Source of the DNA: a virus
DNA length: 64,000 bases
IMG/VR virus record: IMGVR_UViG_3300018080_000148
Span: 1 to 64,000 of that record
Direction: 5' to 3' (one strand)
Part shown: positions 1 to 64,000 of the stretch, piece after piece
Layout of the letters: every line of letters starts with the position of its first letter
Numbering within the stretch: position 1 is the stretch's first letter
Program-made: the position numbers and the translations under genes
Notes under the pieces: generated by a model
Told to the model about the DNA's origin: nothing
Seen by the model: only the letters and a program-made list of their open reading frames with translations
Database searches by the model: none

Positions 1-426
1 CGCCGACTCCTTAAGACGAACGCCTTCTTTAGAAGCCACCTTTTTCATGGCCTCCTCAACACGTTCCTTTTCCTCCTCCATCAAGGTGGTATATACATGC
101 CCAGATCGGACACGCTGAAAACCATACTTGGCCGCACTAACCAAGTCCCTATCTGGCTTGTCGGGCAGATTGTCGTAGATATAGAACTTTTGCAGAGACT
201 TAATGAGATCAACACCCGCTTCACTACACCGCTCTTTGAGCGAGTTAGATTCCCAACGCTGCCACAAAAGAAATAAGCAGTCTATTCCTTTACGTATGTC
301 CTGATCCGCAGTAGACAGCCTCCCAGGATTGCGAGGGAATCTAGGTCGTATGTGCTTCAGCACCTCCAGAGTTTTTTCGTCGATCTTTTTAATGCGATCA
401 ACGGGACTTTCCCCCTGTATAGCCAT
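1..426 (-). CDS. Unknown protein, truncated by window edge
   Basis: An open frame of 142 codons runs from an ATG at 426 off the left edge without a stop. The start is preceded by a strong AGGAGG ribosome site 3-4 nt upstream. The product is charged and helical, with a Glu/Lys-rich stretch near residues 115-135 that looks coiled-coil. I recognise no family. It follows the 441-1211 gene closely and probably shares its mRNA. Confidence 0.75.
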   Translation of the reverse strand, partial: MAIQGESPVDRIKKIDEKTLEVLKHIRPRFPRNPGRLSTADQDIRKGIDCLFLLWQRWESNSLKERCSEAGVDLIKSLQKFYIYDNLPDKPDRDLVSAAKYGFQRVRSGHVYTTLMEEEKERVEEAMKKVASKEGVRLKESA

Positions 427-440
427 TTCCTCCTGTATGG

Positions 441-1211
441 TCACGCTATCAAGTCCTTCATCTTGATGTCTCGGGGAACCCAGGTTTTCGGCCTGTCTGG
501 ATCTTCCCCGTCCTTATATGGAAGATAACTGTATGGCTCAAGAAAGTCCAGTGGAATGTAAGGGATTAACTTCCCATACGTCCCACGACGGTCGCTGCGG
601 TCGATACGGAACCAGATCTCTGCACCCTTCATCGTTGGGCTTTGATAGACGACGCACGCACCACCTCGGGAAGCGCCTGCTCTGCGGAACCAAGAAGAGA
701 TGGTTTTGGTGCTAATCAACGGCTCCATGTAGAGCGAACCATTCTTGGCCTTGAAGAACTTCACCTTCTTCTCATCACCAAGCCAAGTCTGGAAGAGTTT
801 GACCGCCTTTTCTTTAAGACGAATGCTGGAAACGAAGGCCAGCCCCTCACACAGGCCGAAGACTGTACACGAGGACTTGCCCTCGAAGTCCCGGCCAGCC
901 GCCCATTCGTAAGAAGTGTCGAAAACATCCTGCCCCAAAGGAAAGATGAGACACGTTTCCATGAATGGGTCTTGGAACCGTGGGTTGGGACGCTCCTTGA
1001 ACTGGATGAGAACTGTACCTTTCTTGTGCATCCACAACCAGTCGATCTTGTTTGACATGTCCTCATTAGCATCGGCGCTAACAAAACACTCTTTATCAAT
1101 ATCGGAAACCACCTCCACGAGGAAACGTCTACGTCGATTCTGAACTTTCGTTCCGGCGTCTACTCGTTTTTGTTCATTGGTCTCCTTGTGCAACTCTTTC
1201 ATATCTGGCAT
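441..1211 (-). CDS. Conserved-looking hypothetical protein, 256 aa
   Basis: A GGGAG site lies upstream of the ATG at 1211. The protein is mixed alpha/beta with many aromatic residues. It has a basic N-terminal run (NRRRRF, about residue 25-30) and an acidic, proline-rich C-terminus. No catalytic motif is visible. It sits 17 nt downstream of thyA on the same strand, so it is probably co-transcribed with nucleotide metabolism, but its function is unknown. Confidence 0.75.
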   Translation of the reverse strand: MPDMKELHKETNEQKRVDAGTKVQNRRRRFLVEVVSDIDKECFVSADANEDMSNKIDWLWMHKKGTVLIQFKERPNPRFQDPFMETCLIFPLGQDVFDTSYEWAAGRDFEGKSSCTVFGLCEGLAFVSSIRLKEKAVKLFQTWLGDEKKVKFFKAKNGSLYMEPLISTKTISSWFRRAGASRGGACVVYQSPTMKGAEIWFRIDRSDRRGTYGKLIPYIPLDFLEPYSYLPYKDGEDPDRPKTWVPRDIKMKDLIA

Positions 1212-1228
1212 GAAAATCTCCCATACTG

Positions 1229-2089
1229 TTATACTGCCACTGGTATTTCTATCGGCGGCAGGGGGTTATAATTCACAATTTTAAAATCCTCAGTCTTGTA
1301 GGATTCAATATCATCTGCCTTATTAAGTTGCAGTTGCGGGGAATCAGGCTTCGGTCTGGAGAGGTATTCCTCAACAGCCGGAATCTGATCTTCATAGATG
1401 TGACTGTCTACAGTCGAGTGGACGAACTCATACGGTTCGTAGCCGCACTGTTGGGCGAGCATGTAAATGAATGCCGAATAGAACTGAATGTTGGCAGGCA
1501 CGCCCACGGGGAAATCACAACTGCGTTGAGTTAACATACCCGATAACATACCATCATCAACAAAACATTGAAAGGTGTAATGGCAAGGCGGCAGTTTCAT
1601 GTTATCAAGTTCGGCTGGGTTCCAAAGAGAGAAGAGGATTCGCCGATCATCTGGTTTATTCTTCAGTCGGTCCATCATGTAGGCCAACTGATCGAAGCCA
1701 CCACGACCATACTCGGGCGAGTCGGGATCACCGTTGCCAAACTCGCCGCCAAAGTGACGCAAATTGAAACCGTAAACCTTCCCAAAAGAGTCGGGGACAA
1801 AACCACGGGCTGCGGCCCACTCTTCGTCCACCCACGGCGTCCAAAACTTGCAGCCATTCGCAATGAAGTCGGCATTTCTTGTCCTGCCGGAAACGAATGT
1901 TGTCAGTTCTCCAAACACCGCCTTGGGCCACAACTTGCGGCGAGTTGTCATTGGAAACGCCTGATCGATTCGATAACGAGATTGAATTCCAAATTTCGCT
2001 ATCGTCCTCACGCCCGTCCGGTTCGTCTTCCAAACCCCCTCTTTCAGAATCCGTTCCAATGCGTCGTCATACGGGTCCATCACGTACAT
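1229..2089 (-). CDS. thyA: Thymidylate synthase (ThyA type)
   Basis: Would convert dUMP to dTMP using methylenetetrahydrofolate, supplying phage DNA synthesis. Visible signatures: folate/phosphate Arg in TGVRT (25-29), catalytic Cys169 in LPPCHYTFQ, the phosphate-binding RSCDFPVGVPANI block (189-201) and the dUMP-binding HIY (230-232). Asn200 occupies the position that is Asp in dCMP hydroxymethylases (established knowledge of the family), so thymidylate synthesis rather than hydroxymethylation is favoured. Length of 286 aa is normal. AGGAG precedes the ATG at 2089. Confidence 0.93.
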   Translation of the reverse strand: MYVMDPYDDALERILKEGVWKTNRTGVRTIAKFGIQSRYRIDQAFPMTTRRKLWPKAVFGELTTFVSGRTRNADFIANGCKFWTPWVDEEWAAARGFVPDSFGKVYGFNLRHFGGEFGNGDPDSPEYGRGGFDQLAYMMDRLKNKPDDRRILFSLWNPAELDNMKLPPCHYTFQCFVDDGMLSGMLTQRSCDFPVGVPANIQFYSAFIYMLAQQCGYEPYEFVHSTVDSHIYEDQIPAVEEYLSRPKPDSPQLQLNKADDIESYKTEDFKIVNYNPLPPIEIPVAV

Positions 2090-2101
2090 GTAAGATCTCC
2101 T

Positions 2102-2130
2102 TTGGTGAAAAAGTTTCGTCGCATTATACT
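2102..2130 (+). promoter_or_regulatory. Sigma70-like promoter for the 2159 gene
   Basis: TTGGTG (2102-2107), a 17-nt spacer and TATACT (2125-2130) lie in the divergent gap between thyA and the first glycosyltransferase. The spacing is ideal and the box reads toward the plus-strand gene. Confidence 0.5.
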
Positions 2131-2158
2131 TTAAGAAAGAGATTCACGGAACGCCAAT

Positions 2159-3118
2159 ATGCTAGTACCCACCAAACAAGAATACCCACTTCACGAGCAC
2201 ATGATCGCCGGGCTCGTGGAATCCGAAGAAAAAACACTGCTGAAAGACAAGGCCACTGCTATCATTGCCACATGTCAGGCAGATCTCAAATATCTCATGT
2301 GGTCTCTCTTCTCTCTATTCTTGAGGACCGACCGCACCTTCATGGAACATGCTATTGTTGTCATCAACGGCCCAGACAAAAGAACTGGAGACCCTAGCTT
2401 GCAGGACAAGAAAGAAAAGTTCCTGCATGAATTCAGAGATGAGTGTGACATGCCCATCACGGTCACCCGAACCTGGAGCCGAATAGGGCACTGCCAAGCT
2501 ATCGAATCCGCCATACCATGGGTTCACACCGAATACTACCTGTTGATGCACGACGACATCATTGTCGATGATGAAAAATGGCCCGCACAGTTGCAAGAGA
2601 AGGGGTTTCTCCAAGATCCTATGCGAGCCGTAATAGCGGCACCACCACTGCTTCTGAATACTATCAACCGCACAAAATACAATGGGAAAAACAAAGTCGG
2701 CCTGCCCCACATCAATACGGCCTTCGCCCTGGTGAGAAAAGCAGCAGTCGTAGACAGTGGGGCCAAGTGGTATGGCTATCACATCCCTAAGAAATTCACT
2801 TACGACCACTCCCTTGCCGAATTCATGAAATACCACGGAGACAGCGGACATTTTGGCCATTCGCCGCCCAAGCTAGGAGAGGAATACGAGTACATCAATA
2901 CAGATGTGGGTGCCTGGGTTTACTACAATTTGCGTGAGCGTGGATACAGGTTCCACTACTTTGGCCGAGGCACCGTCTTTCATTTCGGTGCTGCTAGTTG
3001 GGATTTTCAGAACACTCGCCAGAGATTAACCGTGGGACAACACTACATTAAAGAACTAGAAGAAAAAATCAAAGAAGCTGGACACCAAAAATTGTACGAA
3101 AGGCACCTCAATGGATGA
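2159..3118 (+). CDS. Glycosyltransferase, GT-A fold (GT2-like)
   Basis: A 319-aa protein with a short leader and then a GT2-type start (AIIATC, about 35-40). The DxD-type metal site is MHDDIIVDD (about 129-137). Family knowledge: such enzymes transfer a sugar from a nucleotide-sugar donor in the cytoplasm. The acceptor and sugar cannot be read from sequence. Its stop overlaps the next glycosyltransferase by 8 nt, indicating translational coupling. Only a weak GGAA precedes the ATG. Confidence 0.75.
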   Translation: MLVPTKQEYPLHEHMIAGLVESEEKTLLKDKATAIIATCQADLKYLMWSLFSLFLRTDRTFMEHAIVVINGPDKRTGDPSLQDKKEKFLHEFRDECDMPITVTRTWSRIGHCQAIESAIPWVHTEYYLLMHDDIIVDDEKWPAQLQEKGFLQDPMRAVIAAPPLLLNTINRTKYNGKNKVGLPHINTAFALVRKAAVVDSGAKWYGYHIPKKFTYDHSLAEFMKYHGDSGHFGHSPPKLGEEYEYINTDVGAWVYYNLRERGYRFHYFGRGTVFHFGAASWDFQNTRQRLTVGQHYIKELEEKIKEAGHQKLYERHLNG

Positions 3119-4247
3119 CATCGCTTTCTTAATAAAAACGATAGACCGCCCCAAAATGCTCCACAGAATCCTAACATCCATTAGGAAATTCTACCCGGAA
3201 GTGCTTGTCATTGTGGGAGATGATAGCGAAGAGCCATACCCGGAGGTGTCAGCGCAATTCGAAAACGTAGTTCACCTTGAACTGCCACCAGACATAGGGT
3301 GCTCCGCAGGAAGGAACCGACTGCTTGAAGCAGCCCTGGATCGTGAAAAACCACTGTTCGCCTTATTCGACGACGATAATGTTGTATCTCGATGCACCCA
3401 AATTGAACTCATGCGGGTTAACCTACTGGAACACCCTGTTGATCTAGTAGCTGGCTTCTTTTACAAATCGTACCCCAAAGGCGTGATAGAAGCCTACGAG
3501 GGATTCTTTGCATGGGACGAACACCATGCACACCTGAGACTGTCAAAACCAAAAGGGATAGGTGATGCCAAACTGAGACACTGCCTCATCGAAGTGGACT
3601 GCACCCAACAGTTCTTTGTAGCAAACACCCAGGACATCCTAGACATGGGAGGATGGAGCGAAAAATACAAAACAAAAGAACATGAGGATTTCTTCTTGAA
3701 GCTACGAAAAAGCGGAAGGCGTGCCGCCATATGTCCATGGTCAGGCGTATTACACAGAAGAGAACATGCAGTGCATGGCCGGGATGAAGAGTATGAGGGC
3801 ATCCTAAACATCAAGAATGAAATAGAAGACAGGAAAAAACTGTACGAAAGCCGAAGAGGGCGAGGCTCCTACAGAAACATGTGGAAAAAAGATTGGGGTG
3901 CAGAAAAGTTCTCTGTAAGAGGCACGCCTTATTCAGCCGAAGACTACGTAAGAAGAGTGTTGACTAAACACAAAATCAACTTCCGCTCTGGATCGGCTAA
4001 AATGCCTTTCGTCAGTTTAGACGCCGAAACATTGGACGAAGATAGAAGACCACCCCTACAAATCAATCCAGTGCCTTTGATTTTTGTTCCGAAAGATCAG
4101 GAGGCAATAAACGAGAGCGTATCGCCATCAGAAAGTGATATGCACAAACCCTTGGGTTCAATCGTTCCTCCAGAAAATCCCGATTTCTCTGACGGTGCTC
4201 TCTGTAGTCCTCCCAATTCCCCAAAACGGAATCTACTTTTAGTTTAA
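3111..4247 (+). CDS. Glycosyltransferase family 2-like protein
   Basis: The N-terminus has the GT2 Rossmann start (IKTIDRP), a VGDDS acidic site near 36-40, DIGCSAGRN (61-69) and the metal-binding FDDDN (about 85-89). This resembles GalNAc/galactosyl-type transferases. AAAGG lies 8 nt before the ATG. The last 185 nt run antisense through the coding end of the convergent 4063-5892 gene. The C-terminal 60 residues (Pro/Ser-rich, low complexity) therefore look like read-out past an ancestral stop. Confidence 0.75.
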   Translation: MDDIAFLIKTIDRPKMLHRILTSIRKFYPEVLVIVGDDSEEPYPEVSAQFENVVHLELPPDIGCSAGRNRLLEAALDREKPLFALFDDDNVVSRCTQIELMRVNLLEHPVDLVAGFFYKSYPKGVIEAYEGFFAWDEHHAHLRLSKPKGIGDAKLRHCLIEVDCTQQFFVANTQDILDMGGWSEKYKTKEHEDFFLKLRKSGRRAAICPWSGVLHRREHAVHGRDEEYEGILNIKNEIEDRKKLYESRRGRGSYRNMWKKDWGAEKFSVRGTPYSAEDYVRRVLTKHKINFRSGSAKMPFVSLDAETLDEDRRPPLQINPVPLIFVPKDQEAINESVSPSESDMHKPLGSIVPPENPDFSDGALCSPPNSPKRNLLLV

Positions 4248-5892
4248 GGTCCGAAAAATCTGGTCGGCATTTTACGTAATGCCCCTCCTGATATATGTCT
4301 GGCCATGTTTCGCAAAAATCGGTATCTGGCTTAATCAACACGCAGCCTGCGTACAACGCCTCAAAATCACGAATACACGACTCGCTATTGCCCCAAGGCG
4401 ACACACAGATTTTAGAATCCATCAAGGACTGCATGTATTCTGGAGTTTTCATTTTGCCATCTTCCGGGGCCGAGAAGTATTTCTTGAACTCCTGGTTGGG
4501 TAACCAATAGGTGCGCACATAACTCTTACACGACAACTCGTTGATGGCATCCAGAGCTTTTTGTCGGTGGGCTGGAACCAAGATGTCCTTGTGCCCCATA
4601 GACCCAACAAAGTTTATGTCATACTTTCGCCCCAACTCATAATGTACATCACCAACCGTACTGATTGCCGAACGAAACCTGCGCAGCATGAACATGGAAG
4701 AGAAGATGGGGATTAGCTTAGAAGTGTCGCAGACAATCTTCTTCTCCGAAAACCCAGCCAGCTTTTTCCATGGCCCATCCAATCCCTGGTAGATGCATTT
4801 TTTATGCCACGTTTGATCGGTGACATACCAACTACGATCTCTGTAAAGGTGGTAACACAACACGCCAGCCACAGAAGGATGTAGACTCAATTCGGCGGCG
4901 GCTCCCCCAAAGCACGTATCCTCCTTCCTCAAGTCAAAAACGAAAACGGGCTTGCCAAAATCCAACACTCCCGGATTGCGTCTAACTTCGTGAACATCCG
5001 TCAACAAAACATGAGCGTCTTCATGTTCCCCGAAAACAAAATCCGCCAGATTGTCAAAACCCGACATATTGTCTGACAATTCCCCCGGAAGCTTGTCGTC
5101 TCTAAAAAAACACCCAATCCTCCACATGCCATTATCTGGAGAACTAGGATTCGCATAAGATGGGCCCGACATCACAAGCTCTTGAAAATTCTTGGTAAGA
5201 ACACACTGACCCCACGGCCCACCTTGATTCACATAGAGAACATTGTTGCTGGAATTTTGGTTGTAGCGCCCTCTATTTATGGACGCACTTTTTCTTCGAT
5301 GGAGTTTTTGGTGCTTATCTCTCAACTCGGGACTGTGCTTTAAGAAATGAGTATAACCTCTACTGAATCTTTCTATTTTATACCCCAACCTTTTAGCTCT
5401 AGCGATGAAATCATTGTCCTCATAGCCCCAGCCATTGAAGCTTTCGTCATATCCACCCAGAAGCTCGAAATCCTTCTTGTAACAAACAATTTTACCCGAC
5501 GCTTGATCGTTACCGCCCTCAATTACACATGGCTCGTCTTGTTCCTGAAGCAACTCGTAAACATGCCAAGCGAAACCCTCGCCAGCATAATTGTCGGCAT
5601 CCATGTTGCAAAGAATGTCGCCCGTGGCCAAGCAGTGGGCAATGTTTTTACAACGACTCATGTGAAAATATTGGAAATAGTCATTGCGATAATACACAAG
5701 CTTGCCCGAGCGGATATGCTCCATCATCTCACTGGCAACCCAGTCTACGAGACCATCGGTGGAATTGAAATCCACCAACACAAATTCGAGATCTGGATAA
5801 TCTGCATTATCTGCAATGTTGCGTGGCAACGTTTTTCGCAAATGAACCAGCCGATTCATGCAAGTAGTACAGAATGAGACTTTCGCCACCAT
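4063..5892 (-). CDS. Two-domain glycosyltransferase (GT2 plus GT-B/exostosin-like)
   Basis: A 609-aa fusion. Residues 1-230 form a GT2 galactosyltransferase-like domain with FNSTDG, the metal-binding NMDADN (about 95-100) and the acceptor-side GWGYEDNDF. The C-terminal half carries SPWGNSESCIRDFEALYAG and ends in a typical ERLNPRV-type helix, as in exostosin/CgeB-like transferases. GGAGG precedes ATG 5892. It overlaps the end of the upstream gene by 37 nt and the convergent glycosyltransferase by 185 nt. It may add two sugars in sequence. Confidence 0.75.
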   Translation of the reverse strand: MVAKVSFCTTCMNRLVHLRKTLPRNIADNADYPDLEFVLVDFNSTDGLVDWVASEMMEHIRSGKLVYYRNDYFQYFHMSRCKNIAHCLATGDILCNMDADNYAGEGFAWHVYELLQEQDEPCVIEGGNDQASGKIVCYKKDFELLGGYDESFNGWGYEDNDFIARAKRLGYKIERFSRGYTHFLKHSPELRDKHQKLHRRKSASINRGRYNQNSSNNVLYVNQGGPWGQCVLTKNFQELVMSGPSYANPSSPDNGMWRIGCFFRDDKLPGELSDNMSGFDNLADFVFGEHEDAHVLLTDVHEVRRNPGVLDFGKPVFVFDLRKEDTCFGGAAAELSLHPSVAGVLCYHLYRDRSWYVTDQTWHKKCIYQGLDGPWKKLAGFSEKKIVCDTSKLIPIFSSMFMLRRFRSAISTVGDVHYELGRKYDINFVGSMGHKDILVPAHRQKALDAINELSCKSYVRTYWLPNQEFKKYFSAPEDGKMKTPEYMQSLMDSKICVSPWGNSESCIRDFEALYAGCVLIKPDTDFCETWPDIYQEGHYVKCRPDFSDLKLKVDSVLGNWEDYREHRQRNRDFLEERLNPRVCAYHFLMAIRSRLLPPDLSEQKSKALD

Positions 5893-6782
5893 CGCAACCT
5901 CCCTTCGTCGTCTTTATCAAACTCTAAAGCTCTTTCTTCCTGCTCAAGGGTGGTTGGATGCATAAACACCTCCCGCTCATCAGTGCAACAGTCCTTGCAC
6001 CGTGGCGGTTGCAAGTCACTGGCGGATCGCTTAACCCGTCCACACTCACCACAGATGTACAACCTGCGCCAAAACAATCCCAACCGACCCTTTCCATTGC
6101 CCATCGCTTTGGCAAAACCAGGAAGCCTCTTGCTATTCCAATACTCGTGATACTCGGGAACCTCTCTGCGAGAATGCCAAATTTTCAGCGGGCCGTGAAT
6201 CCACAGAGTTTTACCAAATTGCCCTCTAAAATTCCATGTGTGAGGAAGGCAAAAAGGATTGAACCTCTCACGATAGATGGCCGCACAAAATGGCGGCTGA
6301 TCGTTGCTGGCACCCGTTTCTGCACATATTACCTTCCACCTGTCGAAGAGCTTCTTCACACGGTCGTCCTTCTTGAAAAAGACAACCCCGCTATTGTAAT
6401 AGATCATGTTGCGATCTATCTCTTTCCCATTAGCCCACAAGTGAAATGTGGGCGCATAAGCAACAGCCAAACCATGTGCCTCGACCATCTCCCATGCGAA
6501 ACTCAAATCCTGATCCAAGATAACCGTGTCGTCATCGAGGAAGAGAGTTTCGTCGTAAGGAGAGTAATCGTACATCAAAGACTTGCGAGACAGATTCTTC
6601 AGGTCTGATGGGAAATCAATCCTCACCACGTCGTCGAACGTTCCGGGTTCCACATTGGTGGTCTGGTCTGTCAGCAGGGTGGTGTGCAGACCACACCCCT
6701 TCGCCGAAGCAAGCGAGCGATAAGCCAACTCCCCGCTGACGTGGGCGTCTCCCCAGATCACATAAATGACACCTCGACTCAT
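5856..6782 (-). CDS. GT8-like glycosyltransferase with C-terminal zinc ribbon
   Basis: I choose ATG 6782 (308 aa) over the longer frame from 6866. It has CAGGAG upstream and its ATGA overlaps the sulfotransferase stop. The N-terminal VIYVIWGDAH and the metal-binding LFLDDDTVI motif are typical of nucleotide-diphospho-sugar transferases such as GT8. Near the C-terminus CGEC...CKDCC forms a probable zinc ribbon, uncommon in this family. The donor and acceptor are unknown. Confidence 0.7.
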   Translation of the reverse strand: MSRGVIYVIWGDAHVSGELAYRSLASAKGCGLHTTLLTDQTTNVEPGTFDDVVRIDFPSDLKNLSRKSLMYDYSPYDETLFLDDDTVILDQDLSFAWEMVEAHGLAVAYAPTFHLWANGKEIDRNMIYYNSGVVFFKKDDRVKKLFDRWKVICAETGASNDQPPFCAAIYRERFNPFCLPHTWNFRGQFGKTLWIHGPLKIWHSRREVPEYHEYWNSKRLPGFAKAMGNGKGRLGLFWRRLYICGECGRVKRSASDLQPPRCKDCCTDEREVFMHPTTLEQEERALEFDKDDEGRLRWWRKSHSVLLA

Positions 6783-7576
6783 GCGTATCTCCTGAGTTTT
6801 TGATCCATGTCGCCCGCCACATTCAGGATTGCTCCAATTTCCCCCTGAGACAGGACATCTCTCCATTTATCCACCGAAGTCAAATCAATAGGACGAGCAG
6901 AGTCCGTGCCGCCCATCGCCCAACCATTCTTTCCCGTTTCGTCATGCTTCTTCTTATGATGCTCCAACAACTGGTCGCTCCATGAGAGCCGCATCATTTC
7001 CATGACCTTTCTCAAGGTGGGGGCTGGGTCATGCACGAAGCTATTGTAGTAAACCGGCAAAGCCTCCATCTGAAAAAATGCACCGGTCTTGTACTGCCAA
7101 TAAACAGCAGCACGAATCACATCCTCGTGGGGATGCCCCTTAGCCCTCTCCAACACCTCGCCGTAATTCCTTTGCAGGCCACGAGCTTGATCCTTCAACC
7201 AATCATTCAATCGGCTGACGATCTCTCGCTGCATCCAAGCCCCCTTGACTTTGCTTTTGTCGGAAACTTTCTTCATGGATGCAACAACCGAAAGAACGTC
7301 CCGCAACATGAAGACTACATTATCCTGGGGACGCAGGTGTTGACGAATGCAATCGTATTCAACAAACAACTCAGTCCATATTGGCAATTGGAATCCAACC
7401 GCACGAATTTCCTGGGGGAAATCATCCCATGGTCGATTGCCCTCCAAGACCCCATAGCCCTTGATCTCCCCATAGCAATGAATGTTGGGATGGCTATTCA
7501 GAACCAACCTCATCAGCGTCGTGCCACTCCTCTGACAACCAAGGACAAACACCCTGGGCAATTCTTCTGGCTTCAT
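6779..7576 (-). CDS. PAPS-dependent sulfotransferase-like protein
   Basis: The N-terminal LGCQRSGTTLMRLVL (12-26) matches the 5'-phosphosulfate-binding loop of sulfotransferases. RDVLSVVASM (about 92-101) matches the 3'-phosphate-binding segment. It would move sulfate from PAPS to a hydroxyl of a carbohydrate or other acceptor. It is coupled by ATGA overlaps to both neighbours, a methyltransferase upstream and a glycosyltransferase downstream. That favours a glycan as substrate, but this is inference. Confidence 0.75.
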   Translation of the reverse strand: MKPEELPRVFVLGCQRSGTTLMRLVLNSHPNIHCYGEIKGYGVLEGNRPWDDFPQEIRAVGFQLPIWTELFVEYDCIRQHLRPQDNVVFMLRDVLSVVASMKKVSDKSKVKGAWMQREIVSRLNDWLKDQARGLQRNYGEVLERAKGHPHEDVIRAAVYWQYKTGAFFQMEALPVYYNSFVHDPAPTLRKVMEMMRLSWSDQLLEHHKKKHDETGKNGWAMGGTDSARPIDLTSVDKWRDVLSQGEIGAILNVAGDMDQKLRRYA

Positions 7577-9177
7577 TTACTGAAAATCCTATTTATCTCT
7601 TTTATCTCTGGACTGTCGGGAGTTATCACCCTGCCGTGCTTGGCCTCTGCGATCATCGACTCCACCAAATCTATCGCCTCCACCTTATCCTTTTTACCCA
7701 CCCAAAATGGATACGGCATCCGCTCCATATCCTTCCCCTGAATGTTCTGGGTGTGGTTGATGTAGCTCTTCAGAAGCCTTGTGGCTAAATCAGAGACTCC
7801 CCATCCTATAATGAAGTATAACTCGTCTTCATTCACGCCATCTTTCAGGAACCCGCACGGTGCTCCACTGTCTAGGACATAACCTTCCGGCAAGTACCTC
7901 ATCTTAATCCGACTGGCCACCAAGTTCCATGTCAATCCCATGCGCCCGAAATAGGGAAGTCCGCCAATGCCATGTAAATACCAATTGCCGTTCTTTTTAA
8001 AAAGCTTAACGGCCTCTCCATCATTTTTCCAGTAAATTGCATAACGAGCGGGAGCATAGATAATTTCCTTGGTCGCTTTGTTGTAAGGTTTGTAGCCCGA
8101 GTGGTCCTTCAATACCCTGGGCTTCTCCAGAGGGGTGATCCGCACATTCCTGCGTGTCTTACCCTCTAGCTCTTGCCGCCGAACTTCTTCTTCCTTCTTA
8201 GGCGACAACTTGTTCAACCGAGCCCGTGCCTTTTCCCCCTCCAGAGTAATAGGGTCATCAAAGAACTCAAACTCATGAGTCTCTTCTATCTTACCATCCT
8301 TAATCTCCCGGACAAAATACTCGTTTTTGCCCGTTGTCATGCCACCCGTGCAAACAATGTAATCCCCCAACTTTGGCCCCTCAAAATAACGAGCATCTTC
8401 CTTCGTGATCGTCCAAGAAAAATTGCCCGTCATCTCCATGTGCTTTCGCAAAACCGGCTGGCCATCTAAAAGCATTTCGTGCGTTCCAAAGCCCTTGCAG
8501 CCCCGAACAACCACCATGGGATAATCAGTTTCCTCTGAGAAGTATTTCAGACGGTCTACCGCCACTCGGCCATGGTCCATCAAATACCTCCTCAAACCAT
8601 CCATGGTTTTAATGGTTAGGAAACTGTCGCTACAAATGAAGGCATACGCCCCCAGGAAGCGCAGGTGATCCATCGTCTTGAGAACAAACCAGGAATAACT
8701 CTCCTTTTTGATCTTGCGGCCATCTCGCTTGCCGTAGATCTTCTCCCACTTGTCCTGGTGTTCTAGATCAATGGTGGCACCAAACGGAGGATTGCCCGTT
8801 GCGAAATCAAACTCCAGATCGAAGTTCTGATGAAAAAAGTCCCCATAGAGGAGATTGGTTTTCTTCGGACAGCAACCATACCTGTATGCAATAGCCCTTC
8901 TCAATCCTTGGTAAAGGCCAGCATCTATCTCGACCGCCCATATGTTGTTGTTAAGAATGTGGTCTAGTCGAGATTCCATGTTTCCATCTTTGTGCATCTC
9001 CAAAAATCTGTCGATCAATGGAATGACAAAGGAACCATTGCCGCACCCCGGCTCTAAAACCGTACTGCTGGGATGCAGTGGTAAAGAAGACACAATCTTT
9101 GCAGCAGTCTCCACGGGCGTCAAGAACTGCCCAAGCTGTGACTTCTTGTCTCTTTCGTGCTTACGTATTCTTTTCAT
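7573..9177 (-). CDS. DNA adenine-N6 methyltransferase (gamma-type, Eco57I/TaqI-like)
   Basis: A 534-aa protein with GQFLTP (16-21), SAM-binding motif I LEPGCGNGSF (41-50) and catalytic motif IV NPPF (129-132), followed by a long target-recognition region. These mark an N6-adenine DNA methyltransferase. No nuclease motif is obvious, so it may be an orphan that protects phage DNA from restriction, though a restriction-modification role is not excluded. It starts just downstream of a terminator and ends in an ATGA overlap. Confidence 0.85.
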   Translation of the reverse strand: MKRIRKHERDKKSQLGQFLTPVETAAKIVSSLPLHPSSTVLEPGCGNGSFVIPLIDRFLEMHKDGNMESRLDHILNNNIWAVEIDAGLYQGLRRAIAYRYGCCPKKTNLLYGDFFHQNFDLEFDFATGNPPFGATIDLEHQDKWEKIYGKRDGRKIKKESYSWFVLKTMDHLRFLGAYAFICSDSFLTIKTMDGLRRYLMDHGRVAVDRLKYFSEETDYPMVVVRGCKGFGTHEMLLDGQPVLRKHMEMTGNFSWTITKEDARYFEGPKLGDYIVCTGGMTTGKNEYFVREIKDGKIEETHEFEFFDDPITLEGEKARARLNKLSPKKEEEVRRQELEGKTRRNVRITPLEKPRVLKDHSGYKPYNKATKEIIYAPARYAIYWKNDGEAVKLFKKNGNWYLHGIGGLPYFGRMGLTWNLVASRIKMRYLPEGYVLDSGAPCGFLKDGVNEDELYFIIGWGVSDLATRLLKSYINHTQNIQGKDMERMPYPFWVGKKDKVEAIDLVESMIAEAKHGRVITPDSPEIKEINRIFSK

Positions 9178-9190
9178 TCATTCAAAACGA

Positions 9191-9220
9191 GTAACCCGCC
9201 GCACAAAGGCGGCGGGTTAC
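9191..9220 (-). terminator. Rho-independent terminator of the 9.2-9.4 kb RNA
   Basis: Perfect 12-bp stem (GTAACCCGCCGC, 9191-9202, with 9209-9220) and 6-nt loop. On the minus strand it is followed by GTTTT. It separates the RNA candidate from the methyltransferase gene. Confidence 0.7.
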
Positions 9221-9222
9221 TC

Positions 9223-9443
9223 TCTTCTCATGGTTTTTCAGACGGCTTTGGGGAGTCGAACCCCGGTGGCCCTTACCAAGCCGTTTGGGCGAATTCATTG
9301 GGCATTAGCTTTGATCCTTACTGGCAACGGCAATTTATCTGTCTTTCGGGCAAGCCCTAATCGTTTTCAACAGGTGTCACCTAAAGGAACTAAATCCCAC
9401 TTGGCTTCGCCAAACCACCAGCGGGGTGACGCTGAGTTGGGCA
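9223..9443 (-). ncRNA. Structured RNA candidate with tRNA-like 3' end
   Basis: There is no convincing reading frame here. The minus strand holds several hairpins (CAGCG/CGCTG, TTGGC-GAA-GCCAA). It ends at 9241 with a perfect tRNA T-arm, CGGGG-TTCGACT-CCCCA. The T-arm is enclosed by an acceptor-like helix in which ACGGCTT pairs with AAGCCGT only 12 nt upstream of the T stem. An extended -10 (9450-9458) and a terminator (9191-9220) bracket it. No anticodon arm, tmRNA 5' consensus or tag frame was found, so the class is unknown. Confidence 0.45.
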
Positions 9444-9449
9444 TTTTTA

Positions 9450-9458
9450 ATTCTAACA
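9450..9458 (-). promoter_or_regulatory. Extended -10 box for the structured RNA
   Basis: TGTTAGAAT (TG-n-TAnnAT) on the minus strand, about 7 nt before the first hairpins of the RNA candidate. No clear -35 element is seen. Confidence 0.35.
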
Positions 9459-9566
9459 TTAAATAAAAAATCTTACATGTTACATCAGAAACTTCAAGTG
9501 ATACCGGTACATTTCATGCCCTTTCATTTTTCCATTTCCATAATATAGCGTATTCAATGGAGAAAA

Positions 9567-9956
9567 TCAACCTCCAAGAAACGCTCTCATCATGCAGCGA
9601 GGACACATGCCGCCAACAATGTTGCCTTCATCATCGTACTTGGCAAATCGCATATGCTTCAACCTCGATGGCCTATTACATGTAGGACAGTGTAATGTAC
9701 CTTTAGGGCCTCTGTCAACATCATCTGCGGGGAAAACAAGCTTTAATGGCGGGAGCCTGTCCAGCTTTCTTGCTGGAAGGGCTTCTCTAAGCTTCTTCTT
9801 TTTCTTCCTTTTCTTGAAGAAGGGATCTTCACCGCTATCGACAACCGGGCCAACACTCATGCGGCGGACCATAGGAATGGATGGACGAGCAAACGTGGCC
9901 ACACAATTAGTGCCCGTAGCATTTTCTTGTATCTTTAACCATTCTGCAAAATTCAT
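9567..9956 (-). CDS. Zinc-ribbon protein with capsid-targeting-like N-terminus
   Basis: A 129-aa protein that begins MNFAEWLKIQENA, matching F-x-x-W-h and ending in I-Q-E, a possible prohead-protease site. A basic run (KKRKKKKK, about 49-56) follows, then a zinc ribbon CPTC...CPRC near the C-terminus. The start overlaps the stop of the preceding gene by one base (TAATG). I infer a DNA-binding internal head protein; the biochemical role is unknown. Confidence 0.7.
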   Translation of the reverse strand: MNFAEWLKIQENATGTNCVATFARPSIPMVRRMSVGPVVDSGEDPFFKKRKKKKKLREALPARKLDRLPPLKLVFPADDVDRGPKGTLHCPTCNRPSRLKHMRFAKYDDEGNIVGGMCPRCMMRAFLGG

Positions 9957-10414
9957 TACATCCCCATTCCCATGCCGCCCATTGGGCCCCCACCGGGCAA
10001 TCCTCCCGCCCCGCCTGCGGCACCAGCAGAATCCATACCCTGAGTCAGCATTTGGCTCAACTTATCAACGGAAACCGTAAAGGTTTCTCCCTCATCGTCG
10101 GTTTCTGGAACTCTGGCCCACTTCTTCGTGGTCTTACTCTTAGCAAACAACTTCTTCGTCGCTTGGGCTGGGTCTACAATGAGCTTGATTTTGGCGGCTG
10201 TTACATTGCCCTGGTCATCCTTGATTAGGTCCACTACTTGGTAGCCGCTCATGCTGTGTGCCTTGCCACCCACTTTAAAATTGGCCAAAACCTGGGGAAT
10301 CTTCTCCAGATCGTCCACGTTAATACCTAATTCATCACTCAAGGCGTCGAGATGGTTCATGGCCTTGGGTTTCTGATCTTCTAGGAATTGGCGGAACGAC
10401 AATTGCATGTTCAT
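9956..10414 (-). CDS. Small protein with capsid-targeting-like N-terminus and Gly/Met-rich tail
   Basis: A 152-aa protein beginning MNMQLSFRQFLED, the shared F-x-x-[WF]-h motif. The middle is a small mixed domain without known motifs. The tail after about residue 130 is Gly/Met/Pro-rich. A TATATA box (10419-10424) sits 4 nt before the ATG with no ribosome site, the late-promoter arrangement described under the boxes. Probably a virion or head-core protein. Confidence 0.7.
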   Translation of the reverse strand: MNMQLSFRQFLEDQKPKAMNHLDALSDELGINVDDLEKIPQVLANFKVGGKAHSMSGYQVVDLIKDDQGNVTAAKIKLIVDPAQATKKLFAKSKTTKKWARVPETDDEGETFTVSVDKLSQMLTQGMDSAGAAGGAGGLPGGGPMGGMGMGM

Positions 10415-10418
10415 ACCT

Positions 10419-10424
10419 TATATA
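10419..10424 (-). promoter_or_regulatory. Late-promoter-like TATATA box, 4 nt before ATG
   Basis: TATATA precedes the 10414 start by 4 nt. The box is palindromic and also lies 28 nt before the divergent 10453 gene, so it might serve both directions. Confidence 0.45.
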
Positions 10425-10452
10425 TCAGTATCAAGCGGATTTAGGAGAAAGT

Positions 10453-10911
10453 ATGCGATCCCCAGGATTTTCAGATTTCAGAGAACTAATGGACAAATGG
10501 GACGAGGCCGTAGACCGCAAACAGATCCAAGACATGATAGAAGGTAACCACTTTGTCTTCTTTTTCAAGCGAAAAGACGAGGTATTCGGAGCCCCCGAGG
10601 AAAGCCGACTCACGTTCGCTAAGATGAAAAACCCCGACGAAGATGCTTCTGAAGAATGGATTAAGGACGCCTCGTTTGCCGCCGTTAACTTCAATCGAGC
10701 GCTCAAGGGCGAAAGTGTGAAAAGTGTTTTCAACGCCGAAGACCTCAAGCAGATCAAAGTCATCGAAAGAGACGAAGCCGTAGACGTATTGGTTAAAAAA
10801 GCCAGTGGTATGCCCGATAAGAACATCAAACAAGATCTGAGCGACAGCGAGGAAGACGTGCCAGAAGATCCAGCCGCATCCCCTACTATCAACAAGGTGA
10901 AGGAGCGGTAG
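10453..10911 (+). CDS. Hypothetical protein, possible capsid-targeted
   Basis: A 152-aa protein with an AGGAG site before ATG 10453. The N-terminus contains GFSDFRELMDKWDEAVD, a looser version of the tag shared by neighbours. A compact 100-aa domain follows, and then an acidic Ser/Asp/Glu-rich tail (about 128-145). Its stop overlaps the GTG of the next gene by one base. Function unknown; context suggests a virion-associated role. Confidence 0.65.
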   Translation: MRSPGFSDFRELMDKWDEAVDRKQIQDMIEGNHFVFFFKRKDEVFGAPEESRLTFAKMKNPDEDASEEWIKDASFAAVNFNRALKGESVKSVFNAEDLKQIKVIERDEAVDVLVKKASGMPDKNIKQDLSDSEEDVPEDPAASPTINKVKER

Positions 10912-11759
10912 TGGATTTCAGCTTTGCCCAGTGGTTAGAAGCAAACAACAAGTGGGGAATCCTCTCTTGGGATGGCAAGAGATGGTACGAAAGCTCCCAC
11001 ATGATGGGCGACCGAGCGGAAATCAAAGTCACTTGGCGTAGCAATGGGAAAGTGGATGTGGAAGTTGGCCCCAGACATCCCATGCTCAAAAGAGCGCTAA
11101 AAGTGCTCCTGAGACAACGGCCCGAATTCCGTGATGCGGAAATTGAGTTTGATGGATACTCTCCAGGAACCGTAGGCGAATTTATCAAGGGGCCCACACG
11201 CCCGCCGTGGGAAATGCCCCGCTACTTCTATCAGGGCACTTCTATGGATCGCTGGGATCGCATCCAGGATGAAGGTCTGGTGCCTCGATCTGAAACAGGC
11301 GTTAATCCCGCCTATGGGGCCCACATCAGTTCCGCCAAACCCTCTAACCCAGATTACGTCTACCTCGGAGGGTCACCAGGATCGGCCTGTAGCTTGGCAG
11401 CACATGACGCCGCAAGATTAGACAAAAGCCAACCAGTGATGCTACGAATTGATTCCCGAGGGATGAGGAAGAGCAAACTTCGGCCAGATGAAGATGCTAT
11501 TCCGAGGGGCGACCTCTACGGAAACCACGACTGGCAATATAGCATGAAAAGATTGGACTCTGTTGGATACGAAGGAAGCATAGATCCGAAGTTCATCGAA
11601 CTCTACAAGGTGTGGGACAAGAAATGGGTTGATCCACCGCCTCCACCCGAACCCGACTGGCTGGCCAAACAAGTAATGGGCATGGGCGGATCGGATTATC
11701 AGACCGTTCCAGGCACCACATCCGCTAAATACAAATGGGCCAACCCGAGAGAGGATTAG
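10911..11759 (+). CDS. ADP-ribosyltransferase-fold protein with capsid-targeting-like N-terminus
   Basis: The frame starts at GTG 10911 in a TAGTG overlap. The N-terminus MDFSFAQWLEAN carries the shared tag. From about residue 105, YFYQGTSMDRWDRIQDEGL, then VYLGG and AAHDAARL resemble ADP-ribosyltransferase/Tpt1-like folds. There the first motif is normally H-G-T; here His is replaced by Gln. Family knowledge: T4 Alt is a head-packaged, injected ADP-ribosyltransferase. I infer a comparable injected modifier, but activity with Q-G-T is uncertain. Confidence 0.55.
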   Translation: MDFSFAQWLEANNKWGILSWDGKRWYESSHMMGDRAEIKVTWRSNGKVDVEVGPRHPMLKRALKVLLRQRPEFRDAEIEFDGYSPGTVGEFIKGPTRPPWEMPRYFYQGTSMDRWDRIQDEGLVPRSETGVNPAYGAHISSAKPSNPDYVYLGGSPGSACSLAAHDAARLDKSQPVMLRIDSRGMRKSKLRPDEDAIPRGDLYGNHDWQYSMKRLDSVGYEGSIDPKFIELYKVWDKKWVDPPPPPEPDWLAKQVMGMGGSDYQTVPGTTSAKYKWANPRED

Positions 11760-11760
11760 T

Positions 11761-12462
11761 ATGGGCATGCAATTTGACATCCCAGACAAACACAAGAGAA
11801 AATACCAGTGCTTTGTCTGCGGCGAACAATTTACTGATTTTGTAGAATACAAAGAACACATTGTCAAGAAACACGAAGAGGGTAAAGATTACGTGCTCTG
11901 CCCCCTAAAGAGATGCGGTGCCCCCGTGCGAGATATGCGTCTGCACTTCAAGGTGAAACATCCATCTGAGAAACTGCCCAAAAAAGCCCAAACACGAGCC
12001 ATGGTGTGGAAGGACATCTCGCCAAGGAGAGGCAAGAAAAAAGACGGCAAGCCCGTTATGGAAACACGTAAGCCCAAGTTCCGTAAAGGGATATATGAGT
12101 CAACCAAAATGAGCAGAAGCTTCAAGTACGACTCTGGATACGAAGAAAAGGTATTTGAGCTACTGGATAGCTGGGTCGAGGTAGAAGCTTTTGCTGTCGA
12201 ACCATTTAAGATACCCTACGTTTTTGAGGGCAAACCACGCACATACACACCTGACATTCTCGTAACTTTCCTCGATGGCCACACAGAACTGTGGGAAGTG
12301 AAACCAGAAAACCAAACCGCTCTGCCTATTAACAAGGCCAAGTGGAAAGCGGCAGAAGCCGCCTGTGATACCAGGGGGTGGTTGTTTAAGGTAATCACCG
12401 AACAAGTTATCAATCAGTTGAAAAAGAGGGTGCGAGATCAAGAGATCTTATTTGGTGATTAA
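11761..12462 (+). CDS. PD-(D/E)xK nuclease, TnsA/T4 gp4-like, with zinc finger
   Basis: The N-terminus has a C2H2-type finger (CFVCGEQF...H...H) and a second Cys pair (CPLKRC). The C-terminal half shows a nuclease core: YEEKV, TPDILV and WEVKP, the E...PD...ExK arrangement of TnsA and of the T4 head-completion nuclease gp4/gp50. Spacing and the IPYVFEG segment fit gp4 well. The context of head proteins favours a head-completion or DNA-processing role over transposition. Confidence 0.6.
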   Translation: MGMQFDIPDKHKRKYQCFVCGEQFTDFVEYKEHIVKKHEEGKDYVLCPLKRCGAPVRDMRLHFKVKHPSEKLPKKAQTRAMVWKDISPRRGKKKDGKPVMETRKPKFRKGIYESTKMSRSFKYDSGYEEKVFELLDSWVEVEAFAVEPFKIPYVFEGKPRTYTPDILVTFLDGHTELWEVKPENQTALPINKAKWKAAEAACDTRGWLFKVITEQVINQLKKRVRDQEILFGD

Positions 12463-12464
12463 AT

Positions 12465-12493
12465 GAAACGCCCGGCCATAGGCCGGGCGTTTC
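12465..12493. terminator. Bidirectional rho-independent terminator
   Basis: Perfect 13-bp stem (12465-12477 with 12481-12493), ATA loop, between two convergent genes. Confidence 0.85.
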
Positions 12494-12495
12494 CT

Positions 12496-12795
12496 CTACT
12501 GGCGCTTCCACCAGTCCGCATCGTCATAATCTTCTTCTGGTTCTTCGTACATGTCCAATAAAGAATCCAGGTCGATACACTGATTGTAACCAACATACTG
12601 AACACTGTAAACAGTGCCTACCCAATACCATTTATCTTCATCGTTATTGTAAACAACAAAGACCATGGATTCCGGGCCGGGCGGCTCTTCCTCATCCATC
12701 GGATGAGCCCAAACCCCAATATCTAGTTTGACCGCCCTAAGTTCCAATGGATCTTTTTGGACAACTGTGTGTATTTGCGCTCCTGACAAGTCCAT
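12496..12795 (-). CDS. Small acidic hypothetical protein
   Basis: A 99-aa protein with AAGGG before ATG 12795. The sequence is acidic and aromatic (VYNNDEDKWYWVGTVY in the middle) and ends in an Asp/Glu/Trp-rich tail. No family is recognised. It ends directly at the convergent terminator. Confidence 0.6.
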   Translation of the reverse strand: MDLSGAQIHTVVQKDPLELRAVKLDIGVWAHPMDEEEPPGPESMVFVVYNNDEDKWYWVGTVYSVQYVGYNQCIDLDSLLDMYEEPEEDYDDADWWKRQ

Positions 12796-12815
12796 TACAT
12801 TCCCTTTTTAAAATA

Positions 12816-13553
12816 TCAAACGCCACTAATGGGCACCTGATCTACTGTAAATTCGTTCCCATTGAGGATTTTCTGGACTTTCACCCACTCCTCTTTAGCA
12901 TCGGCCAAATTATCATGTTCACCACATCGCTCGACACCATCTTGGATACGAACATTAACGTGGTATCTGCCCGCTTTCAAATATACACCATCATCAATAT
13001 AGTTCCAAGATCTTTCACGACATTGGCATGGCGTATCCGTTATTCTTTTGGCAACATCCAATAAAGAGTCGGAAACAATCTCTGGTCGCATATCATCGAT
13101 GTCATTCCAATAACGACTTCGCAACAGCGCCACTTTGGCCCCTAGACGGATGCCCATCTGGGCATCCGTCAGTTTATCCCCTATCACCCATGATTTAGAA
13201 TAATCAAAGGGGCCGTGCTGTGCCTCGGCCTGTGTAATCATGCCCAACTCTGGCTTTCGGCACCCACATCGCACATCTGGATCATGTGGACAATAGAATA
13301 TGCCCTTAACATGCGCATCGTGTTTCCTCAACATGTCTAACATGTATTCATGGACCTTTTGCATGTCATCGAGCGTATAGTAGCCACGCCCAATCCCACT
13401 CTGATTGGTCACCACAAACACATCAAAAGATCGCCCAAGGAGCCGCATCGCCTCAATCGCCCCAGAAACGAATTCGAAATCTTCAACCTTGCACACGTAT
13501 CCGGAATCCACGTTAATGGTTCCATCACGATCAACGAATATGGCCCTACGCAT
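12816..13553 (-). CDS. HAD-family phosphatase, GmhB/HisB-N-like
   Basis: The N-terminal FVDRDGTIN (7-15) gives the HAD nucleophile Asp8 and the DxDGT signature. TNQSGIGRG is motif II, and CPHDPDVRCGCRKP is the zinc-binding loop specific to the GmhB/histidinol-phosphatase subgroup. IGDKLTDAQMG carries the final acidic motif. Family members dephosphorylate heptose bisphosphate or histidinol phosphate. A role in nucleotide-sugar supply fits the carbohydrate genes here. An extra C-terminal 65 aa is unassigned. Overlaps the upstream gene by 8 nt. Confidence 0.8.
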   Translation of the reverse strand: MRRAIFVDRDGTINVDSGYVCKVEDFEFVSGAIEAMRLLGRSFDVFVVTNQSGIGRGYYTLDDMQKVHEYMLDMLRKHDAHVKGIFYCPHDPDVRCGCRKPELGMITQAEAQHGPFDYSKSWVIGDKLTDAQMGIRLGAKVALLRSRYWNDIDDMRPEIVSDSLLDVAKRITDTPCQCRERSWNYIDDGVYLKAGRYHVNVRIQDGVERCGEHDNLADAKEEWVKVQKILNGNEFTVDQVPISGV

Positions 13554-13866
13554 CCGATAGCTCCTTTAAGATCCTATTGACTTTCATTTTCTTGGCCAGT
13601 CCCCACATGCCTCCCTGAGATTCCGGCCTTTTATACTTCTCAAAGTCCTCGATCTCAACTTCCACCCAAACTCTTCCCTTGGTAGATAAGTGTGGGGCGT
13701 GCGGTTTGAAAGTAACGTGCCATCCTGGTCGGTAGGCGTAGCCTTTTCTTCGATGATGGGTCTCTGCTTCCAGCCATTCTCCAATCGGTATTCGCAGAGG
13801 GCAGTTTATGAACAGAGGCCCGAGAGTGCCATCTTTTCTCTGGCGGACCAACTTATACGCTATCAT
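13546..13866 (-). CDS. Phage hypothetical protein, 106 aa
   Basis: Contains YRPGWHVTFKPHAPHLS and RPESQGGMW. I recall this pattern from short phage proteins of unknown function, though without a family name. AAGGCG precedes the ATG. The start directly abuts the stop of the dNMP kinase-cupin gene (TGAATG), so the genes are co-translated. Confidence 0.65.
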   Translation of the reverse strand: MIAYKLVRQRKDGTLGPLFINCPLRIPIGEWLEAETHHRRKGYAYRPGWHVTFKPHAPHLSTKGRVWVEVEIEDFEKYKRPESQGGMWGLAKKMKVNRILKELSDA

Positions 13867-14961
13867 TCAATCGCCTTTTATCAACCTATATGAATCCTCC
13901 TCGAAGTGCTCAGTGGAGAACTCAAACATTTCTGTGTCCTCCAAAGCATACATTGCGTGACGGAGACCGGGATGGACATGAAAATCATCACCGGGCTCCA
14001 GAATGTTAAACGAAGCTATTTCATCGTGGCTAGTTACTTTGGGGTTCACCCAACGCCAATGAATTGTTGGAAACATAAGTCCCAACTCTTCGCCTGCCAC
14101 CTCCAATTTTCCATCAACAACGCAATCGTTATTGGAATAGATCACGAGAAGTTTACCGCTTTGTACGTAGAAGGTTTCATCCTTCTTAACGTGATAGTGC
14201 CAAGAACAGCCCCGATCTTTCTTAAAGAACAAAAGCTTGCCACAATATTGCGGCTTGTTGACAATCCAGTCCTCGTAACCCCAACCCTTGGGCACGAACG
14301 TGCGGCGAATATCTTCGGGCTCTAACCACTCGCTGGCTTCTAGGCTAAAGTGATCTGCCACAAAAGAGGCGAGAGGGCCACACACCTTCTTTTCAAGATC
14401 CTGAATCGTACCGTCATTGATTACAACGTAATCAATGTACTCGGCACCCGGAGGAATCCTATCACAACTGACGCTAATGATAGGGTTGCCATGGGTGTTC
14501 TTGAAAAAATCCACCAACGGACGAAGATGAGCTTCAGATGGGTGATCGTCATCATTTATCTTATCGGGACGGATAATGAGAACATTCATGCCACCTTCTT
14601 CTTTTATCCGCTTCAATTCGTTGATGTAGCGACAATCAGTGATGAATGTTTTGTCAGGACACTTTCGGAGTGTTGCCTCAATCCACACATCACTTTTGAT
14701 CTGACGAAACCCGTCACCAATCCATTGAAGAGCCTGACGCACGGGCATATCAAATCCTGGCGGGACATCAGGCTTTCGTTTCCACTCCTCTGAAAATTCC
14801 TTGGTAACGCCAAAGGCATCATAGTACACCTGCTTGAGCACCTCAGCCCAGGCGTGATGATGCCACTCATATCCAAACCGGCGTTCCAATTCCTTCTTTA
14901 AGAATGCGCCTAGTTCATCCTTGCCATTGGCCAATTGGCCAGCTATTCCAATTATCTCCAT
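13867..14961 (-). CDS. Deoxynucleoside monophosphate kinase fused to a cupin
   Basis: Residues 1-190 resemble phage dNMP kinase (T4 gp1 type): P-loop GQLANGKD (7-14), then RQALQWIGDGFR and FITDCRYINELK. It would phosphorylate dNMPs for DNA synthesis. From about 215 a cupin domain begins (WHYHVKKDETFYVQSGK, metal-binding His pattern; later FHVHPGLRH) as in sugar isomerase cupins. I know of no reason for this pairing. GGAGCG precedes ATG 14961. Confidence 0.75.
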   Translation of the reverse strand: MEIIGIAGQLANGKDELGAFLKKELERRFGYEWHHHAWAEVLKQVYYDAFGVTKEFSEEWKRKPDVPPGFDMPVRQALQWIGDGFRQIKSDVWIEATLRKCPDKTFITDCRYINELKRIKEEGGMNVLIIRPDKINDDDHPSEAHLRPLVDFFKNTHGNPIISVSCDRIPPGAEYIDYVVINDGTIQDLEKKVCGPLASFVADHFSLEASEWLEPEDIRRTFVPKGWGYEDWIVNKPQYCGKLLFFKKDRGCSWHYHVKKDETFYVQSGKLLVIYSNNDCVVDGKLEVAGEELGLMFPTIHWRWVNPKVTSHDEIASFNILEPGDDFHVHPGLRHAMYALEDTEMFEFSTEHFEEDSYRLIKGD

Positions 14962-15033
14962 TGCATCGCTCCAAAACTATCATCAGATTGTTATTAACTT
15001 ACTATTTTAGCGAAGAAAGGTCAACGTGAATTT

Positions 15034-15345
15034 ATGGCAAAGAAAGAAATAAAACGCATTTGCAAAAACTGCAAGCTTTTCGACCCACCGAAAGGTCAAT
15101 GCAGCGTTGTCGTCCTACACGATGGAGAACGATACCATCTCCCAGTGGAACCAGAAGACAAATGCTTTTTTGAGAAAGAGTTTATGGCTATTAACGAGGA
15201 AGGGGATGTAGAATCCTTTAAGCCAGAAATCCAAGAGGTCCAATTTTGGACAGAAGATCCCAAAACCGGAGAAAAGACTGCTGATGATGGCGTCGTGAAA
15301 ATCAAATATCCAAAAGGGTTCTTCGGCGACGAAAAGCAAGAATGA
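15034..15345 (+). CDS. Small Cys-containing protein (metal or Fe-S site)
   Basis: A 103-aa protein with AAAGG upstream. The first half carries CKNCKLF, GQCSVV and DKCFF, four cysteines spaced for zinc or an iron-sulfur cluster. The second half is acidic with no motif. It is followed 10 nt later by the Cys-rich 15356 gene, and the two probably act together. Function unknown. Confidence 0.65.
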   Translation: MAKKEIKRICKNCKLFDPPKGQCSVVVLHDGERYHLPVEPEDKCFFEKEFMAINEEGDVESFKPEIQEVQFWTEDPKTGEKTADDGVVKIKYPKGFFGDEKQE

Positions 15346-15355
15346 AAGCGTGTAA

Positions 15356-16180
15356 ATGGTCCAAACGGGAGCCGAAAAAGGCTGTTGTGGGAATTTTGCT
15401 AGAGCCGTCCCCGGCGTAACGGAAAACCCCGATCTGCAATGTTTCGCCGATTGTTGCAAAACATGCCCTCCCGATTGCTGTGACACATTGTATTTCTACT
15501 TTGAGTGCGGCGATCCACAGGAAGGTGAATGTTGTGAAGGAGCGGGATTCCTAGATCCGAATCTATTCCCTACAACAAGCGAAGAAACAGAATACTACTA
15601 TCCTGGTGAAGAACTGGACGAGCTTCCAGATTTTTATCACGAGGACGGGACCATTGTACGTGCGCTCGGATTCGGCCCCGGTTCATGTCCCTGTGAACAA
15701 ATCAAAGTCACCCTCACCACAACCTATTGCTGCTTGATACTCGAAGGGGCGAGTGCCGCACACGTGGGCGACGGCCAAGTAAGTGCCACCGTAGATCCAG
15801 AGTCAGCCAGCAATGGTTGCGGAACCTACCGTGCCGAAATCAGCGTGAATGGTGGTGCTTGGCAAAGCTCGCCCGTCAGTGTTCAAGATGACGATTCTAT
15901 CCAGGTGCGTGTGGTAGCCGAGGATGGGGACTGCGACTGCTATTGCTGCTACCTCAGTTCCGAAGACCCATGTAATTACGGAGCGGAAATGTTTGCGGCA
16001 CAATCAGTCAGTGGCGGACTCAAGTTGGTTGTGAATAGAGATGCAGTGCTGCGAAGATACCACAGCATACAACAAGCTCACGCCATTAACGCTTTCCGCA
16101 ATTGGAAGAAGGACAAGAAGAACAAAAGCGTTAAACGAACCGCTCCAATCAAACAGAAGAAACCAAAGCGACTTTTCTAG
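15356..16180 (+). CDS. Cysteine-rich protein with Ig-like segment, putative virion protein
   Basis: A 274-aa protein with about 21 Cys, six in CC pairs (GCCG, DCC twice, ECC, YCC twice). Residues about 140-190 (YRAEISVNGGAWQ, SIQVRVVAEDG) read as a beta-rich Ig-like domain. The C-terminal 40 residues are basic. There is no signal peptide. Such architecture suits a disulfide- or metal-stabilised surface fibre, but no homologue is recognised. Its last 32 nt overlap the convergent helicase gene. Confidence 0.6.
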   Translation: MVQTGAEKGCCGNFARAVPGVTENPDLQCFADCCKTCPPDCCDTLYFYFECGDPQEGECCEGAGFLDPNLFPTTSEETEYYYPGEELDELPDFYHEDGTIVRALGFGPGSCPCEQIKVTLTTTYCCLILEGASAAHVGDGQVSATVDPESASNGCGTYRAEISVNGGAWQSSPVSVQDDDSIQVRVVAEDGDCDCYCCYLSSEDPCNYGAEMFAAQSVSGGLKLVVNRDAVLRRYHSIQQAHAINAFRNWKKDKKNKSVKRTAPIKQKKPKRLF

Positions 16181-18197
16181 CCTCGGCACACACCTCTTCA
16201 GCTTTTTCCTTCTTGTACCCCAGAGCCTTCTGAACCCCCGCAATGTTCTGCCCAATATCTTGCAGGTCTCGGAATCCGGCTTTCCAGAGTTTTTCTGCTC
16301 GCACTTTGCCAATGTTGGGAATCTGGCAGAAATGGACCAGTTCTTTGCGGACACCGTATGCCACCCGCAACTGTAGGGTGCGAAGCCAATCTTTACGTCC
16401 CCACTTGCCCGTCATGCTATCCAAAGCCGTCAACACCGCATTGGTGCGTGGGAAGTCAAACTGAATGTTCCTTGCAAGTCCCGCAAAAACACTAGGATTC
16501 ATCCCACGAAGCAATGTGAAGTAAGCATAGGCCGCTTTAATGACCGGCTCCTTGGGCGGGTTGCTCTTGGCATAACTCTGCACTTTGGCAGCAAAGGTCG
16601 CCATCTCCTCCCTTTCCAGGCGACTAACAATCCCACCCTTCCAAGTATCAACGTTGGCCAACGCCATTGAAGTGAAAATGTCGTTCTCATAAAGCCCGCT
16701 ATCAAAAAGGATTTTAAAATTACGTTTCAGGTCGGCGACATCAAACGGAGAGTAATAAAACATACTGGAAATGACGCCGACAGTAGAACACTTGTATTCA
16801 CCATCCTCTTCGTAGACTGCACCATACTTGAGAAGGAGATCCAGAGTGCTCTCCACAATCTCGTCTTCCAGATCATTCGCCTGCCAATGTGCCAAGCTCT
16901 TCTCATACCAATTGTGAATATCTTCTTTGGTCTTAACGCCACCATGGTGAATTTCGCTCACCAAATGAAAAGCCAAGGTTTTGTAATGAGGACGCTCCTC
17001 ATTGCCGGTGTATGCCAGAAGAGTAGATTCGATGTTCCTCTTCTTGCCAATGCGCTCGTAATGAAGCAACTCTTCCGATTGTGGAAGAAGAACGTACACA
17101 TCGCCACGAGGGTCCAATCCCACACGACCTGCACGGCCCGCCATCTGCCAAATGTCATAAGACTCAACAAGATCCAGACCACGGTGAACGCCCAAAATGA
17201 TTACTCTGCGGGCTGGCATATTCAAACCCCAAGCCAACGTACTCGTAGCCACAATCACCCTCATCTCCGGATCTTCCCTGAAAGCCTTCTCGACCTTATG
17301 TCGCTTAGTCTTTTCCAGGTCGGCATTGTGGTACTCGCATTTAATCCCGGCTTCTACCAACCATTTTTTCATCAACTGGCCGGTTCGCTTGGTATGAACG
17401 AAGATCAAGAACTTATCATCTGGATATTCATTTACAATCTGCAACGCCGCATTGACCTTCTCCATTTCCTTCTCGTCATAACTGCCCTTGTCGTAATAAA
17501 TCTCGTAGTGCATCCCCAGGGGACACGGGCGGAACTTGGAATTGATTAAGAAGGTGTCCTTTTGCGTCAGACTGTAAGATACCCACTCAGCCAATTCCCT
17601 GACGTTGGGCATGGTAGCCGACAAGAAAACAATGCGTGCATCTGGAGCGATCTGGCTAAACTTCATCAACCCTACTTCGAGATGATCGCCACGACCAGGA
17701 ACCGTAAGCAAGTGAGCTTCATCCACCACTAGAGTGCCCACATCCTTCAGCCACGTGTTGTTCTCCGACTTGTAGTTTCGACATCGGCTATTCAGCATTT
17801 CCGATGTCATGAGGATCTGATTGGCTGCCTCCAACTCTTTACGACGATTGGGCGTCAACCTGTAATCCCCCGTGCAAATCGACAAGCCCAAATCATGAAA
17901 ATGGTGGTTCTTATCCGTCCAATCGTCGATCTTTTCTTTTGCCAGCGCCCGCAAGGGTGCGAGATACATGGCCTTGCCGCCACGGACTCTACACTCATGA
18001 GACATCATCATCTCCGCACACACCGTCTTTCCGGCTGAAGTGGCGGCAGCAATAATGGCGTTGGCGTCTTTGTCGTGTATCTCAAGAACACGACTCTGGA
18101 CGGGGTTGAAAGTCTTGAAGGGGAATTTGGCATACTTCGGAAACTCAGAAGTGGGAACCAAGTTGGTTTGATCGGGCAGCAATTGTACTGGTGGCAT
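16149..18197 (-). CDS. SF2 helicase, Hel308/Ski2-like
   Basis: A 682-aa ATP-dependent helicase. Walker A is ATSAGKT (52-58), the DEAH box is at 159-162, motif III is LSATMPN, and motif VI is QMAGRAGR. The C-terminus ends with a helix-hairpin-helix (IPNIGKVRAEKLW), as in Hel308. Family knowledge: Hel308-type enzymes unwind forked DNA during repair. The type is best known from archaea and eukaryotes. GGGAG precedes ATG 18197. Its 3' end overlaps the Cys-rich gene. Confidence 0.85.
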   Translation of the reverse strand: MPPVQLLPDQTNLVPTSEFPKYAKFPFKTFNPVQSRVLEIHDKDANAIIAAATSAGKTVCAEMMMSHECRVRGGKAMYLAPLRALAKEKIDDWTDKNHHFHDLGLSICTGDYRLTPNRRKELEAANQILMTSEMLNSRCRNYKSENNTWLKDVGTLVVDEAHLLTVPGRGDHLEVGLMKFSQIAPDARIVFLSATMPNVRELAEWVSYSLTQKDTFLINSKFRPCPLGMHYEIYYDKGSYDEKEMEKVNAALQIVNEYPDDKFLIFVHTKRTGQLMKKWLVEAGIKCEYHNADLEKTKRHKVEKAFREDPEMRVIVATSTLAWGLNMPARRVIILGVHRGLDLVESYDIWQMAGRAGRVGLDPRGDVYVLLPQSEELLHYERIGKKRNIESTLLAYTGNEERPHYKTLAFHLVSEIHHGGVKTKEDIHNWYEKSLAHWQANDLEDEIVESTLDLLLKYGAVYEEDGEYKCSTVGVISSMFYYSPFDVADLKRNFKILFDSGLYENDIFTSMALANVDTWKGGIVSRLEREEMATFAAKVQSYAKSNPPKEPVIKAAYAYFTLLRGMNPSVFAGLARNIQFDFPRTNAVLTALDSMTGKWGRKDWLRTLQLRVAYGVRKELVHFCQIPNIGKVRAEKLWKAGFRDLQDIGQNIAGVQKALGYKKEKAEEVCAEARKVALVSSV

Positions 18198-18218
18198 TGA
18201 TTTCTCCCTAAAGACAGA

Positions 18219-18276
18219 TGGCGTGCGAGCCGAGGAATAAAATTCTTGGTGATGAAATATCGAGGCTCACACGCCA
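18219..18276. repeat. Long inverted repeat in gap before the helicase
   Basis: 13-nt arms (18219-18231 and 18264-18276) match with one mismatch around a 32-nt loop that contains its own small GAAT/ATTC hairpin. No U-run follows. It may be an attenuator or RNA-processing site in the leader of the helicase mRNA. Confidence 0.4.
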
Positions 18277-18297
18277 CCCTATATATGCAAACAGGAA

Positions 18298-18555
18298 CTA
18301 TCCCCCCTTCTTTCCAAATCGAGCCTCTTGTTCGGTCTTCACAGCGGCGTCGATTTTCTCCACCATGTCAAACCATTCCGAGCCACTGTTGGCATTGGAA
18401 AGCCATTTATCGATGTCGTGATCTTTGGAGAGTATCCTGGCAACGTCGGCGATGTCTCCGCTAAGCCGTTGCTTGAATCGCCCGCCCAGGAATGAAAGAT
18501 CTTCGTCAGAAAGCTTTCTCACATACTCGGTTACAATAACATCATCCTTTTTCAT
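18298..18555 (-). CDS. Small hypothetical protein, 85 aa
   Basis: A charged helical protein (KLSDEDLSFLGGRFKQRL in the first half) with no known motif. It starts 17 nt from the divergent 18573 gene and lies upstream of the helicase on the same strand. Confidence 0.6.
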   Translation of the reverse strand: MKKDDVIVTEYVRKLSDEDLSFLGGRFKQRLSGDIADVARILSKDHDIDKWLSNANSGSEWFDMVEKIDAAVKTEQEARFGKKGG

Positions 18556-18572
18556 CGTCCTATACCTCTATC

Positions 18573-18884
18573 ATGCGAGTAAAGGTTGATAACAGCAAAC
18601 TTGAAAAGCTACTTGCAACTCACTGGACTGAATTCTTGAGCGTCCGTGATGTACGCAACTTCTGCGCTGAAGTAGCCACCTTACATTTCGATTTGCATCC
18701 CCACTGTCAAATTCGGCAAATGTCCGTTTCGAGATTTGAGTTCCGCAAAAGTGCCGCAGATTTTATCTTATGGATAGACGTTACTATATCGCAACCCGAC
18801 AAACAAATCAAGGCGACTATTGAATGTTCATTCTCGTTGACAGGAGAATTGCTTTATGAAAACCATGCGCTAAATGATGTCTAG
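18573..18884 (+). CDS. Small hypothetical protein, 103 aa
   Basis: Starts at ATG 18573 without a clear ribosome site; TATACC lies 6 nt upstream. Mixed alpha/beta composition, no motif recognised. The end overlaps the convergent 18870-19148 gene by 15 nt. Could be a leaderless late gene like others in this window. Confidence 0.5.
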   Translation: MRVKVDNSKLEKLLATHWTEFLSVRDVRNFCAEVATLHFDLHPHCQIRQMSVSRFEFRKSAADFILWIDVTISQPDKQIKATIECSFSLTGELLYENHALNDV

Positions 18885-19148
18885 CGCTAATCCCTCCTCG
18901 TCTTCTCCCATGAAAACTAATTTGTCATCCGGGCAAGTGACGCCCACGTTGTATGTGTCAATGTACGTTGTTCGTTCATCCTGTGATGTCTGGACCCAAC
19001 AGTAATCGTCGCAGAGTTCCTTTCCACGCTTTCCTAGCTGTGTGATGCCTAGCGTAAGAACTGTTCCACCTGGAAGGGCCAATTGGATTTCTCCAAATTT
19101 TAGCAAGTGTGTGATGAGCAGATATTGGATTTTATCTTTCTTTGTCAT
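18870..19148 (-). CDS. Small hypothetical protein, 92 aa
   Basis: An AGGAGG-type site lies before ATG 19148. Predominantly beta-like (LALPGGTVLTLGITQLG, TTYIDTYNVGVTC). No recognised family. Convergent overlap of 15 nt with the 18573 gene. Confidence 0.6.
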   Translation of the reverse strand: MTKKDKIQYLLITHLLKFGEIQLALPGGTVLTLGITQLGKRGKELCDDYCWVQTSQDERTTYIDTYNVGVTCPDDKLVFMGEDEEGLALDII

Positions 19149-19205
19149 GGCATCGTCCTCCTATTAGGAATACAAAATATTTATCCTTAATAGGCGACAG
19201 GATGC

Positions 19206-19661
19206 TCAAATCAAATTTATTTGGTCTTGTTGCATGTAGGCGTACTCGAAACCCTCAAAACTACACATTTCAGTTTTTACCTCATAGGGTGATGGCATGG
19301 GCTTCCCCTCCTCGTCCACACACACCGTCCAACAATACACCTTTCGATTTGACTTGGGTATTTCCACTAGAGATAAATAACTACTGCCCAAGAATTTCTG
19401 GGCAATTTTCACAACGAGAGAAAACGGCAAGAAAGGCATGTCGTGGCCAAACACCTGTACCGTCTCTAGAAAGTGGCCATCATAGTCTGCTTTGCTGTAG
19501 TAAATTACAACATTGTAGCCATCCACCACCGTCTCAGCGACCTTCAATATGTGAATGTCGTCTTCAATGCGAGGATCATTCCTGGGGTAATTGTACGGCA
19601 CCAGCCTATCACCCAAGACTCTTTGCCTCTCAATTAAGTTGTCGAAATCTTCTACGTACAT
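19206..19661 (-). CDS. Hypothetical protein, 151 aa
   Basis: The frame could begin at GTG 19676, but ATG 19661 has GAGG 9 nt upstream and is preferred. The protein is beta-rich and aromatic, with no recognised motif. It lies 31 nt downstream of the amidoligase gene on the same strand. Confidence 0.55.
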   Translation of the reverse strand: MYVEDFDNLIERQRVLGDRLVPYNYPRNDPRIEDDIHILKVAETVVDGYNVVIYYSKADYDGHFLETVQVFGHDMPFLPFSLVVKIAQKFLGSSYLSLVEIPKSNRKVYCWTVCVDEEGKPMPSPYEVKTEMCSFEGFEYAYMQQDQINLI

Positions 19662-19691
19662 GTATGTTCGCCTCACACAGTTATATACTCA

Positions 19692-20738
19692 TTAAGACTT
19701 GTATTCGCTCCCATACATTGCATTCTCATCATTCGGCCACAAATATCTTTCCATGTCATCGCCATCCAAGCCCGCCGCTCGGATTGCCATCTCTAACTGT
19801 TCAATCGAAACCCGTCTGGCCTCCTGAGACCAAATCCCATCAGCCGGTGCTAATAAATTCTTCCTCAGCCTAGCCAAAAACCAATTGCGGGTCTGTTCCA
19901 TCCCTTTGGACATGCAACCCTCAGTAAACCCGAGCAGTTCCATTACATCCGCTAAATCAAGCCACAATAAACCCGTCCATTTATCTCCTCTTCTATACTT
20001 CTCTGGATAGGGGCGGTCCTTCGTCCGCTCCACAAAATGAAGCAGCAATTTAATCCAATTTTTTACCAAATAGGCGTCCAGACACCCTTCTGCCCCCATG
20101 GGCCTAAACTCCAACGTCCTGCGATCCCCAATAGTCACCCACTGGTACGTGTTGGCCGTATAATACTTGTCACTCAAAAAACCAATCAAGTTGCCGGGCG
20201 AAGGAAGCCGCTCGTGCGAAAAAAACTGGCTCTGGCCAATGCATTGGCAGTAACGATTTCTCTTCCTTGGAAAAGGCACAGAATCGAGAAAAATAGGCTC
20301 GCACTTGATCCAATGCGCCAGCACAGAACCCATCTGCAAATCATTCAGATCCCGCACCTCGGCGTGGAGGTGGAAAGAACAATCCTCTCCCACCTCTACT
20401 TGAGTATCTCGACCCAACAAATCAACCACCTGACAAATCCTTTTCAAGCCATACCAGCCCTGCGACACAGGCGAACATATCTCTATGCCACAACTCGCAT
20501 CCGTTTTGACGACCCAGTTTGGATTGTTCTGCGAAGCACGCACACGCCACCTGTTAATTGTTACCTTTTCACCAAGAAAATCTGCAAGGAGGTTGCCTAC
20601 ATAATGTATTCCTTGAGGAAGTTCCCTCCTCGCCAACGGATTTTCCCTGAAATTCCGCCTGTCAAATGAATTTAACTCAATCTCGGTTCCAAAACGACGA
20701 TTGTACCGGAATGTTAAAACGTCTTCGGGAGAGTCCAT
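19692..20738 (-). CDS. Putative amidoligase (ATP-grasp-like)
   Basis: The N-terminal RFGTEIELNSF (15-25), WVVKTDASCGIEICSPVS (about 74-91) and CSFHLHAEV (about 119-127) match the pattern of the putative amidoligase family (COOH-NH2 ligases). The family is inferred from structure to make amide bonds in peptides or cell-wall components. Length of 348 aa fits. No partner gene such as a GAT-like amidotransferase is beside it. Only weak ribosome-site bases precede the ATG. Confidence 0.65.
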   Translation of the reverse strand: MDSPEDVLTFRYNRRFGTEIELNSFDRRNFRENPLARRELPQGIHYVGNLLADFLGEKVTINRWRVRASQNNPNWVVKTDASCGIEICSPVSQGWYGLKRICQVVDLLGRDTQVEVGEDCSFHLHAEVRDLNDLQMGSVLAHWIKCEPIFLDSVPFPRKRNRYCQCIGQSQFFSHERLPSPGNLIGFLSDKYYTANTYQWVTIGDRRTLEFRPMGAEGCLDAYLVKNWIKLLLHFVERTKDRPYPEKYRRGDKWTGLLWLDLADVMELLGFTEGCMSKGMEQTRNWFLARLRKNLLAPADGIWSQEARRVSIEQLEMAIRAAGLDGDDMERYLWPNDENAMYGSEYKS

Positions 20739-20752
20739 TTATTAACCAATCA

Positions 20753-20781
20753 TTGACTTGACCTACCTCATAGATTATAAA
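20753..20781 (+). promoter_or_regulatory. Sigma70-type promoter for the 20803 gene
   Basis: TTGACT (20753-20758), 17-nt spacer, TATAAA (20776-20781), in the divergent gap. This is the closest match to the bacterial consensus in the window and suggests early transcription by host RNA polymerase. Confidence 0.65.
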
Positions 20782-20802
20782 GATAAATAGGAGACGTTGC
20801 CA

Positions 20803-21288
20803 ATGCCAAGAAAGAAGAATTACAAGTGCCTCCTCGTCAAAACCAAGGACAGGAGAAGCTTCTTCACCCACGAGAAAAATCTTCCTGAATTAGTAGAGTT
20901 TTCGAAAACGTTTGGAGCAGAAATATCTGTTGTCCAAGTTAAAGAAGCAGAAGTTCTCGATCTAGTCGGACTGGGCACAGCCATTTGCGATGCCGTCTAT
21001 GCGCCTAAGGCCCAACCCGACTACGAAATTATCGAAACCAAAATCCCCACACGAACCAAAAGACGGTCTCGTATCCTTAAGACTTCTCAAAAAATTCGTG
21101 AATTCATACGAGAGAAATTCTACAGTGGTGAAGTGGTGTCCCTCCAATCCTTGAAGAAGAGGTTCAAGCGATACCGACTCACCTCGGCTTGCTTGTGTAA
21201 CCATTTGAGAATCGTCCGAGAAGAACTAGAGTCCGAAGGACATTACGTCGAAAAAGTGGGCGGCGGGAAATACCAACTCCATAAATGA
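20803..21288 (+). CDS. Hypothetical protein with winged-helix-like C-terminus
   Basis: ATG 20803 is preferred over an in-frame TTG six bases earlier because AGGAG lies 9 nt before it. The N-terminal 80 aa are of unknown fold. The basic C-terminal half (KIREFIREKF through LCNHLRIVREEL to GGGKYQL) reads like a winged helix ending in a beta-wing. It may be a transcriptional regulator, expressed early given its promoter. Confidence 0.6.
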   Translation: MPRKKNYKCLLVKTKDRRSFFTHEKNLPELVEFSKTFGAEISVVQVKEAEVLDLVGLGTAICDAVYAPKAQPDYEIIETKIPTRTKRRSRILKTSQKIREFIREKFYSGEVVSLQSLKKRFKRYRLTSACLCNHLRIVREELESEGHYVEKVGGGKYQLHK

Positions 21289-21292
21289 AAAA

Positions 21293-21319
21293 AGCCCACC
21301 GGCCTTGGGCCGGTGGGCT
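21293..21319 (-). terminator. Rho-independent terminator after recA
   Basis: 12-bp perfect stem (21293-21304 with 21308-21319), TTG loop, six T on the minus strand. It also ends the convergent plus-strand gene. Confidence 0.85.
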
Positions 21320-21335
21320 CCTTCAACACCATCAC

Positions 21336-22775
21336 TCACTCGCCTTCGCTCAACATTTCGTCCAACGGATTTGCGATCTCTTCATCGCCACCTTCCACGG
21401 GGACATTTTGTGTAGTGTCACTCGTGGACAACTCGATGGCTGCGCCGTAAACGTTCAAGTAATCCACCGCCTCTTGTTCCGTCTCGGCATCAATGATGGC
21501 CGGGCACTTTTGGACCAGTTCAGCAGGAATATCATTCCTCACTTCTGAGGACTTGAACTTGATCTCGCTGTCACCACACCAAGGCTCCAACACCTTGTAA
21601 TTGCCAGACGATACCTTCTCAACACGACCTGCGGCCATCATCACTGACAAAAGGCCACCCAGCGGGTTTACACCTTTGTCGAAATACAGTTGCACTTCGG
21701 ACGTGTTCAAGAACGGTGTGAAACATCGACTCTTGGTGTTGCGGAAACGTAAATTCACACCCAGGGATTTACTGGTGTGTTTGCTGGTGCGCTTCTTATC
21801 TTCCTTCGCTTCAATCTTGGCACCCGCCGCCGTTCTCACTCGACAAGAACAGTAAAACTCCAACGCCTTGCCGCCGCCAGCCCCCGTCTCATCGGAACCA
21901 AACTGCACGCCGATCTTTTGGCGAAGCTGGTTGATGATAAACAGGGTGGCATTGTTCTCGCTCAAGAAGGGGTTGAGTTTGCGGAGGGCATCACCTGCGG
22001 CTCGGGCACGTTCGCCCGGCTTCTCCAGGGAGCCCACGATCTTCTTGAACTGCTCCTTGGTGTAGGTCTCAGGCAGATCCGTTTCTTTCCATTCACGCTC
22101 GGTTGGTGTTACACCAATCGAATCCCACATGAAACAAATGGGTGTATCAGTCCCGTAATGGGCACGAATTTTATTCGTGAGGTTGGTGATCTTGGTCACC
22201 ACCTGCTCGATGCTGATCGGCTCAGCTACCACCAGCTTGCTGGTGTCCACGTGGGCTGCGGTTTCGGCAAAGACCGGGTTGGATGCTCGTTCGCAATCCA
22301 ACATCACGGCAATCCCACCCATTCGCTGGGTAGCGCCCAAAACCGTCAATCCCAACAGCGACTTGCCGCCAGCGGGCGGACCATACACTTCGGTAATCTT
22401 ACCACCGGGCACACCGCCCCCGATAAACTTGCCGCTGCAAATATAGTTCAATGCTAGGTTGCCGGTGTCAATGAAATATTGACTTTTCCCCACGTCCTGT
22501 AGCATCTTAACGCCAGCACTCTTCTCTAACTCGTCGAAGAATGCATCCACCTTCTTTTTCCTCGCCATAACCTCATAGCTCCCATATTTATCATGCTTTT
22601 CATGTTCGATCCTCTGAAATATGTCTCTCTCCTGCTCAAGCCACTCCGAGTGGAATTCACGAGGAGACAGTTCCCTTTTGAGCCTCAGCCAAACACTGAT
22701 TCGCTCCCTGGCCAAACACACCCCATACCAATACTCTTCATTCTTTTCATGCTCATGTATCCAGTAATTTTTCAT
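21336..22775 (-). CDS. RecA/UvsX-like recombinase with N-terminal extension
   Basis: Walker A GPPAGGKS (about 132-139), Walker B-like ICFMWDSIG and loop residues FIINQLRQK define RecA. It forms filaments on ssDNA and drives recombination-dependent replication and repair. The start is ATG 22775, preceded by AAGGAGG, giving 479 aa. About 69 charged helical residues precede the usual RecA start at MARKKK (22568). An internal start there, with GGGAG 10 nt upstream, is possible and would give two isoforms. The tail is acidic. Confidence 0.85.
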   Translation of the reverse strand: MKNYWIHEHEKNEEYWYGVCLARERISVWLRLKRELSPREFHSEWLEQERDIFQRIEHEKHDKYGSYEVMARKKKVDAFFDELEKSAGVKMLQDVGKSQYFIDTGNLALNYICSGKFIGGGVPGGKITEVYGPPAGGKSLLGLTVLGATQRMGGIAVMLDCERASNPVFAETAAHVDTSKLVVAEPISIEQVVTKITNLTNKIRAHYGTDTPICFMWDSIGVTPTEREWKETDLPETYTKEQFKKIVGSLEKPGERARAAGDALRKLNPFLSENNATLFIINQLRQKIGVQFGSDETGAGGGKALEFYCSCRVRTAAGAKIEAKEDKKRTSKHTSKSLGVNLRFRNTKSRCFTPFLNTSEVQLYFDKGVNPLGGLLSVMMAAGRVEKVSSGNYKVLEPWCGDSEIKFKSSEVRNDIPAELVQKCPAIIDAETEQEAVDYLNVYGAAIELSTSDTTQNVPVEGGDEEIANPLDEMLSEGE

Positions 22776-22814
22776 GTGCCTCCTTAGATGTAACTCCCTC
22801 CAAAAGAACAAAAA

Positions 22815-22842
22815 ACAAGCCGGGCCATTTGGCCCGGCTTGT
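22815..22842 (-). terminator. Rho-independent terminator after ssDNA-binding protein gene
   Basis: 12-bp perfect stem (22815-22826 with 22831-22842), ATTT loop, followed on the minus strand by six T. Separates the SSB gene from recA. Confidence 0.85.
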
Positions 22843-22856
22843 CGAAGGAGCGACGA

Positions 22857-23849
22857 CTACTCAATGTCGATGCCCTGGATTTGGGCCATAAAGTCGTCTT
22901 CGGATAGCGGCTTGCTTTCACTCACTTCCGGTTCCGCCTTGGCCTCGGGAGCAGCCTCGGGGGCGGGCTCTTCGGCCTTGGTGGTGGTGGTCACGGTGAC
23001 GGTGGCTTCGACTTCGGAACCGCTGTCTTCCTGGGTAGCACTGCCACCTTGGAATTCGGTCGGGTCGAATTCGGAATCCTCGTCCTTCTCCAGACCGAGG
23101 TGAACCTTCAACTGGTGCTTCAGCGGCTCGTATTCGAGCAAGCCGTTTTCACGCAAAGCAGCCAAGTCGTGGAGGTTGGCCAGCCATTCCTTGACCTGAT
23201 CGGGGTCGCCGAGCGGCGACACGTCGAGGAACTTGGAATCGCTGTAGTTCGGGTAAGCTTCTCGACCACTCTGACGCATCGTCTTGATGATCTTGAAGTC
23301 CCGACCGGTCTTCAGGTCGGTCACGTCACCCAACGGATCTTCGTTCAACTCCTTGTCACCCACGATGGCGGTGATGATTCTCTTGTGAAGCGTCTTGCCG
23401 ACGCTGAGAATCTTCGGGCCGACGTTTGTCTCGACCTCGCCGTTGGAGTTGACTTGTTGTCGAACAAGCACGTTGTAGTAGTAACGCTCAATCGGCTTGA
23501 TGGCTCTGGCGTTGTTTTGCGTTTGCTCAGCCAGATCCGGAGCCTGCTTTTCAGACTCCTGCCACAACCAATTGTAGTAACGACAGACGGGGCAGTCACC
23601 CATCCAACGCTTGTCTTCAAGCTGCTTGAGGCACTGATAGTTGCGCCCGTTCAGCTTGTGGACTCGTGTGGACTGGTAAAAGGGAGGCTTCTCCCGATTG
23701 AATGTCCCCTTGGGGGCGGGCGGCAGCAGTCTGACGACCACCACGCCGTTACCATCCGGCATCTTGACGAAGTTGTTCAGGAAACCGGCACCGGGCTGAG
23801 TGTTCAGCCGTTCGTTTTCTTGGATCAGTTCTTGAATGTCTAATCCCAT
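22857..23849 (-). CDS. ssDNA-binding protein, T4 gp32-like
   Basis: A 330-aa protein. The central zinc module (HKLNGRNYQC...CPVC, about 64-91) and the following aromatic core match gp32. The C-terminal 90 residues are Glu/Ala/Pro-rich and acidic, the partner-binding tail typical of SSBs. It coats ssDNA at the replication fork and works with RecA/UvsX, whose gene follows after a terminator. The leader carries a short tandem repeat that could be an autoregulatory site. Confidence 0.85.
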   Translation of the reverse strand: MGLDIQELIQENERLNTQPGAGFLNNFVKMPDGNGVVVVRLLPPAPKGTFNREKPPFYQSTRVHKLNGRNYQCLKQLEDKRWMGDCPVCRYYNWLWQESEKQAPDLAEQTQNNARAIKPIERYYYNVLVRQQVNSNGEVETNVGPKILSVGKTLHKRIITAIVGDKELNEDPLGDVTDLKTGRDFKIIKTMRQSGREAYPNYSDSKFLDVSPLGDPDQVKEWLANLHDLAALRENGLLEYEPLKHQLKVHLGLEKDEDSEFDPTEFQGGSATQEDSGSEVEATVTVTTTTKAEEPAPEAAPEAKAEPEVSESKPLSEDDFMAQIQGIDIE

Positions 23850-23870
23850 ACTCTCATCTCCTCATTCAGT

Positions 23871-23890
23871 TACAGAAAGTTACAGAAAGT
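23871..23890 (-). repeat. Tandem 10-nt repeat in the SSB leader
   Basis: TACAGAAAGT occurs twice back to back, about 21 nt upstream of the SSB start, in an unstructured A/T-rich stretch. T4 gp32 represses its own mRNA by binding an unstructured leader (established); a similar role here is inference. Confidence 0.35.
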
Positions 23891-23951
23891 TAAACAGTTA
23901 TGCAAAGGTATGATCGGCTTTTATGGTTCCAAATTTTCCAAAATCCGAAAA

Positions 23952-24461
23952 TTATTTTTCCTCCTCTTCTTTTCGGATGTCTTCCCGTACTTGCATGATT
24001 ACCTCGCCGAGCCAATTCTTACCTCTCCACTTACTCTTATCATGCGCTCGGGGGTCGTCCTCACCGAGGGCGATTCCCCAAATATCATCGTAAGGACTGG
24101 CCTCGACTATAGTCTTCTCGCCAGTTTCCATCAAGACCAACTTCATGCCTTCATTTTGAGTGAACTTAGCGTAATTCGCCTTGTACACAACATTCCAACA
24201 GTAAGGTTTTCCATTGTCTTGAATTTCTTCCCATTTGGCCTTATTAAAGCCACGAACCCTGCGACCCCAACTCTTTTGGGTCTTGGGGTCATATGCTTGC
24301 ATGATTTTCGCTTCGGCCTGCTTATCGCCGAATAATCTGGCCTTTTCCGCCATCATATACTGCTCGTTGCAGTTGTAAGTTACCCCATCGATCTCAATGT
24401 CAACATGGTTCCACTGCGAGAAAGGCCCGCCCCAAAACAAATGAAATTGTTCCTCCGACAT
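23952..24461 (-). CDS. NADAR-family protein (YbiA-like N-glycosidase / ADP-ribose remover)
   Basis: A 169-aa protein with FWGGPFSQW, NEQYMMAEKA, DPKTQKSWGRRVRGF, the VEASPYDDIWGIAL block and GKNWLGEVIMQVR. Together these match the NADAR family closely end to end. Family knowledge: NADAR proteins cleave N-glycosidic bonds, and some remove ADP-ribose from guanine in DNA. In a phage it could undo host ADP-ribosylation defence or salvage metabolites. AAGGA lies 8 nt before ATG 24461; the J-domain gene diverges 13 nt away. Confidence 0.85.
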   Translation of the reverse strand: MSEEQFHLFWGGPFSQWNHVDIEIDGVTYNCNEQYMMAEKARLFGDKQAEAKIMQAYDPKTQKSWGRRVRGFNKAKWEEIQDNGKPYCWNVVYKANYAKFTQNEGMKLVLMETGEKTIVEASPYDDIWGIALGEDDPRAHDKSKWRGKNWLGEVIMQVREDIRKEEEEK

Positions 24462-24463
24462 GC

Positions 24464-24469
24464 TAAATA
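24464..24469 (+). promoter_or_regulatory. Late-promoter-like TAAATA box, 5 nt before ATG
   Basis: TAAATA, then five bases, then ATG 24475 of the J-domain protein. No ribosome site, so a leaderless mRNA is implied. Confidence 0.5.
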
Positions 24470-24474
24470 TCCTT

Positions 24475-25590
24475 ATGGAATTTCGTGAATGGCTCTTATG
24501 GGAAGCTGGCTACGGGCCAGTTACCGATCCTTACGAAGCTCTTCAGCTTCTTGGATTGGATGATTATAGCGGAAAAAGGCTTGATGACACAATATTAAGT
24601 TCGGCCTACAGGATAGCGGCACGCAAAACCCACCCCGACTCCGGTGGAGACAAAGAAGAATTCCAAAAGGTTGCCGCAGCATATGAGATATTAAGGGCAT
24701 TCGCCGACAGTGGGCAAACTCTCCCAACCACCCCCGGCCAGACAAGAGCCCATACGGGATTTGGTAGTGGATTCGGCACAAGGCCACCAGCCCCGAACGT
24801 GCCCACAAGAGACAGGCCAGAAGAGGCACCTGTATATTCAGAAGCCGATCTTAAGCAATGGGCAGAACAAGTCGCTGCTAAAGGATTTGTACAAGTCATT
24901 CAAAAAGAAAAAAAAGACACCTTGGGCGCAATGGGGCATTGGCAATATCCCATGGGCAGTAAAGTTCGCACCTGGAAACTGTCCCGTTTTGGGAACGACA
25001 ACCCCGAAGGTATCATCACTACCGTCCGGGACATCATGCGACAAGCTAGGGTTGAAGAGCCTTGGGCTGATAAAGTGGTCCAAATTAACATTTATGATGC
25101 TTACGCTTTCATCAACTTCATATGGCCGCTCTCAGAAGATGCCATAGAACATAACAAGAGAACAGCGGCACATTTATCTAGATTGTTTGGGCGTGAATAC
25201 AAGGCCGATACCTTTGGCTACTGCACCATAGAATTTAACGCTCCTCCGAAACCCAAGAAAAAAGGCGGCGGCATGAAAGCCAATGCGGTTTCTGAATACC
25301 TAGCAAACAATGGATTGAGATACGTGGGCGGTGGCGGCAAGAACACCTACTACGGGCTGACGGCACACCAAGAAGGAAAAACACCATTGGGGTACGTTGT
25401 GAAATTGCAAAAAGCCGTATTCAAGTGTGTTTATCGCTACCGCTACACAGGTGGCTACCGATCCGAAATTAGAGAAGTTGAAAAGTTCAGCAAACCCTAC
25501 GGCCAATTAACGCCCGAGATCCTCGACAAAGTGATCGAATGGGTTAAGGCGATGTACGAAAAACACGGTCTTGGTGAAGATAGGGACTAA
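24475..25590 (+). CDS. J-domain (DnaJ-like) protein with capsid-targeting-like N-terminus
   Basis: ATG 24475 is preferred over 24460 because it places the late box 5 nt upstream and exposes the tag MEFREWLLWEAGYG (possible cleavage after LWE). Residues 18-75 are a J-domain with the HPD signature (53-55), which stimulates Hsp70 ATPase. A Pro/Gly-rich linker (about 80-115) follows, then a 250-aa domain of unknown type. I infer a co-chaperone packaged in the head and delivered on infection. It meets the minus-strand gene in a 4-nt overlap. Confidence 0.8.
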   Translation: MEFREWLLWEAGYGPVTDPYEALQLLGLDDYSGKRLDDTILSSAYRIAARKTHPDSGGDKEEFQKVAAAYEILRAFADSGQTLPTTPGQTRAHTGFGSGFGTRPPAPNVPTRDRPEEAPVYSEADLKQWAEQVAAKGFVQVIQKEKKDTLGAMGHWQYPMGSKVRTWKLSRFGNDNPEGIITTVRDIMRQARVEEPWADKVVQINIYDAYAFINFIWPLSEDAIEHNKRTAAHLSRLFGREYKADTFGYCTIEFNAPPKPKKKGGGMKANAVSEYLANNGLRYVGGGGKNTYYGLTAHQEGKTPLGYVVKLQKAVFKCVYRYRYTGGYRSEIREVEKFSKPYGQLTPEILDKVIEWVKAMYEKHGLGEDRD

Positions 25591-25961
25591 CGGTTCATCA
25601 CGTTGGACAAATCAACCCATCCCCATCTCGGGTATTCTCCGGGATTTTGAGGGGCCATAGCCGCTTCGGTGTAGTTCCAGTCTTGCCCCATCTCAGTCGA
25701 GTGTCGGACATGAATGCACTTCCCCTCCCCGTCCAATTGATGCAACGCATCGCAAATACCATCCTGATAGTCGCACTCTTCGGCCATAGCCAGAAGCTCG
25801 TCCAGCGGATAGTCGTCATCAGACCACCCCATTCCAAGACAATCATAACTGTTGATGCGAACAAACTCTTGCCCTGCTGGACTTTCCAACACCAAGTAGT
25901 TTAAGGGATGCTTCTCATCAAAAAGCTCACGAAGCCTCTTCATCTTCAGCCAGTAATTCAT
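25587..25961 (-). CDS. Hypothetical protein, 124 aa
   Basis: ATG 25961 is chosen because AGGA lies 6 nt upstream; the longer frame from 25985 lacks a site. An acidic protein with DSDDDYPLDELLAMAEECDYQDG-like character; no family recognised. Its start lies inside the end of the preceding gene in another frame. Confidence 0.5.
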   Translation of the reverse strand: MNYWLKMKRLRELFDEKHPLNYLVLESPAGQEFVRINSYDCLGMGWSDDDYPLDELLAMAEECDYQDGICDALHQLDGEGKCIHVRHSTEMGQDWNYTEAAMAPQNPGEYPRWGWVDLSNVMNR

Positions 25962-26478
25962 CTTTTGTCCTAACCAATGCACCACTGCACATGGTCATTG
26001 TTTTCTCTCGCATCATCGTTAATGCTTCTTGAATTCCAACATCTGGCAATTCCGGCAAGCCGAACTTTTTCAAAACTTCAATCGGGACTATAATGGTTGA
26101 AGATTCATCTTCCTGTTTTTCAAAATCTTCAATCACTTCAAGTTCATTACCTGGAATGTGTCCAATGTGCGGAAGGTCTTTACATGCCTCCCTCTCCCAG
26201 GAGCGGAAGTTCTTCTCGTGTTCATAAGAATGAAAAACAACCGGTGTGATGACTACCTCGGCTCCACCATTGATTACCTGCAACCCCTGTGTGATGGTGC
26301 AATTACCATACACATCTTTAAAGTCAAAACTCTCGGGGTCTATCCAAGTGGCCGCATCTTCCTCTTTGATGTGTACATCACAACGCCTAACATAAAGTGA
26401 ACTGGAATGAGGGTATCGAATGAACCTTTGTCCCTCAAGCTTCCTGAGGGCGTCCTTAGGAATCGCTTTGTTTTCCAT
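25927..26478 (-). CDS. Hypothetical protein, 183 aa
   Basis: ATG 26478 has GGAG 7 nt upstream. The longer frame from 26820 is only the shadow of the neighbouring gene. Contains a beta-rich centre (NCTITQGLQVINGGAEVVIT) and an acidic C-terminus. No motif recognised. It overlaps the upstream zinc-ribbon gene by 23 nt. Confidence 0.6.
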   Translation of the reverse strand: MENKAIPKDALRKLEGQRFIRYPHSSSLYVRRCDVHIKEEDAATWIDPESFDFKDVYGNCTITQGLQVINGGAEVVITPVVFHSYEHEKNFRSWEREACKDLPHIGHIPGNELEVIEDFEKQEDESSTIIVPIEVLKKFGLPELPDVGIQEALTMMREKTMTMCSGALVRTKDELLAEDEEAS

Positions 26479-27103
26479 GACAATCTCCACAAAGGTACTC
26501 GAACATGTTATTGGTGCCCCAAAACAATTCTTTGCCGGTGTCTTGAGTTTTGCCACATTTGGAGCAATGCATCGGTCTGATTTTATGCTGGACCTCATCA
26601 CACTTCTCTGAAAGCGCCCGCATCTTCTGAAACAACTCTGCACCATAAATGCGGCCCGTGTGTTTATCATCCGCTTCCTGGAACTCGCCTCGGAGCTTCT
26701 TCTGGATCTTTTTTCGTCGGCTGCAACACGACCTTGTTTTGCGTTCGGCCCGAAGACCCTGCTGCTTGGAAGCAAAGTTGGCCTTAATCCCTTCCATGAG
26801 TTTGTGGCCCGCACTCTCATTCCTGGTCTTTACCTGCACCGAAAAAGACTGCTTGTCACTCACCATTTCCTTGGGAACCTCTTTCCACTCCACTCCCGAG
26901 TCAATTCCCGCTCTTTCCAGTTTCCTCGCCACCTTCACATCTTTGGCTGCGATTTTCTTCGCCCGAGCTACATCCCCCGACGTGAGATTGTCCCCCCGAG
27001 TCAACTTGTAAGTCACCAGGGCATCCTTCACTATCTCCAATACCTTCAGACGATTTTCCTCCTGCTTCTCCGCTTCCTGTAGCCAAAAGTTCTTGCTGCT
27101 CAT
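26456..27103 (-). CDS. Coiled-coil protein with C-terminal zinc ribbon
   Basis: ATG 27103 follows an AGGAGA site (215 aa); the frame upstream of it is not used. The protein is Lys/Glu-rich and helical, ending in CSKCGK...CGDC, a zinc ribbon. The start lies within the tail of the membrane-protein gene. Function unknown; nucleic acid binding is plausible. Confidence 0.65.
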   Translation of the reverse strand: MSSKNFWLQEAEKQEENRLKVLEIVKDALVTYKLTRGDNLTSGDVARAKKIAAKDVKVARKLERAGIDSGVEWKEVPKEMVSDKQSFSVQVKTRNESAGHKLMEGIKANFASKQQGLRAERKTRSCCSRRKKIQKKLRGEFQEADDKHTGRIYGAELFQKMRALSEKCDEVQHKIRPMHCSKCGKTQDTGKELFWGTNNMFEYLCGDCHGKQSDS

Positions 27104-27341
27104 TTTCTCTCCTGAATAGCGACCATAATTGCGGCAGGTCTCTCTTAAAGGCATTGACGAACTGGTGCCGCACCGGCCAGATCGCATAAACCATGAACAA
27201 GGGGAACGATATGGCAAACACACCAACCCACCACATCCACATGGGCGTGATGGCCAGGGCAAACAAAATACACCCCAGCGCTATCACAATGTCAATCGTC
27301 TCATCCTTCAGACTCGTCCACCAAGATTTCTGGCGGTCCAT
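26901..27341 (-). CDS. Two-helix membrane protein overlapping the next gene
   Basis: The start is ATG 27341 (or 27350). Residues about 15-35 and 38-57 form two hydrophobic segments (IVIALGCILFALAI; WWVGVFAISFPLFMVYAI) with a short turn. The last 68 residues are Gly/Ser/Glu-rich and are read out of frame through the first 203 nt of the zinc-ribbon gene. The membrane part looks real. The tail may be a by-product of a lost stop. Confidence 0.55.
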   Translation of the reverse strand: MDRQKSWWTSLKDETIDIVIALGCILFALAITPMWMWWVGVFAISFPLFMVYAIWPVRHQFVNAFKRDLPQLWSLFRRENEQQELLATGSGEAGGKSSEGIGDSEGCPGDLQVDSGGQSHVGGCSSGEENRSQRCEGGEETGKSGN

Positions 27342-27759
27342 CTTCCTCATCTCCTATGTGCGCCTCGATTCCTTTTGCCTTAAGTTCTTCCTTGGCCCTC
27401 TTCTCAAGCTCATCGAGTTTTTCTTTCAGAGTCGTCAGCCCTTCAGCCTCCAACTCCTCATTGAGTTTTTTCTTCTCGCCCTCCTCCTTAAGATACTCTT
27501 CTTCCAAGGCTTCTAGAATCTGGTAATTCTTCTCTAGCTGCGCCCGAACCTCTTCCTCCCGCCGCTCATCACGCTCCTTCTGTTTTTCGGGATCATTGAT
27601 GATGGGACGAATTTTCTCACGGGTTCTGTGGGCTGCCCGCTCGGCACGCTTCCTTGCACGATTATCGGCTTTGATTTTCTCACTCCGACGTTGAGCCTTC
27701 TTTTTCCTGTCAGCTTCCTTGCTATGCTTCTTGCGTTCTTTGAGTTTTTTGTTACCCAT
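27301..27759 (-). CDS. Highly charged coiled-coil protein
   Basis: The start ATG 27759 overlaps the previous stop (ATGGGTAA). A 152-aa protein: the first half is Lys/Arg-rich (KKAQRRSEKIK, RARKRAERAAHR), the second Glu/Leu-rich with heptad character. No enzymatic motif. Could be a scaffold-like or DNA-binding protein. It is in the same operon as the capsid-like gene, upstream in transcription. Confidence 0.65.
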   Translation of the reverse strand: MGNKKLKERKKHSKEADRKKKAQRRSEKIKADNRARKRAERAAHRTREKIRPIINDPEKQKERDERREEEVRAQLEKNYQILEALEEEYLKEEGEKKKLNEELEAEGLTTLKEKLDELEKRAKEELKAKGIEAHIGDEEDGPPEILVDESEG

Positions 27760-28390
27760 TAAACCTAATTGCCTCCACGGTTGTGCCGCCTTGCTCACGA
27801 GTGGGCAGCCAGATTGTCTTCCACGTATTGGGCAGGCGATCATTCAATTCCTTGAAAACACGATCCTTCATGCGTTCAACGAAAGCCTCTGCCTTTTCAG
27901 TTGGAAGTTGACCAACTTCCACATAAAAGATCAACAGCCCCTCAAGAGGCGGCTGGTCCAACTCGGTCTTCTTGGCCTCTATGAAATTATAATACTTGGA
28001 AAGTGCTTCTCCAAGCTTCTTCTCGTCCACAATGTCTGGATGCTTCATTGGAGGGAGTTTTCTTTTAACTTCATCTTCAGCCTTAACTCTTTTCATGAAC
28101 TCCTCCAACTCTTCACCTTCTAGCCCATCATACACTTCGGCGTTTGAGGGAACTTCCTGATAGTGGGAAACCAAGTGTTTGCAATAGGCGTTCGTGTCTA
28201 TTGGGTGCTCTGCTGGCCTAGTCATATCGAGCATGTCATCCTCTACTGGATCGCAATAGCTGCACTTACAACCTTGTTTGTGATCGGCTGCAAGCTCGTC
28301 TCTATGCTTAAGCGAGTCCCTATCAAGCTTCTTTTGATATTCCCCAATCCTGTTAGACTGTTCCTCCCAATAATTTTCCACACTGTTCAT
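27752..28390 (-). CDS. Hypothetical protein with short Cys motif
   Basis: A 212-aa protein, acidic, with HKQGCKCSYCDPVE (about 37-50), a possible metal-binding knuckle. The C-terminal half has a mixed fold without recognised motifs. Same-strand gene in the 27-31 kb operon. Confidence 0.65.
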   Translation of the reverse strand: MNSVENYWEEQSNRIGEYQKKLDRDSLKHRDELAADHKQGCKCSYCDPVEDDMLDMTRPAEHPIDTNAYCKHLVSHYQEVPSNAEVYDGLEGEELEEFMKRVKAEDEVKRKLPPMKHPDIVDEKKLGEALSKYYNFIEAKKTELDQPPLEGLLIFYVEVGQLPTEKAEAFVERMKDRVFKELNDRLPNTWKTIWLPTREQGGTTVEAIRFNG

Positions 28391-28391
28391 G

Positions 28392-29159
28392 TTATCCCCT
28401 TAAATCTGGTACTCCGAATTTGTCATCCACCCCATCCCAAGCCAACGTTGGCTCTTCACCAGCCGGTGGGCCCTGATTCTCAAATGGACCATCCAACTTG
28501 CCCGGCAAGTTGAAGTGAATGCTGTTGATTGTTCTTTTTTGCCCTGCATCATCGACTGTTACATAGTCCATCCCCGCCTGCGCATTGGGATTGGGCTTCT
28601 CATCATAAATCGGGTACTTTTGCCCCCGAGTAAATGGAAGCCCTCGCTTGGCAATCTCATCCCGCAGAAAAGCGGGCGGATCAAACACCTCTTCCCGTAA
28701 CGCACGACCAAGATTGACGGGCGCACGTGGCTGCGGAGCAGTCACGTTGGGTCTTCTTGGGGGAGATGCCCCTCCCTGCTGTTGAATAATTTGCCCCAGC
28801 AAGTCGGGATTCGCAGCCAACAAGGCCGCTAATTGATCTCTCGGATTAGACGACTCTTCCGGAGATTCTTCTGAGACCATGGCCGTGGGGCCATCGTCGA
28901 ACTTGAACTTCTTGTTTTTAATCATGAAGCCGTCATCGACTTCTCTGTAGTTCAACTTCTTCTTGGTGTACTCGTAGATCTCCACATCCGTCACTAAAAT
29001 ATTACGACGTGCCAATTGTGCAAAGATCTTGGCGGCGGCTGCCTCTAAAGGAATGTCGTCATTGGCTTTGCCCACTCGAACCTTCCGGGTCAACACTTCA
29101 TCGCCATATTTTCCTTTTTCAATTTCCTCCTGAAAATGAAATATCAGTTCATAACCCAT
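28392..29159 (-). CDS. Hypothetical protein, 255 aa
   Basis: The N-terminal 95 aa look like a small alpha/beta domain. Residues about 100-150 are a Gln/Pro/Ala-rich linker (IIQQQGGASPPRRP), and the C-terminus is Pro/Gly/Asp-rich. No family recognised. One of a run of same-strand genes behind the capsid-like gene, so a virion or assembly role is possible. Confidence 0.65.
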   Translation of the reverse strand: MGYELIFHFQEEIEKGKYGDEVLTRKVRVGKANDDIPLEAAAAKIFAQLARRNILVTDVEIYEYTKKKLNYREVDDGFMIKNKKFKFDDGPTAMVSEESPEESSNPRDQLAALLAANPDLLGQIIQQQGGASPPRRPNVTAPQPRAPVNLGRALREEVFDPPAFLRDEIAKRGLPFTRGQKYPIYDEKPNPNAQAGMDYVTVDDAGQKRTINSIHFNLPGKLDGPFENQGPPAGEEPTLAWDGVDDKFGVPDLRG

Positions 29160-29167
29160 GTTGCTCC

Positions 29168-29707
29168 TTACCAGCTATCCACGCCTGCAAATTCGCCTCG
29201 ATATTCATACTGATGGTACTCACCAGTCAGATCATGCTGAGTCTTGGTGCGGACCTTCTGTGCGAAGATCTTCATCCTCTTGTAAAGACGCATGAAATGA
29301 ACCAACTCCTGAGCATTGGGATCAGACAAACCCATCTCTTCTAAGATGTCAGCGTCCGTGATCGTCGGCTTCTTCGGATCAAGAAACGCCTTGTGTCTAA
29401 ACTTACTGTGTGACGAAGGGAAGGCCGACTGGTTTACAATCGAAAACAAGCCGGAATAAATCCCCACCAAAAGGGTTGTGAGCCTATTGGGCGGCTTGCC
29501 ATCTATCACAGAAGACCTACGAGTGGCCTTTTCCCAACCATACTTGCGTTCATACTCGCCCGCATCCATGGTAAAGAATTCCTTGTTTTCCTCGGTCAAC
29601 TCCTTGCAGTATCGATCAAGATCCAGGTGTTGCCACCCAATTTCTTCTTCCCATTTCTTACGTGCGGCCTCTTCGTCAGCCTTGTTTTCCCATACGTTCT
29701 TAGCCAT
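29168..29707 (-). CDS. Hypothetical protein, 179 aa
   Basis: ATG 29707 lies in an 8-nt overlap with the preceding stop (ATGGCTAA), with GAGGAG upstream. The first 60 aa are Trp/Glu/Lys-rich helices; the middle is hydrophobic (TTLLVGIYSGLFSIV). No motif recognised. Directly follows the capsid-like gene. Confidence 0.65.
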   Translation of the reverse strand: MAKNVWENKADEEAARKKWEEEIGWQHLDLDRYCKELTEENKEFFTMDAGEYERKYGWEKATRRSSVIDGKPPNRLTTLLVGIYSGLFSIVNQSAFPSSHSKFRHKAFLDPKKPTITDADILEEMGLSDPNAQELVHFMRLYKRMKIFAQKVRTKTQHDLTGEYHQYEYRGEFAGVDSW

Positions 29708-30659
29708 CTTCTTCATTCTCCTCGTTATTAGGTGAGTAACCATGCACTTGAATCCGTCCATAGAATTCCGGGAACGGCATGGCTTTGCCATACCTGGACA
29801 TAATCCTCTCTTCCCGAACGTTCAGGCCGGGGATTTTCACAGGAGAAATAAAAAGAGTGACGTATGGGCAGTAGAAATACCCACTAGAATAAAAATCGCC
29901 CTTGTGCCCCACCAAAATCGTCCCCTCTTGACAAGATGGGTGTGCATAAACCTTTTGCCTGCCCATCGCACCTCTATGGAAACTCTTTATGTCAAACTCA
30001 TCCTGTTCCAATAGAGTAGAGGCCAACTGTGGCGTAGTCAAAATCCAGGTGGGTTGACGACCACCTTGCTTTTCAACTCGGCCCATCGTCATTCGCAAGT
30101 GGGCTTCCAGGTCATCTCTGTTCTTCCATTGGTGTTCAGAAGTTGTTGGCGCATTCCTGGCCACGTCATTGATGACCTCCACGTTCATCTTGTTGACAAG
30201 CCACTCTGCATATTCAGCACAAGCCTCTGCTTCCGCATCTAGATTGTGATCTTCACTTGATGGCCGAGATGGCATTCGCTGAAGAGAAGCCGTCTTGGCT
30301 TTAACCGCACGAGAACGAATGTTACCATACAAGTCTCGATACGCAATAGAATGTTCGGCCCCCATCATTGTTTGGACCGAACCAATCTGAAAGCCAATAA
30401 AAGAAGACGGGTTGATGACCCTGCGGACAATGGGAATACTTACCCGCTTGAGATAAGGGAAGTATTCATTGAAAAATTCCGTAACTTCCTTCAGGTCGCC
30501 ATGCGTTTCGTTGATGGTTCTCTGGCTATCTAACGCAAGAGCCACCTGTTCTTTCTCTAAGTTGTCTACGATCCCTCTTAACAATCCAGTGCTTTCCCAG
30601 AGATCTACTATTTGCTGTTTCTGACTCAAAATCCTTTCGTGTACTGATACTTCATCCAT
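29700..30659 (-). CDS. gp23-like major capsid / vertex protein
   Basis: The C-terminal third has GYFYCPYVTLFISPV followed by RIMSRYGKAMPF, close to the GxFYCPYVPL...RYG signature of T4 gp23-type HK97-fold capsid proteins. WESTGLLRGIVDN and the VALALDSQ stretch near the N-terminus resemble its start. At 319 aa it is much shorter than T4 gp23 (521 aa), so it might be a reduced shell or vertex protein. GGAGG precedes ATG 30659. Assigned from pattern, not alignment. Confidence 0.55.
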   Translation of the reverse strand: MDEVSVHERILSQKQQIVDLWESTGLLRGIVDNLEKEQVALALDSQRTINETHGDLKEVTEFFNEYFPYLKRVSIPIVRRVINPSSFIGFQIGSVQTMMGAEHSIAYRDLYGNIRSRAVKAKTASLQRMPSRPSSEDHNLDAEAEACAEYAEWLVNKMNVEVINDVARNAPTTSEHQWKNRDDLEAHLRMTMGRVEKQGGRQPTWILTTPQLASTLLEQDEFDIKSFHRGAMGRQKVYAHPSCQEGTILVGHKGDFYSSGYFYCPYVTLFISPVKIPGLNVREERIMSRYGKAMPFPEFYGRIQVHGYSPNNEENEEDG

Positions 30660-30671
30660 ACTGCCTCCTAA

Positions 30672-31298
30672 TTACCTTTCTATAAGTCCAACACCATATC
30701 TGGTGTTTACAACGGTTGGCTCCCGGCCTTGGACTTTACAGAAATCCCGAAACACATCTCCTGTCGGCTGATGGAAATTGACGTACTCCACCACGATCAG
30801 CCCACCCTCTTCCACATGCGGCCAAACCATGTCCATGTGCAGCCGCATTTTGTCATGTGTGGTTTCCTCATTGAACATCACCATGTCCCATTTCGTGGCT
30901 TGTAAAGCCTTGGTGAAATCGACATCCATGAAATCCCCCACATGCACGTCCACGGCACGTGGGTTGGGATAAGCATCTTTTATGTTGGCAACACCCATCC
31001 GGGGAGAAAAATACTCATCCTCTTTTTCTTGGAAGCCAAGAAATGTTTCCACCGAACGACAGCTTTTCAAAAAACAGCCACTTAAAAGTCCGAGGCGAAA
31101 TCCAATTTTCAGAAGAGATTTGGGGTGAATGTGTTTTCCCAAATGATAATAGAAAGGCGTGTAGGTATCATCTGTGTAAGCAAAGGTCCGACGAGACCTC
31201 TCCTCAATGACCCTCATGCGACCCAAAAGAATGCGGGCGCTAATCAATTTTGCACCAAGCTCTTTTTCGAGCTTGGTTCGTAGCTCTTGAATATCCAC
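30672..31298 (-). CDS. SAM-dependent methyltransferase-like protein
   Basis: The start is probably GTG 31298, with AAAGG upstream; a longer GTG frame from 31328 exists. The Rossmann core shows VDVHVGDFMDVDF and WDMVMFNEETTHDK, then the late strand EEGGLIVVEYVN, as in class I methyltransferases. The glycine-rich SAM loop is poor (GFRLGLLSG), so the assignment is tentative. It is upstream of the capsid-like gene on the same strand. Confidence 0.5.
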   Translation of the reverse strand: MDIQELRTKLEKELGAKLISARILLGRMRVIEERSRRTFAYTDDTYTPFYYHLGKHIHPKSLLKIGFRLGLLSGCFLKSCRSVETFLGFQEKEDEYFSPRMGVANIKDAYPNPRAVDVHVGDFMDVDFTKALQATKWDMVMFNEETTHDKMRLHMDMVWPHVEEGGLIVVEYVNFHQPTGDVFRDFCKVQGREPTVVNTRYGVGLIER

Positions 31299-31328
31299 TC
31301 TTGACCTTTCTAAAATAAAGAGACCCAC

Positions 31329-31422
31329 CCCTATCGCCCTAGTTTACCGTTGAGGACTTGAGATGGGCTGGATATGTAAACCGGCAAAGCCGGGTAGTCC
31401 AACCTTTCGGTTATATAGAGAG
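31329..31422. other. Short gap with stacked hairpins
   Basis: On the minus strand AACC-GAAA-GGTT (a GNRA-type hairpin) is followed by CCGGC-TTT-GCCGG, and GGACT (5') can close with AGTCC about 40 nt later. It forms the leader of the 31298 gene. A regulatory leader is possible; no known riboswitch core was recognised. Confidence 0.3.
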
Positions 31423-31998
31423 CTACTTAATAATTTTTTCCCAACCCTTCCGCAGCATTTTTACCACATCCATGGCATCGGGAACCGCCGTATGCGTGAC
31501 ACCACGAGACTCTCCGATCCTCTTGCGGCACTCTGAACTGTCCGGAAGAGCCGTATCGCCCGCTCGAAGAAGTAGCATGCCCGGATCGAGGATGCGATGG
31601 CGGTACTTGACCCAATCGTCCCACCCAGGCAACCGATTCAAGAACTGGAGATCGAAGGCGGCAAAGTTCTTGCCAGCAAAATTCACCTTCTCTTGATCTG
31701 GATAACCTGGATAGTGGTGACACAACCAACCGTGAAAAATCTCGGGCACCTGTCCAGGCTCGTAGTAATCGTACCCCACTTCACGCTTAGCGATGCGCTT
31801 GAAGATGGCGGGGTGCATGGATAATGCGAATGGCTCACCCTGGAAAATCGGGTGGACCACATAACAATGAAACTTTGGAAGCTCTTCAATGGGGCGTTGT
31901 TCCCGCAAATCGTCAACCACCGCCCCGATCTCGATGACTTGACACATGTAGGGATTCACCCCGGTCGTTTCAATATCAACACTTACATACTTCATCAT
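31423..31998 (-). CDS. DnaQ-like 3'-5' exonuclease (DEDDh)
   Basis: VSVDIETTG (6-14) provides the first DxE, NFAAFDLQFLN the second Asp and HTAVPDAMDVVKML the His and last Asp, completing the DEDDh set. The enzyme removes 3' nucleotides from DNA or RNA. The polymerase at 35908 appears to lack a working exonuclease domain, so this could act as its separate proofreader (inference). RNA turnover is the alternative. Confidence 0.8.
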   Translation of the reverse strand: MMKYVSVDIETTGVNPYMCQVIEIGAVVDDLREQRPIEELPKFHCYVVHPIFQGEPFALSMHPAIFKRIAKREVGYDYYEPGQVPEIFHGWLCHHYPGYPDQEKVNFAGKNFAAFDLQFLNRLPGWDDWVKYRHRILDPGMLLLRAGDTALPDSSECRKRIGESRGVTHTAVPDAMDVVKMLRKGWEKIIK

Positions 31999-32323
31999 TC
32001 GCTCCTATGAACTTAACAGGCTTGCCGAGATCTTCTGCTATCTTGATTTCGGCGTTAACACCAGTGGATTCTTTCCACCCGTCTAATGTCAGTATCCAAA
32101 CCTCGTCCGACCATTCGATAAAAGATCGATCCAGAGCTTCCCAGTATTCCCACGTGCCAGGAAGAGAGCAGCGTGTAGCCACCGGATGGCAAGCGGTAAT
32201 TGGAGAATAGACGATGTGCCCGGCATTCATAAGTTCGCCGGTTTTGTCTGTCACCGCCTCGAATCTGGCTTCCTTTACCTTTTCATCAGGATCGGAGTAG
32301 GGCACTCCCAGATATATTTTCAT
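31976..32323 (-). CDS. DUF1937 / nucleoside deoxyribosyltransferase-like protein
   Basis: ATG 32323 gives 115 aa beginning MKIYLGVPYSDPD. Then VKEARFEAV, HIVYSPITACHP, LPGTWEYWEALDRSF and LDGWKESTGVNAEI follow, matching the DUF1937 pattern, whose fold resembles nucleoside 2-deoxyribosyltransferases. A role in base or nucleotide salvage is likely, but the reaction is unproven for the family. It overlaps the exonuclease start by 23 nt. Confidence 0.75.
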   Translation of the reverse strand: MKIYLGVPYSDPDEKVKEARFEAVTDKTGELMNAGHIVYSPITACHPVATRCSLPGTWEYWEALDRSFIEWSDEVWILTLDGWKESTGVNAEIKIAEDLGKPVKFIGANDEVCKC

Positions 32324-32384
32324 GCTTCCATTCCCATTTAACATGTCCATCCATGATATTACATTCAAGAAATTGCATCAAGGC

Positions 32385-32430
32385 ATAAAAAAAAGAGATC
32401 CTGCGAATCACGTCTTCACAGCATCTCTTA
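32385..32430 (-). terminator. Rho-independent terminator of small minus-strand unit
   Basis: AAGAGATGCTG pairs with CAGGATCTCTT (one mismatch) and is followed by eight T on the minus strand. It overlaps the end of the 51-aa frame at 32408-32563 and isolates the DUF1937 gene from genes upstream. Confidence 0.7.
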
Positions 32431-32563
32431 CCCGGAAAATCGGGATGGTGTTCCCTGTTGGATCAGCATGAGTTGTAACGTTTCCATTATCCAACTCCCA
32501 TGCAAGCTGGTGTCCTCCCATGGTGGCCAGTGACGCATTCGCATGGGCGGCGGCATCGGCCAT
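32408..32563 (-). CDS. Small protein, 51 aa
   Basis: Starts at ATG 32563 and stops at TGA 32408. The composition is protein-like: an Ala-rich start (MADAAAHANASLATMGG), then a mixed tail ending IPIFRVRDAVKT. A competing 67-aa frame over the same DNA looks less natural. The ribosome site is weak. It lies between the 32-bp repeat and a strong terminator. Function unknown. Confidence 0.4.
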   Translation of the reverse strand: MADAAAHANASLATMGGHQLAWELDNGNVTTHADPTGNTIPIFRVRDAVKT

Positions 32564-32603
32564 TCTGCCACGGGATGAAGATGGACCTCAATCCAGGATT
32601 TTA

Positions 32604-32635
32604 TGTGGACACGTTTTTTCCCAATGACCACACCT
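32604..32635 (-). repeat. 32-bp direct repeat, copy 1
   Basis: Identical to 37374-37405 and in the same orientation. On the minus strand it can form a 6-bp stem (TGTGG/CCACA plus a G-T pair) closing a roughly 20-nt invariant loop. It lies right after the stop of the 58-aa gene. Confidence 0.8.
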
Positions 32636-32810
32636 AATATCTATGAATTACCACGTCGATTTTCACGAGCAAGTAATTTTGCCTCAGCTTATCGTAGAAC
32701 ACCCTGTAATATGCTCCGTCCTCTAGCTGCCAGCTTTTGCCAGGGTCTTTAAGTTGCTCGAAAAAATGCAGTTGTTCCAAGTGGTTAAGTCCCGTGGTGT
32801 CAAACTGCAT
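32634..32810 (-). CDS. Small protein, 58 aa
   Basis: ATG 32810 follows a strong GGGAGGGG site. The product MQFDTTGLNHLEQLHFFEQ... is balanced in composition and ends KIDVVIHRY at TAG 32634, just touching the 32-bp repeat. No family recognised. It follows the 166-aa gene of the DnaB operon on the same strand. Confidence 0.6.
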   Translation of the reverse strand: MQFDTTGLNHLEQLHFFEQLKDPGKSWQLEDGAYYRVFYDKLRQNYLLVKIDVVIHRY

Positions 32811-32846
32811 TTATCCCCTCCCAGACAGTTGTGTTGCCACAAGTAT

Positions 32847-33347
32847 CTATGCGGGAGGATCGACAGCTTTCACAACTTCATCAACTTTTCGTTCTAAGTC
32901 CGGGTCTACTTTGGTCATAATGCGAGGCTGGATTTTGTCCATTTCCCGTCGCAGCATGTGGCCGTAAGACATGGCGTTGTCGTGGGCCTTGTCCATGGCC
33001 TTGAGAAACAACTGAAGTTTTTTGACGGCCCTTTTTCCGGCAATCACTTTCTTCTTGGCGTCCACAACTTTGGGATCACTCTTCGATTTTGCCTCGGCCA
33101 ACTTATCGGACCCACCATCTTCCTTAAAACCACGGAATCGATCAGCATAAATCTCATCGTATTGCGTCTCGTACCACTGGAGGTAACTTTCGGCATCCGC
33201 TAGTTTCTGACCGTAGTAATTGTACCAAGTCGCCTCTTCTTGAAGGTGCTTGTTCAAACTAGCTTCATCAAATGTCAGTTGATCGGGGTTAAGGTTTACC
33301 TCACCCCCACCAATGTTCACTTTTTTCTCTTTGTCTGATAGGTCCAT
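32847..33347 (-). CDS. Helical protein, possible UvsY-like recombination mediator
   Basis: A 166-aa, strongly helical, charged protein with a long coil (about 30-150; LADAESYLQWYETQYDEIY, then VIAGKRAVKKLQLFLKAMD). Size, helical layout and position beside DnaB resemble T4 UvsY, which loads UvsX on gp32-covered DNA. No diagnostic motif exists, so this is a guess from context. The alternative is an unrelated structural coil. Confidence 0.55.
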   Translation of the reverse strand: MDLSDKEKKVNIGGGEVNLNPDQLTFDEASLNKHLQEEATWYNYYGQKLADAESYLQWYETQYDEIYADRFRGFKEDGGSDKLAEAKSKSDPKVVDAKKKVIAGKRAVKKLQLFLKAMDKAHDNAMSYGHMLRREMDKIQPRIMTKVDPDLERKVDEVVKAVDPPA

Positions 33348-33406
33348 TACATGCCTCCAGTTATCTTATCGGGAGATTGTACCAAAAAAGGAAAACGTTC
33401 TAAAGA

Positions 33407-35143
33407 TCATTCCTCGCCAAAGAACTCTTTGTTGTATTTCTCTGCAATTTCTTCAGGAGTAGGGGCGGGCTCTATTATGGCATCCACCTCTTTGTCGGGC
33501 GCACCACCCACAAGCTGAGACATGGCATCTTCGGGACTGACCTCCTGACGATCACGATGTTCCTGCTCCACCTTTGCCATCACCTTTTCAGCCTGCTTCT
33601 TCTTGAAATGGTCCATCCTCTTTTGTTCACGAAGGTTTTCTTCTGTTTTCTCAGCCGCCGTCGTTTCTCGCAGTTGATCGGCCTGATGCTTAATCCGTTT
33701 GTATTCCTGCTCACCAATCGTCTCTAACACAAGACGGAGAGGGTCCATTCTCAAATAGAATTTCTTCCCCTTTTTGCCGTGGCGGTGTTTGGCCACAAAA
33801 CCCCTGGCGATGTTCAGGTCGGACTCATCCCGTGTCTGGTTTAGCGTCCAAAAAGCATCCAAAGGACGAACCTGCCCAAAAGCATCAGCAAGGTTTTCAT
33901 CATCGATCATGCCGCCTTCTCGTATGACTTCCTTGGCGCTCTTGTTGGGCTGCAAAGCCGTCAAAACGCAGACATGTTCGTCAACGGCAAAACTACGCAG
34001 GTCACGAACAATTCGATACTTCGACTCCCACCCCGGTATGCCAGGGTAATCCTTCATCTCGCCAACATAATCCACAATCACAAGATCAGGATAAAAACCA
34101 TGAAGAAGAGACTGTTGAAAGTAAGACCTGAACTCCGAGAGTCCCATGTGACTCCCAGGAAACTGCTTAATGATTAACCGTTGACGGTCATCCCCGAATA
34201 TGTCCCTGTTGTCCTCGATATAGTCATTCAACCCTTGAATAACCACACCTTCGTAATCCACAAGATTGTCGATGTTCATACCCGTTTCACGGGCTTTGTC
34301 AGCAATCTGAGCATCGAATCGCTGGGCAACTCGATCCCACGCTAATTCCAACGAGATGTAAAGTACCTTGTACCCCTTGTTCATGTTGGCCATAGCAGAC
34401 CGCAACAAGGCCAAGGATTTGCCCACACCCGACAAACCCATCCAAGCCCCTATTTCACCTCTGTCCAAGCCACCGCCAGACAACAACCCATCAATTACAT
34501 CAAACCCAGAAGAAAATACATCATTCTGCTCCTGCTTCCGCTTCATCTCCGCATACCGTTCCTCAATGGTTTTGGGGTCAAAATAATCCAACCCAAGATC
34601 GGTGTTGCGGTCCACCAGAATGGCCTCATTGAGAATTTCCCGCACCTTATCCAAAGACGCCTCGTCCTCGGGGTTTTCCTTCATGATACGGCTACATGTG
34701 CCAAAGGCCCGCTTCATCGCCATGCGCTGAGCGAACTTGACTATTTTGTCGAGAATGAAATCTCTCGACTCTTCCACGATGGAATAGTAGTCGTAGACAA
34801 GATTGAACTCTTGACGATAAAGTTGCTTAAAGTCCGCTTTCTTTCCTTCAATTACATCTTCCAACTGAACCGCCAAGAAAGTCTTCTTGGGGACGCTTCT
34901 GTATTTTTCAAAATAATTCAACAGAAGCTTGGACACTACCTTGTGAACTTCATTCGTAAAATATTCCGGCTTAACCAATCCTAAACTCAGCGTCAGTAGC
35001 TTCCGATCCTTCAATAGCATGTTCAATAATTCACGCTGAAACTCCTCATCCCACTTGTAGTGGTCTTCATTCGCTGGAATGTCCGGATCGACGAAGCCAT
35101 CCAGCATTCGCTCCTCTTCCGGCGTCAGTTCCATATCATCCAT
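33407..35143 (-). CDS. Replicative DNA helicase, DnaB/gp41-like
   Basis: A 578-aa protein. An N-terminal helical domain is followed from about 205 by a RecA-type motor: Walker A GLSGVGKS (236-243), LYISLELAWDRVAQR (H1a-type) and DLVIVDYVGEM (Walker B). The last 100 residues are Lys/Glu/Gln-rich and extra to the family, perhaps for primase or polymerase contact. It unwinds DNA at the fork as a hexamer. No primase gene is seen nearby. GAGG precedes the ATG. Confidence 0.88.
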   Translation of the reverse strand: MDDMELTPEEERMLDGFVDPDIPANEDHYKWDEEFQRELLNMLLKDRKLLTLSLGLVKPEYFTNEVHKVVSKLLLNYFEKYRSVPKKTFLAVQLEDVIEGKKADFKQLYRQEFNLVYDYYSIVEESRDFILDKIVKFAQRMAMKRAFGTCSRIMKENPEDEASLDKVREILNEAILVDRNTDLGLDYFDPKTIEERYAEMKRKQEQNDVFSSGFDVIDGLLSGGGLDRGEIGAWMGLSGVGKSLALLRSAMANMNKGYKVLYISLELAWDRVAQRFDAQIADKARETGMNIDNLVDYEGVVIQGLNDYIEDNRDIFGDDRQRLIIKQFPGSHMGLSEFRSYFQQSLLHGFYPDLVIVDYVGEMKDYPGIPGWESKYRIVRDLRSFAVDEHVCVLTALQPNKSAKEVIREGGMIDDENLADAFGQVRPLDAFWTLNQTRDESDLNIARGFVAKHRHGKKGKKFYLRMDPLRLVLETIGEQEYKRIKHQADQLRETTAAEKTEENLREQKRMDHFKKKQAEKVMAKVEQEHRDRQEVSPEDAMSQLVGGAPDKEVDAIIEPAPTPEEIAEKYNKEFFGEE

Positions 35144-35277
35144 TATCTACCTCACAACATCTTTCATCGGGGGAGTGTAACCAATCTTTCCCACAAGCCA
35201 CACTACGTAAGCATATTAACCCCGCAATTTCTGCATCGGGCATTATTATCGCTGGGAAGTTTTTAGTCAATGCGAAA

Positions 35278-35306
35278 CGCCCGCCCGGCAACAAGCCGGG
35301 CGGGCG
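35278..35306. terminator. GC-rich terminator hairpin
   Basis: 12-bp perfect stem (35278-35289 with 35295-35306), AACAA loop, short T run on the minus side. A second small inverted repeat (TCACAGA/TCTGTGA) is at 35315-35334. Lies in the 193-nt gap between the 186-aa gene and dnaB. Confidence 0.65.
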
Positions 35307-35336
35307 CTGAAGAAGTCACAGAAGTGATCTGTGATT

Positions 35337-35897
35337 TTAGCCAACTCCGAGATAATCATACTCGGATAGGGACACTTGCCCTGATCTAAGAGATTTCTCT
35401 CGTGTTATTTTTTTGCCAGCCGCTTTTTGTTCGTTCCAAGTAATCGCCTTGCAGTACGCCTTAAATTTCGGGTGATCCAGTATTAACCCAGCCTTTCTCG
35501 ATGGTCGCTCATGGGCTGGAACGAGGGTGCGGACCAACTTCTCCAACAACCTCTCCTGATATATCCCGAACTTTTGCCGGTTTGCCCCATGCCTCGTTTT
35601 GTTCTCCCACAGCTTGATTAGCTCTCTAACCAGCCGCTTGAGAAAACGATCCTTCGCATGCTTCCGACACAATTCAAGGCATCGTTCAATGTACGTCTGC
35701 CTCTTGAAATACGACCCGGCCCTTAAAAGCGATATGCTCAAGTCCTGAAAGAAGTCCTCGGGATCTTCCGTATGGTTATTCTTGTCATTCTTCCTGATTA
35801 GCTGCCACGATTGGTACTTGGTCAGCTTCCCGTACTTGTCTTCCAACTCTTGAAATTCGTCTTCGCTTACAGGGAAACGCTTGTAGACATGCTCCAT
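35337..35897 (-). CDS. Possible sigma-like protein, 186 aa
   Basis: A basic, helical protein. DPEDFFQDLSISLLRAGSYF (about 45-64) resembles the core of sigma region 2 (D-L-x-Q-E-x-x-x-x-L-x-x-A-x-x-x-F). The remainder is Lys/Arg-rich with no obvious region 4. T4 gp55, the late sigma factor, is of similar size (established). If correct, it could recognise the TAnATA boxes here. The match is short and by eye. It is 10 nt downstream of the polymerase gene. Confidence 0.45.
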   Translation of the reverse strand: MEHVYKRFPVSEDEFQELEDKYGKLTKYQSWQLIRKNDKNNHTEDPEDFFQDLSISLLRAGSYFKRQTYIERCLELCRKHAKDRFLKRLVRELIKLWENKTRHGANRQKFGIYQERLLEKLVRTLVPAHERPSRKAGLILDHPKFKAYCKAITWNEQKAAGKKITREKSLRSGQVSLSEYDYLGVG

Positions 35898-35907
35898 AAG
35901 ACCTCCA

Positions 35908-37218
35908 CTAAACTGTTTCTAGTTGATGCAGCCGCTCGCCGACCTTAACAGTGACCTTTAAGTCCAACCCAGCGTAAAGATCATCCGGCTTTTCCAACGT
36001 GTCTACGCACAGCCGAACATTCTTCTCCAGGTCTTTTTTCTTGACTGTCACCATATAACCGTCATGGACATGACATGCGATCCGAGCAAAGCCTTTCAAG
36101 GCATCAAACAACTGGACCAGCTTGTGCAAGCATACAATTGAGGCGGGCGCTTGCACCACGAAATTCCTGATTCGATGTTCTTTCCCATCAAACCTACGTC
36201 TTCGTCCATAGTGATCGTAGACAAAGCCGTCGTAATCATTGGAATTCTGCTGATCTCTTACCCACGCCATGGCGGCGGGGAACTCTGCACAGACATTTGC
36301 TTTCAATCGCTCAGCCACCCATTCATCGACTTTCAGCCTTCGAGAAAGCGTTTTCGTTCCCAATCCGTACATGATGGGTAGAAAAATTGATTTGCATACT
36401 TCTCGATAGGCGGGGCTACACTTAACACTAGTTATCCTCTCCCAAATAATTTTATACACATCTTCCCCGGTTTCCAAAATTTCTTTCAGAGCGGCATCTC
36501 TCGATAGCCACTGAAGAACCCGCACTTCCAAACTGGCGTAGTCCAAAACGATAAACATTAGGTCGCCGTATTCGCCCGGCAGGTAGTTGTGCATTTCATC
36601 TTTCGACAAGCTGTGAGGGTTAAACCCCTCCTTGAAGGCGTTGGAGCCTTTCAGCCTTCCATTCGCTTGCCCCTCTATCTCGTAGTGGGGATGAACCCTC
36701 CTTCGACCCCGCACCAATCCCGTTGATTCAATGGCAGGGAGAACCTCTTTGATGAGCGGAAGAAAAACTTGACCGTAGAGAGACTTGATCTGCTCCCACC
36801 GAGAGTATCGTGTCACCTTTGCCAGTCGCTCGGCTGCTTCTGCATAGTTCTCGGGACGATCCCCCTTGTATGCCATCAAGGATTCGAGCACTTTTAGATC
36901 GAGGATGGGGCGGCTGGTGACCAGCCTGTAGCCCGTTTTTCCGTAGAAGTAGGAGAAGATGTCCTTCAGTCCCCACCCTATCATCACGTTCTTGCAGTTC
37001 AGGTAGTGGGTGAACTTCGAGGCAAAAGACTTTAATTCATTTCCATCGAGGGGGAGAGGGTAATTGATAGCAACCTGTTCATTCGCCATGAAGAAGGCAG
37101 GTCTCTTCTTCGTCTTCAACTTCTGGTCAGGTCTTAAAGTGAAATCCCAAACATCTCCTCCAGGGGCAAAAAACATATTCTTGTCAACAAACGTCTCCAA
37201 TGCCTCATTAGCATCCAT
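35908..37218 (-). CDS. Family A DNA polymerase, altered motif C
   Basis: A 436-aa protein. Motif A is LDYASLEVRVL with catalytic Asp226, motif B is R272...K276...MYG, and motif C is HVHDG (383-387) with Asp386. The usual Glu after this Asp is Gly. The N-terminal 150 aa resemble a worn exonuclease domain lacking the DxE of ExoI. It is short beside bacterial Pol I or T7 polymerase. Presumably the replicative enzyme, working with DnaB, SSB and perhaps the separate DnaQ-like exonuclease. Confidence 0.85.
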   Translation of the reverse strand: MDANEALETFVDKNMFFAPGGDVWDFTLRPDQKLKTKKRPAFFMANEQVAINYPLPLDGNELKSFASKFTHYLNCKNVMIGWGLKDIFSYFYGKTGYRLVTSRPILDLKVLESLMAYKGDRPENYAEAAERLAKVTRYSRWEQIKSLYGQVFLPLIKEVLPAIESTGLVRGRRRVHPHYEIEGQANGRLKGSNAFKEGFNPHSLSKDEMHNYLPGEYGDLMFIVLDYASLEVRVLQWLSRDAALKEILETGEDVYKIIWERITSVKCSPAYREVCKSIFLPIMYGLGTKTLSRRLKVDEWVAERLKANVCAEFPAAMAWVRDQQNSNDYDGFVYDHYGRRRRFDGKEHRIRNFVVQAPASIVCLHKLVQLFDALKGFARIACHVHDGYMVTVKKKDLEKNVRLCVDTLEKPDDLYAGLDLKVTVKVGERLHQLETV

Positions 37219-37280
37219 GTTATCCCTCTTGTGGGGTATTCGCTGCTGCGCTTAAGTCCTCTTTAAAGCTCTTTATTTTC

Positions 37281-37300
37281 AAAAAAGGGCCGCTTCCCTT
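37281..37300 (-). terminator. Minus-strand terminator at the end of the 37 kb RNA candidate
   Basis: AAGGG-AAGCGG-CCCTT followed by TTTT on the minus strand, 63 nt before the polymerase start. Confidence 0.5.
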
Positions 37301-37301
37301 A

Positions 37302-37503
37302 GTGGATACCTAGTTCTTTAAAGAACTACCGAGTCCTATAAGGCCCGGAAAATCCACAAGGTTACGGCTCTTGTGTGGACACGTTTTTTCCCAATGACCA
37401 CACCTTTCAATTTTCCCCGATTTGCACCTCGTTGAAGATCCTCGTTCTAGGCTACTGACCCAAGATTTTGGATTACTCTCTGACGAGAGAACTAGGTATC
37501 CAC
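37302..37503 (-). ncRNA. Closed-domain RNA candidate containing the 32-bp repeat
   Basis: A perfect 16-bp inverted repeat (37302-37317 with 37488-37503) would close a roughly 170-nt domain, ending just before a minus-strand terminator. Inside lie an 18-bp palindrome TAGTTCTTTAAAGAACTA (37311-37328) and repeat copy 2. No reading frame is convincing. The palindromic repeats could instead be protein-binding sites of a replication origin next to the polymerase gene. Confidence 0.4.
37374..37405 (-). repeat. 32-bp direct repeat, copy 2
   Basis: Exact copy of 32604-32635. Here the closing stem is extended by a G-C pair where copy 1 has G-T, which fits a conserved RNA hairpin. Confidence 0.8.
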
Positions 37504-37822
37504 GTAAACCCCTCCTTTTGGGAGGGGCAAGGACCAGGACGTAGCGACCATACAGGAAGCAGGACTAAGCTAAAGCAAATTCCCAACATCAACTACCTGT
37601 CCGGAGCCTGGAAGACAGTCTTGCGACTGCCCACTTGGTTTCACCAGGAAGAACGTTCACCCTCCTATTGCATACGCAGGTTAGGATCACTCATGGAGGT
37701 TTTAACATGATAGGTCAGCGCCCGCCGAGAGCTTATTTTTTCTCATTGAGCCTTTGCAAATCAGTTTATTTCCTCAATCGTGCGCAATTCTAATGCCAAA
37801 CTGAACCCAAATCAAGTTCGAT
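37504..37822. other. Noncoding stretch with hairpins
   Basis: Contains a CCCCTCC/GGAGGGG hairpin (about 37509-37527), a CAGTC-TTGC-GACTG hairpin near 37617 and no protein-like frame. It may be the upstream part of the same RNA candidate or origin region. No known RNA class was recognised. Confidence 0.3.
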
Positions 37823-37851
37823 TTGACGATTCTTTACACTTCGGCTATCAT
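37823..37851 (+). promoter_or_regulatory. Sigma70-like promoter for the 37882 gene
   Basis: TTGACG (37823-37828), 17-nt spacer, TATCAT (37846-37851), about 30 nt before the ATG. Confidence 0.5.
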
Positions 37852-37881
37852 AGTGTTCATAATTGAAAATCTGGAGGAGCG

Positions 37882-38583
37882 ATGTACGATCTTGAAGCTA
37901 TTCTTGAGTGGAACATGGACGAATTGCAGGCCAAAGCCTACAAGATCGCCCTCATATGGGAAGAACTCACGAGAGAAGAGTTTCCAGATTATCAACACAT
38001 TAGGTTGCGGCGGAAAGGAGACCCTCGAAAGTCCATTTTGTTTAAGTATTGTCGCAAGCTGGTGATGGAAACACAAGGCATGATTGCGGATAGCGAGTAT
38101 CGACTTTATGTCTTGGCCCAGCTTCACATCTTGAAAAACGCCAACCCCACCAACATTCACGCCAGGATTGATCCGGGCATTCTCTGCGGGCCGAGAGCTT
38201 GGCGGCGCTGGAAAAAATGGAAAGGGTTGTACGACAAGAAAAGAAGGGAGTACGACAACGACGTTGAAGTTGCGAAGATAACAACGCAGGTGTCGTCGAT
38301 AGAAAAGGAATTGGAAAGAACCAAGAAGTTCTTTTTTGAAAAATATAATCGGGAGCCGACCTACCAGCAGATTTATCAGGCAATGCACGATCACACGATG
38401 ATTCGGTGGGTTACGATTGACAGGGTGTCGCCTTATTACATTTTGATGTCACCTTATGTCGCTCGATCCCTGGAGGAGAGGGGGTTAGAGGAATTTTTTC
38501 TCTTCGACCTTAGTGTTTACCAAGAATCGATAACTCCAGAGATCGAGGACGTGTTTCATAAGGTATTCGATTACGAGTCTTAA
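37882..38583 (+). CDS. Hypothetical protein, 233 aa
   Basis: GGAGG precedes ATG 37882. Mostly helical and charged with a coiled segment (about 125-155). YILMSPYVARSLEERGLEEF near 190 has a compact alpha/beta look. No family recognised. It has its own sigma70-like promoter, which suggests early expression, and ends in a 4-nt overlap with the convergent tagged gene. Confidence 0.65.
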   Translation: MYDLEAILEWNMDELQAKAYKIALIWEELTREEFPDYQHIRLRRKGDPRKSILFKYCRKLVMETQGMIADSEYRLYVLAQLHILKNANPTNIHARIDPGILCGPRAWRRWKKWKGLYDKKRREYDNDVEVAKITTQVSSIEKELERTKKFFFEKYNREPTYQQIYQAMHDHTMIRWVTIDRVSPYYILMSPYVARSLEERGLEEFFLFDLSVYQESITPEIEDVFHKVFDYES

Positions 38584-40049
38584 GCTTTGCCGAGCAATCT
38601 CGCCATTCTTTCTTCTTCTTCCCGATCTCGCTTGGCAGCCTCAACGCCTTTTCTGCCCTGCTTGGCCAATCTATCCTTGATTACATGTCTCACGTAATCA
38701 GGGTCTAGCTCCCTATCTTTCCCGAAATAGTGCAGCATTGATGGCTCCATTCCCATTCCCACGCCTTTATCGAGCGGCTCAAATTCGGACTCTCCTGGTC
38801 GGCGTCGTCTGTAAAATGGAATTGAGGTAGCCGCATCCCCGCCCGGTTGGCCCATGCGGTATATTCTGTGGAGTTGTCTATACATCTTCTCTGGTGATAG
38901 TTGTAGATGTGTAGCGCTTGCGCCTAACCCCCCGCCCCTGGCCAGGGGAACGTCGAACTCTCCTGTGACGATGCCGCTCTTGGTCTTCTTTCCAGCCGAT
39001 GGTCTTTTCTTGATGGGCCCTTGCTGTGACAACCACTGGTAGAAGGGGTCGTCCTTGTCTATGGCTGATCCCATTGGAAAATACACTCCCATTCCATGCT
39101 CAGACATGTATTGGTAGAAGCTTTCTACGAAATCTACCCAAACATCCCACAACTGCTTGGTTCCAACACCTCTTCCTTGGAGTTTTTCCAGGGTTTTAAC
39201 ATAGCGATCCACTTCCCCTGGAATCCCCTTTTCAAGGGCAGCCGCCTTATCTCCTTTTACACTCCATTTCTGGGGATCGAGATCACCGGCCATATCTGGG
39301 AATACGGTGGAGTAGATGTCGATGTTGTGCGTGTCAATGCATCCAGCCCTACCGAATAGTAGTTGGGCCATAAACCCGGCTTTTACTGGTTGCACTCCTG
39401 GCAATTTGGAAAGGTGGGCGATGAGAGCCCTGTCGTCTCCCTTTTTGGCTAATGCGGGTAATGTTGTGAAATACTTCTCTTTATTAGACCATATTTGTGA
39501 CACCGTGTCCAACTTCCATCCACTTACCGTGTGCGCAAGTGAATGGTACTTGTCATCAAAAACCTTGACGATTTCTTGTAGTTGTTCTGGGGTTACTTTG
39601 TGAGGAAAGTAATGGTGCAGTATTGCCATCATCGTGTTGAATCCATCCCAATGTTTTGGAAATGGCACGTTGGCCGAGAGCGGGGAAAACATCATCGTTT
39701 GGGCGAAGTTCTCCGGGCTACTCATGGCAAAGCTTTGTATCTTTTTGATGTGCCTTGCATATCCGCTAAGGGGTGTTATTGGGCACGATCTTTTGAGATC
39801 TTCAAAAGGAGGTTCGTATTTTGCGTCGTATGGCGGCGTCCATATTTCACCTCCAGGATCTCTTTCTTCAGGAGGGGGCACTCGTTTGGGTTCGGGAGTC
39901 GTGTCAAATAGGCTGCCTTGTACATGTGTCGGCTTTTTCTTTTTCTTGCGTGCTGCTTCTTCTAGAACTTCACATAGACCAGTGCCCAGGCTGGACAATA
40001 CATAGCCCCAACAAGCTTCTTCTATATTAAACCATTCCTTGAATTCCAT
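38580..40049 (-). CDS. Capsid-tagged protein with HhH-GPD glycosylase-like domain
   Basis: A 489-aa protein whose N-terminus MEFKEWFNIEEACWG bears the shared tag (possible cleavage after IEE). A Lys-rich linker (35-39) follows. Residues about 200-245 read KLPGVQPVKAGFMAQ...CIDTHNID, like the helix-hairpin-helix and catalytic Asp of HhH-GPD DNA glycosylases; the Lys is shifted by one place. The C-terminus is basic. A TAGATA box lies 5 nt before the ATG. I infer an injected DNA-acting protein. Confidence 0.65.
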   Translation of the reverse strand: MEFKEWFNIEEACWGYVLSSLGTGLCEVLEEAARKKKKKPTHVQGSLFDTTPEPKRVPPPEERDPGGEIWTPPYDAKYEPPFEDLKRSCPITPLSGYARHIKKIQSFAMSSPENFAQTMMFSPLSANVPFPKHWDGFNTMMAILHHYFPHKVTPEQLQEIVKVFDDKYHSLAHTVSGWKLDTVSQIWSNKEKYFTTLPALAKKGDDRALIAHLSKLPGVQPVKAGFMAQLLFGRAGCIDTHNIDIYSTVFPDMAGDLDPQKWSVKGDKAAALEKGIPGEVDRYVKTLEKLQGRGVGTKQLWDVWVDFVESFYQYMSEHGMGVYFPMGSAIDKDDPFYQWLSQQGPIKKRPSAGKKTKSGIVTGEFDVPLARGGGLGASATHLQLSPEKMYRQLHRIYRMGQPGGDAATSIPFYRRRRPGESEFEPLDKGVGMGMEPSMLHYFGKDRELDPDYVRHVIKDRLAKQGRKGVEAAKRDREEEERMARLLGKA

Positions 40050-40054
40050 ACTTC

Positions 40055-40060
40055 TATCTA
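40055..40060 (-). promoter_or_regulatory. Late-promoter-like TAGATA box, 5 nt before ATG
   Basis: TAGATA, five bases, then ATG 40049 with no ribosome site. It lies inside the end of the preceding gene. Confidence 0.4.
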
Positions 40061-41572
40061 GCTCCCGGCTGTAAGATTTGTTACTTTCACGATCACTCGT
40101 TCAGAACGAGGCTCGAAGGTGATTGCCGTGCCGCTACGAGAGCCACCCGGCCTGTGATAAATCAGTTTTACGTAGGTGCTGTTGTCTATCACATCAACAG
40201 TTGCATCCGGTCTTGCCTTCAATTTGGATTTGGGGTCCGAGGTGGCGATGAAGTCTTTTTGCATGTTTCCCGACCAATTTGCACCGCCTCTGGATGTACG
40301 AGCATAATTCCTAACGGCTGGGAGTGTGTCGTATCGCTCTCCCTTTGCTACCACCCCGGACATTAGGTCATTCAATAGTGCAACGAACTTCTTGGGATTT
40401 CCCTGGAATGCTTGGGCTGGCCTGCTGAGCAAGTCGATCACAGCTACCCTCCAGTCCTTGTAGTATGTGTCGTGCGCTGTGTTTGCCAACGCATTGCTCA
40501 AATCCCGGTCGAATTTCTGATCGCCACGCCCACCAAGAAGGTGGTAGGCGGGCAAGGGCCCGAGGCTGGCAATGTGAACTTTATGCTCCGTGGTGAATTT
40601 TACATTCCACCCCAACTGACTTCTTTCGCCCTGTTCTAATGCTGAACTACAAAACAAAACCAAATCGGCTGGATTATGTCTGACATCCGGCCAATCAGCT
40701 TCCCCACCGGTAAAAGCTATTTGATCCGGCTGACATTTAAGCACCTGTTGGCTGCGACGAAATATTTGATCTCCCAAGTCCCTAGCATTTTCCACGACCA
40801 TGTGGTGCAAAAGATCGACAGCTTGTTGTTTCTTGGTGCGGAAATGAATCATCTTAGAAGCAATCTGTTCTAAGTACCTTTCTCGCTTTTTCTCAAACAA
40901 ATCAACTGTTGTGGCACCATTGCCGAAATCAAATTCGTCCCTATCCACAAGCTTCCTGGTAGTTATGAGGTGAAGAAACACCTCCACCTCAAACAAATAT
41001 CCAAGTTCTGCGCCAAACCTACTTGCGCTTTGCCGAATAGCACGCTTAAAAGTATCCCATTCGCCAGTATTCCAGCCAGGATCGTTTAAGCCTTTTAGAG
41101 ATGCAACGGCCCCCAACTCTTTTTCATTGGGTCTTGTTTCCAGCATAGGGTCGTTGTGAGCAGCCAACCGCATGGGACTAAGACTGCCCGCTCCTGTACG
41201 CATCGGCATACTAAGTGTAGCGGGCTCGGATGAGGCCCCCATTATCGATTCATAGTCGTTGGGGAATTGGAAAGACACCCTTCCTTGTTCGGACTCAAAC
41301 TTCTGGAGAGTTCGTTGTTTTACCTTGTTGAAAAAATCATCCAATCCCTCCTCCTCCTGCATCCACTCTTTGAAGCTTAGGGCTAGTTTGCGGAATTGGT
41401 TGAGGGGACGGTATGGGTTGGTGAGGATTTTGTTCACTTCTTTTTTGCCCTTTGCGTTGGTAAGCTTATCCCACGCCTTTCTCCGGGACTCACGAGTGTA
41501 TTTCTTGAACACACCCGCCAGCTTTTCCATCATGTCCTGAATGGCTTCTTTTTGGCTTGATTTTTGTCCCAT
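40058..41572 (-). CDS. Large protein with internal capsid-tag motif, possible nuclease fold
   Basis: A 504-aa protein with AAGGG before ATG 41572. The tag-like LSFKEWMQEEEGLDDF appears at about residue 70, behind a basic helical leader, rather than at the N-terminus. NPADLVLFCSS and LGWNVKFTTE (about 310-335) have the D...N-x-K pattern of some PD-(D/E)xK nucleases, a weak match. It sits between two tagged genes, so a virion role is likely. Otherwise unknown. Confidence 0.6.
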   Translation of the reverse strand: MGQKSSQKEAIQDMMEKLAGVFKKYTRESRRKAWDKLTNAKGKKEVNKILTNPYRPLNQFRKLALSFKEWMQEEEGLDDFFNKVKQRTLQKFESEQGRVSFQFPNDYESIMGASSEPATLSMPMRTGAGSLSPMRLAAHNDPMLETRPNEKELGAVASLKGLNDPGWNTGEWDTFKRAIRQSASRFGAELGYLFEVEVFLHLITTRKLVDRDEFDFGNGATTVDLFEKKRERYLEQIASKMIHFRTKKQQAVDLLHHMVVENARDLGDQIFRRSQQVLKCQPDQIAFTGGEADWPDVRHNPADLVLFCSSALEQGERSQLGWNVKFTTEHKVHIASLGPLPAYHLLGGRGDQKFDRDLSNALANTAHDTYYKDWRVAVIDLLSRPAQAFQGNPKKFVALLNDLMSGVVAKGERYDTLPAVRNYARTSRGGANWSGNMQKDFIATSDPKSKLKARPDATVDVIDNSTYVKLIYHRPGGSRSGTAITFEPRSERVIVKVTNLTAGS

Positions 41573-41591
41573 TTGTCCCTTTTGTGTCCCA

Positions 41592-42380
41592 TTAGTACCA
41601 ATGCAGAGTGTTGGCTATTGTTTCAGTAATCTCTTCTCTTGGTTGAGTGGGACAGAAGTACCAGTCTGTATCTGTGGGCATGATCTCCCAACTGTGTCCT
41701 CGCCCCACTGCGGATTCCACGTTGTAGTTGGTCATGCGGATCAAGCCTGTCTGTGGATCGTAAGTGACGTGAGTTTGGTTTTCTTCTACCCTTTGCTGAT
41801 CTTGAGCTTCGATTCCGTGGCCTCGTACCCCAAGTCGGATGATATAGCTGTTTTCATTCAATTTGCGGATACCCTCGAACATGAAAATAGACCGAGCGGT
41901 GCGCCGCACAGCGCTGGCGATATTGGCCACCAAGGCTTCCATTTCATCGAAGTCGTGTTTGGCGGAATCGGGTGGTTTCTCGTCGATCTTTTCCAATGCT
42001 TCAAGAAGTTCGTGAGCCACAGCGTCTTCGTACCCGCCGTATCCTGTTTGGTCAACTTGATACACCTTCTTGGTGATCCATCTGGGGATGCCAGTTAGAT
42101 CGACCGTCTGCTTTTCCAGCATGATGTTCAGACCCGTGCCAATCCAAATTCGCACGGCTCCCGGCCCCTCACCCCAATGAAGTTCATTGACGAATTTGAT
42201 ACAGGGCTCTTTGTGTCCTAGTCTATGCATCTCCAGGTACTCAAGGAGCTTTTCGATGTTTATCTGTTTGACTGGCTTGTCGTCCTTCTTCTTGTTGTAT
42301 TGCGGCTTGATGTCTTGGTCGAAGCCGAACACATCTCGGAATTCCTTTAATAACCAGTTCTTGAAGCTAAAGTTCACCAT
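41592..42380 (-). CDS. Capsid-tagged hypothetical protein, 262 aa
   Basis: The N-terminus MVNFSFKNWLLKEFRDVFG carries the shared tag (possible LKE cleavage). The rest is a mixed domain (VAHELLEALEK near 140 recalls a short metallopeptidase helix HELLE but lacks a full HExxH). TAAATA lies 4 nt before the ATG and no ribosome site is present. Probable internal virion protein; function unknown. Confidence 0.65.
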   Translation of the reverse strand: MVNFSFKNWLLKEFRDVFGFDQDIKPQYNKKKDDKPVKQINIEKLLEYLEMHRLGHKEPCIKFVNELHWGEGPGAVRIWIGTGLNIMLEKQTVDLTGIPRWITKKVYQVDQTGYGGYEDAVAHELLEALEKIDEKPPDSAKHDFDEMEALVANIASAVRRTARSIFMFEGIRKLNENSYIIRLGVRGHGIEAQDQQRVEENQTHVTYDPQTGLIRMTNYNVESAVGRGHSWEIMPTDTDWYFCPTQPREEITETIANTLHWY

Positions 42381-42384
42381 ACGT

Positions 42385-42390
42385 TATTTA
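42385..42390 (-). promoter_or_regulatory. Late-promoter-like TAAATA box, 4 nt before ATG
   Basis: Minus-strand TAAATA directly before ATG 42380, 25 nt from the divergent box at 42415. Confidence 0.5.
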
Positions 42391-42414
42391 GAATTGCATT
42401 CACTGTTTCTGTAC

Positions 42415-42420
42415 TATATA
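42415..42420 (+). promoter_or_regulatory. Late-promoter-like TATATA box, 5 nt before ATG
   Basis: TATATA, then CTGTC, then ATG 42426. Pairs with the 42385 box to make a divergent late promoter region. Confidence 0.5.
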
Positions 42421-42425
42421 CTGTC

Positions 42426-42803
42426 ATGAAAAGATTTACTGTTTGGATGGAACAACGGAACGAAGCGGTTGTCAGAGACGCCATTGTGTCAAAAGTTCGC
42501 TCAGATCTCGGCGGTGGGGACGACGATGAAGTCCTCCAGATGAGAACCACAGAACTGAGTAGCGAGATGCAGCGGGAATTGCTGAAGCTAGGGCCGGTAA
42601 TGGATCTGGTCGATGATTCGCAAATCGATCAACTGATGGACTTTATGCGTCAAGAAGACACCACTGTAGGCACTTTGGTAGAAAAAATTCTGGGAGGAGG
42701 ACCGAACCCTACGCCAGAACCGGAGTCTTTACCTCCAGAAACCAATCCGGCTATGGCTCCCCAACAAGTTCAGAGTACGCCTACGGGGACGGGATGGTCA
42801 TGA
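42426..42803 (+). CDS. Capsid-tagged small protein, 125 aa
   Basis: Starts MKRFTVWMEQRNEA, a version of the shared tag. The body is helical and acidic; the C-terminal 35 residues are Pro/Gln/Thr-rich. It has a late box and no ribosome site. The end overlaps the start of the kinase gene by 10 nt. Likely packaged; function unknown. Confidence 0.65.
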   Translation: MKRFTVWMEQRNEAVVRDAIVSKVRSDLGGGDDDEVLQMRTTELSSEMQRELLKLGPVMDLVDDSQIDQLMDFMRQEDTTVGTLVEKILGGGPNPTPEPESLPPETNPAMAPQQVQSTPTGTGWS

Positions 42804-43438
42804 GGAAGTTTCACCAGTTTGTAGAAGAGAGAGAAAAAATGGCAATGCCAGGAGAGAAAGTGTGCATTATCATGCGAGGGCTGCCCGGCTCGGGCAAGTC
42901 CACCAAGATCAATGCGCTCTTGAAGAAATATGGTGGCGACTGGGATCACGTCTTCTCGGCGGATAACTACTTCATCCCCAAAACCCTAGAGAGAAGGGCC
43001 CGAGGAGAAGAGGTCTCTGCCGCAGATGAATTGGGGGAGTACACTAGCAATTGGAAGCCCGACCGATTGGGAGCGGCACATGGCAACAACATCAAGCAGG
43101 CTAAGGCTGCCATGGATCTGGGCATGTCGCCCATTATCATCGATAACACCAATGTTAAGCCTTGGGACTTTCAGAAGTATATCGAATACGCCGATAAGGT
43201 TGGTTACAAGATCATCTTCGAGGAGCCCACATCTCCCTGGTGGCTTGAGTACCGGCCTTACTTGCGTGATCGTAAGCTCGATCCTTCTAAACTGGATGAG
43301 TTCGCCGCCATCCTTGCGCAACGAAACATGCACGGCGTCCCTCAAGCTACTATTCGTCGAATGATGGATAAGTGGCAGGACAACTTTGACTTGGACGTGC
43401 TTCTTGGAAAGAAGAAGCCGCCGAAGGACAAGAAGTAA
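42794..43438 (+). CDS. P-loop polynucleotide kinase-like protein (N4BP2/AAA_33 type)
   Basis: A tag-like N-terminus (MRKFHQFVEE) precedes Walker A RGLPGSGKST (about 28-37). SADNYF, IIIDNTNVKPWDF, the AQRNMHGVP lid and a final helical segment follow, a close match to N4BP2-like 5'-polynucleotide kinases. It would phosphorylate 5'-OH ends of RNA or DNA; T4 Pnk does this to repair tRNAs cut by host defence (established). No ligase gene is nearby. The convergent helicase starts at the next base. Confidence 0.8.
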   Translation: MVMRKFHQFVEEREKMAMPGEKVCIIMRGLPGSGKSTKINALLKKYGGDWDHVFSADNYFIPKTLERRARGEEVSAADELGEYTSNWKPDRLGAAHGNNIKQAKAAMDLGMSPIIIDNTNVKPWDFQKYIEYADKVGYKIIFEEPTSPWWLEYRPYLRDRKLDPSKLDEFAAILAQRNMHGVPQATIRRMMDKWQDNFDLDVLLGKKKPPKDKK

Positions 43439-44878
43439 TCACATTGGGAAGTCAATCTCTTCCCGAACCTCAACGTCGTGGCCCTCCTCTTTGAGGATCT
43501 TGATTCGCTTCATGGAGTGGCCTTCTAGGTACTCGTTGATTTTAAAAATGAAATCGTAGTAGTTCAGGATGTTCTTGTCGCCCGCCACTCGGAGCCCACG
43601 ACCCATCCTCTGTACTATTTGGTGGTCTGCTTGACCACCTGCGGCGTTGATTAGGTTGTGGACGAATACGTTGATGCCAGCATTGAAAATGCCCTGGGTG
43701 GCGATTCCCACCACATTTCCCGCCGAGGAAGTGAGTTTCTCAATAACATACTTGCGTGTGTCTAAATCGTCTTTACCCTGGACCCATAATGACCCTGGAA
43801 TCATCTTGTTCAGGGTGTCTCCGTGCGGAAGTCGCTCCACCAAGATAAGTGTTCTGCCGGTGAGGGTTTTTGATAATCCCACCACCATTTTGTGGAAATA
43901 AATGTTTTCGGCTATACCTTTGGTAACAGCGTCCAAATAGATTTCATAGGGCAGATCGGGTTTGCTGACTATGTAGAATGTGCATTTCGATCCCGATAGA
44001 ATGTCTCTTCCCTGCAATTCCTTGGTTGTTAGAACGCCGTCTTCGCCCGCCGTATCTGTTCGCATGATCGGCCCGAAGTATCCCTTGACGGCATACTTCT
44101 GCGTTTTATGTTGCCCACCATACTTGAATGGTGTCGCACTCACCGCCACACGAACTGAACACGCCTTTAGCTTGTTGTAATACTTCTTCGGCGTCTTGGA
44201 CATCATCTCGTGAATTTCATCCACGATTAACGCCCGCACGTGCGGAAGTAACTTCTCTATCTTATGGAGGGACTGAACGGTCGCACAAGTGAATACGTTG
44301 GGGTCTTTGTGCTTGTCGTAGAGGCGACCGACGTTCTCGAACCCCCACGATCTCATGGCATCATAGTTTTGATCTACCAAACTTTTTCTGTTGGCGAGGA
44401 TCAGGGTGGGAGTTTTTGGCGGCAATGCCTTCAGGATTCCCATCATGATTACGGTCTTGCCAGCCGATGTGGGAGCCTGTATCACCCCTCTCCTGTGTAG
44501 AAGCATCTGATTTATCAGATCAATCTGATAATCATAGGGGTCTTTGTGCTTGTCTTCTTCGGGAAGCCATTCCCGGACTAACTTCTCGGTGATCTTCGGA
44601 ATCCGAAATACAACTGGATTCCTCTTGTCTTTTAGTTGGTAACCCACTTTCCAGTGCCTAAGCGCAAGTTCCACCTCCGGAAGAAGACCTGTCAGAAACC
44701 TTCCCGTTTCTCTTTTGAAAAAGTCAATGTATCCATCCCACAGTTTTTGCTTGTACAGACGACTGTGCCAGTAGCCTCTTTCCTTCCATCGCAAGGCTCG
44801 CCACAAACCGTCTTTTACACGCTTGTCAGATTGCAGATATGAATAGCAGTTTTCAGCTACGATTATTGCCTGTTTCAT
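43439..44878 (-). CDS. SF2 helicase, UvsW-like
   Basis: A 479-aa protein with Walker A APTSAGKT (135-142), DEIH box (220-223), SATPFK and a C-terminal Q-x-x-G-R-x-x-R motif (QRMGRGLR). An N-terminal domain of about 110 aa matches the size of the UvsW substrate-binding domain. Family knowledge: UvsW unwinds R-loops and branched DNA, switching T4 from origin to recombination-driven replication. Fits with RecA, SSB and Hel308-like enzymes here. Confidence 0.85.
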   Translation of the reverse strand: MKQAIIVAENCYSYLQSDKRVKDGLWRALRWKERGYWHSRLYKQKLWDGYIDFFKRETGRFLTGLLPEVELALRHWKVGYQLKDKRNPVVFRIPKITEKLVREWLPEEDKHKDPYDYQIDLINQMLLHRRGVIQAPTSAGKTVIMMGILKALPPKTPTLILANRKSLVDQNYDAMRSWGFENVGRLYDKHKDPNVFTCATVQSLHKIEKLLPHVRALIVDEIHEMMSKTPKKYYNKLKACSVRVAVSATPFKYGGQHKTQKYAVKGYFGPIMRTDTAGEDGVLTTKELQGRDILSGSKCTFYIVSKPDLPYEIYLDAVTKGIAENIYFHKMVVGLSKTLTGRTLILVERLPHGDTLNKMIPGSLWVQGKDDLDTRKYVIEKLTSSAGNVVGIATQGIFNAGINVFVHNLINAAGGQADHQIVQRMGRGLRVAGDKNILNYYDFIFKINEYLEGHSMKRIKILKEEGHDVEVREEIDFPM

Positions 44879-44971
44879 GTTCTATTATGCCTTTAGCGCA
44901 TACCCTCACATCCTCCGCAAGTCTATCAGTATCTATCGGTTTTGTAAACACGAATTTCGGCCTGGAGCACT

Positions 44972-44977
44972 TAAATA
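44972..44977 (+). promoter_or_regulatory. Late-promoter-like TAAATA box, 5 nt before ATG
   Basis: TAAATA, ATGAC, ATG 44983. This spacing helped choose the start of the next gene. Confidence 0.45.
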
Positions 44978-44982
44978 ATGAC

Positions 44983-45543
44983 ATGGAGATAGTGCCAACA
45001 ATCAAAAAGTTGAGAAACAATTATGACTTGAAGACATGGTTCGGCTTCAAGGGCTATGTAGAAAAGAATATTGAGGATGTCTGCAAGGCATTAGACACGA
45101 GATGGTTGGTTTCGATCTGCGATACATATGCTGATTTTGCAGAGCCCCATGAGGCGGCGTGCGCCCTGATAGTTGTTACTACCGTCAACATGGAGAAGTT
45201 GGCATTCTCCATCCGTGGGTCGAACAATTTTGATCGGCCTCCACGCCAACCATTGTGGGATGGAGTGGAATCCTATCTCCTTGCGAAAGGCGATATGATT
45301 CCCAATTTTTGTTTCCGGTTACGTCGCACGCTCAAAGAATTCCCTCACCTGCTAAGAATTTATGAAACCGTGTGGAGAAGGATGGTGGCAGCCGAGAATA
45401 CCAGTCTGGGAGTTATGCAAAAAGCAAACAGGTTTGACTTCAATCAACTTTTGACCAGCGATAAAGTGCCTCGTGCGATGACAAGGCTGCAAAAGTCTAA
45501 GATGAAATTGTTGGCCAATGTGAATAGGATTAAATTATCGTGA
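44983..45543 (+). CDS. Hypothetical protein, 186 aa
   Basis: A longer frame from 44839 overlaps the helicase start antisense. ATG 44983, 5 nt after a late box, gives a cleaner N-terminus (MEIVPTIKKLRNNYD). Helical, basic C-terminus, no motif recognised. It is followed 6 nt later by the cupin gene. Perhaps a leaderless late gene. Confidence 0.6.
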   Translation: MEIVPTIKKLRNNYDLKTWFGFKGYVEKNIEDVCKALDTRWLVSICDTYADFAEPHEAACALIVVTTVNMEKLAFSIRGSNNFDRPPRQPLWDGVESYLLAKGDMIPNFCFRLRRTLKEFPHLLRIYETVWRRMVAAENTSLGVMQKANRFDFNQLLTSDKVPRAMTRLQKSKMKLLANVNRIKLS

Positions 45544-45549
45544 GGTAAC

Positions 45550-45933
45550 ATGAAAGCTGGAAAGATCTGGGGACAAACAGAGTTGATTCATGCTAATGGC
45601 TTGTTTGAATTTCATCGTGTGGAATACAAAGCTGGTTTCAGATGTTCGGAACATCACCATCAATACAAATGGAATGGGTTTTTCGTGGAATCCGGCAAGT
45701 TGATTGTTAGGGTATGGCAGGATGAACAGGGTCTAGTCGATGAAACCACACTGGAAGCTGGCGACTTCACGATGGTGAAGCCGGGGAAGGTACACCAGTT
45801 CGAGGGCGTTGAAGATGGGGTGGCTTTTGAACTTTATTGGGCCGAGTTTGACCACAGCGATATTGTCAGGAGGACGGTTGGGGGGCGGGCTCCCAAGGCG
45901 GCAGCCAACAAGGATTCTCCAAATCCCCCTTAA
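45550..45933 (+). CDS. Cupin, sugar-isomerase type
   Basis: A 127-aa single cupin. The first motif is CSEHHHQYKWNGFFVESGK (metal His cluster) and the second is KPGKVHQFEG. This is the pattern of mannose-6-phosphate isomerase type II and related sugar cupins. It resembles the cupin fused to dNMP kinase at 13867. Probably acts on sugar metabolism. The last 68 nt overlap the convergent methyltransferase gene. Confidence 0.75.
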   Translation: MKAGKIWGQTELIHANGLFEFHRVEYKAGFRCSEHHHQYKWNGFFVESGKLIVRVWQDEQGLVDETTLEAGDFTMVKPGKVHQFEGVEDGVAFELYWAEFDHSDIVRRTVGGRAPKAAANKDSPNPP

Positions 45934-46462
45934 ACTGATCTTTGCGAAACACTACAAGCTTGACACAGAGATCAACATGCTCTCCAACAGGGAAGTAAGT
46001 GTTTACGGCTCGAACTGGGCCGTTTAATCCCCTACCATCTTTGGCATAATCATGGAAAGCCAGCAACCCATCATCCTTTAGCTTGGGGATAGACACAAGA
46101 ATGTCTTTTGAAACACTATCGAACTTGTGGCAACCATCAATAAATGCCAAGTCAAAATGCTTGTCGGGCAACTGGGGGACAATCTTCTCGCTTCGCTCCC
46201 TGTGGTGAGTAATTTCAGGATATGGCTCCACGTTCTCTCGAAATGTGTCATACCTAGCAAGATCTGCGCCCTCCCAAAATGGATCAATACAGGTGACTGA
46301 TTTAGCCCCCCCTTGAATCATGGCAATGGCCGAAGCCCCAAAAGCACTTCCTATTTCCAATACGTCCTTGCCAGCAGCGTGTCGCTGTAGCATTTGCAAC
46401 TCGTCTCGACGCACTAAAGCTTGAATCTTGCCCCAGTGTTTTCTTTTCAATGTATTTTCCAT
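45866..46462 (-). CDS. Class I SAM methyltransferase (Methyltransf_24-like)
   Basis: A 198-aa protein with SAM loop LEIGSAFGASAIAM (about 35-48), VTCIDPFWEG and FDLAFIDGCHKFDSVSKD. These are the DGxH features of small-molecule or glycan O-methyltransferases. The acceptor is unknown; glycan decoration fits the context. Proline-rich C-terminal tail. Confidence 0.75.
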   Translation of the reverse strand: MENTLKRKHWGKIQALVRRDELQMLQRHAAGKDVLEIGSAFGASAIAMIQGGAKSVTCIDPFWEGADLARYDTFRENVEPYPEITHHRERSEKIVPQLPDKHFDLAFIDGCHKFDSVSKDILVSIPKLKDDGLLAFHDYAKDGRGLNGPVRAVNTYFPVGEHVDLCVKLVVFRKDQFKGDLENPCWLPPWEPAPQPSS

Positions 46463-46653
46463 GTTAATAGGAGAGTGTGGTGAATCTAATTGTAATCAAA
46501 TGGCCGAATATCCCAATTATTTTTAGAATACGATTTGGCGAAAATCTAATTGGGTGAAAAGGTGCCTAAAACAAGGGGAAAACAGGGGCAATCTAATTTT
46601 TTGCATGTTAGTGAAATGTAACAAATTTATAATTACTCTTCAACAACAAAAAA
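46463..46653. repeat. A/T-rich gap with three AATCTAATT motifs
   Basis: AATCTAATT occurs at 46483, 46543 and 46590 in about 190 nt without a gene. It may be regulator binding sites or an A/T-rich promoter region for the methyltransferase. No RNA structure stands out. Confidence 0.35.
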
Positions 46654-46682
46654 AGACCGTCACGCTGGGCGTGACGGTCTTG
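46654..46682 (-). terminator. Rho-independent terminator after the TatA-side genes
   Basis: 13-bp perfect stem (46654-46666 with 46670-46682), TGG loop, T run on the minus strand. Confidence 0.85.
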
Positions 46683-46706
46683 GCTGATTGTTAAAGTAGT
46701 GGTGGG

Positions 46707-46934
46707 TCAGCACACGTCGCCACATCTACGCCCGTACAGTTCTGCGTTCACTGTGGCAAGAACCTTCTTGAGAACTGCACGCTCTAATTCATTGTCCATA
46801 TCCGGCCCATGCAAGGCCATTTCTTGGATCAATCCATGGTATTGACGCAACCCCGCCCAGGCTTGGTCTCTCGTGGCGTTAAGCATTGCTGCTCGATCAT
46901 CTGGGTTTTCCGGTGGGCTTTCCGGCACTGGCAA
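46707..46934 (-). CDS. Small helical protein, 75 aa
   Basis: Starts within the last codons of tatA in another frame. Contains a helical core (QAWAGLRQYHGLIQEMA) and a Cys-containing tail (GRRCGDVC). No family recognised. Ends 25 nt before a terminator. Confidence 0.5.
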   Translation of the reverse strand: MPVPESPPENPDDRAAMLNATRDQAWAGLRQYHGLIQEMALHGPDMDNELERAVLKKVLATVNAELYGRRCGDVC

Positions 46935-47130
46935 CTTCCTTTCTGATCTCTCGATCAGCTTCTCGAAGGTCTTCGGTAATATCCACTTCTTTTAATCCCT
47001 GCTTGAAGGCGGTAACAGACCCGCCCAGGGACCGCATTACGCTTGGAAGCCTGCTACCGAATAAAAGAAGCATTATTCCAGCGATAATCAAAAGCTCGGT
47101 GGGTCCGGGCATTCCGATGAAGGCGAACAT
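46897..47130 (-). CDS. tatA: TatA/E twin-arginine translocase subunit
   Basis: A 77-aa protein. One N-terminal membrane helix (PTELLIIAGIMLLLFGSRLP, about 9-28) with the FG hinge leads into an amphipathic helix (SVMRSLGGSVTAFKQGLKE) and a charged tail, the complete TatA layout. TatA forms the pore for folded proteins carrying twin-arginine signals. The LPSVMRSLGG segment resembles planctomycete TatA as I recall it. AAGGG precedes the ATG. A host-derived gene in a phage is unusual. Confidence 0.85.
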   Translation of the reverse strand: MFAFIGMPGPTELLIIAGIMLLLFGSRLPSVMRSLGGSVTAFKQGLKEVDITEDLREADREIRKEVASAGKPTGKPR

Positions 47131-47139
47131 GGGGAACCC

Positions 47140-47436
47140 TTATGCTTGATTGATTTCGGACGTAACCTTGAAACATTGTCGGCAGAGATAGTTGGCAATG
47201 GCCACGGAATCGTGTGGCCAAAAACCCTCCCCTTCGGGATTGAGCCGAGGAGGATCATTATCATGGATGCGGCAGATCGAAGCATCACCACCGGTCATTT
47301 CCATGGCCGTGAGGATCAGTTCGGCCTCTGCGCCGCAGTGGACGCATTTCATGGTCTCGGGCCAAGGGGCCTGCCAACTGGCGTCTACCCCCTTGTTGCC
47401 GATGTAAACATCTACGTGTTCTGCGGGTTCGCTCAT
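47140..47436 (-). CDS. Small zinc-ribbon protein, 98 aa
   Basis: ATG 47436 with GAGAG upstream is preferred to GTG 47451. CVHCGAE near residue 30 and CRQC near 85 form a split zinc ribbon; a CRIHDNDPP segment lies between. Function unknown. Located between tatA and the 251-aa gene. Confidence 0.6.
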   Translation of the reverse strand: MSEPAEHVDVYIGNKGVDASWQAPWPETMKCVHCGAEAELILTAMEMTGGDASICRIHDNDPPRLNPEGEGFWPHDSVAIANYLCRQCFKVTSEINQA

Positions 47437-47444
47437 TTTTTCTC

Positions 47445-48200
47445 TCAGCACATGTTGATGGGATTTTGACCCTTGGTGAACTCTCGGGCGACCGCTTCTT
47501 CGATGGGCTGAATGTTGAAGGCGTCAATCAAATAGCCCCGATTACCGCTCAAGCCGATAACCAAGGGATCAATCACTCTCGGCGGCGGCGGGATTCGTCT
47601 CTTTTCGATGTCCTCGTGGTAAGTCCACTTGTCAGCCTCTTCGATCAGGACCACGCTGTCGAATTTGTCTTTATGCGTCCTGATTTTTTGTCGGACTTCA
47701 TGAGGGATCACACCACTGAAACGACGGTAGATTTGAGTGGTGGCCCTAACCTGTACGAACGGGGTCCATCCGGTTCTTCTGCGAAGCCGCTTGGCACGCA
47801 GTTCCAGTCGCTTGACCACATCCTTGAAGTATTCGTCCAACACACTGGGGGGAGAGGTGGTGTGGGAGGAGGAGCCTCTGTCACGAAATTCCACCCTGAA
47901 ACGACAGACCCCTTGGGGGTTTTCGTAGCTGCCTCTTCCGAAGATGTTGTAAACGGCGAAAGTCGGCCATGGGCCTCGTCGCATCTTCAAGAAACTCATG
48001 TCGATGGGGTTGAATTGTTGAGCAAGCTGAAAGTCAGCAATAGCGGCAGCCACTTGTTCTTCGGCGGCTGCTTCGACTGGAAGCATGTCTCTTCGCAGCC
48101 GCTTGAGGGATTCTAGGTCGTTTCCTGGGGCTTTATCACCCACGTGGGTTGTTTGGATCTGGGCGATCATGGCACCGGGTTTGGGGGTAGTAGCAAACAT
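47445..48200 (-). CDS. Hypothetical protein, 251 aa
   Basis: ATG 48200 follows AAGGAG. The longer frame from 48278 would read through the tRNA gene. The protein is basic, with RRGPWPTFAVYNIFGRGSY in the centre, a helical KDVVKRLELRAKRLRRR stretch and a Pro/Arg-rich piece near 215. No family recognised. Begins 36 nt after tRNA-Leu, so its mRNA may be released by RNase P/RNase Z processing of the tRNA. Confidence 0.6.
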   Translation of the reverse strand: MFATTPKPGAMIAQIQTTHVGDKAPGNDLESLKRLRRDMLPVEAAAEEQVAAAIADFQLAQQFNPIDMSFLKMRRGPWPTFAVYNIFGRGSYENPQGVCRFRVEFRDRGSSSHTTSPPSVLDEYFKDVVKRLELRAKRLRRRTGWTPFVQVRATTQIYRRFSGVIPHEVRQKIRTHKDKFDSVVLIEEADKWTYHEDIEKRRIPPPPRVIDPLVIGLSGNRGYLIDAFNIQPIEEAVAREFTKGQNPINMC

Positions 48201-48235
48201 AACGCACTCCTTCACATGGGGCTGGGGAAAAACAG

Positions 48236-48321
48236 TGGCCGAGGCGGGACTTGAACCCGCACGGGCGTTACCGCCCACAGGATTTTAAATCCTGAGTGTC
48301 TGCCAATTCCACCACTCGGCC
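48236..48321 (-). tRNA. tRNA-Leu (anticodon TAA)
   Basis: An 86-nt class II tRNA. Acceptor GGCCGAG/CTCGGCC with discriminator A, anticodon arm CAGGA-TTTAAAA-TCCTG, long variable arm GGGCGGTAACGCCC, T-arm GCGGG-TTCAAGT-CCCGC. The 3' CCA is not encoded. It reads UUA/UUG leucine codons. Confidence 0.95.
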
Positions 48322-48771
48322 CAACACTTTCGCTCGCAACTCTTCGAGTGTCATGTCGTGGTCTTTCTTGACCTCATTACACCGACTGCACAGTAGTTGC
48401 AAGTTGGACTCTTCTGTTTTGCCGCCTTTGGACTTGGGGGTTATATGATCCATGGTCATCAGGACCGCTCTGCCGCTCTTAAACACTCCATAGAGGTTGA
48501 AGTGAGGCGGTCTAGCACCACTGGATTCCAGCCAGAAAAACTTGCCTTCGACACCACAGCACGCACACTTTTGGGTGCGGCCCAAAAGCTTCATGCGTTC
48601 ACCACTCATTTTCACATTGAAAGTTCGCCATTGACCATCAACCTGCGCACGAACCTTCCACCGTTTTGGCCCAATCCGATTGAGAACCGGGCTGAGCCAA
48701 AACTTGGCAATTCGCTTCATCCCTCTCGGGGTGGGGTCTTGGAGTTTTCTCATAGCGGGCCAATGCATCAT
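48268..48771 (-). CDS. HNH endonuclease reading into tRNA-Leu
   Basis: ATG 48771 has AAGGA upstream and sits in an ATGA overlap. CACCG, then MDHITPKSKGGKTEESN and LLCSRCN form a CxxC-H-N-H zinc nuclease. The last 17 residues are translated from the tRNA-Leu gene itself (overlap of about 54 nt), so either the real end is here or a stop was lost. Family knowledge: free-standing HNH enzymes often spread as homing elements beside tRNAs. Confidence 0.75.
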   Translation of the reverse strand: MMHWPAMRKLQDPTPRGMKRIAKFWLSPVLNRIGPKRWKVRAQVDGQWRTFNVKMSGERMKLLGRTQKCACCGVEGKFFWLESSGARPPHFNLYGVFKSGRAVLMTMDHITPKSKGGKTEESNLQLLCSRCNEVKKDHDMTLEELRAKVLGRVVELADTQDLKSCGR

Positions 48772-49241
48772 TCCATTCCTTGTGCGATCTTTACCTCGTT
48801 GAGCAGTTCTTCGGACCAGACGGTCCACGTAGGGTCTGACCAGGGCGGGTCTTTGTTGATGTCGTCGGGATTGACTTTGAGCACACAGTAGTCACCATTT
48901 TCCACCTGATGAAACTCAATGATTTTGACGTTTTTCTTGTAGTCGTTGCTTACATCATAGGCAGCAAGCGGACGACCGGTTTTCCCTTCTTTTACAACCG
49001 GCTCTCCCAATCGCAAATTGCCATCCTCCATAACCCGCACTGTCTGGGCGGTAAAACCCAATTCAGTGTGAGGAAGCATAATTGCCCGCTCAATGTCGTC
49101 CGGTTCTTGGACGTAGTAGTTGCCGTCCTCATAGCGGCATTTGGTTTTTTCTGGCTGTTGTGTTCGCAGGTAGAAAACTGTTGCAAGAACGATCAACAGG
49201 GCCATGACGGCGAAAGTGAGGCCATTACGTAGCTTCGTCAT
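48768..49241 (-). CDS. Single-pass membrane-anchored protein, 157 aa
   Basis: The N-terminal LTFAVMALLIVLATVFYL (about 8-25) is an uncleaved membrane anchor, with the remainder likely outside. The soluble part is acidic with no known motif. ATGA coupling to the HNH gene. Function unknown; possible envelope modification or superinfection role. Confidence 0.65.
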   Translation of the reverse strand: MTKLRNGLTFAVMALLIVLATVFYLRTQQPEKTKCRYEDGNYYVQEPDDIERAIMLPHTELGFTAQTVRVMEDGNLRLGEPVVKEGKTGRPLAAYDVSNDYKKNVKIIEFHQVENGDYCVLKVNPDDINKDPPWSDPTWTVWSEELLNEVKIAQGME

Positions 49242-49581
49242 CCTTCACCTCCTCAAAATGTTTCCCTTTATCTAAGTAAGCCAACTCCCTGATCCAATGG
49301 AGAAAATTGTGTCCGCCATGTTCTCCGGTTTTGAGAAAGTGTTGCTGCTTTGGGGTCCAAGCTTCATCGCCTTCGGGTTCTTCATCTTCACCAACAACTT
49401 CCCACACCTTTTCCTCTCGCCAGAATGGTGGATCAAAAACCCAAGAATGTCCACAATTCCAGCAGGTGATGCCCTCACAGACAAATTCTGTATCGTCCCG
49501 CTCGTCGAACTTGCCTTGATAGGCCCAGTTCGCCTTTTTGCACTCAGGGCACCAATCTTTAACCCACATGGAACCGTTCAT
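49225..49581 (-). CDS. Zinc-ribbon protein, 118 aa
   Basis: The start ATG 49581 overlaps the previous stop (ATGA). WCPECKKANW and CWNCGHSW give two CxxC pairs about 35 residues apart. The C-terminal half is Glu/Trp/His-rich. The upstream extension to 49785 is a shadow of the neighbouring gene. Confidence 0.6.
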   Translation of the reverse strand: MNGSMWVKDWCPECKKANWAYQGKFDERDDTEFVCEGITCWNCGHSWVFDPPFWREEKVWEVVGEDEEPEGDEAWTPKQQHFLKTGEHGGHNFLHWIRELAYLDKGKHFEEVKDDEAT

Positions 49582-49793
49582 GCAACTTTCTCCGGGTATT
49601 TCTTGCCACAGATTGGGCAGTAGGTGGGGACTACGGTGATGGGTTTTTTGCGTTTCTTCTTGTCGATTTTTTCCACCGCCAGCAGGGGCAGTGACCGCAT
49701 CCTGCCCCGCTCGAAGTCCATTTGCATGGTCGTCACAATGCGGGTGTTGTAATCTTCGAGGGCTTCTTGGGTTTTTTCCAAGCAATCACACAT
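49578..49793 (-). CDS. Small zinc-knuckle protein, 71 aa
   Basis: A 71-aa basic protein with CPICGKKYPEK at the C-terminus and a CDC at the start. The start overlaps the 458-aa gene end by 8 nt. No family recognised. Confidence 0.55.
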   Translation of the reverse strand: MCDCLEKTQEALEDYNTRIVTTMQMDFERGRMRSLPLLAVEKIDKKKRKKPITVVPTYCPICGKKYPEKVA

Positions 49794-51162
49794 CTTCGTC
49801 TTCCTTGTTCTTCTCTTTAAGTTCCTTGGCCCACTCGGAGAAGTTTTCTTTGCTCAAATCGTCGTCCGTCGTGTCGGCAAAGTCCTGTAGCATTTCCGCA
49901 ACGCTGGAAAAGGGACCGTGCATTTCAGCCGTCCCTTCTTTTATCTCGTCCATGCGATCATGCATCTCTTCCAAGAACGCCTTATTGTCTTCGGGACCAC
50001 CATGAAAGCTAATGTCCCAATAAACGGCGTCAATGATTTCTAGAAGAGTGAAGGGGTAGTGGCACTTCAGATGCAGAGTGTTTTTGCCTAAATCTGAAAC
50101 CCACTCACGCACTTCCATTTCTGTGTTGATGGAGAGAGGGAGATGGACCAATTCGTTCACAGGCGTGTAAGAAACGCCGTAATTTTGTTCTTCGGGCGGC
50201 TCGTCTCCGGTTTCTGCGTAGTGCTTCAATAGGTCTTCGTCGCAGGGGCCGAGGCCGTGGAAGTCGTAGTTGAGATCGAGCGACACACGATGAGCACGGG
50301 ATTTGTTCTTCTCTACCCAACGGTGAACTTCTCCAGTGCGATAAATCTCCAGGCGGTTTACCACCGTGTCCGGTTCACACGGCTCTTTGGCCTGCGCATG
50401 AAATTCGTCGATGGCTCGGCACCACGAGTAACAAGAGATGAACTGTTTGAGATCTTCGTGAGCCTCAACGAAGTTGAACAGATCCCCCAGCGTCATGCCA
50501 TCCACGTTGCACGTGTGCATCAAGTAGTTGATGGGATTGAAGATTTGCTCACCATCTTCATTGAACAACCCTTGCGGCATCAAAACCAACGATTTTTCGG
50601 AGTGGCTGCCGAAAAGGTGGTAGAGAAGATCAAGTAGGGTATATCCCCACTCGCTCGTGATCGTTTCCTTGCCGCAGAACAGTTCTACCTTTTCGTCGAT
50701 CTTCAACGGAGCGTAGGGGTGGAGACAGGGAGTGTGATCGCTATCGTAGGTGGTTTTTAAAATCCCATCCTTGACTTCGAGTTTCTGAAAGAGGGTGATC
50801 GGGTCGTCGGAGATGGGGCCGGGTAATTCGTGGTAGATGTCGAAACCGGGCAAAAACCAGCCGGTTAGCCCCAAGAGAAGATCGTCGCCTTCCACAATTT
50901 CCATGATGTCACGAACGGAGACATCTTCAGTGAATTTGATGGGGTCACGCAGAGCGGCCCAGGTGTTTTTGGGCGGACTCTCTACGTCGAAGAAGAATTC
51001 CTCGACCTCTTCTTTGTCGGGCGTGGCCGAGACCACTTCCTTGGTCTCGTCGTTGATGACGGCCCAGAGGTTGCCCTGCTTCTTGACCGTGTGATCGCCT
51101 CGGCGATCAGAATTCCATCTACGGAGGGTCAGTCCGTTGCGTGCTATCTGAAGATTTCTCAT
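49786..51162 (-). CDS. Hypothetical acidic protein, 458 aa
   Basis: A large unknown protein. No nucleotide-binding loop, membrane segment or zinc site is seen. Regions such as DLFNFVEAHEDLKQFIS and EEMHDRMDEIKEG are helical, and the C-terminus is strongly acidic and Lys-rich. It begins in a 4-nt overlap with the AMP nucleosidase-like gene, so they are translated together. I cannot infer a role. Confidence 0.65.
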   Translation of the reverse strand: MRNLQIARNGLTLRRWNSDRRGDHTVKKQGNLWAVINDETKEVVSATPDKEEVEEFFFDVESPPKNTWAALRDPIKFTEDVSVRDIMEIVEGDDLLLGLTGWFLPGFDIYHELPGPISDDPITLFQKLEVKDGILKTTYDSDHTPCLHPYAPLKIDEKVELFCGKETITSEWGYTLLDLLYHLFGSHSEKSLVLMPQGLFNEDGEQIFNPINYLMHTCNVDGMTLGDLFNFVEAHEDLKQFISCYSWCRAIDEFHAQAKEPCEPDTVVNRLEIYRTGEVHRWVEKNKSRAHRVSLDLNYDFHGLGPCDEDLLKHYAETGDEPPEEQNYGVSYTPVNELVHLPLSINTEMEVREWVSDLGKNTLHLKCHYPFTLLEIIDAVYWDISFHGGPEDNKAFLEEMHDRMDEIKEGTAEMHGPFSSVAEMLQDFADTTDDDLSKENFSEWAKELKEKNKEDEDV

Positions 51163-51953
51163 CCGTGATTCCCACTTTCTCCAAAAACCAAATGGCGGAC
51201 AGATTGTCCAGTATCTTTCAATTCTCGGAGAGATTCAATCCCTATTTGCAGGTGTTGTGAGGTGAACTGTTGGGTCACTTCGTCATCCCCCTTGTCCGTT
51301 TTTACGCCTTCGGGGGTCATAGGCATGTCCGAGCATAGTAGGAAGGCGCTGTGCGGGATGTGATTGGCGAAGCTGACGATAAAGAAGGTTGCCGTCTCCA
51401 TGTCAATGCCGATACACCGAAGTGAATGGAGATACTCCTTGAACTTCTCGTCATGCTCCCACAGTCGGCGGTTCGTTGTGTAAACCATGCCGGTGTGGTA
51501 AGCAAGTCCGTTGTCAGTGATGACGTGAGCGGTAGCCTGCATCATCTGGAAAGATGGTAGGGCTGGAACCTCGGGTGGATAGTAGCTGTCGGATGTACCC
51601 TCGCCACGGATAGCGGCAATAGGAAGGATGAAGTCGCCGACGTTCACAAACTCTCTCAATCCTCCGCACTTGCCCAAGAACAACACAGCCTTGGGGTGGA
51701 CCACCGATAGAAGGTCGCATAGGGTTGCCGCCATTGGCGAACCCATGCCAAAGTTGATGATCGTGATGCCGTCCGCTGATGTGGCGGTTTGCATGGGATT
51801 GCCAAGACCACGCATCTGACAATCCTCAACCAGGGCGAACTCCTTCACATAGGAAATAAAATTGGTAACGAGGATATACCGGCCAAACCCATCCAAGGGC
51901 GTGTCGGTGTAGCGAGGCAGCCAATTTTCTGCTATTTCACTTTTGGTCTTCAC
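51159..51953 (-). CDS. AMP nucleosidase-like phosphorylase-fold enzyme
   Basis: The preferred start is GTG 51953 (264 aa), since IAENWLPRYTDTP followed by GFGRYILVTNF is how the catalytic part of AMP nucleosidase begins; ATG 52001 is possible. GMGSPMAA, FLGKCGGL and GIDMETATF are the phosphate/ribose and catalytic motifs of the PNP/Udp fold. Family knowledge: splits AMP into adenine and ribose 5-phosphate. In a phage it may redirect purines or disturb nucleotide signals. The family's N-terminal regulatory part is absent. Confidence 0.75.
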   Translation of the reverse strand: MKTKSEIAENWLPRYTDTPLDGFGRYILVTNFISYVKEFALVEDCQMRGLGNPMQTATSADGITIINFGMGSPMAATLCDLLSVVHPKAVLFLGKCGGLREFVNVGDFILPIAAIRGEGTSDSYYPPEVPALPSFQMMQATAHVITDNGLAYHTGMVYTTNRRLWEHDEKFKEYLHSLRCIGIDMETATFFIVSFANHIPHSAFLLCSDMPMTPEGVKTDKGDDEVTQQFTSQHLQIGIESLRELKDTGQSVRHLVFGESGNHG

Positions 51954-52119
51954 TGTCGCAAAACCCTTCGCCCAAGACATCGAATTCGTGGGTGTAACCA
52001 TTTAACCCACGCTCTTGCCAGCAACCACAATCCCAGCGAACAGTGTCGCCTTCGTCGTAATTGATGATAATCCCCGTGCGGCAGTTGCCGCACGGGGATT
52101 CGGTGTTCATGAATTTCAT
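51937..52119 (-). CDS. Small Cys-containing protein, 60 aa
   Basis: In ATGA overlap with the gene before it. CGNC and CGCW (about 10-33) suggest a small metal site. It ends inside the 5' end of the nucleosidase frame. Function unknown. Confidence 0.55.
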   Translation of the reverse strand: MKFMNTESPCGNCRTGIIINYDEGDTVRWDCGCWQERGLNGYTHEFDVLGEGFCDSEDQK

Positions 52120-52427
52120 TTTGGTCGTCTCGGAGGCTTTTTACCTTGCTTGTGGTTCGCCAGCAATTTCAAAAAAGCTTTGGCAAAAGCTGGCGGCAGT
52201 TCAACTTTTTGGCTCAGAAGGCCCATTGTCCCCTTCATGAGGGTGCCGTTACAGCCAAAATTGCAAATGTCGATTCCGCCATCCTCGAAGAGGTAGAAGT
52301 CGTACCAATTTCCTTCTACTTCGATTTCACCGAGAAATGTGGATGGGTTGGTTGGGTCGTAGCCAAACCGCTCGATTTTCAATGCCCGCTGTTCTTCCGG
52401 TGTCATTTGATTCCAGGGCTTTTCCAT
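52116..52427 (-). CDS. Hypothetical protein, 103 aa
   Basis: GGAGA lies about 10 nt before ATG 52427. Beta-rich (GEIEVEGNWYDFYLF) with a basic Pro/Arg/Lys tail. No family recognised. First gene downstream of the RNase P RNA. Confidence 0.6.
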   Translation of the reverse strand: MEKPWNQMTPEEQRALKIERFGYDPTNPSTFLGEIEVEGNWYDFYLFEDGGIDICNFGCNGTLMKGTMGLLSQKVELPPAFAKAFLKLLANHKQGKKPPRRPK

Positions 52428-52474
52428 TGCGGGGTTCTCCTTGTGGAAATTGTAGCCCAGGAAGAGTGAATTGT

Positions 52475-52672
52475 AAACGAGAGTCCCCGTAAGCCGGATT
52501 CTGTTCTATGCCGCCATTTATCTGTTGGCCACTACCCGGCGTCACAGGGTTGCTCACCCCCTCAGCCTGTTTGTGTTGCAACCTGGGTGGTGTGTGCGGG
52601 CGATGCCCTCCCACCGTGAGCAATGTTGTCCGGACTTTCCTCACCGAAGTGCGGCGGCTCGGGACTACTCTT
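52475..52672 (-). ncRNA. rnpB: Compact RNase P RNA
   Basis: On the minus strand the two universally conserved halves are present: GAGGAAAGTCCGGAC near the 5' end and ACAGAATCCGGCTTAC near the 3' end, which form P4. P1 pairs GAGTAGTCCCG with CGGGGACTCTC. P2 pairs GCCGCC with GGCGGC, P3 is a tiny CAC-TTCG-GTG hairpin, and TTGCTCAC pairs with GTGAGCAA, holding the conserved GAGCAA. GATAAATGG matches the bacterial 3' core. At about 198 nt it is roughly half the bacterial size. It would trim tRNA 5' ends. Confidence 0.9.
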
Positions 52673-52678
52673 AGACAC

Positions 52679-52684
52679 AGTATA
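52679..52684 (-). promoter_or_regulatory. -10 box of the RNase P RNA
   Basis: TATACT on the minus strand, six bases before the predicted 5' end of P1. No good -35 is seen. Indicates independent transcription after the mutase gene. Confidence 0.5.
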
Positions 52685-52704
52685 GCGGAAAAGGTTCGCC
52701 TCCC

Positions 52705-53844
52705 CTACTTCCCTTCCTCTTCCCCCTTACGACCGGAGGTTTGCTGTAAGTCGTGTGGCCGCAATTCTTTGCGGCATGCATGAACAGCAGCGGCAATCAC
52801 CTGATGCATGTCGTAGTATTTGTAGGTTCCCAGCCGTCCACCAAAGATTACATCGGGCTCTTGCTTGGCAGCCTCCTGGTACTTTTTGCACAAGGCGTTG
52901 TTCTGTTCGTCGTTGATCGGGTAATACCGGGGTTCTCCCGGCTTCCATTCTTGCGGGTACTCGAATGTGAAGACGGTCTTCTCTTGTGTGCCGAACTCGA
53001 AGTGCTTGTGTTCAATGATCCGGGTGTGTTGCTTTTCTTCTTCGGTGTAGTTGACAACAGCGTTGCCCTGCATGTCTCCGGTAGACGTTACGTGTGTAAA
53101 CCTTAGAGAACGATACTCCAAAGGACCGTGCATGTACATGAAGAACTCATCGATGGGGCCAGTGAACACCAACTTCTTGGCCAACCTCTGCCAATCTTCC
53201 CCTGGGGTGAATTTGCAATTCAGTTCAAGGTCAATGCCCTTTAGCATCTTTTCAACGATTTGGGTATAACCGCCGATAGGGATGCCCTGGTATCTATCCT
53301 TGTAGTAGTTGTCGTCATAAGTCAGTCGGATCGGCAATCGTTTTATGATGAAAGCTGGCAACTCCTTGGGATCTCGGCCCCACTGTTTCTTCGTGTACCC
53401 TCGAATGAATATTTCGTAGATCTCTTCGCCAACCTGAGACAGAGCCCATTCCTCTAAGTTGCTGGGGTTTTCACACGGCACACGGACAGACGCCAGTTTC
53501 TTTTCCGCTTCTTCTGGAGATCCCACGCCCCATAATTGATGGAGGGTCAATAGGTTTATGGGGAAGGAGTACATTCTTCTCTTGTATCTTACCTTTGGGC
53601 GGTTGACGAAGTGGTTGAACTCGGCGAACCGGTTTACGTAGTTCCAGATTTCGTAGCTGTTGGTATGAAAGATGTGAGGTCCGTGGCAATGTACGTTGAT
53701 GCCGCCAACGTTTCTCGTATAGATGTGCCCAGCCACATGCTTGCCTCTTTCCCAAACAAGGACTTTTTTGCCATTCATTGCCATTTCATGGGCGAAGGTG
53801 GCACCGTATAGTCCTGCGCCCACTACAAGATAGTCGTATTTCAT
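52705..53844 (-). CDS. glf: UDP-galactopyranose mutase
   Basis: ATG 53844 (379 aa) begins MKYDYLVVGAGLYGATFA, the FAD-binding GxGxxG loop. GPHIFHTN, GYTKKQWG and the C-terminal GRLGTYKYYDMHQVI are hallmarks of the mutase. The enzyme converts UDP-galactopyranose to UDP-galactofuranose using reduced FAD. It gives the phage its own supply of galactofuranose for one of the many glycosyltransferases. Full length. Confidence 0.93.
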   Translation of the reverse strand: MKYDYLVVGAGLYGATFAHEMAMNGKKVLVWERGKHVAGHIYTRNVGGINVHCHGPHIFHTNSYEIWNYVNRFAEFNHFVNRPKVRYKRRMYSFPINLLTLHQLWGVGSPEEAEKKLASVRVPCENPSNLEEWALSQVGEEIYEIFIRGYTKKQWGRDPKELPAFIIKRLPIRLTYDDNYYKDRYQGIPIGGYTQIVEKMLKGIDLELNCKFTPGEDWQRLAKKLVFTGPIDEFFMYMHGPLEYRSLRFTHVTSTGDMQGNAVVNYTEEEKQHTRIIEHKHFEFGTQEKTVFTFEYPQEWKPGEPRYYPINDEQNNALCKKYQEAAKQEPDVIFGGRLGTYKYYDMHQVIAAAVHACRKELRPHDLQQTSGRKGEEEGK

Positions 53845-53866
53845 ATTTAATAATTTCACCTTCTGC

Positions 53867-53872
53867 TATATA
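53867..53872 (+). promoter_or_regulatory. Late-promoter-like TATATA box, 5 nt before ATG
   Basis: TATATA, CAATC, ATG 53878; no ribosome site. Same geometry as the 42415 box. Confidence 0.45.
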
Positions 53873-53877
53873 CAATC

Positions 53878-54567
53878 ATGATAGATATGACGCACAATTT
53901 TTTCGATTCACATCCGGATTTTTATGAGGGCGACTATGCCAACCAACCTGAGGCTATGTCTCTTAGGTTCAAGGCCATCATTGGCGACAATGTTGAAATT
54001 ATACGAGGAGCCAGAATAGTTGACCTTGGCTTTTTTGATGGACGGTGGGGTTTTGCCGCATTAAAGAACGGAGCCCAGTTCGTTAGGGGGTACGATGCCA
54101 GAAAAGAAAACCTAGATCGAGCAAAGCATTTGTTCGAGAAGTATGGCATGAAGAACTATGAATTTGTACAACTCAATTTAGATACGCATCCAGAGGGAAT
54201 TGTCGGCCACTACGATGTGGCGTTTGTTTTGGGGTTGATTTATCACACGGCAAATCACTTGTCGCTATTGAGTCACATAGTAGATACTGGCGTGAAACAC
54301 ATTATTGTTGATTCCAATGTTATACGCAGTAATAAACCCACCGTGCTGTTGAAGTGGGAGAACACAAGCAAGTTGGCGTGTGGTTTTTCTGAAGTCGCAA
54401 CAGTCCCCGTCGCTGTTCCGTCTGTAGGATCTCTTAAGCTGCTATTGAGCTATTTTGGCTTTAATCAATTGAGGTTTTTTGATTGGAGCAACATCCCCAA
54501 AAGCAACATAAGATCACTGGCTAAATATCGCAAAGGTGAACGAGTCACATTCGTGGCTTCTAAATGA
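53878..54567 (+). CDS. Class I SAM methyltransferase
   Basis: A 229-aa protein. ARIVDLGFFDGRWGFAAL (about 45-62) is the SAM loop, VRGYDARKENLDRA the ribose-binding acidic strand, YDVAFVLGLIYH the catalytic-face strand. The acceptor is unknown. The partial gene at 63845 has a very similar motif (ILDIASYNGRW), so the two may be paralogs. Followed by a terminator. Confidence 0.75.
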   Translation: MIDMTHNFFDSHPDFYEGDYANQPEAMSLRFKAIIGDNVEIIRGARIVDLGFFDGRWGFAALKNGAQFVRGYDARKENLDRAKHLFEKYGMKNYEFVQLNLDTHPEGIVGHYDVAFVLGLIYHTANHLSLLSHIVDTGVKHIIVDSNVIRSNKPTVLLKWENTSKLACGFSEVATVPVAVPSVGSLKLLLSYFGFNQLRFFDWSNIPKSNIRSLAKYRKGERVTFVASK

Positions 54568-54745
54568 AAAAGCCGTCGCCCAAAAGGGCGACGGCTGTTA
54601 TTTTCTAGGGGCCAGTTTTGACATTGCCCACGCTGAACTGAGCAGGATCACCCTCCTGGCCCCTGACCCCATTCCCGATAAGAATCGAGGTTCTAAGTAA
54701 ATGGTCGGGTTCAGCGAACCCAGTTCGGGCTGTTCTATCTTATGT
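54568..54745 (-). ncRNA. Minus-strand structured RNA candidate with promoter and terminator
   Basis: There is no gene in this gap. An extended -10 TGATATAAT lies just upstream, and a strong terminator with five T ends it. Between them are GGGTTC-AGC-GAACCC (54707-54721), CCCGA/TCGGG (54674-54678 with 54705-54709, exclusive with the first) and AGGGGCCAG/CTGGCCCCT (54607-54615 with 54656-54664). The alternative pairings look switch-like. No known RNA family recognised. Confidence 0.45.
54571..54596. terminator. Bidirectional rho-independent terminator
   Basis: 11-bp perfect stem (54571-54581 with 54586-54596), AAAA loop; T runs on both sides (TTATTTT plus, TTTTTC minus). Confidence 0.85.
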
Positions 54746-54751
54746 ATCCCT

Positions 54752-54760
54752 ATTATATCA
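54752..54760 (-). promoter_or_regulatory. Extended -10 promoter TGATATAAT
   Basis: Perfect TG-n-TATAAT on the minus strand, just beyond the stop of the secreted His-rich gene, reading into the structured gap. No clear -35. Confidence 0.45.
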
Positions 54761-54765
54761 GATTC

Positions 54766-55116
54766 TCAGTGAATCCGAATCACAATCCCGCTTCCGTTGT
54801 AGTACCAGAAAAAGTTTGGGGGATACGGCTTGTAGTAATACGGGTTGATGTAATACGGGTGCGGGTACGGTCGTGGTGCAGGTCGATACCAATGGTGATG
54901 GTAGAAATGTGGATTCAATCCATGCCTTTGAAAACCAGGGTAGTACCCATGGTGGTTCATAAATGTGGCAGCCTTTTTGGGCGCATGAGTTGATGGCGTA
55001 GGTGGCTTTGGGAAATGCGCAGAAGCTCTTGGGTGTCTCACCGTTTGGGCTGCCGCCACTCCACCAAATAAAATTGCGACTGCAATGAATGCCGCTATTG
55101 CGTAAATCATTTTCAT
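54766..55116 (-). CDS. Secreted His/Tyr/Pro-rich protein
   Basis: A 116-aa protein. The N-terminal IYAIAAFIAVAILFGGVAAAQ is a clear signal peptide (cleavage near AAA-Q). The mature part is low complexity: His, Tyr and Pro clusters (YHHHWYRPAPRPYPHPYY) and no folded-domain pattern. AAAGGA precedes the ATG. It could bind metal or the cell wall. Unusual for a phage, probably host-derived. Confidence 0.65.
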   Translation of the reverse strand: MKMIYAIAAFIAVAILFGGVAAAQTVRHPRASAHFPKPPTPSTHAPKKAATFMNHHGYYPGFQRHGLNPHFYHHHWYRPAPRPYPHPYYINPYYYKPYPPNFFWYYNGSGIVIRIH

Positions 55117-55140
55117 ATTTATCCTTTCTGTTCGCAGTTC

Positions 55141-55146
55141 TATATA
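55141..55146 (+). promoter_or_regulatory. TATATA box upstream of pyruvyltransferase gene
   Basis: TATATA 9 nt before ATG 55156; no ribosome site. Looser spacing than the other late boxes. Confidence 0.35.
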
Positions 55147-55155
55147 TTGTTGACA

Positions 55156-56124
55156 ATGAATATTCTAGCATCTACTACACGACAATGGAACTGCGGAGAC
55201 GAATTCATTTTCTTTGGTGTTCGGAATCTCCTGGAAGAGTTTTACAAAGATAGCATCAATTGGGTTATCTATGATCGCAACCCCGACCTACACGACAAAG
55301 GCAGAATTTTGAGTGATAGTTGGAGGGGTCGTGGGCTAGATTACATTGATGAGATAGTTATTGCCGGATCTCCTCAGTGGTTCGGCAAATCGATGCGGGA
55401 TCTTTTCGAGAAGGTTTTGAGTGATAAAAGAAGTCCTATTTTTCTAGGCATTGGTTTGGGCAGCAAGAATGATTCATTTGCGGGCAACGCACGTGACCTT
55501 GCCGTCCTTCGTCAGGCTGCTCTTATTACCACTCGTGATCCCCGTGCAAAAAAAGCTGTTGAACAACAAGCTGGAGTGTCAGCCATTTCGAGAGTATGTC
55601 CAGCTTTTTTCGCTTCCAAGTCTGCCAACATACGCAGAAGGAGTAGGGTAGGGTTCTGCTTACAAACAAATGCGGGCAGGGGTGGGCATGGAATCACCAA
55701 GGAGTTGATGGACGGCGCTATTGAGTTGTACAAAGACATTGGCGGAACGATCATCTGTCACTATATGGATGAATTTGAGTATGCCGCCAGAAACTTCAGT
55801 GATGTGGTTTATTCAAGCGATGCGGTGGATTATTTGGATATTTACAACCAGTTCGATGTGGTAATTAGTACGAGATTGCATGGTGCCATTTTGGCCCATT
55901 CACTGGGGATTCCGAGTTTTGTTTTAACCAGCGGGGATGGCAAACACACTCAAAGGTGTTCGGGTGCTGCGAACATGTTTCCCCATCTGGTTGCCACTGC
56001 GCCAAATAATGTGCCTGCCCTTCTCAAGGAATTGGACATAGAGGGGGTATCAAAGAGCATCGTTCTCTTCAAAGACCGAGAGAGGGTTAATTATCTTGAA
56101 TTGTTGCAGGAGAAATTGAACTAG
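55156..56124 (+). CDS. Polysaccharide pyruvyltransferase-like protein
   Basis: ATG 55156 is preferred to an in-frame TTG at 55147. The C-terminal STRLHGAILAHSLGIPSFVL is the signature of the family (GT-B fold), with FLGIGLGSKN in the middle. It would add ketal pyruvate from PEP to a sugar, giving negative charge. Length of 322 aa is typical. Overlaps the convergent gene by 4 nt. Confidence 0.8.
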   Translation: MNILASTTRQWNCGDEFIFFGVRNLLEEFYKDSINWVIYDRNPDLHDKGRILSDSWRGRGLDYIDEIVIAGSPQWFGKSMRDLFEKVLSDKRSPIFLGIGLGSKNDSFAGNARDLAVLRQAALITTRDPRAKKAVEQQAGVSAISRVCPAFFASKSANIRRRSRVGFCLQTNAGRGGHGITKELMDGAIELYKDIGGTIICHYMDEFEYAARNFSDVVYSSDAVDYLDIYNQFDVVISTRLHGAILAHSLGIPSFVLTSGDGKHTQRCSGAANMFPHLVATAPNNVPALLKELDIEGVSKSIVLFKDRERVNYLELLQEKLN

Positions 56125-56462
56125 TTTTTTTCTTTCTCTTTCATGGCCTCGTAGAGGATTTCTTCGATAGGGCGTTTAACTGTGTCGATCCATTTGGAGA
56201 GCACAGAAATGTTTGTGCCCATATCATGAATTGGTTCAGGCAAAACAATGGAAACACGATCTCCGACTTGTCCTAGCATGTCTACTGTTACCCAACCTCT
56301 TTTCCCTGGATCTCCCTCAATAGCTTCAACGCACCACCTTGTCATTTTAGCGATTTTTGATGTGTCTTCATCGAGGTGGATTCTTATCGTCCACATTTTG
56401 GTTGTGGCATTGTAGTCCATGATGTCAACCACCAGGAGCCCTTTGGGGTTTAGCTTGTCCAT
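56121..56462 (-). CDS. Hypothetical protein, 113 aa
   Basis: ATG 56462 follows AAAGGA. The longer frame from 56546 is only translated tRNA sequence. Small alpha/beta protein, no motif recognised. Begins 18 nt downstream of tRNA-Ser. Confidence 0.6.
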   Translation of the reverse strand: MDKLNPKGLLVVDIMDYNATTKMWTIRIHLDEDTSKIAKMTRWCVEAIEGDPGKRGWVTVDMLGQVGDRVSIVLPEPIHDMGTNISVLSKWIDTVKRPIEEILYEAMKEKEKN

Positions 56463-56479
56463 AATTTTCCTTTCTATAG

Positions 56480-56559
56480 CGGAAGCGACAGGACTCGAAC
56501 CTGCAACCCTTTCGGGCAACCGGCTTCCAACCGGCTTCCTCACCATTCGGATCGCTTCC
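56480..56559 (-). tRNA. tRNA-Ser (anticodon GGA)
   Basis: Acceptor GGAAGCG/CGCTTCC with discriminator G, anticodon arm GCCGG-TTGGAAG-CCGGT, long variable arm (GCCCGAAAGGGT) and T-arm GCAGG-TTCGAGT-CCTGT. The D-arm is short, and CCA is not encoded. It reads UCC/UCU serine codons. Confidence 0.93.
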
Positions 56560-56582
56560 GGCGTATATATCTAGGAGAGAAA

Positions 56583-57224
56583 ATGCAACAAAAATTCAAG
56601 TGGATAGCTGTACTCAATCAGTGTATTATAATAGTTCTGTTCATGAGGATGCAAACACCGGACCATCCGCCCGAGCATTACCTGGAATGGGATCACTACA
56701 TTGCGCAACCTGATGGCATTACTTGTGGCCCCACCAGTTGTGCCATGGTTATTAACTGGTATGGGAAGGAAGCGACAGTAAAAAGTTGCAAGGAGCAAGC
56801 CAGAACTAAATGGTTTGAGTATCAAGGGCAAGAAGTGGGTATGTCTTTACCGGACTACCTTACCTTCTGCTTACGGTCGCACGGGGTTCCCGCCAAGTTG
56901 GAATCAGGAAATGCCCACAAACTCAAATACTACGTTAGTGAGGGAAGGCCACCCATTGTTCTTCTGCGGAGTGGTGATCGCTATTGGCATTACGTGGTGG
57001 TGACCGGCTATGGCGACGGTAAGATAGTCACTGCGGACCCAGGCGGTGGTCGGCGAGAGGAGTTGGATGAAGAGGTATTTTTGGGGTCATGGGATTTCTC
57101 TTGCGACATGCGGGGCGATGTGGTGGAGGGGTTCGATCTATTTCGTTACATCGTGGAGCGTATCGCAGGAGTGGGCGGACACACAATGATTGTGCCCAGA
57201 CATCAAAGAAAGGATTTGCCGTAG
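56583..57224 (+). CDS. C39-like cysteine peptidase, membrane-anchored
   Basis: AGGAGA precedes ATG 56583. Residues 7-22 (WIAVLNQCIIIVLFM) form an anchor or signal. QPDGITCGPTSCAMVINWYG (about 41-60) holds the catalytic Cys, YWHYVVVTGYGDG the His and TADPGGGR the third residue of papain-like C39 folds. Family members cut leader peptides or cell-surface proteins. A lysis or surface role is possible. It overlaps the convergent gene by 22 nt. Confidence 0.7.
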   Translation: MQQKFKWIAVLNQCIIIVLFMRMQTPDHPPEHYLEWDHYIAQPDGITCGPTSCAMVINWYGKEATVKSCKEQARTKWFEYQGQEVGMSLPDYLTFCLRSHGVPAKLESGNAHKLKYYVSEGRPPIVLLRSGDRYWHYVVVTGYGDGKIVTADPGGGRREELDEEVFLGSWDFSCDMRGDVVEGFDLFRYIVERIAGVGGHTMIVPRHQRKDLP

Positions 57225-57934
57225 AACAAATTACATGTTTTTACAAACTCTCTCTTGTGACGACTGTTTGGAATGTCATCTAGCGTGAGATCTCTGGCTC
57301 TTCTTTCTTTCCCCTCCATTCCAGAGTTCGTTTTTTTATTCTCGTGGTAATTTCTTGGGAGGCGGTTCACGCCAATGAACTTTAACAACTCTTGTGTCGG
57401 CCCGCTTTCTATTTGGTGTCTGAAGTACGGGCGGTATCTTTTTTCTTCCATGATTAACCTGTGCCATTCCGTATAAAAGTAACACACCCTCGTGATTTGA
57501 TCTGGCACGTGAAGCACTCTTGGCAAAGCCACTAGGATTTGATCGATCCATTTGTGTTGCCACCGAGGCGTGTTGTCTGCCAAGAAATTGTAGTCCAAAA
57601 TCAATGAGCTTATTACCTTCATTGGATGTCTTACGATGTGGAGCAAGGGGATGTCTTCCAGAATCGGCCATCTTAGAAATGGAACTGCCAGATAAGAACA
57701 CTCAGCAACTATTTTGTTTACATCAACCCACTTTGCATTTTCGCCCTCTTCCCTTTTGGAAACAAAACTCAGAATAGGCTTTTCTTTGCCCTTGAACACT
57801 TTTTTTACATGTTCTGCTCCTGCGCTTTTGAAAACACTTTCATGGCCGCATGGCATCCCCAAAGACGTGAGCAGTTTTGCAGTGTAGACGGTGCCGCTTC
57901 TCGGCGTACTGGTCGCAATCAATCTTAGCTTCAT
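57203..57934 (-). CDS. Sulfotransferase-like protein (second copy)
   Basis: STPRSGTVYTAKLLTSLG (9-26) is the PAPS 5'-loop and VRHPMKVISSL (about 100-110) the 3'-phosphate segment. Divergent from the 6779 sulfotransferase. ATGA overlap with the DUF3431 gene before it. Likely modifies a carbohydrate made by this cluster. Confidence 0.7.
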   Translation of the reverse strand: MKLRLIATSTPRSGTVYTAKLLTSLGMPCGHESVFKSAGAEHVKKVFKGKEKPILSFVSKREEGENAKWVDVNKIVAECSYLAVPFLRWPILEDIPLLHIVRHPMKVISSLILDYNFLADNTPRWQHKWIDQILVALPRVLHVPDQITRVCYFYTEWHRLIMEEKRYRPYFRHQIESGPTQELLKFIGVNRLPRNYHENKKTNSGMEGKERRARDLTLDDIPNSRHKREFVKTCNLFYGKSFL

Positions 57935-58551
57935 TGAGCCTTTCTGTGTGTTATTCGGTCTTCTGTCTGACCATCAAATATTATGGGCCACAGCCTTTCT
58001 AGAAAGTGCGCTTCTTTGACATTCCTTTGATAGTTAGTCGTTTTTATGACCTCCTCGTAGAATTTTTTCGACCTAAACAGAATGGCCTCTCGGGGAACCA
58101 TGAATTGGGCTCCGCAATTGAATTTGAATTTTTGTATTGGTGGCAAAAACCATTGGTCGGCGTATTCTCCCAAGTTTATCCTGCCCCATGGCCCCCATTT
58201 CCTTTCAATTTCCAATACCCTTGGGTTGGTGGCTGTTATCTTCGGATAGAATGGTTGATACGCATTAACAAACTGCAATTTTGCTATCTTTTGGGCGATA
58301 TTGTGTTTCTTAACTGTTCTCGTATGGTCGAAGGGCCCTCCTTGTAAAAACAAAGTGAAATCTGTCAAATCGGAATAGTTTTCCAGTATGTGTCGGAGAT
58401 ATGTTTCTGCCTCCAGGCCCAGGTTGGGTATGTCTTTGTCTTTGTCATATACGATGCATCTGTACGGTAGAGATTTGGTCCACCTCACATCTTCCCGGTA
58501 TTTGGCAACAACGATGGTTACTTGGTGTCGGGGCAACTTGAGCTTCAACAT
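57931..58551 (-). CDS. DUF3431-like protein, copy A
   Basis: A 206-aa protein. IVVAKYREDVRWTKSLPY, VYDKDKDIPNLGLEAETYLRHI and FTLFLQGGPFDHT follow the DUF3431 pattern, a family tied to glycan genes and possibly glycosyltransferase-related. It is similar throughout to 59991-60623, so the two arose by duplication. Reaction unknown. Coupled to the sulfotransferase gene. Confidence 0.7.
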   Translation of the reverse strand: MLKLKLPRHQVTIVVAKYREDVRWTKSLPYRCIVYDKDKDIPNLGLEAETYLRHILENYSDLTDFTLFLQGGPFDHTRTVKKHNIAQKIAKLQFVNAYQPFYPKITATNPRVLEIERKWGPWGRINLGEYADQWFLPPIQKFKFNCGAQFMVPREAILFRSKKFYEEVIKTTNYQRNVKEAHFLERLWPIIFDGQTEDRITHRKAQ

Positions 58552-58607
58552 GCAATAAAGGAGCGAGATTTCCAGCTAATTTCCAATACAATAGAGTAGG
58601 AGATTAT

Positions 58608-59243
58608 ATGAAGATTGTTGCATTTGTCCCCATTCGATTGAATAGCACAAGACTGAAGAATAAGAGCATTTTGCCGTTGGGTAACAAGCCTTTATGCTGG
58701 CACATTCTGAATACTCTAACGAAGGTCTTCAACGAGGTGTATGTTTACGCCAGTACGGAGCAAGTTATGGACTTCTCTCCAGAAGGCACGATTTTCCTCA
58801 AGAGACCCGCCGTTCTTGATCGAGATGAGACCTTAGGCATGGAAATCTACTCTTCTTTCGTTGGAGAAATAGACAGTGATTATTATTGCTTGGCGCATGT
58901 TACTTCGCCCTTCCTAACTGAGAAAACCTTGCAGTCGGGGGTTGATGCGTTGTTGTGTGGGCATGATAGTGCTTTTACAGCACGCCGGGAACAGACGTTT
59001 GCTTGGTTTCGCAACAAGCCGATCAATTACGCCACCAATTTCATTCCCCGCACACAAGACATGGAACCGGTTTACATAGAGACCTCCGGCTATTACATGT
59101 TTGATAATCAAACGATAAAAGCAGGCCGAAGAATAGGTGGCAATCCAGCCATTATTGAAGTGGGCGCAGTAGAGGGATTGGATATAGATGAAGAAGGTGA
59201 TTATGAGGTGGCAAAACTCTTTGCGAGAGGGTTGATTTCGTGA
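58608..59243 (+). CDS. CMP-sugar synthetase (NeuA/KdsB-type cytidylyltransferase)
   Basis: PIRLNSTRLKNKSILPLGNKPL (8-29) is the cytidylyltransferase CTP loop (x-R-x-x-S-x-R-x-x-x-K). CLAHVTSPFL and the final GLDIDEEGDYEVAKLF are also typical. It would charge sialic acid, Kdo or a related nonulosonic acid with CMP. The adjacent GT42-like gene favours a sialic-acid-like sugar. AGGAG precedes the ATG. Confidence 0.8.
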   Translation: MKIVAFVPIRLNSTRLKNKSILPLGNKPLCWHILNTLTKVFNEVYVYASTEQVMDFSPEGTIFLKRPAVLDRDETLGMEIYSSFVGEIDSDYYCLAHVTSPFLTEKTLQSGVDALLCGHDSAFTARREQTFAWFRNKPINYATNFIPRTQDMEPVYIETSGYYMFDNQTIKAGRRIGGNPAIIEVGAVEGLDIDEEGDYEVAKLFARGLIS

Positions 59244-59248
59244 TTCTT

Positions 59249-59986
59249 CTAACAGAATGTTTTACGACAGAATTGGTGGAAAGGCACACGCTCGAATATC
59301 TCTAAAGCACCACCTTCTGTGGAATTGTAGATTTTCCTTCCACTTTTCTCAAATACTTTCTTGCATATCCTGTACATTACGAACACGGGCTCCCAGTTTT
59401 GTCTCCAATAGAAGTCTACTTTGCTTCCGTCAAAATGGTGAACTTTGTCTCCTCGGTAGTGGCAATCGCAGCCCAATAAATACACTTCATTAAATCCCAT
59501 GTGGTAAGCCATTTGGAGGGCCAAAGCAACAACCGTGTAACCCTGGTAAATCCCATATCTCATGTCTCCCCACTTATTCCAGTCTGGCATCAATCGGAAT
59601 CTTTGGTCATGTTCCGTAAAACGACCTCCCGAATTAGGGCGAGGAGGTATGTAAACCAGGGACTCATCTTTGAGTTGTCGGCGAATGTAACTCACAAATA
59701 ATTCTGTGCTTGTTTCTTTGCATGCTTTTTTGATGCTTCGGTTGTACTTGTTCCAATAAGAAGGGTCGATGACACACAAATATTGCGCCCTCTTCATAGC
59801 GGGGTGTTTGTAAAAGGAGTTAACGCCAATAATCACTTCATCGGGAGGAAGAAGCTGCACTGGGGTGCGATTGAGGGAGGGGCCGGTAGCGCAGATGAAA
59901 CATCGTTGGCCTTTGTGAATATCTAGATATTTGCTTAATCTAGGAGCAATCATGGGCGGTATTGGTTTCTTTTGCGCATACAGCAT
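59249..59986 (-). CDS. GT42 sialyltransferase-like / DUF115-like protein
   Basis: CFICATGPSLN (29-39) is the nucleotide-binding start shared by GT42 sialyltransferases and DUF115/MptE-like proteins. VNSFYKH, IDPSYWNKY and GFNEVYLLGCDCHYRG follow in the order seen in both. Beside a CMP-sugar synthetase, a sialyltransferase role is attractive, but a pterin kinase-like fold cannot be excluded. Confidence 0.6.
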   Translation of the reverse strand: MLYAQKKPIPPMIAPRLSKYLDIHKGQRCFICATGPSLNRTPVQLLPPDEVIIGVNSFYKHPAMKRAQYLCVIDPSYWNKYNRSIKKACKETSTELFVSYIRRQLKDESLVYIPPRPNSGGRFTEHDQRFRLMPDWNKWGDMRYGIYQGYTVVALALQMAYHMGFNEVYLLGCDCHYRGDKVHHFDGSKVDFYWRQNWEPVFVMYRICKKVFEKSGRKIYNSTEGGALEIFERVPFHQFCRKTFC

Positions 59987-59990
59987 GTTG

Positions 59991-60623
59991 TTATATTGGT
60001 ATCCTGTGGGTAATGCGGTCTTTTGTTTTTTGGTCGAACATTATTCGCCAGGATCGTTCCAAAAAATGACCCTCTACAGGGTTGATGTCGTAGTTTACGG
60101 TTTTGATTATTTCCTTGTAGAATCGCAAAGAGCGAAAAAGGATGGCATCACGAGGCACGATGAAACACCCCCCGTTGGCGAATGTGAAGCTTTTAACTCG
60201 TTGTACCACAAACCACCGCTCTATGAATTCGCCCACATTTACCCAACCCCACGGCCCGTAGCGAGGCTTCATGTGGAACACTCTTTGTTCACGACAACTT
60301 GGCCTCTTGAAGAACGGTTCGAATTTGTTCGATAATTTATGCGACATTATCCTCTGAATAATGTTTGTCCTATTTATTCTCCTGCGAGCATCAACGTGCG
60401 GGAAGGGATCACCTTGGAGACAGATTAACCAGCGAGGCAGGTTTTCGTAATTGTTGATGATGTGTCGCAGGTAAGTCTCTGACTCACGCCCCACATTTTT
60501 TACATCCTTACTTTTGTCATATATGATGTAGGGCACCTGTTTTTGGACCACCCAAGATGAATCTTCTTTGTATTTGGCCACAACAATTAAAACGTCGTTG
60601 GCTCTTATCTTGGCGTGTAACAT
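59991..60623 (-). CDS. DUF3431-like protein, copy B
   Basis: A 210-aa paralog of 57931-58551, sharing VAKYKEDSSW, YDKSKDVKN, ETYLRHIINNYENLP, GDPFPH and the end segment GHFLERSWRIMFD. AGGAG lies 9 nt before ATG 60623. Divergence is substantial, so the duplication is old. Likely a glycan-related enzyme. Confidence 0.7.
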   Translation of the reverse strand: MLHAKIRANDVLIVVAKYKEDSSWVVQKQVPYIIYDKSKDVKNVGRESETYLRHIINNYENLPRWLICLQGDPFPHVDARRRINRTNIIQRIMSHKLSNKFEPFFKRPSCREQRVFHMKPRYGPWGWVNVGEFIERWFVVQRVKSFTFANGGCFIVPRDAILFRSLRFYKEIIKTVNYDINPVEGHFLERSWRIMFDQKTKDRITHRIPI

Positions 60624-60654
60624 AAAGCAATCTCCTGCTTTATGTAGTTCGCTG

Positions 60655-61272
60655 CTATTCGAAAGCTTTGATTAGTAAAGGTGCCAGATGCCGGTGGCTA
60701 GAATAGACCCTCCATATTATCAGATCGAGGTCGGCTGCACTTCTGCCACTCTTTTTGACAAGTTCGAGGTACTGTCTTTCGATTTCTTCGTACCGCTTTC
60801 TGGAGGTGGGGGTCGCTTTGGGCACGTCGTAGTCCAACGCCCTCATAAATTTGAGAACGTGTGTGTCCAAACCCGCCATTTCCAGGCCGGGCCGACTGTG
60901 CATCAGAAAGCAACTGGCTGTTTTGTACTTGATTCCTGGAAGTGCCACGAGATCCCATAGCGTGCAGGTTTTCAGATCAAGGCCGCTATTGGCGACGGCC
61001 TTGACGTACCGTGCTTTCTGGTTGTACGGCGACAGGGCGTACTCCTTGAACTTGAGAGCCAGAAACCATTCCGGTAACTGTTGGATTATTCCGAATGGTC
61101 TTCGCTTTCTAGGCGAGTAGCCAAGTTTTGAATGCGTCTCCTTCATGAAAGCTTCCAGCCGAGGTGCAATTGTCTTGGCCGTCTTGCCTGCCACACAGAT
61201 CCAGAAAATGAGAAGCTCTTCAAGTTGATACCTGTTCAGCTTGAAGTTGGTAATCGTATCGGGGTTTACCAT
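60655..61272 (-). CDS. HhH-GPD DNA glycosylase / endonuclease III-like
   Basis: A 205-aa protein. The helix-hairpin-helix LPGIKYKTAS (111-120) with Lys117 and the catalytic Asp136 in AGLDTHVLK fit a bifunctional glycosylase/AP lyase. The C-terminal iron-sulfur Cys cluster of EndoIII is absent. Base-excision repair of phage DNA is likely; the damaged base is unknown. Confidence 0.8.
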   Translation of the reverse strand: MVNPDTITNFKLNRYQLEELLIFWICVAGKTAKTIAPRLEAFMKETHSKLGYSPRKRRPFGIIQQLPEWFLALKFKEYALSPYNQKARYVKAVANSGLDLKTCTLWDLVALPGIKYKTASCFLMHSRPGLEMAGLDTHVLKFMRALDYDVPKATPTSRKRYEEIERQYLELVKKSGRSAADLDLIIWRVYSSHRHLAPLLIKAFE

Positions 61273-61281
61273 GATTTACTT

Positions 61282-61929
61282 TCATAAGTGCTTGCATGAT
61301 TTACGGTTACATATAAACCGGAATTCTTCGCAGAATCCTTTTACAAGAAATACCATACCTTCATAAAAATGCATTGACAGCAGTTGGCGGTCGAATGTCT
61401 CGTTGGCCTCCTCGTGCATTTTGAAATTTACAGAATCAATCAATTGCTTGAGGAACTCCACCGTGGTGCCTTGCCTACGAAGACCTCCTTCGTATCTCGG
61501 CCAATAGGACGTGTGTAAATCTTCTATGACATATGTTCCACCTATTGTCACATAGGGGAACAGTGTTGTGCAAGACGTAATTTGCTGATGCATTACATGT
61601 CCGCCGTCATCAATGATGATGTCAAACGGCCCATGCTCTTGGGCTACTTCCAGCAAAAAAGATTCATTGGCTTGGTCGCCCGTGTGAATTTTTATTTTGT
61701 CACCGTTGAATTGCTGACAAGCGGGGTTGATGTCTATGCCGATGATTTCTGCGTTGGGGAAATAATCCCTCCACATCAGAAGGGAACCGCCATGTTGAAC
61801 CCCAATTTCCATGACTTTGCCTACCCGCTCCCTGATGTCGGTGAAATGGCGATCATAGATCTCGAAGTAGTGTAACCATTTGTCTGATTGTAGGTTGCAA
61901 CTTCTAAATATTTGTTTAAGAGTTTTCAA
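61282..61929 (-). CDS. O-methyltransferase-like protein (class I)
   Basis: The start is TTG 61929, after a GGGGG site. VMEIGVQHGGSLLMWRDYF (about 39-57) is the SAM loop; IIGIDINPAC and FDIIIDDGGHVMHQQ are the ribose- and metal-binding strands seen in macrolide and glycan O-methyltransferases. The acceptor is unknown. Lies at the end of the carbohydrate region. Confidence 0.7.
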   Translation of the reverse strand: MKTLKQIFRSCNLQSDKWLHYFEIYDRHFTDIRERVGKVMEIGVQHGGSLLMWRDYFPNAEIIGIDINPACQQFNGDKIKIHTGDQANESFLLEVAQEHGPFDIIIDDGGHVMHQQITSCTTLFPYVTIGGTYVIEDLHTSYWPRYEGGLRRQGTTVEFLKQLIDSVNFKMHEEANETFDRQLLSMHFYEGMVFLVKGFCEEFRFICNRKSCKHL

Positions 61930-61990
61930 CGAGCCCCCAACCTGTGAAGTCCGTGGTTATTATGAGTATATATGGTAACAGGAGGTGACT

Positions 61991-62158
61991 ATGACTGTTC
62001 TGATTAAAGTGGTTTTGGCGTTCATTTTGCCGCCACTCGCCGCCCTCATGCAAGTGGGATTGGGGCTCCACTTCTGGCTCAACATCATCCTGACCCTATT
62101 TGGATGGCTGCCAGGACTAATTCATGCTCTCTGGCTCGTGTTGAGCGAGCAGAAGTAA
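61991..62158 (+). CDS. Pmp3/YqaE-family membrane proteolipid, 55 aa
   Basis: Begins MTVLIKVVLAFILPPLAALM and continues with QVGLGLHFWLNIILTLFGW and LPGLIHALWLV: two membrane helices with the PPLA, QVG and PGxIHAxW marks of the Pmp3/YqaE family. In microbes these small proteins affect membrane potential and stress response (family knowledge). AGGAGG lies 7 nt before ATG 61991, and a TATATA box is upstream. Followed by a terminator. Confidence 0.85.
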   Translation: MTVLIKVVLAFILPPLAALMQVGLGLHFWLNIILTLFGWLPGLIHALWLVLSEQK

Positions 62159-62190
62159 AAAAAAGGCCCGCCGTAAGGCGGGCCTTTTTT
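62159..62190. terminator. Bidirectional rho-independent terminator
   Basis: 14-bp stem (62159-62172 with 62177-62190), GTAA loop, with A/T runs on both sides. Confidence 0.9.
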
Positions 62191-63041
62191 CATTTCAGAT
62201 CAGCCTCCGTTTGCCATTCCCCTTTCTCGTTTTTCCATATGCGAGCAGAAACCTCCTCACCTTTCAGCTTCTTGATTTGATCGCTGGGGATAAGGTTTTC
62301 ATTCTTCAGCATACGTAGGATTGTGGGGATGACAACAGCGTCATCTTTGTGTCTCGCCGCCGCTTCTCGGATCGTCTTCTCCATCTCGACTTGCGATTGA
62401 CAATTGATATTGTAGGCAATCTTCCAAGCGATGCTGTTGACGATACGAGGGAACAAGCGTGTCACAGACACATGTGCGTGGAACATGAATCTAGTTTCCA
62501 CGAGTGTTCGGTTTCCATGCTTTCTAAACACCACCTCACCGTCACATCCCATGATACGGGCTTGTTGATAGGAGATTTGGTTTAACAGTACCAAGTGGAG
62601 TTTAGTGGATTCAGAACCCACCTCCATGTCGTGTCGGACATTAAAGGTGAGTCTGCCGATCTGCCTGTCGTCGATTCTGATTTTCGAAACTCCGATAGCA
62701 CGGCCTTCCAACGCCATTGTGCTCAGGTTACACTTTACTTTCACTTCTTCCCAATTCTGCTCTAGGATTTCCACCTTTCTGATCTTAACTCCACGCTGTC
62801 CAACTGGAACGTTTTCTAGCTGGATGTTCCCTCTTTCATTCATTGAAATGCTGTCTTCCAGATCTTCTAGTTGAGATTGCAAGACCGAACCCATCACTTC
62901 GCCGTATGGCTGGTTGATGATGAACTGGCGTTTCAGATTAGGCTTCACGCACTGTGTTCGACGACACCCTGCATCGGCCTGCACTACTAGACAAGTAGCT
63001 ACCAATAGCGCAAAGATTGCGCCTACAGAGAGTGCTTTCAT
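62190..63041 (-). CDS. Secreted protein, possible SRPBCC-like domain
   Basis: A 283-aa protein. The N-terminus KALSVGAIFALLVATCLVVQADAG is a signal peptide; cleavage near ADA-G is likely. The mature part (NQPYGEVMGSVLQSQ, later beta-rich with VRHDMEVGSE and VETRFMFHAHVSVTRLFP) reads like a START/SRPBCC lipid-binding fold, uncertain. AGGAGG precedes the ATG. Host-derived envelope protein is plausible. Confidence 0.55.
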   Translation of the reverse strand: MKALSVGAIFALLVATCLVVQADAGCRRTQCVKPNLKRQFIINQPYGEVMGSVLQSQLEDLEDSISMNERGNIQLENVPVGQRGVKIRKVEILEQNWEEVKVKCNLSTMALEGRAIGVSKIRIDDRQIGRLTFNVRHDMEVGSESTKLHLVLLNQISYQQARIMGCDGEVVFRKHGNRTLVETRFMFHAHVSVTRLFPRIVNSIAWKIAYNINCQSQVEMEKTIREAAARHKDDAVVIPTILRMLKNENLIPSDQIKKLKGEEVSARIWKNEKGEWQTEADLK

Positions 63042-63124
63042 CTCTCCTCCTATGGGTTATAGTTCGTCTCCAGAACTATTTATGGAGGAGCAGGTCAACA
63101 ATTCCTATCGAAGTGCATATTAAC

Positions 63125-63784
63125 TCAGGCAGCTTCCTTTCCTATTGGGATAAACCACCTGCGATCCTTGTAAATTTTTATCACTTCTCTGAGGCTATGT
63201 TCTTGTTCCCACATGCTTTCCGTGGCGGCTTTATCTAATTCGCTTTCAACAATCTTCTTCAAGTTGCGGGTGTGAACAATTTTGTAGTGGATCGTCATCA
63301 CCAGCCGTTGCTTCACCTTAGTTCGACTACCACATCTTTCGAGATGGGTAAATGTATCATAGGCTACTAATGTCCCCACCGGTTCTGTGAGCGATATAGT
63401 AGAATCCATCTTGTCCTTGGTAAAAATTACATGCTGACGCAGAGTTAGGATCTGTCCTTCTAGGTAGCCGTTTTGGTGTCTCACTGTGAACCATCCATCG
63501 GCTTCTACCATCCAGTTGGGATCGAGGATGCGATTGAAGCCGACAACGATGTCCTCTTGCTTAGATTCAATCAATGTACCGTGCCCTAGCTCGACCATCT
63601 TCTTCATGGTCGGCGCTCGAACGAGAACCCGTCGCACGGTGTCGAAGTCCTCGTTGATGTAGAATGTGCTTTCCTTGACTGACGTTGCCTCATATGGTGT
63701 GTAGATGTAAAACGAGAAAATGATCGTGAGAATTATGAGCACGGCGAGGCTAATGGCGACCCCCGGCAGAATGTATTTCATCAT
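63125..63784 (-). CDS. Membrane-anchored SRPBCC-like protein
   Basis: A 219-aa protein. One N-terminal helix (VAISLAVLIILTIIFSFYIY, about 9-28) anchors a beta-rich domain (TFYINEDFDTVRRVLVRAP, GWFTVRHQNGYLEGQ) similar in plan to the preceding gene. GGAGGAG precedes ATG 63784. Possible lipid- or ligand-binding role at the membrane; no firm family. Confidence 0.55.
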   Translation of the reverse strand: MMKYILPGVAISLAVLIILTIIFSFYIYTPYEATSVKESTFYINEDFDTVRRVLVRAPTMKKMVELGHGTLIESKQEDIVVGFNRILDPNWMVEADGWFTVRHQNGYLEGQILTLRQHVIFTKDKMDSTISLTEPVGTLVAYDTFTHLERCGSRTKVKQRLVMTIHYKIVHTRNLKKIVESELDKAATESMWEQEHSLREVIKIYKDRRWFIPIGKEAA

Positions 63785-63844
63785 GTCTCCTCCTTCTATC
63801 GTTATTAGCTCTACATATATTTAGAGCGCAATTAGGGAGGAACT

Positions 63845-64000
63845 ATGGGGTTTTTCGATCAAAGACCAATGCTCAGGGGGAAAATTGCAGCCCATCACAA
63901 TAGGCTGGAATGTCGCTATCGAGCGATGCTTTTGTGGAATAGGATTTGGATCAAAAGACAGCGAATCCTAGACATCGCATCTTATAATGGCCGGTGGAGC
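63845..64000 (+). CDS. Methyltransferase-like protein, truncated by window edge
   Basis: GGGAGG lies before ATG 63845. The 52 visible residues include LDIASYNGRWS, the same SAM-loop variant seen at 53878 (VDLGFFDGRWG), so it is probably a related methyltransferase. The frame is open to the window end. Confidence 0.6.
   Translation, partial: MGFFDQRPMLRGKIAAHHNRLECRYRAMLLWNRIWIKRQRILDIASYNGRWS

What the first reader, a model, noticed from the sequence alone, without database searches (positions are those of the whole stretch)
23952..24461. NADAR protein as a candidate anti-defence enzyme
The NADAR match is strong end to end. Some NADAR proteins remove ADP-ribose from guanine in DNA, acting as antidotes to DarT-type toxins. 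With a putative ADP-ribosyltransferase in the same genome, this phage may hold both a writer and an eraser. It is next to SSB and RecA, on the DNA side of the map.
Basis: partly seen in the sequence, partly recalled or inferred. Interest (0 to 1): 0.7.

Follow-up and report, generated by a model that had tools for sequence, protein, structure and literature searches.

The report
Phage enzyme that erases ADP-ribose
This uncultivated T4-like phage carries an intact enzyme of a known family (NADAR) that probably removes ADP-ribose tags from guanine in DNA or RNA, most likely as an optional shield against bacterial toxins that attach such tags; many other phages carry similar genes, so it is a good but not exotic example.

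Summary
Observation confirmed. The gene lies on the minus strand (24461 to 23952, 169 aa): Pfam NADAR E = 1.2e-47, AlphaFold model pLDDT 97, best solved match the ADP-ribose-bound Phytophthora NADAR 8bau. The catalytic residues (E33, K40, E120) and 10 of 12 checked active-site positions are kept.

Interpretation partly supported. The enzyme is not the T4 gp30.3 type (His at the catalytic position) nor close to E. coli YbiA (28%). It is closest to the sigma70-linked E. coli NADAR (41%), which hydrolyses guanine-ADP-ribose in vitro and partly rescues DarT1 toxicity in cells (PMC11125620). It also keeps the lysine (K63 = E. coli C7 K115) needed for antitoxin activity; YbiA and T4 gp30.3, which fail to rescue, lack it. 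NADAR is absent from 43 related phage contigs and all 84 related loci, which conserve SSB and mostly RecA; here it sits in an expanded variable slot (4.5 kb against a median 0.6 kb). So it looks like accessory cargo; the SSB/RecA neighbourhood is not evidence of joint function.

The writer-plus-eraser idea is unsupported: no ART family scores significantly, the two ART-like proteins are weak candidates, and DarT was found in 0 of 50 genomes with close NADAR relatives. New member of a known kind.

The parts
23952..24461 (-). NADAR (YbiA-fold) ADP-ribosyl-guanine hydrolase, 169 aa, catalytic E33, K40, E120
23850..28391 (.). expanded variable slot between conserved gene 28392-29159 and SSB: 4543 nt here, median 598 nt (171-2660) in 69 relatives; 23850-27751 has no counterpart in any related locus
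24475..25590 (+). divergent neighbour with a DnaJ/J-domain near the N-terminus and an MEFREWLLWEAG N-terminal tag (first ATG at 24460); absent from relatives
22857..23849 (-). gp32-type single-strand DNA-binding protein, conserved in all 84 related loci (context, not part of the cargo)
21336..22811 (-). RecA/UvsX-type recombinase, conserved in 71 of 84 related loci (context)
10911..11759 (+). weak ADP-ribosyltransferase-like candidate (KptA-like stretch, sub-threshold) with an FSFAQWLEA N-terminal tag; inserted between two genes that are adjacent in relatives

Best explanation
The gene encodes a catalytically intact NADAR hydrolase that cuts the N-glycosidic bond between ADP-ribose and guanine in nucleic acid, using E33, K40 and E120 around the distal ribose (activity inferred from conserved residues and from tested relatives). 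It is made in the infected cell as accessory cargo, and most likely keeps phage (and perhaps host) nucleic acids free of guanine ADP-ribosylation put there by host defence toxins of the DarT1 or YarT type or by other guanine-specific ADP-ribosyltransferases. Shown here: family, fold, intact active site, sub-type, accessory position. Inferred: substrate, expression during infection, anti-defence role, identity of the opponent.
For: Family and fold. Active site: Phytophthora NADAR residues E43, K50, K75, G78, R79, V81, W89, E125, D130, W133 are identical in this protein (only D86 and R93 differ), and E33, K40, E120, D125, W128 are invariant in 159 relatives. Sub-type: 41% identity to the EPEC sigma70-linked NADAR, 28% to E. 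coli YbiA, and only about 20% to T4 gp30.3, which has His at the E120 position. In PMC11125620 all four E. coli/phage NADAR types removed ADP-ribose from guanosine in vitro; in cells only the DarT1-linked one, and partly the sigma70-linked one, rescued DarT1. In PMC11543638, K115 of the E. coli C7 NADAR is dispensable for catalysis but needed against DarT; the matching lysine is K63 here, K in the EPEC protein and in 154 of 159 relatives, but A in YbiA and Q in T4. Accessory status: absent from all 84 related loci and from 43 related contigs by profile; slot 4543 nt against a median of 598. No GTP cyclohydrolase II, NAPRTase, Macro or NUDIX gene in the record, so no riboflavin or NAD-salvage context.
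Against: No assay. T4's own NADAR is active in vitro but did not protect from DarT1 in cells (PMC11125620), so activity does not imply anti-defence function. DarT (PF14487) was found in 0 of 50 records or genomes carrying close NADAR relatives. NCBIfam names the protein riboflavin-intermediate N-glycosidase (TIGR02464, 151 bits, cut-off 73.7), and the only NCBIfam NADAR anti-phage model that matched scores 53 against a cut-off of 240. Host and its defences unknown. PMC9503650 argues that most phage NADARs act on small ADP-ribose derivatives rather than macromolecules. The K63 correlation rests on four tested enzymes.
Confidence: 0.5

Rival explanations
1. It acts on small NAD-derived molecules (cyclic ADP-ribose variants or other ADP-ribose derivatives) used by host immune systems as signals or toxins, not on DNA or RNA.
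For: Proposed for phage NADARs in general from genome context (PMC9503650, PMC7824862). A jumbo phage relative (XacN1) sits with NMN adenylyltransferase/ADPr pyrophosphatase and nicotinate phosphoribosyltransferase. The active site grips ADP-ribose itself.
Against: No Macro, NUDIX or NAPRTase partner in this record. All NADARs tested in PMC11125620 and PMC11833690 act on guanine-linked ADP-ribose. The conserved K63 position is linked to antitoxin function rather than catalysis (PMC11543638).
Confidence: 0.22
2. It is a metabolic house-cleaning enzyme like YbiA, cleaving reactive riboflavin-pathway intermediates made by the host.
For: NCBIfam TIGR02464 riboflavin biosynthesis intermediates N-glycosidase at 151 bits, cut-off 73.7; catalytic Glu of the YbiA class.
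Against: Only 28% identical to E. coli YbiA, which sits on a very long branch in the tree; no GTP cyclohydrolase II in the record; no obvious benefit of riboflavin detoxification to a lytic phage (inference). The model name is not a functional test.
Confidence: 0.1
3. Writer and eraser of the same phage: a virion-packaged phage ADP-ribosyltransferase modifies guanine in host nucleic acid and this NADAR protects or resets the phage's own.
For: An ART-like protein (10911-11759) carries an N-terminal tag that resembles the T4 capsid-targeting sequence while NADAR does not; both genes are insertions absent from relatives.
Against: The ART candidate has no significant family match and a poor model (pLDDT 41.6); the genes are 12 kb apart; phage ARTs with known targets act on proteins (T4 Alt, ModA, ModB: annotation).
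Confidence: 0.05
4. It is part of the phage's DNA replication/recombination machinery, as its place beside SSB and RecA suggests.
For: Same strand, directly upstream of gp32-type SSB and RecA, so possibly co-transcribed.
Against: 84 related loci keep SSB, and 71 keep RecA, with no NADAR; the slot between is variable.
Confidence: 0.04

Closest known systems
Sigma70-linked stand-alone E. coli NADAR (EPEC E2348/69, 187 aa, next to rpsU-dnaG-rpoD)
   Same: 41% identical over 153 residues, same E/K/E catalytic set, same lysine (K63 equivalent), same EASPxDxIWGI and WxGKN motifs; tested guanosine-ADP-ribose hydrolase with partial DarT1 rescue (PMC11125620)
   Different: Chromosomal housekeeping operon instead of phage cargo; extra N-terminal residues; no NGKPYCW insertion
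Phytophthora nicotianae NADAR (PDB 8bau, ADP-ribose bound)
   Same: Best solved match by sequence profile (6e-31) and fold (TM 0.79); 10 of 12 checked active-site residues identical; hydrolyses DarT1- and ScARP-made guanine-ADP-ribose (PMC11543638)
   Different: D86 and R93 contacts not conserved; eukaryotic; carries N-terminal and internal extensions
Phage T4 NADAR gp30.3
   Same: Phage-encoded, same superfamily, active on guanosine-ADP-ribose in vitro (PMC11125620)
   Different: His instead of catalytic Glu, lacks the K63 lysine, about 20% identical, does not rescue DarT1 (PMC11125620)
DarT1-linked NADAR (DarG1, BC4488 subfamily)
   Same: NADAR hydrolase with the K115-type lysine and catalytic Glu/Lys pair
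   Different: DarT1-linked enzymes use Asp at the last-strand position; this one uses Glu, and no DarT gene is found with its relatives
E. coli YbiA (PDB 2b3w)
   Same: Fold and catalytic Glu class
   Different: 28% identity; lacks the lysine; shorter C-terminal loop; proposed riboflavin-intermediate N-glycosidase
NADARs of other phages (Pamexvirus and relatives, jumbo phages; 693 of 50,697 phage records match)
   Same: Up to about 51% identical, same motifs
   Different: Different phage lineages and gene neighbourhoods; often annotated as YbiA or GTP cyclohydrolase

Membership tests
NADAR superfamily (PF08719) | Profile match over the whole domain above the curated cut-off | tested here: met
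   162.7 bits against 35.1, positions 11-163 of 163
NADAR superfamily (PF08719) | YbiA fold | tested here: met
   AF2 pLDDT 97.2; Foldseek top hits 8bau and 2b3w
NADAR superfamily (PF08719) | Conserved catalytic Glu and Lys (Phytophthora E43, K50) | tested here: met
   E33 and K40, invariant in 159 relatives
NADAR superfamily (PF08719) | Hydrolysis of guanine-linked ADP-ribose | not testable with these tools
   Needs a biochemical assay
YbiA-type (Glu) NADAR subfamily | Glu at the last-strand catalytic position | tested here: met
   E120
Phage gp30.3 NADAR type | His at the last-strand catalytic position | tested here: not met
   Glu here; T4 has His
BC4488 / DarT1-linked NADAR (DarG1) | Asp at the last-strand catalytic position | tested here: not met
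   Glu E120, with I118 two residues earlier
BC4488 / DarT1-linked NADAR (DarG1) | darT gene in the same operon | tested here: not met
   No DarT beside the gene: neighbours are SSB, RecA and a J-domain protein; 0 of 50 relatives' genomes or records
BC4488 / DarT1-linked NADAR (DarG1) | Lysine equivalent to E. coli C7 K115 | tested here: met
   K63
Riboflavin-intermediate N-glycosidase (TIGR02464, YbiA) | Score above the equivalog-domain cut-off | tested here: met
   151.2 bits against 73.7
Riboflavin-intermediate N-glycosidase (TIGR02464, YbiA) | Activity on riboflavin pathway intermediates | not testable with these tools
   Needs an assay; GTP cyclohydrolase II absent from the record
NADAR family anti-phage protein DS32_2 (NF053876) | Score above cut-off 240 | tested here: not met
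   53 bits
Phage anti-defence protein | Accessory, sporadic gene in a variable slot | tested here: met
Phage anti-defence protein | Restores phage growth on a host with the matching defence | not testable with these tools
   Needs a plating assay
ADP-ribosyltransferase (10911-11759 +) | Significant match to an ART family | tested here: not met
   No Pfam match; KptA 10.2 bits against cut-off 26, E = 0.029; NCBIfam KptA E = 0.13

The most novel reading that the evidence does not exclude
The phage carries a two-sided ADP-ribose strategy: a head-packaged, newly recognised guanine ADP-ribosyltransferase (10911-11759, with a capsid-targeting-like tag) injected to modify host nucleic acid, and an untagged NADAR made in the cell to keep the phage's own nucleic acid clean.
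Probability: 0.04. Interest if true: 0.85.

Novelty: new member of a known kind. Interest (0 to 1): 0.4.

Why it matters
Phage NADARs are common but their role in infection is open, and the best-studied phage case, T4, is active in vitro yet fails against DarT1 in cells. This protein belongs to another branch, the one whose tested bacterial member does partly rescue, and it keeps the lysine tied to antitoxin function. It therefore makes a sharp, cheap test possible: does that sub-type (rather than NADAR activity as such) predict a phage antidote to guanine ADP-ribosylating defences? Its position as lineage-specific cargo also shows that neighbourhood with SSB and RecA should not be read as shared function.

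Tried and rejected
1) SSB/RecA neighbourhood as functional evidence: rejected, because both are conserved in relatives without NADAR. 2) T4 gp30.3-type phage NADAR: rejected by the catalytic residue and distance. 3) A DarTG1 system carried by the phage: rejected, Asp and darT both missing (DarT1 could be missed by PF14487, whose sensitivity for DarT1 was not checked). 4) The phage ART: single-sequence AlphaFold model useless (pLDDT 41.6); no relatives in viral contigs or named phages; no solved match; only a hint of KptA. 5) NAD salvage, Macro, NUDIX and riboflavin genes in the record: none found. 6) Shared neighbourhood with the closest viral NADARs: none (apart from one VWA-domain gene match). 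7) The NGKPYCWN insertion as a host marker: shared with two planctomycete MAG proteins and one viral one, but the tree does not group this protein with them, so no host call. 8) Rfam in 15000-33000: nothing. The careful bootstrap tree did not finish; only the quick tree is used.

Full report
What is there. The reported interval holds one uninterrupted reading frame on the minus strand (24461 to 23952, 169 aa, P0001). It matches Pfam NADAR over the full domain at E = 1.2e-47 and PHROG 1017, unknown function, at 3.1e-46. A 40-sequence alignment gave an AlphaFold model with mean pLDDT 97.2 and pTM 0.92. Against all solved structures only two are significant, the ADP-ribose-bound Phytophthora nicotianae NADAR 8bau (E 1.2e-09, TM 0.79) and E. 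coli YbiA 2b3w (6e-08, TM 0.78); by profile 8bau is much closer (6e-31 against 4.5e-17).

Where it is. The window is part of an 89,922-base virus record of a large T4-like phage: gp32-type SSB, RecA/UvsX, DnaB-type helicase, family A DNA polymerase and a Gp23-like capsid protein; SbcCD-like (gp46/47) genes lie near the end of the record (Pfam SMC and metallophosphatase matches in the set; mapped by inspection). Searching with SSB and RecA brought 84 related loci. They keep the order conserved gene (28392-29159) - SSB - RecA - amidoligase-like - helicase, but none holds a NADAR or the divergent J-domain neighbour, and the Pfam NADAR profile finds nothing in 43 of these contigs searched whole (many are fragments). 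The stretch 23850-27751 has no counterpart in any of them. The interval between the conserved gene and SSB is 4543 nt here against a median of 598 nt (171 to 2660) in 69 relatives. The NADAR gene is therefore lineage-specific cargo in a variable slot. Its codon usage is nevertheless among the most phage-typical (rank 69 of 75), so it is not a very recent arrival (inference).

What kind of NADAR. Published work splits the family by the residue on the last strand: Glu in the YbiA class, Asp in DarT1-linked enzymes, His in phage gp30.3 proteins (PMC11125620; PMC11543638). This protein has Glu (E120). E33, K40, E120, D125 and W128 are invariant across 80 viral and 79 bacterial relatives (the query letters printed there are wrong because a gapped copy was indexed, the correct ones are). 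Of twelve active-site positions named for the Phytophthora enzyme, ten are identical; D86 is K74 and R93 aligns with C88. T4 gp30.3 has His at the Glu position and lacks the following motif. In a quick tree this protein sits among intermingled viral and bacterial NADARs; T4 gp30.3 and E. coli YbiA are on very long branches.

The comparison that bears on function. PMC11125620 tested four E. coli/phage types: all removed ADP-ribose from guanosine in vitro, none acted on thymidine, but against DarT1 in cells only the DarT1-linked enzyme rescued fully and the sigma70-linked one partly; YbiA and T4 gp30.3 did not. I fetched the latter three sequences. This phage protein is 41% identical to the sigma70-linked enzyme, 28% to YbiA and about 20% to T4 gp30.3. 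PMC11543638 reports that K115 of the DarT1-linked E. coli C7 enzyme (Phytophthora K75) is dispensable for catalysis but needed to counteract DarT. The equivalent is K63 here, Lys in the sigma70-linked enzyme and in 154 of 159 relatives, Ala in YbiA and Gln in T4. So among the enzymes tested in cells the lysine goes with rescue. That is four data points, a prediction and not proof, but it separates this protein from T4's and gives the anti-defence reading more support than T4's precedent alone.

What argues for caution. The NCBIfam model for riboflavin-intermediate N-glycosidase is passed comfortably (TIGR02464, 151 bits against 73.7), while the NCBIfam NADAR anti-phage model (NF053876) is far from passed (53 against 240). 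DarT (PF14487) was found in none of 50 records or genomes with close relatives, so a DarT partner is not typical of this branch, although the sensitivity of that model for DarT1 was not checked. PMC9503650 argues that most phage NADARs target small ADP-ribose derivatives, and one relative in jumbo phage XacN1 does sit among NAD-salvage genes. In this record I found no Macro, NUDIX, NAPRTase or GTP cyclohydrolase II gene.

The writer. No protein scanned with Pfam matched an ART family in the tables shown (the last is cut at 25 of 38 families). Two proteins look ART-like by eye: 10911-11759 (+), with a sub-threshold KptA stretch (10.2 bits, cut-off 26, E = 0.029), and a 120-aa protein at genome 79817-80179 (-) with no match. 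The first is also an insertion: in relatives its two neighbours are adjacent. It could not be modelled without relatives. 'Writer and eraser' is therefore a hypothesis without family-level evidence, and the T4 ARTs with annotated targets modify proteins, a bond NADARs are not known to cut.

Conclusion. Shown: family, fold, intact active site, sub-type, accessory position. Inferred: guanine-ADP-ribose hydrolysis (likely, about 0.85), anti-defence role against a host guanine-specific ART (about 0.5). Phage NADARs are common (693 of 50,697 phage records match; PMC9503650 counts them in 27% of myoviruses), so this is a new member of a known kind.

Noticed in passing
window 9567-9956 -, 9956-10414 -, 10911-11759 +, 24475-25590 +, 38580-40049 -, 41592-42380 -, 42794-43438 +; genome (L008/L009) 65831-66280 -, 79817-80179 -, 82532-83074 +, 85250-85723 +: About eleven otherwise unrelated proteins begin with a short tag of the form [F/Y]xx[W/F][L/I/V] followed by an acidic residue (e.g. 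MEFREWLLWEAG, MDFSFAQWLEA, MKNFAQFLENKE, MKTFDEFL). A strict form of the pattern also picks T4 internal head proteins IPII and IPIII (MKTYQEFIAE), whose N-terminus targets proteins into the capsid; strict matches here 5 seen (one probably spurious) against 0.4 expected by shuffling. Probably a capsid-targeting sequence in this phage group; NADAR lacks it.
   Followed up: partly
L256 418-816 - and 2459-3271 +; L257 524-931 - and 2068-3003 +: Related phages carry the same kind of N-terminal tag on other proteins, including an HD-domain-like protein (MGFKEWLVEEG, MEFRNWLLGEG) and proteins starting SFRKFVEDK or SFRKFLEEE.
   Followed up: partly
window 10911-11759 +: ART-like protein (sub-threshold KptA match) inserted between two genes that are adjacent in relatives; no relatives in the viral or named-phage collections searched.
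   Followed up: partly
window 24198-24224 (NADAR residues about 80-88): NG[KR]PxCWN insertion shared with two planctomycete MAG proteins (L176, L179) and one viral NADAR (L098), absent from the other relatives; may hint at host or gene exchange.
   Followed up: partly
window 29700-30659 -: Gp23-like capsid protein of only 319 aa among replication genes (PHROG 138, 3.2e-08; a Gp23 Pfam match in that set), with counterparts in only 7 of 84 related loci; perhaps a second or remodelled capsid gene.
   Followed up: no
phage records H2, H14, H16, H18, H24, H27, H30, H37: Several phage NADARs are annotated as 'GTP cyclohydrolase (II)', apparently a wrong transfer from plant fusion proteins (cause inferred).
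   Followed up: no
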